A stretch of DNA of 35,115 nucleotides from Anaerolineae bacterium (GTDB lineage Bacteria; Chloroflexota; Anaerolineae; Aggregatilineales; Phototrophicaceae), in NCBI GenBank assembly GCA_022824565.1, contig JAJDZQ010000167.1, positions 1-35,115 of the forward strand. Direction: 5' to 3'. How positions within the stretch are numbered: position 1 is the stretch's first letter; each line of letters starts with the position of its first letter. This document shows positions 1 to 35,115 of this stretch, one piece after another. Below the pieces are notes generated by a model. The model saw only the letters and a list, made by a program, of their open reading frames with translations. It had not been told where the DNA came from and made no database searches. Both the position numbers and the translations under genes were made by a program.

Positions 1-284
1 CGCTCGTGCGAAACATCGATGGGCACTTGATAGGTCGAGCCGCCGACGCGCTTGGGTTTGACTTCGACAGCTGGCGCGACATTGCGGATGGCTATCTCGA
101 AAACTTCCACCGGGTCTTTCTTGGCGCGCTCTTCCATGCGGTCGAACGCGTCGTACATGATGCGAGTCGCCAGGCTCTTTTTGCCACCGTGCATCATGCG
201 GTTGATGAACATGGCCACATGCAGATTGCCGTATTTGGCATCGGGCGGCGGAATGCGTTTGGGCGGACGGTTTCTTCTGGGCAT
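1..284 (-). CDS. rpsG: 30S ribosomal protein S7, partial (3' end beyond window)
   Basis: Small-subunit protein that binds the 3' major domain of 16S rRNA and helps form the mRNA exit/E-site region. The visible 94 codons start MPRRNRPPKRIPPPDAKYG, continue with the typical VAMFINRMMHGGKKSLA segment and reach VGGSTYQVPIDV, all hallmarks of S7. The ATG at 284-282 is preceded by GGGAG about ten bases upstream. It lies 17 nt downstream of rpsL on the same strand, the classical str-operon order, so both are presumably transcribed from the promoter at 908-936. The C-terminal part of the gene lies outside the window. Confidence 0.96.
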   Translation of the reverse strand, partial: MPRRNRPPKRIPPPDAKYGNLHVAMFINRMMHGGKKSLATRIMYDAFDRMEERAKKDPVEVFEIAIRNVAPAVEVKPKRVGGSTYQVPIDVSHE

Positions 285-301
285 TTCTCGTTTTCTCCCG
301 C

Positions 302-718
302 TTACCTGGGACGTTTGGTCCCGTATTTGCTGCGCCGTTGACCGCGCCCTTCGACGCCGTTGGTATCCAGGCTGCCGCGCACGATGTGGTAGCGAACGCC
401 CGGCAAATCTTTGACACGGCCGCCGCGCACCAGCACCACGCTGTGCTCTTGCAGGTTGTGCCCTTCGCCGCCGATGTAGGCGGAGACTTCAATGCCGTTG
501 GTCAGGCGCACGCGAGCCACCTTGCGCAGAGCCGAATTGGGTTTCTTGGGCGTCATCGTTTTTACCTGCGTGCAGACGCCGCGCTTTTGTGGCGCGCCTT
601 TCTGCTGACGCGCCCGACGATTCTTCAAGGCGTTGAACGTATATTGCAGGGCAGGCGCCTTGTTCTTCTTGCTTTTGGACTTGCGACCTTTGCGCACCAA
701 CTGATTGATGGTCGGCAT
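302..718 (-). CDS. rpsL: 30S ribosomal protein S12
   Basis: S12 lines the decoding centre of the 30S subunit. The 138-residue product has the family core: [21 protein letters not shown] (residues 56-66), [24 protein letters not shown] (around 85-107, described in part) and a C-terminal SKYGTKRPR. Compared with the 124-residue enterobacterial protein it has about 13 extra residues between residues 25 and 42, as in the long form found in Firmicutes. Lysines at the positions associated with streptomycin resistance (58/59 and 103) are unchanged, suggesting a streptomycin-sensitive ribosome. GGAG sits six bases before the ATG. It is followed by rpsG after 17 nt. Confidence 0.98.
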
Positions 719-907
719 ACGCTACTCCATACTTTCTATCGGCTGCAGGTTCAGCGCTTAGACAAGCAAACAGGCGCACCTGGACGCCTATCTCTACTGT
801 TTCATTGACGAGATGCCCCGCCTTGGCCGGGCTCTTTCGCCACATTTGCTCAGTTCAACCAGCCTTGCCTCAACTGTGGGGGATGCTGGCTGTGGACGCG
901 AAGATGG

Positions 908-936
908 ATGCTAGCAGGGGCGGCATAGGCTGTCAA
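908..936 (-). promoter_or_regulatory. Promoter of the rpsL-rpsG operon with long leader
   Basis: On the minus strand TTGACA (936-931) is followed after 17 nt by TAGCAT (913-908), preceded by TGC, i.e. a consensus -35 with an extended -10. Transcription would begin near 901, leaving an untranslated leader of about 180 nt before rpsL. The leader contains a GC-rich hairpin around 816-833 but no recognised riboswitch or ribosomal-protein binding site. The sites are seen in the sequence; activity is inferred. Confidence 0.72.
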
Positions 937-980
937 GGTAGGAATTTGCCACATTTTTGGAATTGGCTGCGACATGACGA

Positions 981-2144
981 TCAGACGCCGCGGAATAGCT
1001 CGCGCACGATGATGTTGCGCTGGATTTCGCTGGTGCCTTCGTAGATTTGGAAGATCTTTACATCGCGCAGCAATTTCTCGACCGGGTATTCTTTCATATA
1101 GCCATAGCCGCCAAAAACCTGCACAGCCTCGACCGCCGCCTGGGTCGCCATATCCGCGGCGAACGCTTTGGCATAGGCGGGGATGCGCGGATTGTGGATG
1201 CCATTGTCGACTTGCCAGGCCGATTGCCAGGTCAACAAACGCGAGGCTTCATAATTCATCGCCATGTCAGCGATTTTGTGCCCGACCGCCTGATGCTGAT
1301 ATATGGGCTGGCCAAAGGCTTCGCGTTCGGCGGCATATTTGACGCTCTCTTCTAGGGCGCGGCGCTGCAAACCGGTGGCGGCCGCCGCCACACCGGGGCG
1401 ACTATGATCGAATACCTGCATGGCAATATAAAAGCCCTGCCCGACGCTGCCGACGATATTCTCTGCGGGCACTTCGACATTCTCGAAGACCAGTTCGGCC
1501 GTATCCGATGCCCGCTGACCCAGCTTGTCAAACTTCTTGCCGACGCTGAGGCCGGGCGTTTCGCGGTCGATTATGAAGCAGGTCATGCCCCGATGACCCG
1601 CGCCAGGATCGGTCTTGGCGAATATGGTGTAAAAATTGGCATAGCTGGCATTGGTGATGAAGGTCTTGCTGCCGTTGATGATATAGGCTGCGCCATGTTT
1701 GTCGGCGCGCGTCTGTATGCCGGCAACATTGGAGCCTGCGTTGGCTTCTGTGACGCCATACGCGGCGAACTGCCCCTGATCGTTGATGCGCTCGCCCATC
1801 CAATAGGCTTTTTGCGCATCGCTGCCCGCCAGCAAAATCGGCAGCACTGCCAATGAATTCAAGCCCAGACTGGAGCTGATGCCGGTGCAGCCATAGGCAA
1901 GTTCTTCGGTGACAAGCACTTCTTCGAACGCGCTCGCGCCCACGCCGCCATAGTCTTCTGGGATGAGCATATTGACGATGCCCAGCTCGCGGGCTTTATG
2001 AAAAATATCGGCGGGGAAAGTCGCATGTTCATCGTATTCCGCCGCGACCGGGATGATATTGTCGACTGTGAATTCGCGCGCCATGCGCACCAGCATTGCC
2101 TGCTCTTCATTCAGTTTGAATTGCGGTCCTGCCCCGCCGTCCAT
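981..2144 (-). CDS. Acyl-CoA dehydrogenase (FAD-dependent)
   Basis: Catalyses alpha,beta-dehydrogenation of acyl-CoA thioesters in fatty-acid or branched-chain amino-acid breakdown, passing electrons to ETF. The 387-residue product has the family architecture: N-terminal helical domain with IPEDYGGVGAS, the FAD/substrate signature YGVTEANAGSNV with GSKTFITNA, a middle beta domain, and a C-terminal helical domain with QVFGGYGYMKEYP and YEGTSEIQRN, whose Glu (about residue 369) is the catalytic base of short/medium-chain enzymes. The open frame extends to a GTG at 2165, but AGAGAGG lies eight bases before the ATG at 2144, so I prefer that start. Substrate chain length cannot be read from sequence. 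A membrane hydrolase lies upstream on the same strand 52 nt away. Confidence 0.93.
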   Translation of the reverse strand: MDGGAGPQFKLNEEQAMLVRMAREFTVDNIIPVAAEYDEHATFPADIFHKARELGIVNMLIPEDYGGVGASAFEEVLVTEELAYGCTGISSSLGLNSLAVLPILLAGSDAQKAYWMGERINDQGQFAAYGVTEANAGSNVAGIQTRADKHGAAYIINGSKTFITNASYANFYTIFAKTDPGAGHRGMTCFIIDRETPGLSVGKKFDKLGQRASDTAELVFENVEVPAENIVGSVGQGFYIAMQVFDHSRPGVAAAATGLQRRALEESVKYAAEREAFGQPIYQHQAVGHKIADMAMNYEASRLLTWQSAWQVDNGIHNPRIPAYAKAFAADMATQAAVEAVQVFGGYGYMKEYPVEKLLRDVKIFQIYEGTSEIQRNIIVRELFRGV

Positions 2145-2196
2145 CTGCCCCGCCTCTCTCGCCACCGGTAGACGGTCAATCTAGCACGGATTCTGG

Positions 2197-2952
2197 CTAT
2201 CCGCCAGATGCGCCCAGGAGACGGCGGACTGCCTCTACAACTTGCTCGTGCTGCTGTTGATGGCTAATCTGCGCCGGGTTGTCGCCCGCCTGCGCGCCAT
2301 ACCACCCGAACTGCGCATGATTGCCGCCGGCGATGCGCACTTTTGTGGCATCTGCGGGCAGCCGCGAAAACGCTGCCTCGACTTCTGTCGCTGTCGCCAG
2401 CCCATCCAGCTCGCCATAGATTGCGGCCACAGCCAAGTCACGCTGGCTGAAGTCGATCTGCGCTTCTGGGTAGGCCGCCATGATCGCCAGCCCGACGATT
2501 TGCTGCGGGTTGCCGTGAGCATAGCGAGCCGCCATCGCGCCGCCCAGCGAGTGGCCGCCGATGACCCAGCGCTCGATTTGTGGGTGCGCGTGCATGACCT
2601 CGCGAGCCGCGTCGACATTCAATATGGCGAGATGCAGTGGCATGGGCGTGATTACACTCAGATAACCGGCTTTCGCGATATCGCGTGCCAGTGGGGCGTA
2701 GGCTTCGGGGGCGACCCTACCGCCGGGATAAAAGATGAATCCCACGCCAGACTGCTGCGCGACAGGCATGAAGGAGATCCAGCCGCCGCGACTGACCTGC
2801 ACGCCAGCGCCAGATTGCAGAGCGGCCAGCGCCTCGGGCATCACTGCGCCTGAAGGAGACTCGAAATAGGCTAGCGCGCCAACCAAGGCGATCACCAGCA
2901 AGAGCACAGCAAGCAGCGCAATTCGCGTCGGGTGGCGGCGGAGAAGTCGCAT
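2197..2952 (-). CDS. Membrane-anchored alpha/beta hydrolase
   Basis: A 251-residue alpha/beta-hydrolase-fold protein of the dienelactone-hydrolase-like/abhydrolase_5 type. Residues 11-29 form one hydrophobic segment after an Arg-rich start, so the catalytic domain is probably outside the cytoplasmic membrane. The nucleophile elbow is GGHSLGG (Ser about residue 137), an Asp candidate follows in GELDG and the catalytic His is probably in GGNHAQFG near the C-terminus. GGAG lies seven bases before the ATG. It may be co-transcribed with the acyl-CoA dehydrogenase downstream. Substrate is unknown; lipase, esterase or signalling hydrolase are all possible. Confidence 0.85.
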   Translation of the reverse strand: MRLLRRHPTRIALLAVLLLVIALVGALAYFESPSGAVMPEALAALQSGAGVQVSRGGWISFMPVAQQSGVGFIFYPGGRVAPEAYAPLARDIAKAGYLSVITPMPLHLAILNVDAAREVMHAHPQIERWVIGGHSLGGAMAARYAHGNPQQIVGLAIMAAYPEAQIDFSQRDLAVAAIYGELDGLATATEVEAAFSRLPADATKVRIAGGNHAQFGWYGAQAGDNPAQISHQQQHEQVVEAVRRLLGASGG

Positions 2953-3008
2953 GGTTCAACTCCGGAGAGACAGCGATATCTTCTATCATATCTGCAAATT
3001 TGCGATTT

Positions 3009-3144
3009 GCCCCCCACCCTAAATCCCTTCCCCAAGCGCTATGCCCCCACCCCAAACCCCTCCCCCAAAATGAGGGAGGGGCTTCAGAACGAAGTTGTGC
3101 TACAACTCCCATCATATTGACGACAAAGGGCTGGGGGGAGGTTG
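3009..3144. repeat. C-rich/G-rich inverted repeat element, copy A
   Basis: Two C-rich arms (ccccccaccctaaatccc near 3010 and a similar arm at 3045-3082 that contains the hairpin CTCCC-N9-GGGAG) are followed by a G-rich arm near 3122-3144. The same words recur at 4508-4672 and 10631-10780. It fills much of the 2953-3184 gap between the hydrolase and the ssrA promoter. No coding capacity is seen. It may be a MITE-like or REP-like element and could act as a terminator; neither is proven. Confidence 0.7.
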
Positions 3145-3185
3145 TCCATTCAAGAAAATCACCATACCCAGCTTCTCGGCGGGCA

Positions 3186-3213
3186 TTGCAAGCCATCAAA
3201 TATGTGATATAGT
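3186..3213 (+). promoter_or_regulatory. Candidate ssrA promoter
   Basis: TTGCAA (3186-3191), 16-nt spacer, TATAGT (3208-3213) preceded by TGA, an extended -10. Transcription would start near 3220, about 50 nt before the mature tmRNA 5' end, consistent with a precursor trimmed by RNase P. Inferred from motif spacing only. Confidence 0.55.
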
Positions 3214-3269
3214 ATGAATAGGTAGCAGACAGAGGCCGGGTTGGGACGGCGGATGTCTTTGGCCAGCAA

Positions 3270-3657
3270 GGGAGCGAATCAGATTCGACGTTGGTGGCTG
3301 AAAGCGCACTGCAAGCCGTGGTGCCACAACACGTTAAACTGGCAACGCACATAGGTGCAAAACCCAACTTCCAACCCCTCCCAATGGTTGCTTAGGCAAC
3401 CGGGATAAGGGTGTAGGGACCAAAAGTTCCCTACCGCTCTCGCAAGGTCGCCGCCTGGCGTGACCTGCGATGAGTGTCATAAAAAGCCCGGGTGCCCACC
3501 GCAGACGCCGATAACGCGGTGCCAAGTCCTATCGGCTAGCGCGCAGTAAACCGCGCCCACTGGGTGTGCCGCGCGCGAAGCAAAACAGCGGGCTATGCTT
3601 GTAGATGTGCGCCTTTCGAAACCAGCGGACCCGGGGGGCAGGTCCCCGGCGCTTCCA
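3270..3657 (+). ncRNA. ssrA: Transfer-messenger RNA (tmRNA)
   Basis: tmRNA rescues stalled ribosomes and tags the nascent peptide for proteolysis. The 5' GGGAGCG (3270-3276) pairs fully with 3' CGCTTCC (3650-3656, one G-U) to form the acceptor stem; CCA is not encoded. GATTCGACG follows the 5' stem, as in other tmRNAs. A resume codon GCA at 3357, preceded by ATAGGT, opens a 12-codon tag AKPNFQPLPMVA ending at TAG 3393-3395. That stop lies in the loop of a perfect hairpin (GGTTGC 3386-3391 with GCAACC 3396-3401), the usual helix 5. A GTAGGGA/TCCCTAC stem (3413-3434) suits a pseudoknot region. The T-arm at 3631-3649 has a stem, but its loop lacks the normal UUCRANY sequence. Length 388 nt is typical. 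Confidence 0.88.
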
Positions 3658-3669
3658 CATCAGCTAGAG

Positions 3670-3698
3670 CCGTCTCGCGAGCATGCGGGGCGGTTTTT
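3670..3698 (+). terminator. Rho-independent terminator after ssrA
   Basis: CCGTCTCGCG (3670-3679), loop AGCA, TGCGGGGCGG (3684-3693), then TTTTT. All ten positions can pair with G-U pairs allowed. It begins 12 nt after the mature tmRNA end and fits termination of ssrA. Confidence 0.85.
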
Positions 3699-3709
3699 GT
3701 TTTCTGGGC

Positions 3710-3715
3710 TATACT
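3710..3715 (+). promoter_or_regulatory. Possible -10 of a leaderless lipoprotein transcript
   Basis: TATACT lies seven bases upstream of the ATG at 3723, which has no Shine-Dalgarno sequence. That spacing would place the transcription start at or next to the A of the start codon. No -35 is evident. Suggestive only. Confidence 0.4.
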
Positions 3716-3722
3716 TCGCAAT

Positions 3723-4472
3723 ATGAAGTCGCCACGCGGACTCGGCATTTGGCTGCTGCTGGTGCTGCTCTTGACGAGTTGCACCGCTTCTGCTGTGGAA
3801 CAGACTGCCACCGTCGAGCAGAGCATCGCGGAAACATCGATAGCAGAATTGCGCGCCACCAGCACTGTCGCGCGCGCCCGCATGCAAACCACCTTGGACT
3901 ATGTGGGGTCTCGTGTGACCGAAGCTGCCGAGGCGCAAGATTTTTTGCGCTATAACCTGATCAACCTGGGTACAGAAAGCGCCTGGCTGTCCACAGCCAT
4001 TTGGCAGCTGGGCGAAGTCGGCGAACAAGCTACAGCCACCGCCCTGCCCGCAGCCAGTGACACAGATGCCGAGCCTGCCGCGACGCCGCCACCGGCTGTC
4101 ATCGTAACGCCGCCAACCGCGACAACAATTGGGCCGCGCCTGGAAAATATGCTGATGGCCTCGGGCGTAGACAGCCGCGATTGCGCGATCGACAATAACC
4201 CGCGCTTTATGCCCGCCAGCAGCCATATCTATGTGGTGGCGCAAGCCTATAATGTAGCGGCTGGCGCGACAATCTCATCAACCTGGCGCCGGCAGGGCAG
4301 CGAAGTCGCCCATTTCAGTTTTCAGCCGCGCAACAATATCAATGGCGATTGCATCTGGTTCTTCATCGACCAGAGCGATGCGGAATTCACAGTCGGCGTG
4401 TGGAGCGTGGAAATCGCTTTCGATGGCGTCCTCGCCGCAGCGCCGCTGGCATTCCAGATCGTGTCGGGCTAA
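3723..4472 (+). CDS. Putative lipoprotein with C-terminal beta domain
   Basis: Not a family I recognise. The 249-residue product starts with a signal peptide (MKSPRGLGIWLLLVLLL) ending in a lipobox TSC, so Cys20 is probably lipidated and the protein anchored outside the cytoplasmic membrane. Residues about 24-105 are helical and Ala/Thr/Glu-rich, possibly a coiled coil. A Pro/Thr/Ala-rich linker (about 108-138) follows, then a C-terminal domain with predicted beta strands and two Cys (in SRDCAID and NGDCIWF) that could form a disulfide. The open frame extends further upstream into ssrA, but the ATG at 3723 directly precedes the signal peptide and lies after the ssrA terminator. Confidence 0.72.
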   Translation: MKSPRGLGIWLLLVLLLTSCTASAVEQTATVEQSIAETSIAELRATSTVARARMQTTLDYVGSRVTEAAEAQDFLRYNLINLGTESAWLSTAIWQLGEVGEQATATALPAASDTDAEPAATPPPAVIVTPPTATTIGPRLENMLMASGVDSRDCAIDNNPRFMPASSHIYVVAQAYNVAAGATISSTWRRQGSEVAHFSFQPRNNINGDCIWFFIDQSDAEFTVGVWSVEIAFDGVLAAAPLAFQIVSG

Positions 4473-4507
4473 GGCGGGGAGTGTCGAAATGATTGGATAG
4501 GCAAAAC

Positions 4508-4672
4508 AAGCCCCCATCCCCCGGCCCCTTTCCCCCAGAACGAGGGAAGAGGAGTTTGTTTCAGCGATTCAGTAGGCTTTAAAGCCCCGCCCTCATTTTG
4601 GGGGAGGGGTTTGGGGTGGGGGCAGAGCAGCGCGAATCTTGGGTGAGGAGTTTAGGGTGGGGGCATAGCAGC
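4508..4672. repeat. C-rich/G-rich inverted repeat element, copy B
   Basis: A C-rich left arm (agcccccatcccccggcc near 4510) and a G-rich right arm (4583-4622, ending ggggtgggggca) are inverted with respect to each other. A second right arm at 4634-4667 repeats the words TTTAGGGTGGGGGCA and AGCAGCGCG. It follows the lipoprotein stop and occupies most of the 350-nt gap before the next gene. It may serve as a terminator. Confidence 0.7.
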
Positions 4673-4712
4673 GCGCAGCCTGCAATTTCGCCACTGCCAG
4701 AGGCGCACCAGC

Positions 4713-4741
4713 TTTATCGACGCGGCTTTTTGTGCTATGGT
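4713..4741 (+). promoter_or_regulatory. Weak candidate promoter for the STAS-like gene
   Basis: TTTATC (4713-4718), 17-nt spacer, TATGGT (4736-4741) preceded by TGC. The -35 is poor; the extended -10 is the main support. The leader would be about 75 nt. Confidence 0.35.
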
Positions 4742-4822
4742 AAGCTGAAAATCGGTGGCGATGCGCGGGCTTGTTTGTGTGCCAGGCGCTCGTTGCTTCT
4801 GGCATGATAAGGGACAGGCAAG

Positions 4823-5215
4823 ATGGCAATCGTTACGCGCTGGGACAACAAGCAGAAGTCGGCAATTATCCTGGAATTCGAATCGGAGTGGACGCGTGCC
4901 GATCTGGAAGCGGCTGTGCAAACAACTGACCAGCTTATCGGCAGCGTCGACCGGGTTGTGCATCTGATCATCGACCTGGAAGGCACCTCTATCCCCAGTG
5001 ACATTTTGTCGCTGGCGCGGGATCTGCTTTCGGCTGGCGAAGCCCGACCCAACGAAGGCGCTCGTGTGGTGGTCGGCGCGAATGGCGCGATGCGAACAGC
5101 GTATCAGATGCTGCAAAAGACATTCCTCAGCGCGGTTGAAGGGCGCGAAGTGCTCTTTGCAGCCAGCCTGGCAGACGCGCGCGCGATCTTGCGTGGACTG
5201 GCGATGGACGGCTAG
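4823..5215 (+). CDS. Small STAS/SpoIIAA-like protein of unknown function
   Basis: A 130-residue soluble protein without signal peptide or membrane segment. Strand and helix pattern alternates: KSAIILEFES, a helix TRADLEAAVQTTDQLI, VVHLIIDLEG, a helix, RVVVGANGAM, a helix, and a final strand EVLFAASL with helix ADARAILRGL. This resembles STAS-like folds of anti-sigma antagonists and a family of short STAS-like proteins, but a phosphorylatable Ser in the usual DxS position is not clear. It has its own space between repeat copy B and the ABC transporter, with GGGACAGG before the ATG. Function cannot be assigned from sequence alone. Confidence 0.65.
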   Translation: MAIVTRWDNKQKSAIILEFESEWTRADLEAAVQTTDQLIGSVDRVVHLIIDLEGTSIPSDILSLARDLLSAGEARPNEGARVVVGANGAMRTAYQMLQKTFLSAVEGREVLFAASLADARAILRGLAMDG

Positions 5216-5326
5216 GACCAAGCCGTTCGACCGCCTGGACATTGTGCCGATGCCGGCCTGACCAAATTGGCAGGCGCGCCAAAGCCCCGCCCCGCATACA
5301 CTGAAGTCATATCCAACTAGGCGAGG

Positions 5327-7270
5327 ATGGCGATTATGATGCGCGGTGGCGGCTGGTTTCGTTATATGCACAGCACCAACGATGCCAAGCCCAATGTAAC
5401 GAGGCGGCTGTTGCTGCGCGTGCTGGCTTATGCTGGTCCCTACCGCCGGCAGATCGCTGGCATGTTGGCGACGATCTTGCTGACGACCGGGCTGGGCTTG
5501 CTCAATCCGCTCATCTTCCGCGAAATCATCGATGGCGCCTTGGCGGAGAAAGACCTGGAACGGTTGCATTGGCTGGCGCTGGGCTTGGTGGCCATCCCGG
5601 TGGCCAGCGGCGGCGTGCGCATCGTCCAGCGCAAACTGAATGTGGCAATCGGCGAAGGCGTCATCTATGACCTGCGGGTGGCGCTCTATCATCATTTGCA
5701 GCAGATGTCCCTGCGCTTCTTTACGAATACCAAAACGGGCGAGCTGATGAGCCGGCTGAACAACGATGTGGTCGGCGCGCAGAATGCCATCAGCAATACC
5801 ATCGTCAACATCATTACCAATGTCATCACGGTGGTGGCGACGTTGGCGGTAATGCTGAGCATGGAATGGCGGCTGACGATTTTGGGCGTGCTGGTGCTGC
5901 CCTGTTTTGTGTTCATCGCGCGGCGGCTGGGCAAGCGGCTCAAGGCGATCGCCCGCGAGCAGATGAACCACAACGCCCAGATGAACGCCATGATGAACGA
6001 AACATTGAATATCAGTGGCGCGTTGCTGGTCAAGCTTTTTGGGCGCATCGACCAGGAAGTGGCGCATTTTGAAGAGCGCGCCGCCGATGTGCGCGATGCC
6101 GGCATCTTGCGCGCCGTGCTGGGCAGCCAGTTTTTTGTGCTGATCGGCCTGGTCAGCGTGGTAGGCACAGCGCTGGTCTACTGGGTTGGCGGCATCCTGG
6201 TCATCCAAGACGCCTTCACCATCGGCACCATCGTGGCTTTTGGCGCCTATTTGACTCAGCTGTATACGCCGTTGCAAGCGCTGACCAATGCGCCGGTCGA
6301 CTTTGCGCAGAGCATCGTCAGCTTCGAGCGCGTCTTCGAGATTATCGACCTGCCGCTGGATATCGCCGAGCATGACGATGCCATTAACCTCGAGGCAGTC
6401 CGCGGCGCGCTGCATTTTGACGATGTAACCTTCCGCTACACCGTGAGTGACGAGCAGTTGTTATCGGATGTCGAGCGGGTCGGGCGGATGGACAATGTCG
6501 CTGCGACGCGCACAGGCCGTTTCAAACGCGGCGACAATGGCTTTGCGGCCGGCGGCATGGTGCATCAAGCGCGCGAGCTGGCGCTGGACAGCTTGAGCTT
6601 CGCAATCGAGCCGGGGCAGCTGGTGGCGCTGGTGGGACCAAGCGGCGCCGGCAAAACCACGCTCACTTACCTCATCCCGCGCCTGTACGATCCGACAGCC
6701 GGGCGCATCACGCTGGATGGCCATGACCTGCGCGAACTTTCGCTGGCCGCACTGGCGGACAATATCGGCATGGTCACCCAAGAGACTTATCTCTTTCATG
6801 ACAGCATCCGCACCAACCTGCTTTATGCCAAGCCCGATGCCACGCAAGCCGAGATCGAAGCGGCGGCTCGGGTCGCGCACATCCACGATTTCATCCTGGG
6901 CTTGGGCGAAGGCTATGACTCGATTGTGGGCGAACGCGGATATCGGCTCAGCGGCGGCGAAAAACAGCGCATGTCCATCGCCCGCGTCGTGCTGAAAGAT
7001 CCGCGCATCCTGGTGCTGGATGAAGCCACCAGCCACCTCGACAGCCAGTCTGAAGCGCTGATCCAAGATGCGCTAAGTCGGGTTATGCAGGGACGCACCA
7101 GCATCGTCATCGCGCATAGGCTGAGCACAATCCTGGCTGCTGACAAGATTCTGGTGCTCGACCGCGGCGCAATCGTCGAACAAGGCACGCACGATCAACT
7201 GCTGCAATTGGACGGCGTGTATGCGCGGCTCTATGAAACACAATTCAGCCAGCAAGGGCAAGCGCTATGA
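5327..7270 (+). CDS. ABC exporter, fused permease and ATPase
   Basis: A half-transporter of the MsbA/lipid-multidrug exporter type that would dimerise in the cytoplasmic membrane. Residues about 30-330 hold six membrane helices; the ATPase follows with Walker A GPSGAGKT (437-444), Q-loop Gln485, signature LSGGE (541-545), Walker B ILVLDE (561-566) and H-loop His597, so it should hydrolyse ATP. Unusually, about 45 polar residues (about 372-418) sit between the A-loop FRYT and the strand ALDSLSF that normally follows closely. ATG codons at 5327, 5336 and 5339 are all possible; GCGAGG abuts the first, so 5336 or 5339 has better spacing. Its stop overlaps the next start (ATGA), so the nitrilase-family gene is translationally coupled. 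Substrate unknown. Confidence 0.9.
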   Translation: MAIMMRGGGWFRYMHSTNDAKPNVTRRLLLRVLAYAGPYRRQIAGMLATILLTTGLGLLNPLIFREIIDGALAEKDLERLHWLALGLVAIPVASGGVRIVQRKLNVAIGEGVIYDLRVALYHHLQQMSLRFFTNTKTGELMSRLNNDVVGAQNAISNTIVNIITNVITVVATLAVMLSMEWRLTILGVLVLPCFVFIARRLGKRLKAIAREQMNHNAQMNAMMNETLNISGALLVKLFGRIDQEVAHFEERAADVRDAGILRAVLGSQFFVLIGLVSVVGTALVYWVGGILVIQDAFTIGTIVAFGAYLTQLYTPLQALTNAPVDFAQSIVSFERVFEIIDLPLDIAEHDDAINLEAVRGALHFDDVTFRYTVSDEQLLSDVERVGRMDNVAATRTGRFKRGDNGFAAGGMVHQARELALDSLSFAIEPGQLVALVGPSGAGKTTLTYLIPRLYDPTAGRITLDGHDLRELSLAALADNIGMVTQETYLFHDSIRTNLLYAKPDATQAEIEAAARVAHIHDFILGLGEGYDSIVGERGYRLSGGEKQRMSIARVVLKDPRILVLDEATSHLDSQSEALIQDALSRVMQGRTSIVIAHRLSTILAADKILVLDRGAIVEQGTHDQLLQLDGVYARLYETQFSQQGQAL

Positions 7271-8031
7271 TAACGACCATTACCCAGATTGATGCCGGGC
7301 AGCTGGAAGACGACTGGGCGCGGCTGAAAGCGCATGTCGCGGCAGCAAGAAGCCAGCTCATTTTGCTGCCCGAGATGTGCTTCGCGCCCTGGTTTTGCAC
7401 TGCCCCACAATTTGACAGCCGCATTTGGGAGCGGGCGGTCGCTGCGCATGCGGGCTGGCTGGAACGGCTTCACGAGCTGGGCGCGGAAATTGTGATTGGC
7501 ACTGCCCCGCGCAACCTGGCTGGAGGGCGGACGAACAGCGCCTATTGCTGGACTCGCGAGCATGGCTTGGCCTGGATTCACAGCAAGACTTACCTGCCAC
7601 GCGACGAAGGCTATTGGGAAGCCAACTGGTATCAGCGCGCCCCGATAGACTTCCAGCCAAAACGCATCGGCGAGTTGAGCATCGGCGTGATGATCTGTAC
7701 GGAGATTTGGTTCATGCAGCATGCGCGCGAATATGGCCGGCAGGGTGTGCAGCTGTTACTGAATCCGCGTTGCACGCCCTGGCACACCAATGACAAGTGG
7801 CTGGCGGGCGGACGCAGCGCGGCGGTGGTTTCGGGCGCATTTTGCTTGTCTGCCAATCAGGCCGGGCCGGCGGACCCGGTCAAGCTGGGCGGCGCTGGCT
7901 GGGCTTGCGAGCCAGATGGCGCTGTGCTGGCGACAACCTCATCCGAGCAGCCTTTCGTCACGCTGGAACTGGATCTGTGCCAGGCGGACGCGGCAAAGTC
8001 CACCTATCCGCGCTATGTGGATGACAGTTGA
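7267..8031 (+). CDS. Nitrilase-superfamily carbon-nitrogen hydrolase
   Basis: Hydrolyses a non-peptide C-N bond (amide, nitrile or carbamoyl type). The 254-residue product has the complete catalytic set: Glu36 in LLPEMCF, Lys107 in HSKTYLP, Cys144 in MICTEIWF, plus the supporting Glu118 in GYWEAN. The length is at the short end of the family. It starts inside the ABC transporter stop codon (ATGA, 7267-7270), so the two are made together; this hints at a transported small amide or amine, but that is inference. Omega-amidase and N-carbamoyl-type amidases are alternatives that sequence alone does not separate. Confidence 0.86.
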   Translation: MITTITQIDAGQLEDDWARLKAHVAAARSQLILLPEMCFAPWFCTAPQFDSRIWERAVAAHAGWLERLHELGAEIVIGTAPRNLAGGRTNSAYCWTREHGLAWIHSKTYLPRDEGYWEANWYQRAPIDFQPKRIGELSIGVMICTEIWFMQHAREYGRQGVQLLLNPRCTPWHTNDKWLAGGRSAAVVSGAFCLSANQAGPADPVKLGGAGWACEPDGAVLATTSSEQPFVTLELDLCQADAAKSTYPRYVDDS

Positions 8032-8085
8032 ACGTTTCCACGACCCGCGGCTGAGCAGCGAAGACTCGATCGCAGGCTGCCAACT

Positions 8086-8119
8086 CCCTCTGTGTCCTCT
8101 GCGCCCTCTGTGGTTAAAT
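8086..8119. repeat. CTCTGTG-type intergenic repeat, copy 1
   Basis: Three imperfect repeats of CCCTCTGTGT/CCTCTGCG end in CTCTGTGGTTAAATC. The same words recur at 9256-9298. It lies between the nitrilase-family gene and pth. Non-coding; seen directly, function unknown. Confidence 0.6.
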
Positions 8120-8153
8120 CAGCGGGGGGAATGACGGGCGGTCGCGGCAGGGT

Positions 8154-9179
8154 ATGGCTGGCAAACATCTCATCGTTGGGCTGGGCAATCCTGGCGCAAA
8201 ATATGCTAAAACGCGGCACAATGTCGGCTTTTGGGTCGTCGATGAGCTGGCGAGGCGGCATGGTTTCGGCGGAGAACGCAGCGAGAAGCGCGCCCAAACC
8301 CGCGATGGCAGCCTGCACAGCGCGCGCGTCAAACTGGCCAAACCGCAGACCTTTATGAACCGCAGCGGCGAGTCGGTGCGCGCTTTGCTTGATTACTATG
8401 CAATTCCGCTCGAGCGCCTGTTGGTGATTCATGACGACCTGGACACGCCCTTCGGCAGCATCCGGCTGCGCAAAGCGGGCGGGCATGGCGGGCAGAATGG
8501 CTTGCGCAGCATCATCCAGTACCTGGGCAGCCGGGATTATGCGCGGCTGCGCTTTGGCATTGGCCGCCCACCGGGCAGGATGTCGCCGGTCGACTTTGTC
8601 TTGCGGCCATTCAAGGCCGACGCAGCGATCCAGGCGAGTGAAATGGTCGGACGCGCCGCCGACGCTGTCGAATGCTGGCTGGTCAATGGCATCGATGTCG
8701 CCATGTCGCGCTTTAATGGTGACGGGTTGCCAACACAACAAGCGCCGACAGCCGAAGAACTGAAAGCGCAACTGGCTGCCGCGTTGCGGGCGCATGAATT
8801 GTCCCCGCGCGATCCCAAACCGCTGCAAGCCGTGATCGCCCTGCAAAAGAAACTGGGCTGCATGGACGCAGCGGTGCGCAGCCATCTACACTTGGCCGCG
8901 CTATATGAGACCTTGGACAAAGGCGCGCTGGCGAATGCGGAACGGGTTAAGGCAGTTACGATGCAGCCGAGCCTGGTCGCTGTTCAGCAGCAGGTCGCCG
9001 ACTGGTTTTTGGCACAAGGCAACAAGAAAAAAGCCGTGGCGCGTTATCTGCTCCAGGCGCAGCACTTGCAGCAGACTGGCCAACCGGCTGCCGCGCTGGC
9101 GGCAATCGAGCGAGCGCTAACCATCAACCCACAGCACCCCAAAGCGCTGACAATGCGGGCGGATTTCGTTGTCAATTGA
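8154..9179 (+). CDS. pth: Peptidyl-tRNA hydrolase with C-terminal TPR-like extension
   Basis: Cleaves peptidyl-tRNA dropped from ribosomes, recycling tRNA. Residues 1-190 are a normal bacterial Pth: IVGLGNPGAKY with Asn12, catalytic His22 in TRHNVGF, Asn69 in TFMNRSG, Asp94 in HDDLDTPFG, and GGHGGQNGL. The protein is 341 residues, whereas Pth is usually 185-200. The extra ~145 residues are helical with TPR-like periodicity, e.g. QQVADWFLAQGNKKKAVARY and TGQPAAALAAIERALTINP (about 278-330). The frame is continuous across the junction without a likely internal start, so this is one fused protein. The start codon has only a GCAGGG-type site close to it. An exciting role in coupling to other rescue factors is possible but unsupported. 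Confidence 0.93.
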   Translation: MAGKHLIVGLGNPGAKYAKTRHNVGFWVVDELARRHGFGGERSEKRAQTRDGSLHSARVKLAKPQTFMNRSGESVRALLDYYAIPLERLLVIHDDLDTPFGSIRLRKAGGHGGQNGLRSIIQYLGSRDYARLRFGIGRPPGRMSPVDFVLRPFKADAAIQASEMVGRAADAVECWLVNGIDVAMSRFNGDGLPTQQAPTAEELKAQLAAALRAHELSPRDPKPLQAVIALQKKLGCMDAAVRSHLHLAALYETLDKGALANAERVKAVTMQPSLVAVQQQVADWFLAQGNKKKAVARYLLQAQHLQQTGQPAAALAAIERALTINPQHPKALTMRADFVVN

Positions 9180-9255
9180 ATCAACAAGGGTATGAATGAA
9201 AAAAATGAACCAGCAAGTACACCGAGTTGAATGAGCATACCGAGTGCTTTATAGC

Positions 9256-9298
9256 TCTTTGCCCTCTGTGTTCTCTGTGCCCTCTGTGTCCTCTGTGT
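9256..9298. repeat. CTCTGTG-type intergenic repeat, copy 2
   Basis: GCCCTCTGTG, TTCTCTGTG, CCCTCTGTG, TCCTCTGTG run in tandem, related to 8086-8119. It is in the 188-nt gap between pth and the beta-lactamase-family gene. Non-coding. Confidence 0.65.
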
Positions 9299-9367
9299 AA
9301 AAAATATGCACGATACTTTGTCCTTTCACATTTGTGGCATTGTGGCAATCAATAGGGAGAACCGACC

Positions 9368-10576
9368 ATGAACATCATCGCGCCAGAAGCCTTGGGCATT
9401 TCTTCAGAGCGCCTGAGCCTCATCAATCGCCGCCTGCAGGCTTATGTCGACAAGGAGCAGGCGGCCGGCTTCGTAACCTTGGTGGCGCGGGATGGCGAAG
9501 TCGCGCACTTTGAAGCCTGTGGCTGGCGCGATGCCGAAAATGCGCTGCCTATGGAGCGCGACACCATCTTCCGCATCTACAGCATGACCAAGCCTATCAC
9601 TTCGATCGCGCTGATGATGCTCTATGAAGAAGGCGCATTCCAGCTCTTCGAGCCAGTCAGCCGCTATATCCCGGCTTTTGGCAACAGCAAAGTTTTGACT
9701 GGCTTTGGCTATATGGGCGCGCAATATGCGGCGCAAAGCCCACCCATGACCATCCATCACCTGCTGACGCACACGGCTGGCTTGAGTTATGGCTTCTTTT
9801 TTGATACGCCCATAGAGCAAATGTATCGCGACTCGATCCTGCGCAGCGAGACAGCCACTTTGGCAGAGAAAATTGTGGGCTTGGCAGAGCTGCCCCTGTG
9901 CTTCCAACCAGGCAGCGGCTGGAATTATAGCTATGCCACCGATGTCTGTGGTTATCTCGTGCAGGTTCTGGCGGATAGGCCATTCGAGGATTTCTTGCAG
10001 CAGCGCATCTTTCAGCCTTTGGGCATGGTCGATACAGCTTTTCATTGCCCCGCCGACAAGCTCGACCGCTTCGCCAAGTTGTATCAGCACGATGTGGGCA
10101 GCGGCGCATTTCACGAATATACAGGCGCGCCGCACATTCCGGCGCAGGACTTCACCCAACCGGCGAGCGCGCCATCGGGTGGAGGCGGGCTGGTCGCGAC
10201 GACCAGCGATTATTGGCAGTTCGCCAAGATGCTACATCATGAGGGCGAGTTGAACGGTACGCGCATCATCGGTCGCAAAACACTGGAATACATGACGCGC
10301 AATCACATCGCGCCAGACTTGCTGCCGCTGGAGATCGGCTTGGGCAAGCTGCCTGGACAAGGCTTCGGCCTGGGCTTTAGCGTCGTCATGGATGCGGCGC
10401 AGACCGGCGTGCTCAACTCCGATGGCAATTATGGCTGGAGCGGCGCGGCGGCCACCAACTTCTGGGTTGATCCACAAGAACAGTTGGTTGGCATCATCAT
10501 GACGCAGTTGATGGACAACATGTTGCCATTCCAGCAAGATTTTCGCGCGCTGGTTTATCAAGCGCTCGACGAATAG
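9368..10576 (+). CDS. Serine beta-lactamase-family hydrolase (class C-like / family VIII esterase)
   Basis: A 402-residue penicillin-binding-protein-like serine hydrolase. The nucleophile motif is SMTK (Ser72-Lys75), the second motif is Tyr187 in NYSYATD, and HLLTHTAGLSYG is the usual conserved stretch in this family. A Tyr-Ser-Tyr in place of Tyr-x-Asn fits family VIII carboxylesterases better than true class C beta-lactamases. A late GYGG-like region (NYGWSGAAATNFWVDP) matches the family's third-motif area. No signal peptide is evident, so it is probably cytoplasmic, which also argues against an antibiotic-resistance role. GGGAG lies upstream of the ATG with good spacing. Confidence 0.88.
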   Translation: MNIIAPEALGISSERLSLINRRLQAYVDKEQAAGFVTLVARDGEVAHFEACGWRDAENALPMERDTIFRIYSMTKPITSIALMMLYEEGAFQLFEPVSRYIPAFGNSKVLTGFGYMGAQYAAQSPPMTIHHLLTHTAGLSYGFFFDTPIEQMYRDSILRSETATLAEKIVGLAELPLCFQPGSGWNYSYATDVCGYLVQVLADRPFEDFLQQRIFQPLGMVDTAFHCPADKLDRFAKLYQHDVGSGAFHEYTGAPHIPAQDFTQPASAPSGGGGLVATTSDYWQFAKMLHHEGELNGTRIIGRKTLEYMTRNHIAPDLLPLEIGLGKLPGQGFGLGFSVVMDAAQTGVLNSDGNYGWSGAAATNFWVDPQEQLVGIIMTQLMDNMLPFQQDFRALVYQALDE

Positions 10577-10630
10577 CCGCGTTTTGCTCGGCTCATTGCG
10601 CATTTGGTGGAGTGGTGAGAATCGTGGATA

Positions 10631-10780
10631 TGCCCCCACCCTAAATCCCTCCCCCATAAAGAGGGAGGGACTTAAAAACGTAGTAGCGCTCCCCCTCCCC
10701 CATAAAGAGGGAGGGACTTAAAAACGGAGTAGCGCTCCCCTTCCCTCATTTTGGGGGCAAGGGGCTGGGGGATGGGGGCA
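10631..10780. repeat. C-rich/G-rich inverted repeat element, copy C
   Basis: Left end TGCCCCCACCCTAAATCCC and right end (read on the minus strand) TGCCCCCATCCCCCAGCCC are inverted, enclosing hairpin-forming CTCCCCC/GGGAGGG segments. It fills the gap after the beta-lactamase-family gene and could terminate transcription. Related to the copies at 3009-3144 and 4508-4672. Confidence 0.75.
10647..10736. repeat. 46-bp tandem duplication inside repeat copy C
   Basis: Positions 10647-10690 and 10693-10736 are 44-nt copies differing at one base (CGTAGTAGC versus CGGAGTAGC), offset by 46 bp. Each contains a hairpin around CATAAAG. Read directly from the sequence; points to recent local duplication. 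Confidence 0.9.
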
Positions 10781-10846
10781 GGGTTGTCAACTCCACAATA
10801 TCACCACTCCCGCAGTTGACCGCATCTAGCCCGGCGCAGACGAGGC

Positions 10847-10855
10847 TGGTATACT
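10847..10855 (+). promoter_or_regulatory. Extended -10 promoter upstream of mfd
   Basis: TGGTATACT is an extended -10 (TG-N-TATACT) 34 bp before the mfd start. The nearest TTGACC (10816-10821) is too far for a normal -35. There is no obvious Shine-Dalgarno before the mfd ATG. Confidence 0.5.
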
Positions 10856-10889
10856 GGCGCGTCCACAATCAATCGCAGACAAATCGCCC

Positions 10890-13800
10890 ATGACGTTTCA
10901 ACTTGCCGGCTTGCTTGAACTTGTGCGTGGCAGCCCCGTCTATCGGGAGCTGGTCACTGACATGGGCAATGGCAGCGCGGGCGCAGAGATCAATGTGGTG
11001 CGCGCGGCGCGACCCTGCCTGTTGGCGACCTTGGCAGGCGACTGGGCTGGCCCGATCATCTACCTCACCACCACAGCGCGGCGCGCTTATAATGTCAGCG
11101 AGCAGTTGCCCATTTGGCTGGCGGAAGCGAGTCGTTTGCATCGCTTTGCCGAGCCATCCGCGCAATTCTATGACTACGCAGCCTGGGATGTGGGCGTCAT
11201 CCGCAATCGCATCGGCGCTTTGGCGGCTTTGGCGCGTTCCAGCTCCAAAACGCCGCCCATCATCGTGGCATCGGCGCGCGCTTTGATGCAAGCCAGCATC
11301 CCGCCCGATCACTTCCGCGACAACACAATCACCTTGCGCGTGGGGCAGCGACACCGCATGGACGAGCTAATTTTGCGCTGGCTGGGCATGGGTTACGAAC
11401 CAGCGACCATCGTTTTGGAGCCGGGCACATTCAGTCGGCGCGGCGGCATTCTGGATATCTTTCCGCTCGCCAGCCAGCAGCCCGTGCGCGTGGACTTCTT
11501 TGATGACGAGATCGACAGCTTGCGCCACTTCGATCCTGGCGACCAGCGCAGCAAAGCCAAGCTGCTTTCGGCGAAGATCGTCCCGGCGCGCGAGACACTG
11601 CCTGGGCAAACATCGACTGTTGGGGCGCAGCTGCAGACCTGGGCAAATACGCAGACAGACGACACGGCCGACTATTCCAACATCAGCGCCGATATCGACG
11701 CGCTTGCGCAGGGCAGCGCCTTCGCCTGCCTGGAGCATTACCTGCCCTATTTGTACGAAACCCCGGCTTGCTTGCTCGATCACGCGCCGGACAACTGCCT
11801 GGTGCTCGTTGAAGAGGCAGAGCAACTGCAGCAAACCTGCGCAGATCTGGCAGCGGATGCCCAACTCAACCGGGCAGATGCGCTGTCGTCTCGGCAGATT
11901 GCGCCCGGGCATCCCGCGCCCTACCTGGACTGGGACGTTGTGCGCGCCAGGCTGGCCAGGCTGCCACATGTTGCCCTGGGCAGTTTTGTTGCTGGCGATT
12001 CGCCCGCGTTGTTTGCGCCGAGCGAACGGTTTGGCGGGCAGCTGCGGTTGATGTTGACCCAGTTGCGCAGCTATAGCCAGCGGGACGAGCGCATCGTCGT
12101 CCTCACCGAGCAGGTCGAGCGGCTGGGCAATATCTGGGCAGAGCAAGACGCATCGACCTTCGTCGCCAGTGTTGCGCAGATCGATACGCCGCCAGCGCCG
12201 GGCAGTCTGCGTTTTGTTCGTGGCGCTGCGGCCGAGGGTTGGACATTGCCGGGGGCTGATGGCGGTCTACGCTTCATCACCGATGCAGAGATCTTTGGCT
12301 GGTCGCGTCCCGAGCCACGCAGACGGCGCGACTTCAAACCCAGTCGCGCGCCCGATACCCGCTATACAGACTGGCAAGCTGGCACCTATGTCGTGCATGT
12401 CGACTTCGGCATTGGGCGTTTCGCCGGCTTGCGACATCGCAGCATCCGCGATACCCGGCGCGAATACCTGATGGTCGAGTATCAGAATGCCGACACGATT
12501 TATGTGCCGATCCACCAAGCCGATCGCCTGTCGCGTTATGTCGGCGCAGACGGCAAAGCGCCCAAGCTCAGCCAGTTGGGCAAAGCCGACCTGTGGCTGA
12601 AAGCGCGTGAAAAAGCCCGCCGCAATGCCGAAGCAGAAGCCAGGGAATTGCTGGAGATCTATAGCCGGCGCGCGGCCGCCCAGGGGCACGCCTTCAGCCC
12701 CGACAGCGCCTGGCAGCACGAAATGGAAGCCGCCTTCCCCTTCGTCGAGACCGAAGACCAACTGCGCGTTATCCAACAGGTCAAAGCCGATATGGGCGCG
12801 CACGCACCGATGGACCGGCTCGTCTGTGGCGATGTCGGCTTTGGCAAAACCGAAGTCGCCCTGCGCGCGGCTTTCAAAGCGGTGCAGGATGGCGTCCAGG
12901 TGGCGGTGCTCGTGCCGACCACGGTGTTGGCGCAACAGCATTATGACAATTTCAAGGCGCGCCTGGCCGCTTTCCCCGTCTGCATCGAGATGATGTCGCG
13001 CTTCCGCACCAAAGCGCAACAGCGAGACATCGCCAAGCGCCTGGCCAACAGCGAGGTCGATATCATCATCGGCACGCATCGTTTGCTTTCGGGCGACATT
13101 CGCTTCAAGAACCTGGGCTTGATGATCATTGACGAAGAGCAACGTTTCGGAGTCAAGCACAAAGAGCATTTCAAAAAACTGCGCGCGCGCATCGACATCT
13201 TGACGCTCACCGCCACGCCCATCCCGCGTACGCTTTACCTCAGCCTCAGCGGCATCCGCGATATCAGCATGATCCAGACGCCGCCCGAAGAACGACTGCC
13301 TGTCATCACCCAGGTGGGCGCATGGGACGACAAATTGAGCCGCATGGCCATTCGCCGCGAGCTGGACCGGGGCGGGCAGGTTTTTGTGGTGCACAACCGC
13401 ATCCGCTCCATATACGGAATCCGCGACAAGCTCGAGCGCCTGGTGCCCGAAGCGTCTGTCGCGGTGGCGCATGGCCAGATGCCGGCGCGGACATTGGAAG
13501 CCGTCATGTCGGAGTTTGCGCATGGCGAATACGATATCCTGCTTTCTACATCGATCATCGAAAATGGCATTGATATGCCGCGCGTCAACACCCTGATTGT
13601 CGACCGCGCCGATACCTTCGGCGTCTCGCAGCTGTATCAACTGCGTGGACGGGTGGGACGGTCGGCACAGCAAGCCTATGCCTACTTCTTTCACAGCCCC
13701 GGTTCATTGACAGAAGAAGCGCGCGCGCGGCTCGAGACATTGGCAGAAAATACGCAATTGGGCGCGGGCTTCCAAATCGCCGTGCGCGATCTGGAATTGC

Positions 13801-14384
13801 GTGGCAGCGGCGACATCTTGAGCATGCGCCAGACAGGGCATGTCGCCAGCGTCGGCTTGCACCTCTACACAGAAATGCTCCAGCAAGCCGTGCAAGAGCA
13901 ACGCGGCGAAGACACCCGCAATGAACCAGCGCCCGCCTCTGCCCGCGAGCGCATCATCATCGACCTGCCCTTGCCCGCCTATCTGCCGACCGACTGGATA
14001 CCCGAGATGGCGCTGCGCTTGCAACTGTATCGCCGCATCGGCAATATCGCCCAGGTGGCAGAGGTCGATGCCATGCGCGAAGAGCTGACCGACCGCTTTG
14101 GAGCGCTGCCGGCCGCTGTCGAAGGTCTGCTGTATCAGATCCGCGTCAAGGCGTTGGCGCAAGAGCTGCGCGCCACCCATGTGCAACTACGGCGCGGACA
14201 AATTCACATTAAGCTGCCCTATCTGGCGACCTTGAAACGCGATCTGCTGGAGATTATTTTGGGCGAAGAGATCGAAGTTACGCGAACCGAATTGCGTTTG
14301 CCCGCCGACGCTGACTGGCAAGCGCGCCTGCTGCAGCTTCTCGCCGTGCTGAAAGAGCGCGTTCGGCTGGTTGGTGGCGTTTAG
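10890..14384 (+). CDS. mfd: Transcription-repair coupling factor Mfd
   Basis: ATP-driven DNA translocase that removes RNA polymerase stalled at lesions and recruits UvrA. At 1164 residues it is full length. Order: UvrB-like N-terminal region (GTFSRRGGILDIFPL near 176-190), RNA-polymerase-interacting domain (TYVVHVDFGIGRFAGL near 500), then the RecG-like translocase with Walker A GDVGFGKTEVA (from 647), DEEQ (748-751), TATPIPRTLYLSLSG, and motif V/VI region STSIIENGIDMPRVNT with QLYQLRGRVGRS. The TRG region ends in ELRGSGDILSMRQTGHV, followed by the C-terminal regulatory domain. Its stop overlaps that of the convergent YbaK-type gene. Confidence 0.97.
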   Translation: MTFQLAGLLELVRGSPVYRELVTDMGNGSAGAEINVVRAARPCLLATLAGDWAGPIIYLTTTARRAYNVSEQLPIWLAEASRLHRFAEPSAQFYDYAAWDVGVIRNRIGALAALARSSSKTPPIIVASARALMQASIPPDHFRDNTITLRVGQRHRMDELILRWLGMGYEPATIVLEPGTFSRRGGILDIFPLASQQPVRVDFFDDEIDSLRHFDPGDQRSKAKLLSAKIVPARETLPGQTSTVGAQLQTWANTQTDDTADYSNISADIDALAQGSAFACLEHYLPYLYETPACLLDHAPDNCLVLVEEAEQLQQTCADLAADAQLNRADALSSRQIAPGHPAPYLDWDVVRARLARLPHVALGSFVAGDSPALFAPSERFGGQLRLMLTQLRSYSQRDERIVVLTEQVERLGNIWAEQDASTFVASVAQIDTPPAPGSLRFVRGAAAEGWTLPGADGGLRFITDAEIFGWSRPEPRRRRDFKPSRAPDTRYTDWQAGTYVVHVDFGIGRFAGLRHRSIRDTRREYLMVEYQNADTIYVPIHQADRLSRYVGADGKAPKLSQLGKADLWLKAREKARRNAEAEARELLEIYSRRAAAQGHAFSPDSAWQHEMEAAFPFVETEDQLRVIQQVKADMGAHAPMDRLVCGDVGFGKTEVALRAAFKAVQDGVQVAVLVPTTVLAQQHYDNFKARLAAFPVCIEMMSRFRTKAQQRDIAKRLANSEVDIIIGTHRLLSGDIRFKNLGLMIIDEEQRFGVKHKEHFKKLRARIDILTLTATPIPRTLYLSLSGIRDISMIQTPPEERLPVITQVGAWDDKLSRMAIRRELDRGGQVFVVHNRIRSIYGIRDKLERLVPEASVAVAHGQMPARTLEAVMSEFAHGEYDILLSTSIIENGIDMPRVNTLIVDRADTFGVSQLYQLRGRVGRSAQQAYAYFFHSPGSLTEEARARLETLAENTQLGAGFQIAVRDLELRGSGDILSMRQTGHVASVGLHLYTEMLQQAVQEQRGEDTRNEPAPASARERIIIDLPLPAYLPTDWIPEMALRLQLYRRIGNIAQVAEVDAMREELTDRFGALPAAVEGLLYQIRVKALAQELRATHVQLRRGQIHIKLPYLATLKRDLLEIILGEEIEVTRTELRLPADADWQARLLQLLAVLKERVRLVGGV

Positions 14385-14881
14385 GCTTCGCGCGTCAGAT
14401 CGGCATAGGCAGCGCCAGTGATCTCGCGCAGTTTTTCTGTGCGAATCGGAAAGATGGCATGGGCGGCACCACCGGCCGCGTAAATTGTCTCAAAGCGCGT
14501 CAGGCTGGCATCCATGAGAATCGGCAAGTCGCTGCTGCGATGCGCGAGGGGCGGGATGCCTCCGGGCGCGTAGCCCAGCCAAGCCAGGCATTGCGCCGTG
14601 TTCATCATGCGCACTTTTTTGCGCCCCAAGCCATAGCGCCTCGCCAGTTTGCGATCGTCTATGTGCTGGTCGCCGCTCGCCAAAACCAGCAGTGGCTGCG
14701 ACTTGTTGAGCATAAAGCCCAGGCTTTTTACGATCTGCCCCAATTGGCAGCCGGCCTGGTCTGCCGCTTGCTGCGAGGTCGCGGTGGACGACTCGAACTG
14801 CATGATGGTGATGCCCAAGCCCAGGTTGTCCAGGGCAGCCTGCACATCGGCCACGCCCATCGCTTGCCCCGTCTCTTGCAT
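14381..14881 (-). CDS. YbaK/EbsC-family aminoacyl-tRNA deacylase-like protein
   Basis: The family hydrolyses mischarged aminoacyl-tRNAs (Cys-tRNA-Pro, Ala-tRNA-Pro and similar) in trans. The 166-residue product has the family core: QLGQIVKSLGFML with the functional Lys, LVLASGDQHIDDRKLARRYG, and a distal GYAPGGIPPLAH followed by LPILMDASL. The frame is open to 14944, but the ATG at 14881 has AAAGGGG eight bases upstream, so I start there. It is convergent with mfd, sharing four bases at the stop codons, and divergent from the PhyH gene. Exact tRNA substrate cannot be inferred. Confidence 0.88.
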   Translation of the reverse strand: MQETGQAMGVADVQAALDNLGLGITIMQFESSTATSQQAADQAGCQLGQIVKSLGFMLNKSQPLLVLASGDQHIDDRKLARRYGLGRKKVRMMNTAQCLAWLGYAPGGIPPLAHRSSDLPILMDASLTRFETIYAAGGAAHAIFPIRTEKLREITGAAYADLTREA

Positions 14882-14916
14882 TGCGGCGCCCCTTTGCGCT
14901 ATGATTTGGCGTATGG

Positions 14917-14944
14917 ATTGTAGGCTGTTGCCACGATTGCGCAA
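14917..14944 (-). promoter_or_regulatory. Candidate promoter of the YbaK-type gene
   Basis: On the minus strand TTGCGC (14944-14939), 16-nt spacer, TACAAT (14922-14917). The start codon is 36 nt downstream. No equally good promoter is seen for the divergent PhyH gene. Confidence 0.55.
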
Positions 14945-14967
14945 CGGCGGATAACAGGAGTGCGATC

Positions 14968-15789
14968 ATGCAAGTCGATGTGCGGGGCTTTCAAGAACGC
15001 GGTTGTGTTACGGTTTCGGGCTTGTTCAGCGATGACGAAGTGGCGCGATATCGGCAACACTTTATGGATATGCGGCACAATTCCAGCTATCCGGGCGACT
15101 TTCCTGGGGTTGATGCGACCAGCGAAGACCCGCTCAAACGATACCCGCGCCTCATCCATATGCACCGCTGGGATGAGCTCAGCCTGGGCTGGATGCTGGA
15201 TGCCCGGCTGGCGGAGGTCTTCGAGCAACTGCTGGGCAAGTTGCCGCTGGCTGTGCAGACCATGCTCTACTTCAAGCCGGCTGGCGCGCGTGGGCAGGCG
15301 CTGCATCAAGACCAGTATTATCTGCGCGTGCAGCCAGGCACTTGCATCGCCGCCTGGATGGCGCTGGATGATTGCGACGAAGAGAATGGCTGTTTGCAAA
15401 TCGTGCCGGGCAGCCACAATATGCCGTTGCTTTGCCCTATCGAAGCCGATACCAGCCAGAGCTTCACCGATGTGACTGTGCCGCTATCCGCCGATATGCA
15501 CACGGAGCCGGTGCCGCTGCGGGCGGGCGATGTCTTCTTCTTCAATGGACAGTTGATCCACGGCAGCTTCCCCAATCGCTCACAATCACGATTCCGGCGC
15601 GCTTTGATCGGCCATTATATTGATGGCGATGCTGTGCAGGTCGCCAAGTATTATCACCCGGTCTTGCGTTTTGAAGGTGGCACAGCCGACCTGACGATCA
15701 GCGAGGACGGCGGGAAATGCGGGGTGTGGGTCGACCAGAGCGGTCGCGAAGTCCTGGAGATGTCGGGCGCTCTGAATGCGCTGCCTTAA
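14968..15789 (+). CDS. Phytanoyl-CoA dioxygenase (PhyH) family protein
   Basis: A Fe(II)/2-oxoglutarate-dependent oxygenase of 273 residues. The metal ligands are visible as His113-x-Asp115 in ALHQDQYYL and His198 in QLIHGSFPN; Arg210 or Arg211 in FRRALIGHY would bind 2-oxoglutarate. GCLQIVPGSH is the usual PhyH motif. AGGAG lies before the ATG with normal spacing. The family hydroxylates acyl-CoAs, ectoine, antibiotics and other small molecules, so the substrate is open. The stop codon overlaps that of the convergent membrane protein gene. Confidence 0.9.
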   Translation: MQVDVRGFQERGCVTVSGLFSDDEVARYRQHFMDMRHNSSYPGDFPGVDATSEDPLKRYPRLIHMHRWDELSLGWMLDARLAEVFEQLLGKLPLAVQTMLYFKPAGARGQALHQDQYYLRVQPGTCIAAWMALDDCDEENGCLQIVPGSHNMPLLCPIEADTSQSFTDVTVPLSADMHTEPVPLRAGDVFFFNGQLIHGSFPNRSQSRFRRALIGHYIDGDAVQVAKYYHPVLRFEGGTADLTISEDGGKCGVWVDQSGREVLEMSGALNALP

Positions 15790-16313
15790 TCGGCATAGAG
15801 CCGGCCGCCAGCCCGCTCGAAGCTGCTGGTTGGCTCGGCGATTTCTGCGCGTGGATGGCTGCGCGGCAGCATATTCAGCATGATGCGCCGCCCGCCCGAC
15901 TCGATGAAATAAACATGCAACGATTGTTCGGCTTCGAGTTTGAGCTTTTTGCCCAGCCGCCGCTCAAAGCGCACTGGCTGCCCCGATTTGCTCATCAGGG
16001 TGGTTTTTTTCCAAAAGCGCCAACGGGCGGGGACTTGCTCGGCGAATAACACACGATAGGTCAGCTTGGCCCGCGCGAACTTCCAGCCGCGCATGACAAT
16101 TGTAATCGCGAAAGCTGCCACCAGCGCCAGCACGATCAAGCGCCCCGCCGGACCATAGCGCCCCGCCAGCAGAATCAAGGGCACCGACAGCAGCAGCAGG
16201 GCAGAAAGCGGCTCGGTGATTAGCGCGATCCACTGCCGTGACGACAAACGCCCATCACGATTGCGCTGGAAGTCTGATACCACCTCTGCTGGCAGATCAT
16301 GAAAATTGGTCAT
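15786..16313 (-). CDS. Two-helix membrane protein of unknown function
   Basis: A 175-residue protein not recognised. A soluble N-terminus (about 1-30) precedes two membrane helices (about 34-50 and 56-76), with WKFARAKLTYRV at the cytoplasmic-type positive boundary, then a basic C-terminal domain with beta-strand character (KSGQPVRFERRLGKKLKLE, SLHVYFIESGGRRIML). It starts four bases after the DMT transporter stop and is probably the last gene of that transcription unit. It ends in a TTAA shared with the convergent PhyH gene. Confidence 0.68.
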   Translation of the reverse strand: MTNFHDLPAEVVSDFQRNRDGRLSSRQWIALITEPLSALLLLSVPLILLAGRYGPAGRLIVLALVAAFAITIVMRGWKFARAKLTYRVLFAEQVPARWRFWKKTTLMSKSGQPVRFERRLGKKLKLEAEQSLHVYFIESGGRRIMLNMLPRSHPRAEIAEPTSSFERAGGRLYAD

Positions 16314-16317
16314 GCGC

Positions 16318-17232
16318 CTACCCCGCTTCGTGGGCGATGCTGATATCGAGCCGATTGCGCGGACGCAACTGCAACACCACGACGCTGCCGATGATCAGCG
16401 CCGCGCCAACCCATTGTAACGCAAGGATGAGCTCGCCCAGCACAAACATCGACACCAGCATCGACAAAGGCGGCTCGACCGTGCTGATTAACGACGCCTG
16501 CGCCGCGCCGATTCGCTGGATAGCCAGGTTGATGCCAAACACAGGCAGCACCGTGCCCAACGTGGCGATGCCCAGCAGCATCAGCAGAGTAAGCGCGTTG
16601 GGGGGCATTTGCAAGCCGCGCAGAGGGATCAGCAATGCCAGGACCAACAAAGTGCCCAGCATCATCCAGGCGCTCGCTCCTGAGATATCGACCACGCCAG
16701 CCAGCGCCCGCTTGGAAAGCAGGTAATAAATCGCCACGATCGCCGCATTCGCCAAGACCAGCGCCACGCCGAATCGATCGACGCCGCCCGCCTGAAAATC
16801 GGGCACGGTCAAGACCACGCCGGTCAAAGCCAGCCCCAGAGCCAGCCAGGCACGCGCGCCAATCGCTTCGCCCAACAAGCGCGAAAGCAACACCACCATA
16901 GCCGGATAGGAATAGAAGAGCACGATGTAGGTGCTGCCCGGCAGCCGTTCCAGCCCGAAGAAAGCCAGCAGCACCGCGGCCGACAGCAGCATGCCAATCA
17001 AGACGGCTTGTCGGACGGGCGCATCGCTTTTGGACTTGCGCGGGGCATTGCGGCGCGAGGCCAGCACCAGCAGCCACATCAACGGCACGGCAAACAGAAA
17101 ACGCCAGATGGCGATGTCCATAGGCGAAAATGTCGAATGCGCGAAGGTGATCTTGACCAGGGTGGGCATGACCGAGAAGCCGCCCGCTGCCAGCAGCACC
17201 CAGACGATGCCGGCGCGTTCCCTAGCTGACAT
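16318..17232 (-). CDS. EamA/DMT-family transporter
   Basis: A 304-residue, ten-helix integral membrane protein with the two tandem EamA repeats of drug/metabolite transporters. The first repeat runs from GIVWVLLAAGGFSVMPTLVKITF to about residue 140, the second from about 155 with VLANAAIVAIYYLLSKRAL to LIIGSVVVLQLRPRN. GSTYIVLFYSYPAMVVLLSR and ASLISTVEPPLSMLVSM are the recurring family stretches. It begins 27 nt after nuoN on the same strand but without a good ribosome-binding site. Substrates of this family (amino acids, nucleotides, metabolites) cannot be predicted here. Confidence 0.87.
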   Translation of the reverse strand: MSARERAGIVWVLLAAGGFSVMPTLVKITFAHSTFSPMDIAIWRFLFAVPLMWLLVLASRRNAPRKSKSDAPVRQAVLIGMLLSAAVLLAFFGLERLPGSTYIVLFYSYPAMVVLLSRLLGEAIGARAWLALGLALTGVVLTVPDFQAGGVDRFGVALVLANAAIVAIYYLLSKRALAGVVDISGASAWMMLGTLLVLALLIPLRGLQMPPNALTLLMLLGIATLGTVLPVFGINLAIQRIGAAQASLISTVEPPLSMLVSMFVLGELILALQWVGAALIIGSVVVLQLRPRNRLDISIAHEAG

Positions 17233-17259
17233 GACAACTGGAGTCGGTCAACGCGGGAG

Positions 17260-18798
17260 TCAAGTGATGCTGACCATGCTGACGAGGTTGCTGGCCAGGG
17301 GATAAAAGATGCCGAAGATCAGAGTGCCCGCGAGAGCGATATTGATCGCCCAGCGCACATAGATTGTTTCCAGCGCCGGCACCAGCTCGCCACTGCTTTC
17401 GCGCAGATACATGTTGACGACCACGCGCATGTAATAAAAGGCGCTGACCACGCTGGTCAATACGCCGATGACTGCCAGGCCGACCAAGCCAGCCTGCACC
17501 GCCGCAGCAAAGACCATGAACTTGCCTACGAAGCCGGCTGTCAATGGGATGCCCGTCAAACTCAGCATGAAAATGGTCATCGCCATCGCCAGCAGAGGGC
17601 GTGAGCGCGCCAAGCCCGTGATGTCGTCTATGTTGCCGCCGCCGCCATCCACACGTTCAATGGTCATGACGACTGCGAATGCGCCCAGGTTGGTAAACAT
17701 ATAGGCGAGGATATAAACCAGCGCGCCTTGTGTCGCCGAATCGGCCGTGCCAGCCGTGCCAGCCGCCGCCAAGGCCACCATGATATAGCCCGCATGGGCG
17801 ATTGACGAATAAGCCAGCATGCGCTTGAGGTTGCGCTGCGAGATCGCCACAAAGTTGCCCAGCACCAGGGTCAGCGCAGCGATTATCGAGATAGTCGTTT
17901 GCCAGGCAGCTGCCCCGCCATCCACCAGCACCAGCACCGAAAGCGCCGTAACCAAAATGCGCAGCAGCGCCGCAAAGCCGCCGATCTTGGCTGTTACGCT
18001 CATCAAGGCTGTCACCGGAGTGGGAGCGCCTTCATAGACATCGGGCGTCCACATATGAAATGGCACAACCGCCACCTTGAAGCCCAAGCCAACTATCAGC
18101 AGCGCCGCGCCAACCACCAGATAGAAGGTCGCCGAAGATGCGGCGTCGACGACCGCAGGCGCAATCTCCAGAATCTGCGGGATGTTGGTCGTGCCGGTTG
18201 CGCCATAGACCAGCGCCGCGCCAAACACCAGGAAAGCGCTGGAAAACGCGCCCAGGATGAAGTACTTCATGCCGCTTTCTTCCGACTTCAACGCCAGCTC
18301 GCTGCCATCATTTTTGATCGAGCGGAAGGCCGCCAGAATGTATAGCGGGATGCTCAGCAATTCCAGCGCCACGAAGACGACAATCAAATCATTGGCGGCC
18401 ACCATGAACATCGCGCCGGCCGATGACAGCAGGGTCAAAATGTAATACTCGCCACGGTGGATGCCGGCTCGCTTGAGGTAATCGCGACTCATCAGCACGG
18501 CCAGCAACGTGGCGACCAGGATGACGATATTCAGGAAGCCCGTGAAGGCATCGGCGATGAACATGCCATAGAGCGCGGTCTGTTGGCCGGCAGCTGACGC
18601 ATAGACAAAGAGGTTGGCGACAAAACTGACGCCCAAGCCCAGGCAAGCCATCAGCGGCGTCCAGTGTTCGCGCTCGTCGCCAGCGAAGAGATCAACCAGC
18701 ACCAGCAGCAAGGTCCAAGCCACCAGCAACGTGCCGGGCAGCGTCGAAGCCAGGTTGGACTGGGTTACAAACTCCGCGATAGTGGGCGATTCAAACAT
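17260..18798 (-). CDS. nuoN: NADH-quinone oxidoreductase subunit N
   Basis: One of three antiporter-like proton-pumping subunits in the complex I membrane arm. The 512-residue protein has 14 predicted helices, the TM5 Glu146 in VALELLSIPLY, the TM7 Lys241 in LGFKVAVVPFHMWTPDVYEGAP, and NLKRMLAYSSIAHAGY with GIPLTAGFVGKF. AGGAG is six bases before the ATG; only eight bases separate it from nuoM. It is the last nuo gene. Length is slightly above the enterobacterial form, with no conspicuous insertions. Confidence 0.96.
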   Translation of the reverse strand: MFESPTIAEFVTQSNLASTLPGTLLVAWTLLLVLVDLFAGDEREHWTPLMACLGLGVSFVANLFVYASAAGQQTALYGMFIADAFTGFLNIVILVATLLAVLMSRDYLKRAGIHRGEYYILTLLSSAGAMFMVAANDLIVVFVALELLSIPLYILAAFRSIKNDGSELALKSEESGMKYFILGAFSSAFLVFGAALVYGATGTTNIPQILEIAPAVVDAASSATFYLVVGAALLIVGLGFKVAVVPFHMWTPDVYEGAPTPVTALMSVTAKIGGFAALLRILVTALSVLVLVDGGAAAWQTTISIIAALTLVLGNFVAISQRNLKRMLAYSSIAHAGYIMVALAAAGTAGTADSATQGALVYILAYMFTNLGAFAVVMTIERVDGGGGNIDDITGLARSRPLLAMAMTIFMLSLTGIPLTAGFVGKFMVFAAAVQAGLVGLAVIGVLTSVVSAFYYMRVVVNMYLRESSGELVPALETIYVRWAINIALAGTLIFGIFYPLASNLVSMVSIT

Positions 18799-18806
18799 AC
18801 AATCTC

Positions 18807-20411
18807 CTAGCGAACGAAGAGCGCCGCGATGCTATCGACCGAGATATCCAGCATGTTGAAAAAGACGATAGGCTGGATGCCCATCCAGAAGATCATGATG
18901 AGAATTGGGATGAAAGCCGCGATTTCGTTCCAGCGCAGTTTGTAACCAGCTTCATCCTTCAGCGGCTTCTTCAACTCGCCCATGAACACATGCTGGAACA
19001 TCTTCAGCAGGTAGACCGCCGCCAGGATGACGCCCAGGGTGCCAAATAGCGTGAAGGCAAAGCCCAGAAAATCGCTACCCAGCGAGCCCAGCAAGATGGT
19101 GAATTCGCCGATGAAGCCGTTCAAGCCCGGCAAGCCCATGCTGCTCAATGAAATGACGAGGCTGATGCCGCCAAAGACAGGCATGACTTTCCAGATGCCG
19201 CCATAGTCGGCCATTTCTTTGGTGTGCCACCGTTCGTACAGCATGCCCACGATGAGGAACAAGCCCCCCGTGCTGATGCCGTGATTGACCATTTGCAAGG
19301 TCGCGCCTTGCAAACCCTGCGCATTCAAGGCGAAGATGCCCAGCACGACAAAGCCCAGGTGGCTGACCGACGAATAGGCGACCAGCTTCTTGACATTGTT
19401 CTGCGCATAGCTGACCCACGCGCCATAGATGATGCCAACCACGCCCAAAAAGGCAATGGTCGGTGCCCAGGCCACGGTCGCTTCTGGAAACAGGTTGAGG
19501 TTGAAGCGCACGATTCCATAGGTGCCCATCTTCAACAACACGCCAGCCAATATGACCGAGCCGGCTGTCGGCGCTTGCACATGCGCATCGGGCAGCCAGC
19601 TGTGGAAAGGAAAGATGGGGACCTTGATGGCAAAGGCAACCAGGAAGCCCAGGAAAAGGAAGCTTTCTACAGAGCTGAAAAGGAAGCCCGGTTCGCCTTC
19701 TGCTTCGGCTTCTGGGGCATCCCAATAGGTGCCAGCGCCTTCATGCGACTGGACCATCTCGATGACGCCGACATCTCCGCCCGCGCTGTAGGTGCTGAAG
19801 GTGCCAGTGGTGTTGCCCACATACAGAATGGCAATCAGCATCAGGATGGAGCCGGCCATCGTGTACAAGAAAAATTTGACAGCGGCATAGATGCGTTCTT
19901 CGCTGCCCCAAATGCCGATCAAGAAGTACATGGGCACCAGCGTAACTTCCCAAAAGACATAGAAGATGATCAAATCGTGCACGACAAAAACGCCGATCAT
20001 CGCCCATTCCAACAGCATCAGGAAGATGTAATACAGCTTCTCGCGGCCTCGTTCTGCAAAGATATGGCTGCCGAACGAGCCGAGTATGGCGATGGGCATA
20101 ATGAAGGTCGTCAGCAGGACCAGCAGCATGCTGATGCCATCGACACCGACAAAATAACTGATATTGATGGCAGAATCGCCAAGCGACACCTCTGCCCAGG
20201 TATTGCGCTGCACCATTTGCAACTCGGCTGTGGCTGGGTCGAAGTTGATCCACATCAGCACCGATGCCACAAAGGTCACCAGGCTGGTCGCAAAAGCCAC
20301 CCACTTGAGGTTTTCCCGCTGCGTTTCGCCATTCATGAACAGCAAAATGGCAAGCCCCAGCATCGGCAAGAAGAGGGTGATAGTCGTCAGCGAGAGTCCA
20401 GTTACATCCAT
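18807..20411 (-). CDS. nuoM: NADH-quinone oxidoreductase subunit M
   Basis: Antiporter-like proton-pumping subunit of 534 residues. Glu155 in FYVFWEVTLVPMY, Lys263 in FAIKVPIFPFHSWLPDAH and Lys294 in GVLLKMGTYG are the expected channel residues. Between helices 6 and 7 (about 205-245) it carries an acidic insertion rich in Glu/Gly (DAPEAEAEGEPG), making it about 25 residues longer than the E. coli protein; helix parity places it on the outer face. It sits between nuoL (14-nt gap) and nuoN. Confidence 0.96.
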   Translation of the reverse strand: MDVTGLSLTTITLFLPMLGLAILLFMNGETQRENLKWVAFATSLVTFVASVLMWINFDPATAELQMVQRNTWAEVSLGDSAINISYFVGVDGISMLLVLLTTFIMPIAILGSFGSHIFAERGREKLYYIFLMLLEWAMIGVFVVHDLIIFYVFWEVTLVPMYFLIGIWGSEERIYAAVKFFLYTMAGSILMLIAILYVGNTTGTFSTYSAGGDVGVIEMVQSHEGAGTYWDAPEAEAEGEPGFLFSSVESFLFLGFLVAFAIKVPIFPFHSWLPDAHVQAPTAGSVILAGVLLKMGTYGIVRFNLNLFPEATVAWAPTIAFLGVVGIIYGAWVSYAQNNVKKLVAYSSVSHLGFVVLGIFALNAQGLQGATLQMVNHGISTGGLFLIVGMLYERWHTKEMADYGGIWKVMPVFGGISLVISLSSMGLPGLNGFIGEFTILLGSLGSDFLGFAFTLFGTLGVILAAVYLLKMFQHVFMGELKKPLKDEAGYKLRWNEIAAFIPILIMIFWMGIQPIVFFNMLDISVDSIAALFVR

Positions 20412-20426
20412 AGGACTGCGTTCTCC

Positions 20427-22970
20427 TTAAGAGCCAGTTTGCAGCAGGGACTGAATAAATGGCAGCAGCATGAGCACGATCACCGCGGCAACGCCAAAGA
20501 AAAGCACGATCGCGTACAAGCGGACATAGCCGGTCTGCGAGCGGCGCAGCCAGTTGGCAGCGCGCTCCACCAGCGCCCCCACGCCATTCACCGCGCCATC
20601 CACAATGCCCAGGTCAATCGGCTGGCTGAGCAGGGTGGCGATACTGTCGAAGCCGCGCTTGATGAGGCTGTCATGAAAATAATCGTGCAAGAACGCCCAG
20701 TCGACGCGGTCGGCCAAGAAGCCAGCCAGGCGATTGAAGGGCTGCTCAATTACGTTGGTATAGATCTCGTCCCAATACAAGCGCGCGTTCGCCAGGCGGA
20801 AGAGAGGCCGCGATGCGCCGCCAATCTCCAGCTGGTCGCGTTTGTTGCTGGCCAGCCCCTTGCCCTTGTAGATGCGGTGCGCCGCCACGATGGACGCGAT
20901 GCCCAGCACCAGCGCAATGCCGGCGATCAACAGGTTGAAGTCCAGCACATGGCCTTTCGAGACGCTGGATACGCTGTGCTCGAGGAAGTGCTTGAACTCA
21001 TAGGGATGATAAATGCCATCGAATAGCGGCGTGGCTTTGGGCACATTGATAAAGCCAATCAACAGCGTGAAGATGGCCAATACCAGCAAAGGCAGCAGCA
21101 TGGCGCCATTGCTTTCGGGCGCGCGCTCTGCCGCTTCGCTACGCGCATCATCGAAGAAAACCAACACAATCTGCCGCCACATGTAGAAGGCTGTGAAAGC
21201 CGCTGCAATCAACAAAACGCCAAAGGCAATAAAACCACTGGCTTCGTTCAGCTGGAAGCCTTCGTACCAGGCATCGGCGAGGATCTCATCTTTTGACCAG
21301 AAGCCGGCGAAGGGAAAGATTCCCGCCAGCGCCAAAGTGCCGATCAGATAGGTGATATAGGTGATGGGCATGCGCCGCCGCAAACCGCCCATGTTGCGCA
21401 TATCTTGCGGGTCGAAGTCATGACCCCCCTCTGTCCCTCCATCGGGATGTGGGGAGCTTTCGTCGTGGTGGTCGCCATGGTTGTGGTCATGCGCATGATG
21501 ATACCCATGCTCGACGCCATGGATCACCGAGCCACTGCCCAGGAAGAGCAGCGCTTTGAAAACCGCGTGCGTAACCAGGTGAAACATCGCCGCGACATAG
21601 GCGCCGATACCCACCGCCGCCACCATAAAGCCCAACTGCGAGATGGTCGAATAGGCCAGCACGCGCTTGATATCCCACTGCCCCAGCGCGATAAAGCCGG
21701 CCATGATGGCCGTGCCCGCGCCGACCAACGTGATAATCAAGCCGATAATGTAACCAGCGTGATTCAGTTCCCACAAGAAGACATTGCTGCGCACCATCAT
21801 GTAGACGCCGGCCGTCACCATGGTGGCCGCGTGGATGAGCGCGCTGACAGGAGTTGGTCCCGCCATGGCATCGGGCAGCCACACAAATAGCGGGATCTGC
21901 GCCGACTTGCCCGCCACGCCCAGCAGCATAAACAGAGCCGCCAGGAAGATCACATCGTCAAAAGCCAGTTGGAATCCACCAAAGTCAACCACAGCGTCTG
22001 TGCCGAAGCGCTCGGCAGTTTGTCCGAAGACGCCCAGCATCGCGCTGTCAAAATGCTGATTGTCGCAATACAAGTTGCGGATGTCCGATGCCAGCGGATT
22101 GGGCGAGCTGTGTGAATCGTAGGCGTCGTGTGCAGCGTCTGCGCCATGATCGTCGGCAGGGGCGGATTCGTAAGTGTCGGCGTTGCGCTGCGCGGCTGGT
22201 ACACAGACAACTTTCGCGCCATGCCCGTCATCGCTCGCGTCGCCATGGTCAGCCTCTGCATGCGCCAACAGCCCGTTATGTTCTTGCCAGCCCACCAGAT
22301 ACTTGGCGCTGGTATTTGGCAACTCGCCGGCTTTGAAGAAATCCAACGTGCCAAATGTCCAGAAGATCAAGAACATAGCCACCAGCAAGCCAAAATCGCC
22401 GATGCGGTTGACGATGAAGGCTTTGCGCGCGGCATTGCTGTTCTTCCAGCCTTCGGGCGCTTTTTTGTCCCACCAAAAGCCGATCAGCAAGAATGAGCAC
22501 AAGCCCACGCCTTCCCAGCCGACAAACAGCACCAGGAAGTTATTGGCGGTCACCAGGGTCAACATGAAAGCCAGGAACATATTCAAATAGGCAAAGAAGC
22601 GCGGATACCCTTTGTCGCCGTGCATATATCCGCGCGCATACAAGTGGATCAACGAGCCGACGCCCGTGACCACCAGCATCATCGTGACGCTGAGCGAATC
22701 CACGCGCAGCTGCCAACCGATATCCAGGTTTATAGACTCGATGCGCAGCCAGCCATCCAGGAACGGCGGATTGACCACCGCGGCCGCGCCGTTGGTGCCG
22801 GTTACATACACGAGCAGCAGCAGCGAAACCACAAAAGCGAAGAGCGAGGCGAAGCAGCCAATATAGCCCGACCACTTTTCGCCCAGGCGCGCGCCAAAGA
22901 AGAAGTTCACCGCCGCCCCGAGCGCGGGGGCAAAAATGACCAGCGGGACCAGGAGTGGCAGATTTTCCAT
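20427..22970 (-). CDS. nuoL: NADH-quinone oxidoreductase subunit L with two extra loops
   Basis: Distal antiporter-like subunit whose long lateral helix spans the membrane arm. Core residues are present: Glu153 in GWEGVGLCSF, Lys355 in GVAGKSAQIPLFVWLPDAM, THAVFKALLFLGSGSVIH, and FAGFWSKDEIL. At 847 residues it is far longer than the usual 610-670. One insertion (about 225-325) is rich in Asp/Ala/His and holds Cys256 and Cys302. A second (484-517) has 11 His in 34 residues, between GSVIH and the normal MGGLRRRMP. The C-terminus (about 680-847) contains the lateral helix and last transmembrane helix. No frameshift is seen. Confidence 0.95.
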   Translation of the reverse strand: MENLPLLVPLVIFAPALGAAVNFFFGARLGEKWSGYIGCFASLFAFVVSLLLLVYVTGTNGAAAVVNPPFLDGWLRIESINLDIGWQLRVDSLSVTMMLVVTGVGSLIHLYARGYMHGDKGYPRFFAYLNMFLAFMLTLVTANNFLVLFVGWEGVGLCSFLLIGFWWDKKAPEGWKNSNAARKAFIVNRIGDFGLLVAMFLIFWTFGTLDFFKAGELPNTSAKYLVGWQEHNGLLAHAEADHGDASDDGHGAKVVCVPAAQRNADTYESAPADDHGADAAHDAYDSHSSPNPLASDIRNLYCDNQHFDSAMLGVFGQTAERFGTDAVVDFGGFQLAFDDVIFLAALFMLLGVAGKSAQIPLFVWLPDAMAGPTPVSALIHAATMVTAGVYMMVRSNVFLWELNHAGYIIGLIITLVGAGTAIMAGFIALGQWDIKRVLAYSTISQLGFMVAAVGIGAYVAAMFHLVTHAVFKALLFLGSGSVIHGVEHGYHHAHDHNHGDHHDESSPHPDGGTEGGHDFDPQDMRNMGGLRRRMPITYITYLIGTLALAGIFPFAGFWSKDEILADAWYEGFQLNEASGFIAFGVLLIAAAFTAFYMWRQIVLVFFDDARSEAAERAPESNGAMLLPLLVLAIFTLLIGFINVPKATPLFDGIYHPYEFKHFLEHSVSSVSKGHVLDFNLLIAGIALVLGIASIVAAHRIYKGKGLASNKRDQLEIGGASRPLFRLANARLYWDEIYTNVIEQPFNRLAGFLADRVDWAFLHDYFHDSLIKRGFDSIATLLSQPIDLGIVDGAVNGVGALVERAANWLRRSQTGYVRLYAIVLFFGVAAVIVLMLLPFIQSLLQTGS

Positions 22971-23001
22971 ACTCAGACAGCCTCTTCCTTAGGACAAGCG
23001 C

Positions 23002-23310
23002 CTAGCCACGCATCTGCTGCAAGTCATCGATATTGATGCTTTGGCGCTCGCGGAAGATATTGACGATCAAGGCCAAGCCGATCGCCACCTCCGCCGCCGC
23101 CACAGTCATCACAAAAAACACGAAGACATGTCCATCGACCTGTCCCCATTCCCGCGCGAATGCCACCAGCGCAAGATTCGCCGAGTTCAGCATCAGCTCG
23201 ACAGACATAAAAAGCAAGATGGCGTTGCGCCGAATCAAAACGCCCAGCGCGCCCATCAAAAAGAGCACCATGCTGAGGATGATATATGGCTCTGTGCCGA
23301 TTGCGTTCAT
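23002..23310 (-). CDS. nuoK: NADH-quinone oxidoreductase subunit K
   Basis: Small three-helix subunit on the proton path between NuoJ/A/H and NuoN. The 102-residue protein is a normal length and has the two buried acids, Glu38 in FMSVELMLNSAN and Glu74 in VAAAEVAIGLAL. A good ribosome-binding site (GGGAGCAAAGGA) precedes the ATG. In contrast to neighbouring NuoJ and NuoL, it has no extra sequence. Confidence 0.97.
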   Translation of the reverse strand: MNAIGTEPYIILSMVLFLMGALGVLIRRNAILLFMSVELMLNSANLALVAFAREWGQVDGHVFVFFVMTVAAAEVAIGLALIVNIFRERQSINIDDLQQMRG

Positions 23311-23328
23311 CGTCCTTTGCTCCCGCCT

Positions 23329-24711
23329 TTAATCGGCTGGCTCGTCGCCGGGCGTCAATTTGGGCATATATTCTCCGCTGAGCACATCGGCACCGGTCTG
23401 CTGGGCGATCACACTGACCAGCGGGCGGTTGACTCTGCGGCGACGGTTGATGCGACGGCGCTCGGCTTGTGCCAAGGCATCGGGGCGCGCCAGCACGATC
23501 ACGCCGATCAAAGCCACCAGCAACAGCAGACCCACCAACATCACCGGCAGCACATAGTCGATGAAAAGCACTTGACCGACCGCTTCTGGGCTGCCAAAGG
23601 CGGGGATGGCAAAAGCGTGATAAACAGCCGCTCGATAAGCCGGCTGGCTGCCGGGCACGCCTGGCTCGCGCGCCAGCACCCGCGTTTCGATGACGCCCCG
23701 CTCGGCTTTGTAGTCGGCGAGGATGCGCAGCACAGCCTGGTCTTGGTCGACAAAAGCCAGGTTGTAATCGCCTTCGTCCAGTTCAATGCTGATCTGGTCG
23801 CCCAGCGGCAATTGGTCGATCAACACGCGATGCGGCAGCAGCGAACTGCATGCGCCATTCTCACACAAGCTGCCGATGGTCGTGTATTGCCCGACATCGA
23901 CCAGCGAAACCTGTTTATCCGCCAGCCCGTTGACCAGGGTTAGGCGCATCGTGCCCACGCTCGGCGCATGGATATCGTCTTCCAGCAGGGCGTATTCCAG
24001 CAAGCCATCGGCATTTTGATAAAGCAGCACGGTATGCGCGCTTTCGGCTGCCAGGCTGACTGTCGCGCTGTACACCTCGCCCGACTCGTAGCTGCCATCG
24101 CTGACGGTCGCAGAGAGCGTGTAGTCGCCGGCTGGCAAATCGGTATAGTCGCGGCTGCGCGCCCGCTCATCGTTGTAACGGACGGCTTCTATGGAAGCGC
24201 CGCTGCTGCCATCAGCCAGGCCCGCCAGGTTCACGCTGGCGGTGACTTCGTCCGTCAGGGGCATCTCGAAGCCCATTTCTAGCACGCGGAAATCCTGCGC
24301 ATCGCCACCGGGCACGGCATTGATGAGCCGCAGGCTGGCGCGCGCATCGCCACCATCGACAGCCTCGTCATTGAGCATGTCCGAGGCGATCGGGAAGGCG
24401 AAGATCATCAGCAGCGCGATCGCCACCAGCGAACCAGCCAAGCCCAGCCAGCGCATGCGTCCCGTGGCATCGGTGGTCGTCTCTGCGCCCAGCAGCATGA
24501 TAACAAACAAGAAGAGCACCATGATAGCGCCGGTATAGACCGTGACCTGCACCATGGCCAGAAATGGCGCATCCAGCATCAGATACAAAAAGGCGACGCA
24601 GCCAAAATTGACGATGAGGAAGAGCGCGCTGTGCACAGCATTTTGCCGGGTCAGCATCATTCCAGCCGCCACGACTGCCACTATGCTCACCACCAAGAAC
24701 AGCCATTCCAT
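23329..24711 (-). CDS. nuoJ: NADH-quinone oxidoreductase subunit J with large inserted domain
   Basis: NuoJ forms part of the central hydrophilic axis; its TM3 pi-bulge region is VTVYTGAIMVLFLFVIML (56-73). NuoJ is usually 160-200 residues; this one is 460. Helices 1-4 end near 110, then residues about 116-368 form a soluble, beta-rich insert resembling tandem DUF4397 domains: RASLRLINAVPGG, YTDLPAGDYTLSATV, HTVLLYQNADGLLEYALLED, then a second unit MRLTLVNGL ... GDYNLAFVD. It has CENGAC (Cys283, Cys288). The final helix YVLPVMLVGLLLLVALIGVIVL (386-407) resumes the normal fold, followed by an Arg-rich tail. Helix parity places the insert outside the membrane. The frame is continuous, so it is not a pseudogene. 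Confidence 0.94.
   Translation of the reverse strand: MEWLFLVVSIVAVVAAGMMLTRQNAVHSALFLIVNFGCVAFLYLMLDAPFLAMVQVTVYTGAIMVLFLFVIMLLGAETTTDATGRMRWLGLAGSLVAIALLMIFAFPIASDMLNDEAVDGGDARASLRLINAVPGGDAQDFRVLEMGFEMPLTDEVTASVNLAGLADGSSGASIEAVRYNDERARSRDYTDLPAGDYTLSATVSDGSYESGEVYSATVSLAAESAHTVLLYQNADGLLEYALLEDDIHAPSVGTMRLTLVNGLADKQVSLVDVGQYTTIGSLCENGACSSLLPHRVLIDQLPLGDQISIELDEGDYNLAFVDQDQAVLRILADYKAERGVIETRVLAREPGVPGSQPAYRAAVYHAFAIPAFGSPEAVGQVLFIDYVLPVMLVGLLLLVALIGVIVLARPDALAQAERRRINRRRRVNRPLVSVIAQQTGADVLSGEYMPKLTPGDEPAD
23608..24366 (-). other. DUF4397-like domain inserted in NuoJ
   Basis: Codons for about residues 116-368 of NuoJ. The pattern (R/L)-x-hydrophobic-x-N-A-x-x then D-L-P-A-G-x-Y-T-L then T-V-L-L-Y and a repeat is what I know of DUF4397 extracellular beta-sandwich domains. 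The assignment is by eye, not by profile search. Possible disulfide CENGAC. Confidence 0.6.
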
Positions 24712-24744
24712 AGGATTTAGTTCCCACCCTGAATGCGATTGTGC

Positions 24745-24773
24745 ATTTTAGCACGAATGATTTCGCGCTTCAA
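24745..24773 (-). promoter_or_regulatory. Internal promoter before nuoJ
   Basis: On the minus strand TTGAAG (24773-24768), 17-nt spacer, TAAAAT (24750-24745) preceded by TGC. It falls inside the 80-bp nuoI-nuoJ gap, the largest gap within the nuo operon. It would give nuoJ-K-L-M-N a second start site about 27 nt before nuoJ. Motif-based inference. Confidence 0.6.
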
Positions 24774-24791
24774 TTTGCAGTTCCTTCGCGC

Positions 24792-25286
24792 TTATGACGG
24801 GTCTTCCATATCGGGTATAGAGCGATTGTATGCGCCGGGTTCGACCTGCTGCGGGGTGCTGGCTGCGCCCTCGGCTGGCGAGTCGATCAGCATATCTTTG
24901 GCATAGATGGCATCGCGGCGGTCGGTATAGGACATCTGGTGTTCGTGCCCCAGTTGGATTGCCTCTGTTGGGCAGGCATCTTCGCAATATCCACAGAATA
25001 TGCAGCGCAGCATATTGATTTCATAGGTTTTGGCGAAGCGCTCGCCGGGGCTGTACCGTTCTTCGTCTGTGTTTTCAGCGGCTTCGACCCAGATCGCGTC
25101 GGCTGGGCAGGCGGCGGCACACAGCGAACAGCCGATGCACTTTTCCAAGCCATTTTCATAGCGCCGCAAATGATGACGCCCTTTATATCGTTGATGAAAC
25201 TTCTGCACCTGCTCTGGGTATTGAATCGTAACGGCATCTTCCATCAGATGCTTGGCTGTTGTCTGGAAGCCCTTGATCACATTCAT
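24792..25286 (-). CDS. nuoI: NADH-quinone oxidoreductase subunit I
   Basis: Ferredoxin-like subunit carrying clusters N6a and N6b in the connecting part of the peripheral arm. The 164-residue protein has CIGCSLCAAACP (Cys50, 53, 56, 60) and CIFCGYCEDACP (Cys95, 98, 101, 105). The open frame extends to 25556 over nuoH, but the ATG at 25286 begins the normal family N-terminus (MNVIKGFQTTAKHL) and has AAAGG upstream. The C-terminal tail after about 130 is longer than usual and Pro/Ala-rich. Confidence 0.96.
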   Translation of the reverse strand: MNVIKGFQTTAKHLMEDAVTIQYPEQVQKFHQRYKGRHHLRRYENGLEKCIGCSLCAAACPADAIWVEAAENTDEERYSPGERFAKTYEINMLRCIFCGYCEDACPTEAIQLGHEHQMSYTDRRDAIYAKDMLIDSPAEGAASTPQQVEPGAYNRSIPDMEDPS

Positions 25287-25335
25287 CGTCGCCAACCTTT
25301 GCGTCGTTTGTGGGGATAATCTCTCATGCGGATAG

Positions 25336-26904
25336 TTAGTCACCGGCGCGTTTGATAGCTGTTTCGCTGCTTTGCAGGGCGCGGTCTTCGTCGGGCGTTC
25401 GTCCGAAAGAGGCCATGCCTTCCAACGCGCGCACCTGGAAGCGGATATGCGCCAGCGGGAGCGCCACCAGCATGCCAACCAGATGCACCAGCGCCCAGCC
25501 CAATCCGCGTCTTTCGCCCGTGTAAGCGGGGTCGTCTTCCAGCGGGATGGCAACATCGCTGTCTTGCTGCCGGCTCATCCGTTGCAAAGCCACATAGCCG
25601 AGCAGCAGCGCCAGCACGATTACGACGCCCGAGATGAATGGATAGGCTGTGCCGCCCAGCGCCTCGCCAACCACAACAGCGACCGCCGTCCAAGCCACCG
25701 CCAGCAGCGCCAGCGGGATCATCACTTTCCAGCCAAATTGCATCAGCCGGTCATAACGTATGCGTGGCAGGGTCGCGCGAATCCAGATCATGCCGCAGAG
25801 CATAAGCACGACTTTGATGATGAAAATCAGCGGCGCAAGGATGGGCAATCCATCCATGGGCCACAGATGATAGCCACCAAAGAACATCGCGACCGCCACC
25901 AGGCTTACCGCAATCATGCCCAGGTATTCCGCCATCATAAACAAGGCGAACTTCATGCCGCTGTATTCGGTCATGTAACCCTGCGTGAGTTCTTGCTCGG
26001 CTTCGGTGAGGTCGAAGGGAGCGCGATTGGTTTCTGCCAACAGCGCCAGCAGCAAGACGGCGGCGGCCAGCGGATTTTGGAATACGAACCAGTCCCAAAT
26101 GTTGCGCTGCGCATCGATGATATCGCCCAGCGCCATGCTGCCGACGATCATCACCGGCACCGCCAAGGTCAACGCAAAACTGAGCTCGTAGCTAATCATC
26201 TGCGCCGAAGCCCGCAGCGCGCCCAGCATGGCGTATTTGTTGTCGCTCGACCAGCCAGCCAGCACGACGCCGTAGGTGGCGATGCTCGTGATGGCGACCA
26301 CCCACAATACGCCGACATTGGAATCGATCAATCCTTGTGGCACCTGGAACCAGACATCGCCCAGCTCCGGCGCGAACCAGGGCAACACCAGGTCGGGTCC
26401 CATGGGGATGACAGCCGCGATCATCAATATCGGGATGACCTTGATCATGGGCGCGAGGCGGAAGACCCACTTATCGGCACCCGCGGGCAGCAAATCTTCT
26501 TTGAAAACCAGCTTGACGCCATCGGCAGCCGGCTGCATGAAGCCCAGCGGACCGACGCGATTGGGTCCCACGCGATGCTGCAAGAAAGCCAGCAGACGCC
26601 GTTCCAGCAGAGTCGAATAGGCAAAGCCGGTGACGATGACAAAAGCAAAACCCGCCGCAAAAATGATGGGCCAAAGCCCCGAGCAACCCGCATCGTCTTC
26701 GCATTGGATGACTTTGCCCACGCGCGCTTCGGGATTTAGCAGCATGCCGATCGCGCCCTGGCGTCCGTCCAGGTTGCCCGCTTCGTCAAAGCCGATCCAG
26801 GCAGCGATGGCACCCAGGTTGGCGATGATCAACAAGACAACCAGCAAGGTGATTACCAGTCCACTGACAGCTGCCGCGATGCCCAGCTTTACTTTTAGGC
26901 TCAT
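25336..26904 (-). CDS. nuoH: NADH-quinone oxidoreductase subunit H, extended
   Basis: Membrane subunit forming the quinone chamber and linking it to the pumps. Core motifs: LLERRLLAFLQHRVGPNRVGP (99-119, abbreviated), QPAADGVKLVFKED, AETNRAPFDLTEAEQEL (290-306), TEYSGMKFALFMMAEY and WIRATLPRIRYDRLMQFGWK. Length is 522 against about 325-365 normally. An extra helix (about 8-38) and a loop with Cys68 and Cys74 precede the canonical first helix; by parity this loop is outside. After about residue 415 there are two further helices and a polar tail (EDDPAYTGERR and TPDEDRALQSSE). AAAGGAAA precedes the ATG. Confidence 0.95.
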   Translation of the reverse strand: MSLKVKLGIAAAVSGLVITLLVVLLIIANLGAIAAWIGFDEAGNLDGRQGAIGMLLNPEARVGKVIQCEDDAGCSGLWPIIFAAGFAFVIVTGFAYSTLLERRLLAFLQHRVGPNRVGPLGFMQPAADGVKLVFKEDLLPAGADKWVFRLAPMIKVIPILMIAAVIPMGPDLVLPWFAPELGDVWFQVPQGLIDSNVGVLWVVAITSIATYGVVLAGWSSDNKYAMLGALRASAQMISYELSFALTLAVPVMIVGSMALGDIIDAQRNIWDWFVFQNPLAAAVLLLALLAETNRAPFDLTEAEQELTQGYMTEYSGMKFALFMMAEYLGMIAVSLVAVAMFFGGYHLWPMDGLPILAPLIFIIKVVLMLCGMIWIRATLPRIRYDRLMQFGWKVMIPLALLAVAWTAVAVVVGEALGGTAYPFISGVVIVLALLLGYVALQRMSRQQDSDVAIPLEDDPAYTGERRGLGWALVHLVGMLVALPLAHIRFQVRALEGMASFGRTPDEDRALQSSETAIKRAGD

Positions 26905-26925
26905 ACTAGGTTTCCTTTGCCATCA

Positions 26926-29457
26926 TCAGCGGGCCGCCAGCGCATCTGCCACACGGCTGACCGTGCCGACGCTTGCGGACAAGGGCACAGCTGCGTCGGT
27001 CAAATGGCGCGGCAAAGCCAGTCCGCCCGCCGCTACCTCGCTGCTCACCGATGCGCGCACCCGCACTTTCGACTCGCCAGCGGCAATCTCAATGAGTTCG
27101 CCATCAATGATGCCAGCCGCTGCGGCATCGTCAGGATGGATCAACGCGTAGGGACTTAGTATGCGCTGCTCGACCAGCAAGCTCGGGCGGAAACTGCGCT
27201 GGCGATTGTACAAACGGGTGATGGGCATGACGAGCAGCTCGCCTTCGCCAGCCCGCAGCCCTGCGCTATCGGCAATATCGGTTGTCTGCACAACTGTGCC
27301 GCTGTCGGCCGCCGTGGGGATTTGCAAGCCGATGCCGCCGTGATTGGTATAGGCCGTGCCGCCATAATACAGGTCGCGGCCACCCACATCCGGGAATTGC
27401 CGTTCGGTCTTTGCTAGCGCCCGATAGTCTGCGCCCTGAAAAGCAGCGACTGACCTGCTCAATTCCAGCATAAGGGCCGCGGCTGAAGGTTTTTGGTTGG
27501 CGATGCCGGCCTGCTGGCTGATGCCGCCAAAGAGCTTCCAGGCGGGCAGCGCCTGCCCCATGGGTCCCTGCGCGGTATAGAAGCGTTGCACGCGCCGTTC
27601 GCCATTGACAAAACTGCCATCGCGCTCGGCAAAAGACTGCAGCGGCAAAATAAAATCGGCGCGCTGGGAGATGCCATCGTCAAAAAGCCCGGCATATATG
27701 ATCGTTTCCACCTGGCTCAACCATTGCTGCGCGGTCGGATCGTCGTCCAGCAACTCGGCCTGCGCGACAATCAAGACGCGCGGTGGCTCTTGCCTGATGT
27801 TCAACGTCGATTGCGGGGAGAAGCCGAGGTAATGCAAACCCAGGCCATTGGCGCCCGGCAGCGGCGAAAGCAAGCCGTTATTGGCGCGGCCTGTGTGTCC
27901 GCTCTCGACCAAGAAGTTGGCGGCTGCGGCGGCCAGCGCTTCGCTTCCGGCCAGGCTCAGCCCTTCCGCGCCAGCCACAATGACCAGATTCTCGGCGCTG
28001 GACAGCCGTTCCGCAATGTGCGGATGCGTATTTTGCAGGTCGCGCATGACCGAGACAGCTGCGCCCGGCGCATAACGGATGGCATCGCCTTCGACAACCT
28101 TGTCATTGCGCGCGCCTTGCACAGCAAAGTCTTCCAGCCGCGTGTCGCGCGCATTCGCCACCACCAGGTATGCGCCGCGGTCTTGCGCCTGTTTCAAGCG
28201 CAGACGCCAGATCGGCACTTCTTCTTCCAGGTCGCAGGCGATGACCAGAATTGCGTCGCCCCTGCCCAATTCGCTCAGGTTCGTGCCCGCGCCGACACCG
28301 ACTTGCTGCAAATGCGGAGCCGCGCCGTGCGTGGGGGGCCAGGCGCCCAGCCGGTCTGCGCCGACGCCTTCCAGCAACTGTCGCAGCGCCCACAGATCTT
28401 CGTTGGACAGGCCGCTGCCAGCGATCGCCGCGACATCGCCATCTGCGCCCTGCACTGTCGCCGCCATGGCCGCGATGGCTGCTTCCCAGTTGGAGTTTCG
28501 CAATGTGCCGCCGGTGCGCATTTGTGGCTGCTGCAAGCGATCTTCTGCCCGCGTGAAGTGATGCCCAAAGCGCGTTTTGTCGCTGATCCAAATCTCGTTT
28601 ACCCATTCGTTCTGGCGCGGCATGACCCGTTTAATCATGGCTTTGCCGCCAAAATCGCGATCGAGGCGCATGCTCAAGCTGATATTTTCGCCAGCTGCAT
28701 CCCAAGGCGAGATGCTGGGCACTTCGTTGAGCTCCCACGGGCGCGCGCCAAAGCGAAAATCGGCGGTGGTCAGGGCACCGACCGGGCAAATATCGGTGGT
28801 GTTGCCGCTGAAGTAGGTGTCGAAGCCAGGATCGGAATGGGTGATGATTTGCAAGCGGCGTCCGCGTTCATGAAATGCCAGCACATCGTCGCCGACCACT
28901 TCGTCCTGGAAGCGCACACAACGGGCGCACTGAATGCAACGTTCGCGGTCGAGGAAGATCAGATCGCCCAGCGGGTAGTGTTTTTCCAGCAATTGCTTGT
29001 CTTCGAAGTACATGCGGCTGGCTTGGGGACCATGGCGCATGGTCAAGTTCTGCAGCGGGCATTCGCCGCCCTTGTCGCAGATTGGGCAATCCAGAGGATG
29101 GCTGCTGAGCAAGAATTCCAGCACATCGTTGCGCGCGTCGATGACCTGCTGCGTGTTGGTCTTGATGTGCATGCCAGCGCTGACGGTGGTGGTGCAAGCG
29201 GTTTGCAGCTTGGGGAAGTAGCGGATTTGCAGGCTGCCATCGTCGTTGCGCAGCAAGTCGCCAGTCGCGCGATCGCGCCCGGGCGTACCCAGCTCGACCA
29301 GGCACATGCGGCACATGCCGACCGGGTCCATCTTCGGGTGGTAGCAGAAGACGGGGATATCGTTGCCGGCCTTCCATTTGGCGGCATCCACCAGATTTGC
29401 GCCAGCCGCCACTTCATAATCTTGCCCATCAATATTGATGGTCACTGTGTCGGACAT
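26926..29457 (-). CDS. nuoG: NADH-quinone oxidoreductase subunit G
   Basis: Large iron-sulfur subunit of the peripheral arm (843 residues). N1b: Cys38, 49, 52, 88; N5: His120, Cys124, 127, 133; N4: Cys174, 177, 180, 224. The region that holds extra cluster N7 in some bacteria reads VPSISPWDAAGENIS (247-260) with no Cys, so N7 is absent. A degenerate molybdopterin-oxidoreductase-like domain follows (about 240-840), with YDDGISQRADFILPL-type residues and a terminal molydopterin-dinucleotide-like beta domain (SPYALIHPDDAAAAGI). Its ATG directly follows the TAA of the upstream TPR gene, implying coupling. Confidence 0.96.
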   Translation of the reverse strand: MSDTVTINIDGQDYEVAAGANLVDAAKWKAGNDIPVFCYHPKMDPVGMCRMCLVELGTPGRDRATGDLLRNDDGSLQIRYFPKLQTACTTTVSAGMHIKTNTQQVIDARNDVLEFLLSSHPLDCPICDKGGECPLQNLTMRHGPQASRMYFEDKQLLEKHYPLGDLIFLDRERCIQCARCVRFQDEVVGDDVLAFHERGRRLQIITHSDPGFDTYFSGNTTDICPVGALTTADFRFGARPWELNEVPSISPWDAAGENISLSMRLDRDFGGKAMIKRVMPRQNEWVNEIWISDKTRFGHHFTRAEDRLQQPQMRTGGTLRNSNWEAAIAAMAATVQGADGDVAAIAGSGLSNEDLWALRQLLEGVGADRLGAWPPTHGAAPHLQQVGVGAGTNLSELGRGDAILVIACDLEEEVPIWRLRLKQAQDRGAYLVVANARDTRLEDFAVQGARNDKVVEGDAIRYAPGAAVSVMRDLQNTHPHIAERLSSAENLVIVAGAEGLSLAGSEALAAAAANFLVESGHTGRANNGLLSPLPGANGLGLHYLGFSPQSTLNIRQEPPRVLIVAQAELLDDDPTAQQWLSQVETIIYAGLFDDGISQRADFILPLQSFAERDGSFVNGERRVQRFYTAQGPMGQALPAWKLFGGISQQAGIANQKPSAAALMLELSRSVAAFQGADYRALAKTERQFPDVGGRDLYYGGTAYTNHGGIGLQIPTAADSGTVVQTTDIADSAGLRAGEGELLVMPITRLYNRQRSFRPSLLVEQRILSPYALIHPDDAAAAGIIDGELIEIAAGESKVRVRASVSSEVAAGGLALPRHLTDAAVPLSASVGTVSRVADALAAR

Positions 29458-29802
29458 TTATGCCTCCGCATGGGTCGCAGTCGCAGCCGGCAGATGGCGC
29501 GCCACAACTTCCAGTCCAAAGAGCGCTCGGTCGCGCATGACTTGTTCTTCAATCAGCCAGCCAGCCCGCACATCCAGCGACTCGCCCATGCGCAACGCAG
29601 CGTCAAAGTCGGCGCGCGCACGCTGGTAGTCGCGCCGCTGCAGCAGCATCTCGCCACGCAAAACATGCAAGGTGGCGTTCTCGGGCTGCGTGGCGATGGT
29701 CTCGTTTAGCAGGCGATATCGCCCGAAGAAGTCGCGCTCCTTCTGCAAAGACGAGCGAAACAATGCGCCCGGCAACACCTGCAACAGTCGCTTCAAGTTC
29801 AT
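29458..29802 (-). CDS. Small TPR-like protein between nuoF and nuoG
   Basis: A 114-residue protein not part of canonical complex I. It is helical; residues about 43-76 (ATLHVLRGEMLLQRRDYQ and RARADFDAALRMGES) fit one TPR repeat, with flanking helices that may form incomplete repeats. No signal peptide or metal motif. It starts three bases after the nuoF stop, and its TAA is followed immediately by the nuoG ATG (TAAATG), so the three genes are tightly coupled. A role in assembly or as an accessory subunit of the NADH-dehydrogenase module is a reasonable inference, not shown. Confidence 0.82.
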   Translation of the reverse strand: MNLKRLLQVLPGALFRSSLQKERDFFGRYRLLNETIATQPENATLHVLRGEMLLQRRDYQRARADFDAALRMGESLDVRAGWLIEEQVMRDRALFGLEVVARHLPAATATHAEA

Positions 29803-29805
29803 CGG

Positions 29806-31056
29806 TTAGACCTGCACATGCTGGGCAAAATCATCGGGAAAGTGGCGGATGGTATGGATAATCGGGTTGGCGGCGAAATCGCCCAATGCGCAGAGAGTCG
29901 TGCCCGCCATATTTTCTGCGACATCGGCGATGCGCTTGACATCGTCGGCTGTGCCGCGTCCATCCAAAATGCGGTCGATCACCTTGTCCAGCCAATATGT
30001 GCCTTCGCGGCAGGGTGTGCATTTGCCGCAGCTTTCGTGCTTGAAGAATTTGGTCACTTTGGAAGCGACCCAGGTCATATCGACCGTTTCATCCATGATG
30101 ATGATAGACGCCGAGCCGATGATTGTGCCGATGCCCGCGCAATCTTCATAACTCATGCGCGTATCGAGCACCTCGTCGGTCAAGGGCACGATGGGACCAG
30201 AGCCACCCGAGGGCAGCATGGCTTTGAACGGGCGGTCGTCGTGCAAGGGTCCGCCAGCCTGTTCATAAAGCAGTTCGCGGAAGGTCGTGCCCATAGGCAG
30301 TTCATAATTGCCCGGCCGCTTGACATGCCCGCTGACGCAATAGATTTTGTTGCCGGCGCTCTGCTCGGTGCCGATGGCTTTGAACGCGTCTGCGCCCTCG
30401 GTCATGATGAAAGGCACATTGGCCAGGGTCTCGACATTATTGACGACGGTGGCTTCTTTGTACAAGCCGCCGCCTTTCTGGGCCGGGAATGGCGGCCGCA
30501 CGCGGGGCTGCCCCAGATAGCCCTCCAGGCTGTTGAGCAAGGCGCTTTCTTCGCCACAGATATAGGCGCCCGCGCCGAGGTGCGTGTAGACTTCACAATC
30601 GTAGCCCGAGCCGAGGATATTTTGCCCGACCAGGTTTTTCTCGCGCATGGCTTCGATGCAGGCATCCAACTGGTCGCCGATATCCCAGAATTCGCCGCGC
30701 AGGTAGATGTAGACGGCTTTGGCCTGGATGGCATAGGCGCAAATCAAAGAGCCTTCGATCAGCTGATACGGGTTCTCTTCCATGATTTCGCGGTCTTTGA
30801 ACGTGCCGGTTTCGCTTTCGTCGGCGTTGACCGTGACATATTTAATCGGCTCGTGCTGGGGGATGAAGCTCCATTTGACGCCAGTGGGGAAGCCCGCCCC
30901 GCCGCGGCCGCGCAACCCAGAGGCTTTGACGACATCAATGACCTCGGCTGGCGTCATGGCCAGCGATTTGCGCAGCCCTGCGAAGCCGCCGTGCGCTTCA
31001 TAGACTTCCAGCTGCTTGATATTGGGGATATCGCGTCCACGCAGGAGAATGTGCAT
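29806..31056 (-). CDS. nuoF: NADH-quinone oxidoreductase subunit F
   Basis: FMN- and NADH-binding subunit where electrons enter complex I. The 416-residue product has SGLRGRGGAGFPTGVKW (46-62) for NADH/FMN, the second glycine-rich GAGAYICGEESALLNSLEG (161-179), and cluster N3 ligands Cys343, 346, 349 (SCGKCTPCREG) and Cys389. Length is normal. It begins 27 nt after nuoE and precedes the small TPR gene by three bases. Confidence 0.98.
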   Translation of the reverse strand: MHILLRGRDIPNIKQLEVYEAHGGFAGLRKSLAMTPAEVIDVVKASGLRGRGGAGFPTGVKWSFIPQHEPIKYVTVNADESETGTFKDREIMEENPYQLIEGSLICAYAIQAKAVYIYLRGEFWDIGDQLDACIEAMREKNLVGQNILGSGYDCEVYTHLGAGAYICGEESALLNSLEGYLGQPRVRPPFPAQKGGGLYKEATVVNNVETLANVPFIMTEGADAFKAIGTEQSAGNKIYCVSGHVKRPGNYELPMGTTFRELLYEQAGGPLHDDRPFKAMLPSGGSGPIVPLTDEVLDTRMSYEDCAGIGTIIGSASIIIMDETVDMTWVASKVTKFFKHESCGKCTPCREGTYWLDKVIDRILDGRGTADDVKRIADVAENMAGTTLCALGDFAANPIIHTIRHFPDDFAQHVQV

Positions 31057-31083
31057 GGTTGGCTGTGCTCCTTCGCCCGTCGG

Positions 31084-31578
31084 CTAGCCGCGCCCGTTCG
31101 CTTCGCTGCGCCACTTCGCCAATAGCTGGCGCATTTTGTTTTGGTCGAGCTCTTCTACATAACGAAAATTGCATTGCAACATGGGCGCTTTGTCACAAGC
31201 CGCCAGGCACATGACATGCTCGACGGTGAACAAGCCATCGTCTGTGGTGCCGCCCTCGGCAACGCCCAGTTCGTCTTTCAGCCAGGCATGAAAAACATCA
31301 GCGCCTTGCAACGCGCAAGGCAGGTCGGTGCAAACTTGCAGCCAATACTTGCCTTTGGGCTTCTCGCTGTACATGGTATAGAAGCCCGCGATGGATTTGA
31401 CCTGGGTGGGATCGAGGTTGAGGAGCTGCGCGACCTCGCCGATGCCCTCGCTATTGACCCAGCCATATTCTTCCTGCGCGATGTAGAGCAGCGGCATGAC
31501 AGCCGAACGTTTGGTTTCGTATTTAGCCAGATGCCGCTCGATGCGCGCCGCATACTTCGGGTTGCCGATGATCGCCAT
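31084..31578 (-). CDS. nuoE: NADH-quinone oxidoreductase subunit E
   Basis: Thioredoxin-like subunit binding the [2Fe-2S] cluster N1a. The 164-residue product has Cys83 and Cys88 (VCTDLPCAL) and Cys124 and Cys128 (MCLAACDKAP). The open frame extends to 31623, but the ATG at 31578 has GAAGGAAGG just upstream and gives the normal N-terminus MAIIGNPKYAARIERH. It lies between nuoD and nuoF. Confidence 0.97.
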   Translation of the reverse strand: MAIIGNPKYAARIERHLAKYETKRSAVMPLLYIAQEEYGWVNSEGIGEVAQLLNLDPTQVKSIAGFYTMYSEKPKGKYWLQVCTDLPCALQGADVFHAWLKDELGVAEGGTTDDGLFTVEHVMCLAACDKAPMLQCNFRYVEELDQNKMRQLLAKWRSEANGRG

Positions 31579-31610
31579 GTGCCTTCCTTCGTCCGTCGCT
31601 CCAGCGCCAG

Positions 31611-32885
31611 CTAGCGGTCGCAATCGCCCAGCACGATATCCACGCTGCCGATGATGGCAACCATATCCGCCAGCAGATAGCCTTTCGAAACGACAGGCAG
31701 CGCGCTGATGTGCATGAATGAGGGCGTTTTGAAATGAACGCGGCGCGGTTTGTTTGCGCCTGTGCCATGGATATAGCAGCCGATTTCGCCGCGCGGACTT
31801 TCGATGGCGCTGTAGATTTCGTCATCCGGCGCATCATAGCCATAGGTCCACAATTTGAAGTGGTGGATGACGGCTTCCATGCTCTGCCCCAGCTCACTGC
31901 GCAGGGGCGGACAATATTTGCGGTTTTCCGAGCGGGTCGGTCCTTGCGTCCGCTCCAGCCGAGCAAGCGCCTGTTGCAAGATTTTGAGGCTTTCGCGGAA
32001 TTCGTGAATGCGTATCAAGTAGCGGTCATAGACATCGCCATGTTCGCCCAGCGGCACATTGAAGTCATAGGTTTCATAGCCGCTGTAGGGTTGGGCTTTG
32101 CGCAGGTCCCAGTTGACGCCACTGCCGCGCAGGGCTGGGCCTGTCATGCCATAAGCCAGCGCGACATCTGGCTCGACCACGCCAACGCCTTGCGAGCGGT
32201 CTTTCCAGATTGGGTTCTGCGTCAGCAACGCTTCATAATCATCGACTTTGTAGGGGAAGTCTGCCAGGAATTGCTTCAATGTCGGCAGAAATTCGGCTGG
32301 CACATCGCGCCAGACGCCGCCGGGGCGAATGTAGCTGCTCATCATGCGCTGCCCAGAGAGCATCTCGAACATGCCGAGGATGCGTTCGCGCTCGCGAAAG
32401 GCATAGAGCAGCACGCTCATCGCGCCCATATCAATCGCGTGTGTGCCCAGCCAAACCAGGTGACTGGCACAGCGCGCCAATTCCAGACAGACGACGCGGA
32501 TGATCTGCCCGCGTTCGGGCACATCCAGGTCGAGCAATTTCTCGACAGCCGCCGCATACGCCATGTTGTTGGACATGGGCGACAGGTAATCCATGCGGTC
32601 GGTGAGCGGGACGGCTTTTTCGTAGCTCTTGTCTTCGATAGATTTTTCGATGCCGGTATGCAAGAAGCCGATATCGGGCAGGCAGGTGACGATTTGCTCG
32701 CCATCCAGTTCCAGCAGCAGGCGCAAGACTCCATGTGTGCTGGGATGATGCGGACCCATATTCAGCAGCATGGTATCGCCGCTGACAGCGCGCTCGGTAA
32801 CCAGTCCGCGCAACTGCTCGAGGTTGCCTTCCCAGCGGCGCTGTTCTTCGAGCGATGCCTCTTGTGATGGTGCTGCGACTGCCAT
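31611..32885 (-). CDS. nuoD: NADH-quinone oxidoreductase subunit D
   Basis: 49-kDa-type subunit that forms the quinone-binding site with NuoB. The 424-residue protein has NMGPHHPSTHG with His47 and Tyr100 in DRMDYLSPMSNN, the residues that contact quinone in other complexes, and a C-terminal IVLGDCDR in place of the usual GEVDR-type end. About 35 N-terminal residues precede the core. It starts 11 nt after nuoC and is a separate gene, unlike the fused nuoCD of enterobacteria. Confidence 0.97.
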   Translation of the reverse strand: MAVAAPSQEASLEEQRRWEGNLEQLRGLVTERAVSGDTMLLNMGPHHPSTHGVLRLLLELDGEQIVTCLPDIGFLHTGIEKSIEDKSYEKAVPLTDRMDYLSPMSNNMAYAAAVEKLLDLDVPERGQIIRVVCLELARCASHLVWLGTHAIDMGAMSVLLYAFRERERILGMFEMLSGQRMMSSYIRPGGVWRDVPAEFLPTLKQFLADFPYKVDDYEALLTQNPIWKDRSQGVGVVEPDVALAYGMTGPALRGSGVNWDLRKAQPYSGYETYDFNVPLGEHGDVYDRYLIRIHEFRESLKILQQALARLERTQGPTRSENRKYCPPLRSELGQSMEAVIHHFKLWTYGYDAPDDEIYSAIESPRGEIGCYIHGTGANKPRRVHFKTPSFMHISALPVVSKGYLLADMVAIIGSVDIVLGDCDR

Positions 32886-32896
32886 AGCGACCTCGT

Positions 32897-33466
32897 TTAG
32901 TCCTTGGCGAAAGGCTTGTGCGCATGGATTTCTTCGACATTAAAGGAGAAAGCCACGGTCTCCTTGCCCAGCGGATAATCGCGCCGGTGCGGGTGGCCGT
33001 GCCAGTCTTCGGGCATCAACAAACGCCGCGGGTCTGGATGATCGTCAAAAGCGATGCCCATCATATCGGCGATCTCGCGCTCCAGCCAATTCGCCGCGGG
33101 GAAGACGACCGTGCCAGATGGCAAGCGCGGATCATCGGCGGGGGCGAAAGCTTTTATGCGCAGGCGCCGGTTGTAGAGCATGGACAAGATGTGATAGCAG
33201 ACGCCATAGCGTTCGGGGCGATAGTCGCTTTGGCTGCCATCGTAGGCAGCGCCAAAATCGTCCGGGTAATAATCAACCGCGCTGACATCGGAGAGCATGT
33301 TGTAGACCAGGCCCGGGCTGGCGCGGAAGAAGCCCAGCAATTCTGGCAGGCGAGCCGCTGCGACCACCAAGGTCGTTTCGCCGCGAAAATGCTTGACATG
33401 CAAGATAGCGTCGCCAAAAGCATCTCGCGCCGCTTGCACCGGGTCTCTCGCCGCTGGGATCTCCAT
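32897..33466 (-). CDS. nuoC: NADH-quinone oxidoreductase subunit C
   Basis: 30-kDa-type peripheral subunit supporting NuoD and NuoI, without cofactors. The 189-residue protein has the family region REIADMMGIAFDDHPDPRR followed by PEDWHGHPHRRDYPLG. The open frame includes two TTG codons upstream, but AAGAAGGAAG is six bases before the ATG at 33466, so I use that start. It follows nuoB after 28 nt. Confidence 0.96.
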   Translation of the reverse strand: MEIPAARDPVQAARDAFGDAILHVKHFRGETTLVVAAARLPELLGFFRASPGLVYNMLSDVSAVDYYPDDFGAAYDGSQSDYRPERYGVCYHILSMLYNRRLRIKAFAPADDPRLPSGTVVFPAANWLEREIADMMGIAFDDHPDPRRLLMPEDWHGHPHRRDYPLGKETVAFSFNVEEIHAHKPFAKD

Positions 33467-33494
33467 CAACAACTTCCTTCTTTGCGCCTTGTGC

Positions 33495-33977
33495 CTATGC
33501 CCAGTCGGCGATGCGCTCGCCTTTGACTTTTTCGTGTAGGGTCAAGATGCCATGCAGCAATTGTTCGGGGCGTGGCGGGCAGCCAGCGATGTACACATCA
33601 ACCGGGATGATCTCGTCAACGCCCTGCACAATGGCATAGTTGTTATAAACGCCGCCGCAAGAAGCGCAGTCGCCCATGGAGATGACCCATTTTGGTTCTG
33701 CCATCTGGTCATAGAGCTGGCGAATGACCGGCGCCATCTTGCGCGTCAGCCGCCCGGATACGATCAACAAATCGGCCTGGCGGGGCGTGGCGCGGTTCAA
33801 TTCCATGCCAAAACGCGACAAATCGTAGCTGGAGGCTTGCGAACTCATGTATTCGATGGCGCAACAAGCCAAGCCAAACAGCAGGGGCCACATCGCCCCG
33901 GTGCGCGCCCAATTGACAGCTTGCTCGACGGTCGTCGTGACGACGCCCAGGTTGCCAAGCTTCTCGCTTACTCCCAT
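33495..33977 (-). CDS. nuoB: NADH-quinone oxidoreductase subunit B
   Basis: Binds cluster N2, which reduces quinone. N2 ligands are Cys38, Cys39 (GLACCAIEY), Cys104 (GDCASCGG) and Cys133 (AGCPPRPEQ). Cys107 is extra: most homologues have Ser or Asn there. I start at 33977, where AAGGCGG lies six bases upstream; an ATG at 33998 has no ribosome-binding site. This start lies inside nuoA, whose TAA falls ten bases on (ATGGGAGTAA). Length 160 is normal. Confidence 0.97.
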
Positions 33978-34327
33978 TCCAAGCCGCCTTTCTTCCATTC
34001 ATATACGAAGCCGACGATCAATATCAGCGTGAAGACCGCCATGACAGCCAGCCCGTAGACGCCCAGGTCGCGCATGGATACCGCCCAGGGCAAAAAGAAG
34101 ATCACTTCTATATCAAAGATGATGAACAAGACCGCGACCAAATAGAACTTGATGGGCAGGCGGCGCGTCGCCGGACCGATGGGCTTCATGCCGCTTTCGT
34201 AGGGCACAGACTTGCGATAGCTCGGGCGTTGCGGACCCATCACGCGCGAGATGTTGGCGATAATCAAAGCCAAGCCGATCGCTATGACCAGCAAGGCGCT
34301 AACAGGTCCGAACTCAAGGATGGTCAT
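33968..34327 (-). CDS. nuoA: NADH-quinone oxidoreductase subunit A
   Basis: Small three-helix subunit near the quinone-chamber junction. The 119-residue protein starts [18 protein letters not shown] and has the family segment [24 protein letters not shown] and [17 protein letters not shown] (acidic pair in helix 2). The frame extends to 34405, but those 26 residues are not family-like. First gene of the nuo operon; overlaps nuoB by ten bases. Confidence 0.96.
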
Positions 34328-34371
34328 TGCCAAATGCCACGCGCTTGTGCTTTTTGGAACAAGTTGCGCAA

Positions 34372-34400
34372 AGCCTAGCACAGCATGCCCGTCAGTGCAA
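34372..34400 (-). promoter_or_regulatory. Candidate promoter of the nuo operon
   Basis: On the minus strand TTGCAC (34400-34395), 17-nt spacer, TAGGCT (34377-34372), preceded by TGC. The leader to nuoA would be about 38 nt. Both hexamers are imperfect; the extended -10 strengthens the call. Confidence 0.5.
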
Positions 34401-34547
34401 GACAAGTCTGGAGGTGATTCTCGGGGCGAGTCTGTTTCGCCACGAGCGCATCATGCCGCGCGCATAGACGCTCATCTGGTGATCTAGCTCTGTATACACT
34501 CTACTAAACTTGATAACACGGCTATAGCATGTCTACACAATTCGTTA

Positions 34548-34576
34548 TTGACAATTATAAGCAGACCGTGTAAGCT
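34548..34576 (+). promoter_or_regulatory. Promoter of the HARE-HTH gene, with inverted repeat
   Basis: TTGACA (34548-34553), 17-nt spacer, TAAGCT (34571-34576). GCTGTA (34574-34579) and TACAGC (34594-34599) form an inverted repeat spanning the likely start of transcription, between the -10 and the ribosome-binding site. It could be an operator or a leader hairpin. Confidence 0.55.
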
Positions 34577-34610
34577 GTAAATTAGTCCGGTTATACAGCG
34601 GAGACACATC

Positions 34611-35115
34611 ATGCAGACAACCGACGACAATCGTGACAAGAACGGCTCGTTTGAACATACTTTGCGCAGCGAGCGAGACAAGTTGCAGCGTGAAATTGAG
34701 TCGCTTCGCAACGAAATCGCGGAACGAGAAATTGCCTACCGCGCCAAAGAGAAGCGACTTGGGCACATAGTCGCGCTGCTGGATACCGAGCCACAGAGCC
34801 CAGGCAAGCAAAGCTGCAGTGTTAGTGCGCCGGCGGGTCGCTCCACTCCAACCGCGCAACTGCTGGACATGGCAGAACAAGTATTACGCGAACGAAAGCG
34901 CGAGCCAATGCACTACCGCGACCTGGCAGACGAGCTGATCCTGCGGGGGGCAGTTATCCGTGGCAAAGACCCAGCAAACTCGCTGGTATCACGCATGACA
35001 ACGGATGACAAACGGCGGGCAGAAGGCGAAAAGCGTTTCATCCGTCCGACTAGCAAAGGCTTCTACGCGCTGCGAGAGTTCTATCCCAACGCGCGGAATG
35101 TGGGGGCAAAGCGGC
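34611..35115 (+). CDS. Coiled-coil protein with HARE-HTH winged-helix domain, partial
   Basis: The frame is open to the window end (168 codons), so the 3' end is missing. GGAG lies seven bases before the ATG. Residues about 15-60 are a charged coiled coil (RSERDKLQREIESLRNEIAE). After a polar linker, residues about 86-160 match the HARE-HTH fold known from RpoE/delta, ASXL and restriction-system proteins: QLLDMAEQVLRE, EPMHYRDLADELILRGAVI, GKDPANSLVSRM, and the wing KRFIRPTSKGFYALREF. Such domains are thought to bind DNA, often next to restriction or other nuclease domains, which may follow off-window. Base composition is less GC-rich than the nuo genes, hinting at an accessory gene. Confidence 0.85.
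   Translation, partial: MQTTDDNRDKNGSFEHTLRSERDKLQREIESLRNEIAEREIAYRAKEKRLGHIVALLDTEPQSPGKQSCSVSAPAGRSTPTAQLLDMAEQVLRERKREPMHYRDLADELILRGAVIRGKDPANSLVSRMTTDDKRRAEGEKRFIRPTSKGFYALREFYPNARNVGAKR

Follow-up and report, generated by a model that had tools for sequence, protein, structure and literature searches.

NuoJ carries the TM3 bulge, a central element of the coupling models now current for complex I, and it is usually a small and undecorated subunit. The window, i.e. the whole stretch of 35,115 nucleotides from an Anaerolineae bacterium analysed here, contains a nuoJ gene of more than usual length. From the letters of this stretch an earlier sequence-only reading had proposed a NuoJ with a large additional domain between its last two helices. 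This locus therefore raises the question of whether the domain is genuine, what it is and where it lies, and which role it might have in complex I.

The nuoJ gene and the core of NuoJ

The gene is part of a nuo operon, and the following features were located.

17260..33998, minus strand: nuo operon, nuoB to nuoN, with nuoJ flanked by nuoI and nuoK
23329..24711, minus strand: nuoJ, complete open reading frame of 460 amino acids with the insert
24376..24711, minus strand: NuoJ helices 1-4, residues 1-112, with the TM3 segment VYTGAIMVLFLFVIML, assigned by PF00499 and by alignment to solved NuoJ chains
23482..23595, minus strand: last helix of NuoJ, residues 373-410, assigned by alignment with M. 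smegmatis NuoJ and with helix 5 of Thermus Nqo10
23332..23481, minus strand: C-terminal tail of NuoJ with ERRRINRRRRVNR, probably cytoplasmic because of its positive charge

The reading frame starts with ATG and has zero internal stops. The gene order around it is nuoH, nuoI, nuoJ, nuoK, nuoL, with nuoI upstream and nuoK downstream. PF00499 (NuoJ) in Pfam matches residues 16-111 with E = 1e-36 and 126.3 bits against a cut-off of 33.2, and helices 1-4 can be aligned with NuoJ chains of known structure, Thermus Nqo10 among them. When Nqo10 was compared with the NuoJ profile of the genus, profile positions 13-77 matched Nqo10 13-77, and positions 373-417 matched Nqo10 122-166, weakly but in collinear order. 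M. smegmatis NuoJ was matched by profile positions 364-423, a match which is weak alone and collinear with the N-terminal one. The normal helices 1-4 and normal last helix of the sequence-only reading are thereby confirmed. In the genus alignment 77% of the columns in TM1-4 and 84% of those in TM5 are invariant, and the NuoJ core is unchanged despite the insert.

The protein shares with NuoJ/Nqo10/ND6 helices 1-4 and 5, the TM3 sequence and the operon position between nuoI and nuoK. It differs in its insert of 260 residues, whereas the chains matched in a PDB sequence search carry no inserted domain of such size, every matched NuoJ/ND6 chain being 162-252 residues long as compared with 460 amino acids here. 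The 460-residue protein is thus a variant of NuoJ and still a member of the family. The sequence-only reading knew of no described example; likewise, we found no earlier description of a complex I with such an insert in that PDB search or in the open-access literature, a search in which subscription papers are thinly covered. DUF4397 is mentioned in three papers of this literature, none of which concerns complex I by its title.

Authenticity of the insert and selection

A full-length, stop-free long NuoJ was found in all of the other same-genus genomes searched (33/33, identity 62-97%), and for 19 of these 33 copies the named source contig could be identified, the contigs belonging to separate metagenome assemblies. 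One relative with 92% identity (L035, contig MPMG01000004) comes from bin20 of the Aplysina aerophoba sponge metagenome, where it is labelled Chloroflexia (PMC5649159). Full-length orthologues in the 33 genomes and across the order rule out an assembly chimera, and there is practically no chance that the insert is either such a chimera or a frameshifted neighbour gene.

For five close sequences, the insert has a dN/dS ratio of 0.16-0.27, whereas the ratio is 0-0.11 in helices 1-4 and 0-0.10 in the region made up of helix 5 and the tail. The insert evolves faster than the NuoJ core, yet it is clearly under purifying selection, and so it is maintained.

Identity of the insert

The sequence-only reading had described a folded, beta-rich and extracytoplasmic module at 23608-24366 (residues 116-368), between helices 4 and 5, having two repeats of a DUF4397 type and a CENGAC pair. 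The flanking helices identified by alignment agree with this insertion site, and the bounds were correct within a few residues.

23596..24375, minus strand: insert of NuoJ, residues 113-372, a tandem DUF4397 module predicted to be extracytoplasmic
23974..24348, minus strand: first DUF4397 beta-sandwich, residues 122-246, assigned by the Pfam match at 185-262 and the model
23662..23973, minus strand: second beta-sandwich, residues 247-350, assigned by the model and a fold match
23848..23865, minus strand: C283-ENGA-C288 pair in the second domain

The Pfam search of NuoJ gave a match above cut-off to PF14344 (DUF4397) at residues 185-262 (E = 7.3e-9, 36.7 bits, cut-off 30.6), and the insert searched alone gave E = 1e-9 and 39.4 bits. 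A DUF4397 match at E <= 0.001 was obtained in 19 of 19 order members scanned, the best being 2.8e-24, and the proposed DUF4397 identity is upheld. In the window protein a single stretch, the first repeat, passes the profile, whereas the second is recognised from its fold and from an alignment with relatives. Both repeats can be made out in the family alignment, and relatives show the tandem clearly, so the claim of two repeats also stands.

The first sandwich is poorly conserved within the genus (6% invariant columns) and the second better (37%). All 20 sequences of the genus alignment keep the CENGAC pair (C283, C288) unchanged; the other families aligned lack it, and it is thus a genus-level and not a family-wide feature. 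Judging from the sequence, the two cysteines likely form a disulfide in the second domain. A phmmer search of the insert against the PDB gave no match, and the sole NCBIfam match, of adhesin type, was set aside as sub-threshold (E = 0.018).

Secreted tandem DUF4397 proteins (PF14344) of the Chloroflexota likewise have two tandem repeats with a similar linker, which reads DNLSaPaaGqAKVRVYH and DDISAPSVGKMRLTLxN in the comparison of inserts with standalone proteins. The standalone proteins have signal-like N-termini, and in some of them there are further repeats and a hydrophobic segment at the C-terminus, whereas the insert is embedded in the polytopic NuoJ. Such proteins elsewhere in the phylum are a likely source of the insert. 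In the best tree of inserts and standalone DUF4397 proteins the inserts form one clade with weak support (73/29), which is compatible with a single origin.

Fold model and structural likenesses

AlphaFold2 modelling of the insert alone gave an all-beta model with a pLDDT of 79.9 and a pTM of 0.81 (best of five models, the lowest having 54.1), i.e. a confident model of the folded beta module that had been proposed. The model of full-length NuoJ had a mean pLDDT of 62.6 and was poor in the membrane part, which places the orientation of the module relative to the membrane outside its reach.

The closest fold in the PDB is the extracellular domain of PepT1/PepT2 (Foldseek E = 3.2e-8, Z 13.8), aligned over ~180-189 residues with an rmsd of 3.0-3.5 and 12-15% identity. 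In the mammalian PepT1/PepT2 (SLC15), too, a tandem of Ig-like beta-sandwiches interrupts an outer loop of a transport protein; however, they belong to an unrelated transporter family and the likeness is one of architecture, which is no proof of kinship. Single domains of HGSNAT were the next matches (Z 11-12), followed by AlgF (Z 10.3 and 7.8). AlgF, which acts in alginate O-acetylation in Pseudomonas, shares the beta-sandwich fold with the insert domains, but it is a separate protein without a link to respiration. One standalone DUF4397 protein had a sub-threshold AlgF match. Cholesterol-dependent cytolysins and pVHL were discarded as relatives, since a Z of about 6-8 reflects common beta-sandwich resemblance.

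Membrane side of the insert

According to passages in PMC10212512, NuoJ has five helices, and the TM3-4 loop is involved in the open/closed rearrangements of the peripheral-arm interface, on the cytoplasmic side. The TM4-5 loop should accordingly face out. The insert is acidic (41 D/E versus 16 K/R) and the tail after helix 5 is strongly basic. From homologous topology and charge we infer that the insert lies on the outer face of the membrane, where the sequence-only reading had put it. An insert facing the cytoplasm and contacting the peripheral arm is very improbable, being contradicted by the basic tail, the acidic insert, the five-helix topology and homologous structures. As helix 4 of bacterial NuoJ is described as lying towards NuoL helix 16 (in part of PMC11522691), the module should emerge close to the NuoL anchor.

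Distribution and evolutionary history

A profile search (A2) of the 151 genomes of the order found an intact long NuoJ in 128, across five families. The long form was split by contig ends in 4 more genomes (G056, G058, G083, G088). A short NuoJ was present in 10/151, namely in families f2, f5 and f6 and in one genome, G096, of family f3, and in 9/151 the main NuoJ was not found by this search. A survey with PF00499 was rejected as a basis for these counts because it listed mainly short paralogues. The survey of NuoJ lengths in relatives thus bears out the insert first seen in a single gene, but it is an order-wide trait and no one-off.

In a sample of the class, a long NuoJ was found in all 15 same-order genomes, every long form having E = 2.3e-88 or better. 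An insert-bearing NuoJ was not found in the 234 other genomes of this sample (best match E = 1.9e-44 or weaker), nor in 299 others of a phylum sample (best E = 7.4e-44); both sets are samples and their draws overlap. Long open frames in G161 and G186, outside the order, were dismissed as upstream read-through.

On a tree built by a quick method from six complex I subunits other than NuoJ, with a root resting on one long outgroup row, the state of NuoJ changes twice. The long forms make up one clade, which stands apart from f5/f6 and from f2, and the short G096 is nested inside it. One gain and one loss suffice for the distribution of the insert. In G096 (L075, L115) the rest of the operon is kept and f3-like, and its short NuoJ is an apparent secondary loss of the insert.

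The TM4-TM5 loop of NuoJ is used at least twice, by unrelated domains. Two genomes of another class, G612 and G651 (L078, L079), have a different insert of ~110 residues in this same loop, matched by the Pfam P2 domain at E = 1e-5 and 25.9 bits, just above the cut-off of 23. Also outside the order, G425 (L080) has a longer NuoJ outer loop with about 70 extra residues and two Cys.

Other complex I elaborations and genome context

Two further subunits of the same operon are elaborated.

26671..26904, minus strand: N-terminal extension of NuoH, an extra hydrophobic segment and a loop with C68-x5-C74
21957..22352, minus strand: expanded TM6-TM7 loop of NuoL, residues ~207-338, of low complexity with two Cys, extracytoplasmic by homology

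The TMH6-7 loop of NuoL is given as periplasmic in Paracoccus (in part of PMC11522691). The Cys pair of the NuoH extension occurs in most order genomes looked at, though not in f2, and since it is present also in the insert-less f5/f6, elaboration of the outer face probably predates the NuoJ insert. NuoL has in addition a His/Asp-rich loop (window 21375-21512) before MGGLRR; the NuoL of a second cluster has a similar loop, which is therefore probably common. The interval between nuoF and nuoG holds an open reading frame of 114 amino acids (29458-29802, minus strand) without an NCBIfam match at E 1e-5.

The second cluster encodes a membrane arm (L072, G000:C128:60000-79000, ~743-10434) with nuoA, H, J, K, L, two NuoM-like genes and N, read from the open reading frames by eye, and its layout is 2M-like. 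Its NuoJ is short; the module is therefore no general requirement. A second NuoD relative was seen as a 626-aa frame on contig C14. Other respiratory proteins encoded in the genome are c-type cytochromes, a c-fused oxidase, and a bc-type cytochrome b accompanied by a Rieske protein. At 3975-5882 of L121 (G000:C92:24000-35000) lies a 636-aa cytochrome b with a long C-terminal extension, adjoined by a Rieske protein and several c-type cytochromes.

Possible roles of the module

We tentatively prefer the following explanation, to which we give somewhat less than an even chance. A secreted-type tandem DUF4397, i.e. two Ig-like sandwiches, would have been inserted once and in frame into the TM4-TM5 loop of NuoJ, in the ancestor of most of the order, and would have been kept afterwards. 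The module would sit on the membrane arm at its outer (positive) side, next to NuoH, NuoK, NuoN and the NuoL-anchor end. Here it may act as a covalently attached brace or cap which stands in for absent supernumerary subunits and lies outside the catalytic and pumping mechanism; it would be attached to neighbouring subunits and have a stabilising role.

Three observations favour a brace. In other bacteria core-subunit extensions and periplasmic hairpins are described as replacing supernumerary subunits (passages in PMC11522691 and PMC8357420), several subunits of the present complex I are elaborated on the outer face, and of the two domains it is the second, better conserved one that connects to helix 5. 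The explanation also agrees with the confident beta fold, the unchanged NuoJ core, the purifying selection on the insert, the use of this loop by a different domain in an unrelated lineage and the short NuoJ of the second cluster. The loop of E. coli NuoG, the periplasmic hairpins of Paracoccus and the C-terminal tail of M. smegmatis NuoJ, as far as the sources cover them, likewise enlarge core subunits in particular lineages and are considered stabilising; those are loops, tails and hairpins, whereas the module here is a predicted folded two-domain structure on the outer face. Tight packing of the first domain is hard to reconcile with its fast evolution. A stabilising role, if there is one, can be dispensed with, since NuoJ is short in one f3 genome and f2, f5 and f6 are without the insert; together with the fast first domain this indicates that pumping does not require the module.

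The main rival, though on balance unlikely, is a docking platform in which the module would bind a hypothetical outer-face partner and place complex I beside it. Candidates are a bc-type complex, a c-type cytochrome, the cell wall or a surface layer. The nearest fold points in this direction: the PepT extracellular domain is reported to bind trypsin, with trypsin recruitment as its proposed role, and to be removable without appreciable loss of transport (in part of PMC4597091). Further points in favour are the secreted appearance of the standalone tandem relatives and the presence of the cytochromes and oxidase above; a second complex I without the module would suit specificity for a partner. 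However, fold similarity alone shows no function, and no NrfD-family protein was found in the genome at E <= 0.001, so that alternative complex III is not indicated as the partner. A more specific form, in which NuoJ would be the anchor of a surface recruitment module tying this complex I, and not the other, to a specific outer-face partner in analogy to the trypsin recruitment of PepT, appears more doubtful still.

The insertion might also be merely tolerated, having little function, harmless in an exposed loop and persisting since precise removal is rare. The fast evolution of the first domain, the one apparent clean loss together with absence from f2/f5/f6, and the different domain in the same loop of another lineage, which shows that the site tolerates inserts, all speak for this possibility. 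Against it stand the purifying selection on the insert, the better conserved second domain and the intact state of the gene in five families, and we consider it improbable, though less so than a chimera or a cytoplasmic insert.

Meaning for complex I

An order-wide, selected and folded outer domain means that NuoJ is able to carry a large module beside the E-channel. It also means that complex I can gain parts on its outer face by domain insertion, instead of by recruiting separate subunits. The insert-bearing clade, its sister families without the insert and the one lineage with a seeming loss provide a natural comparison.

Follow-up and report, generated by a model that had tools for sequence, protein, structure and literature searches.

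The window analysed here, a stretch of 35,115 bases, is the entire contig C44 of a genome of 3.46 Mb that is assembled in 186 contigs. At its right edge (34611–35115, plus strand) lies gene 1, an ATG-started open frame of 168 codons (34611–35114) that is cut by the contig end. The first-pass annotation had read the product as a coiled coil followed by a HARE-HTH domain and had proposed a profile search as a check. The search confirmed the domain call at 42–43 bits: Pfam PF05066 matches residues 85–146 (42.4 bits, E 9.6e-11, cut-off 25.9), and in a genome-wide search gene 1 gave the sole PF05066 match of this genome (43.3 bits, E 1.4e-10); the domain is placed at 34863–35075 on the plus strand. 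When 11 HARE proteins (the window's, two genus members and eight distant ones) were run against Pfam, 10 matched PF05066 at E ≤ 0.1, the best at 3.9e-11. The coiled coil is predicted at residues ~15–57 (34653–34781, plus strand), preceding the HARE-HTH domain as annotated; this segment is rich in Glu, Arg and Leu in the family alignments, and the HARE family profile has a weak similarity to bZIP coiled coils (best E 0.035). The RNA polymerase delta subunit (RpoE, TIGR04567) was considered for gene 1 and rejected, with a match (16.1 bits, E 0.0095) far under the NCBIfam cut-off of 42. PADLOC gave no match for the gene 1 protein.

Gene 1 is indeed divergent from the nuo genes, which were identified in the window from their translations by eye, without a profile search. 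Its neighbour nuoA (33968–34330, minus strand) is present in 34 of 34 genomes and adjoins either the cassette described below or the empty site. The divergent spacer (34331–34610, no strand; 48.6% GC) holds promoter-like sites and a 6-base inverted repeat, yet two further features claimed for it proved to be slight. The promoter attributed to gene 1 is weak: the sole plus-strand candidate upstream of the start, TTGACA at 34548–34553 with TAAGCT 17 nt on (3/6), was picked by eye and falls under the threshold of the promoter scan, and the top site of that scan (11/12; minus strand, 34581–34554) points at nuo. The inverted repeat amounts to 6-base arms, GCTGTA/TACAGC at 34574–34599, seen by eye; the spacer scan found no pair of at least 8 bases within 60 nt. 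A GGAG lies at 34600–34603, before gene 1. The composition was also said to differ from that of the neighbours. Gene 1 has a GC content of 57.3% in a window whose overall value is 59.1%; of 138 sliding windows, 25% are equally low or lower, which places the gene within the normal range. We therefore rejected composition as an indication of foreign origin in the window, and a low-GC signal was seen solely in four distant hosts. Neither the divergent orientation relative to nuo nor the composition counts for much.

A three-gene cassette between nuoA and rpoB

Because the contig ends inside gene 1, its neighbours were read in relatives. Among 33 further genomes of the genus, 11 have the HARE gene, with 58–65% identity to the window's copy; it was not found in 27 genomes of other genera. 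In all 11 carriers, a gene of ~870 codons (c0) and then a gene of ~255 codons (c2) lie downstream of it on the same strand. In 10 of the 11 the divergent neighbour is nuoA; the remaining carrier, G015, has 177 bases of contig ahead of the HARE gene. On the far side, rpoB faces the cassette in the 10 carriers whose stretch extends there; four carriers (G009, G030, G027 and G014) have c2 and rpoB separated by a GDSL-hydrolase gene. In the window's own genome, c0 and c2 are missing from the assembly, and rpoB is found on contig C117, followed by the GDSL gene. Since C44 ends inside the HARE gene and C117 ends inside the GDSL gene, we infer that the two broken ends are consistent with an unassembled stretch that contains c0 and c2, the arrangement seen in G030.

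The three genes are closely packed. The c0 stop codon shares bases with the c2 start codon (TAATG, TGATG or TAGTG) in all 14 junctions printed, and the gap between the HARE gene and c0 ranges from −4 to 44 bases at nine loci. The stop-start overlap and the short gaps therefore predict co-expression, with translation of c0 and c2 probably coupled.

Predicted products of c0 and c2

The features of c0 were examined in the relatives' copies, as the window's own c0 would fall in the assembly gap. No convincing family for c0 was found in Pfam or NCBIfam, and none of 16 c0 members matched a Pfam HATPase family at E ≤ 0.5. We assign c0 to the GHKL superfamily on the strength of its motifs and its predicted fold; matching a curated profile is not a defining feature of that superfamily. 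The GHKL N-box (ExxxN) is present in 15 of 16 c0 rows, the sixteenth (L069) beginning after an in-frame stop; the G1 box D-x-[GN]-T and the G2 box G-[ST]-R-G-x-G-K are present in all 16. An AlphaFold2 model built from 16 sequences is of medium confidence (pLDDT 77.8, pTM 0.50). Its residues 1–414 gave MORC3 (5ix2) as the top structural match (Z 21.0, 304 aligned residues, 3.5 Å), followed by SMCHD1 (6mw7; Z 20.5, 330 aligned, 4.0 Å), with further matches to Hsp90 (Z about 18–20), MORC2, TopoVI-B and MutL. Past residue 460 the model is mainly β-sheet, and the best Foldseek matches there were the RbmA biofilm protein (E 5.1e-9) and transglutaminase/complement sheets. These matches suggest two or three Ig/fibronectin-like domains, with helices after them; the secondary structure would put the domains at ~460–730. 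Taken together, these features predict that c0 combines a GHKL ATPase and a transducer domain with Ig-like domains behind them.

The S5 motif GhXhhpXXRhl, which defines MORC proteins (PMC2292703), is found in its exact form in none of the 16 c0 rows, and the same pattern with Gln in place of Arg is found in all 16. Thus, although c0 has GHKL motifs and a predicted MORC-like fold, and although eukaryotic MORC and SMCHD1 are its best structural matches over residues 1–414, this substitution in the S5 motif means that the name MORC-like or paraMORC-like ATPase suits c0 better than MORC proper. The high scores of Hsp90, which nearly reach that of MORC3 (Z 18–20), also raise the reading that the cassette encodes a regulatory or chaperone complex, in which the Ig-like arms of an Hsp90-like ATPase hold a client protein for remodelling, with the HARE-HTH protein serving as an ordinary transcription factor or as an RpoE/delta-like partner of RNA polymerase. 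The adjoining rpoB gene and the slight resemblance between the HARE part and the delta subunit point in that direction. However, the delta match is far under its cut-off, the adjacency to rpoB is confined to this genus, the eight distant loci described below lying elsewhere, and the S5 motif, a sequence reading, keeps the MORC pattern save for one residue, so that we consider such a complex distinctly unlikely.

The closest known systems are the paraMORC1–5 ATPases (Iyer, Abhiman and Aravind 2008, PMC2292703), which, like c0, are described as an N-terminal GHKL domain that carries ATP motifs and an S5-fold transducer with C-terminal extensions. Their restriction-modification operons resemble the cassette in being patchy, laterally mobile and operon-borne (PMC2292703). 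The combination of GHKL and S5-fold domains that characterizes paraMORC is present in c0, since model residues 1–414 align with GHKL-transducer modules; no counterpart of the SFII helicase, nuclease or methylase of the paraMORC operons was recognised in the cassette, whose core is three genes, by Pfam, PADLOC and NCBIfam scans of c0 and c2. Unlike in paraMORC1–5, the c0 extension consists of Ig-like sheets and helices, and the partners are a HARE-HTH protein and c2; sections 4–6 of PMC2292703 make no mention of a HARE-HTH partner of paraMORC. A second relative is the GHKL type of Shedu, VcSduA, in which, according to the consulted part of PMC12137116, a GHKL ATPase acts in demonstrated anti-phage defence. 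VcSduA carries its PD-(D/E)xK nuclease domain (DUF4263) on the same polypeptide, whereas c0 has no nuclease match; for DUF4263 in particular, no Pfam match was found among 16 c0 members at E ≤ 0.5. Finally, the PADLOC candidate model PDC-M33A (627 positions; PDC-M33) matches 13 of 16 c0 members (best E 1.7e-5). The likeness is confined to ~40 residues, namely 18–56 in the member printed, which is the N-box stretch, and may reflect the common GHKL fold. PDC-M33 is not named in the open literature that we searched.

The model of c2 is confident (pLDDT 87.8) and mainly helical, with an N-terminal hairpin. No family for c2 was found in Pfam, NCBIfam or PADLOC. A known fold was sought and set aside: Foldseek gave no match at E ≤ 0.001 against either the PDB or BFVD, and VIA-align gave none at Z of 5 or more, a result that indicates neither a new fold nor unrelatedness. 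Residues invariant in 14 members include R31, D38, D42, D46, R76, K104, R110, R186 and H237.

No nuclease, methylase, helicase or toxin was recognised in c0 or c2 in the Pfam, PADLOC and NCBIfam scans. The first-pass annotation had expected nuclease or methylase genes next to gene 1, as part of a defence or nuclease system. The nuclease and methylase part of this expectation failed, as neither c0 nor c2 matches such a family and beyond them lie ordinary genes, rpoB and the GDSL hydrolase; the defence part held up as plausible, in the form of a patchy, defence-like cassette with a MORC/Hsp90-like ATPase. Nor is the downstream region solely housekeeping, because in every relative the two genes that follow encode the ATPase and an uncharacterised protein.

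Distribution, loss and alleles of the cassette

To find the same genes beyond the genus, 84,980 genomes were scanned with the c0 alignment. Because the scan relies on a pair of short peptide patterns, it can miss more distant relatives. It returned 19 c0 loci, the 11 genus carriers and eight distant ones, all in metagenome-assembled genomes titled Chloroflexi, Chloroflexota, Anaerolineae, Anaerolineaceae or Dehalococcoidia; many of these, to judge by their bin names, may come from marine sponges. At the eight distant loci c0 is 33–51% identical and the surroundings differ from the nuoA–rpoB junction. A HARE-like frame lies directly upstream of c0 in all eight and c2 lies directly downstream in seven, the contig of the eighth (L067) ending inside c0. 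The order HARE, c0, c2 thus holds at 19 of 19 loci, with c2 off the contig in one. Among 400 genomes sampled from the phylum Chloroflexota, one (G368) gave a full-strength c0 match, on contig C169, which is taken as the same contig as L067. Five others gave weak matches (E 4e-8 to 7e-5) over 70–110 residues of the ATPase domain in frames of 715–775 aa, and for c2 the sole match was a 43-residue fragment in G368.

Searches of plasmids with c0, c2 and HARE, of phages with c0 and HARE, and of viral contigs with c0 and c2 under limited patterns gave no match, so we read the mobility of the cassette from its patchiness and its GC content. The latter is well under that of the flanks in L062, L064, L065 and L069 (in L064, 0.49 for c0 against 0.67), with the exception of the HARE gene in L069, which is close to its flanks. 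Defence-type neighbours were recognised at two of the eight distant loci. L064 has a gene for a Vsr-type mismatch endonuclease (14356–14826; E 1e-32 to PDB 1cw0) ~1 kb past the cassette, and L060 has two DNA methyltransferase genes (1173–2525 and 18760–19971) several kb to either side. There is no consistent defence neighbourhood across the eight loci, and the genus cassette stands alone among housekeeping genes. At none of the 19 loci did we find a nuclease or methylase gene in the following position, and this candidate was rejected.

The vsr gene, together with MutL and TopoVI-B among the fold matches of c0, would fit a dispensable module for DNA repair or chromosome maintenance, in which a MutL/MORC-like ATPase and a DNA-binding partner act on damaged or mismatched host DNA and are often lost; Iyer et al. 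treat MutL-like repair uses of such ATPases (PMC2292703). The low GC in distant hosts, the full-strength c0 match in 1 of 400 phylum genomes, the scattered presence and the two ATPase alleles with the same partners (see below) suit conflict genes better, and we regard a repair module as unlikely.

Within the genus, 34 genomes were examined: 12 carry the HARE gene (the window's and the 11 others), two carry remnants and 20 have none. In 19 of the 20 cassette-free genomes, nuoA and the rpoB end adjoin without a cassette. The empty spacer was measured in 18 of these, with 275–441 bases in 11 and 831–2192 bases in seven; five of the seven long spacers hold the GDSL gene (G018, G024, G003, G005 and G001), that of G010 holds a 559-aa frame (L032, 770–2449), and that of G017 measures 831 bases. 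The nineteenth empty site, in G026, has ~300 bases between nuoA and rpoB, and in the twentieth genome, G033, rpoB lies outside the 8 kb taken. On a quick rpoB tree that covers 29 of the 34 genomes and does not separate gain from loss, presence and absence need at least 9 changes and are no less scattered than shuffled labels (mean 9.4; 262 of 500 as low), and the starred branches force at least 7. The scattered absence by itself fits any dispensable gene.

One loss left a trace. G006, which on the rpoB tree is nearest to the window's genome, tracks the window to ~34463 and then continues with 44–46 bp of the c2 end and just past it, 78–84% identical to G030, G014 and G027 (best E 5e-8), followed by the GDSL start and rpoB. 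As read from the sequence, this remnant is a deletion scar and as such direct evidence of one loss. Among the 18 empty spacers compared with the 11 carriers, G006 alone holds a clear cassette remnant; a 23-base match in G005 (E 0.005, two carriers) was considered as a scar and taken as chance.

Larger remnants are found in two genomes. G011 retains an intact c2 and a 134-aa c0 tail with a transposase-like frame alongside, and G007 retains an intact c2 and a c0 tail. The G011 frames beside the c0 remnant (L033, 5778–6134 and 6206–6526) look IS1-like by eye, without a database match. The G007 remnant (L047, 8225–9938) is joined upstream to unrelated transport-type genes, and its c0 tail is of the type found in G012. 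In addition, c0 is broken in several copies, by a TAG in G009 and G030, a split frame in G019, a frame break in L065 and a stop in L069, although these could be assembly errors; the HARE gene and c2 remain open where c0 is broken.

This last pattern, together with an HTH gene that leads a tightly coupled operon with an AT-rich divergent spacer, might be taken for a selfish, toxin-antitoxin-like addiction island, in which c2 or c0 would be toxic and the HARE-HTH protein an autoregulating antidote. It is a very unlikely one: c0 is much larger than the usual toxins and its ATPase site is conserved, its broken frames could be assembly errors, and c2 persists beside a c0 remnant with no HARE gene in G011 and G007, which speaks against c2 as a toxin that needs a HARE antidote. 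The remnants, the broken copies and the deletion scar would also be found if the cassette were degenerate or neutral passenger DNA with no present function. Motifs and reading frames are, however, preserved across 33–51% identity in distant hosts, and we hold this explanation to be most improbable.

The c0 of G012 is 28–34% identical to the 15 other c0 rows, whereas the c2 of this genome shares 81% identity with the G002 c2, and its HARE protein 62% with the window's copy. The c0 tail of G007 is 59–73% identical to the G012 c0. Thus, judging from these identities, two old and deeply diverged ATPase alleles occur with the same partners. The mean identity is 0.67 for HARE (12 copies), 0.69 for c2 (13 copies) and 0.57 for c0 (8 copies, the G012 allele included), compared with 0.85 for rpoB (10 carriers).

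Proposed role and genomic setting

From the anatomy and evolution of the cassette we infer its function: on balance, it is most likely a mobile system that protects the cell against invading DNA, and probably one related to the paraMORC ATPases. Published work on its two recognisable components is in line with this reading. In restriction systems, a proposed task of GHKL-transducer ATPases is to power the rearrangement of proteins and the looping of DNA (PMC2292703), and roles in restriction and phage defence, or links to them, are described for related GHKL ATPases (PMC2292703, PMC12137116); in VcSduA the GHKL ATPase protects as a nuclease fusion, and an ATPase mutant is inactive (PMC12137116). 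HARE-HTH is a proposed reader of modified DNA in Dnd loci and is fused to nucleases in BREX loci (PMC10853773, PMC12839542), and modification of cytosine is thought likelier than that of adenine (PMC11037411). The HARE-HTH–restriction endonuclease fusions of Dnd and BREX, as far as the consulted parts of these papers describe them, share with the cassette a proposed role of HARE-HTH as a reader of modified DNA in conflict systems (PMC10853773, PMC12839542). Unlike in those fusions, the cassette HARE-HTH stands alone after a coiled coil, beside a GHKL ATPase and not a nuclease. No paper in the largely open-access literature searched contains both HARE-HTH and GHKL, and among the papers listed in related searches none was seen to describe an operon that combines the two.

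In the mechanism that we propose, the coiled-coil HARE-HTH protein would be a dimeric DNA reader, perhaps of a base modification, which may also regulate its own operon and would deliver invading DNA to the c0 ATPase. The latter would act as a dimeric GHKL/transducer clamp of the MORC/Hsp90/MutL type with Ig-like arms, shutting on DNA upon ATP binding and presumably hydrolysing ATP. Produced in step with c0, c2 would join it as a partner or effector that converts clamp closure to blocking, compaction or damage. As there is no cutter in the cassette, either c2 may be an effector of unrecognised type or the system may act by entrapment. The second option leads to nuclease-free silencing of the MORC/SMCHD1 type, in which the HARE-HTH protein would load the clamp and closure with c2 would entrap or compact the invader DNA without cutting; we regard this version as possible but doubtful. 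In the same version, the ATPase gene would be exchanged between the two diverged alleles while the partners stay, as if the clamp were targeted by phage counter-defence.

Bacterial MORC-like ATPases are known mainly next to nucleases and helicases, and eukaryotic MORC ATPases silence transposons through DNA compaction. A compact, conserved, nuclease-free operon of a HARE-HTH reader and a MORC-like ATPase would offer a direct test of whether MORC-type ATPases can act on invading DNA by entrapment alone, and it would bear on the origin of the eukaryotic pairing of epigenetic reader and MORC ATPase. It also adds a testable candidate defence system from uncultured Chloroflexota.

The nuoA–rpoB junction itself carries other cargo where the cassette is absent, namely the GDSL hydrolase in L030, L031, L035, L036 and L042 and the 559-aa frame, so the junction may be a general exchange spot. 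A separate observation concerns RpoB, encoded beside the cassette site, which in several species of the genus appears to have an extra ~150–300 residues near residue 550 that it lacks in others. The RpoB frame is 1645 aa long in G000 (L045/L046) and, counted from an internal start, 1474 aa long in G010 (L032, 2625–7049); the comparison was with the RpoB of G015 (L016, 4187–8176).
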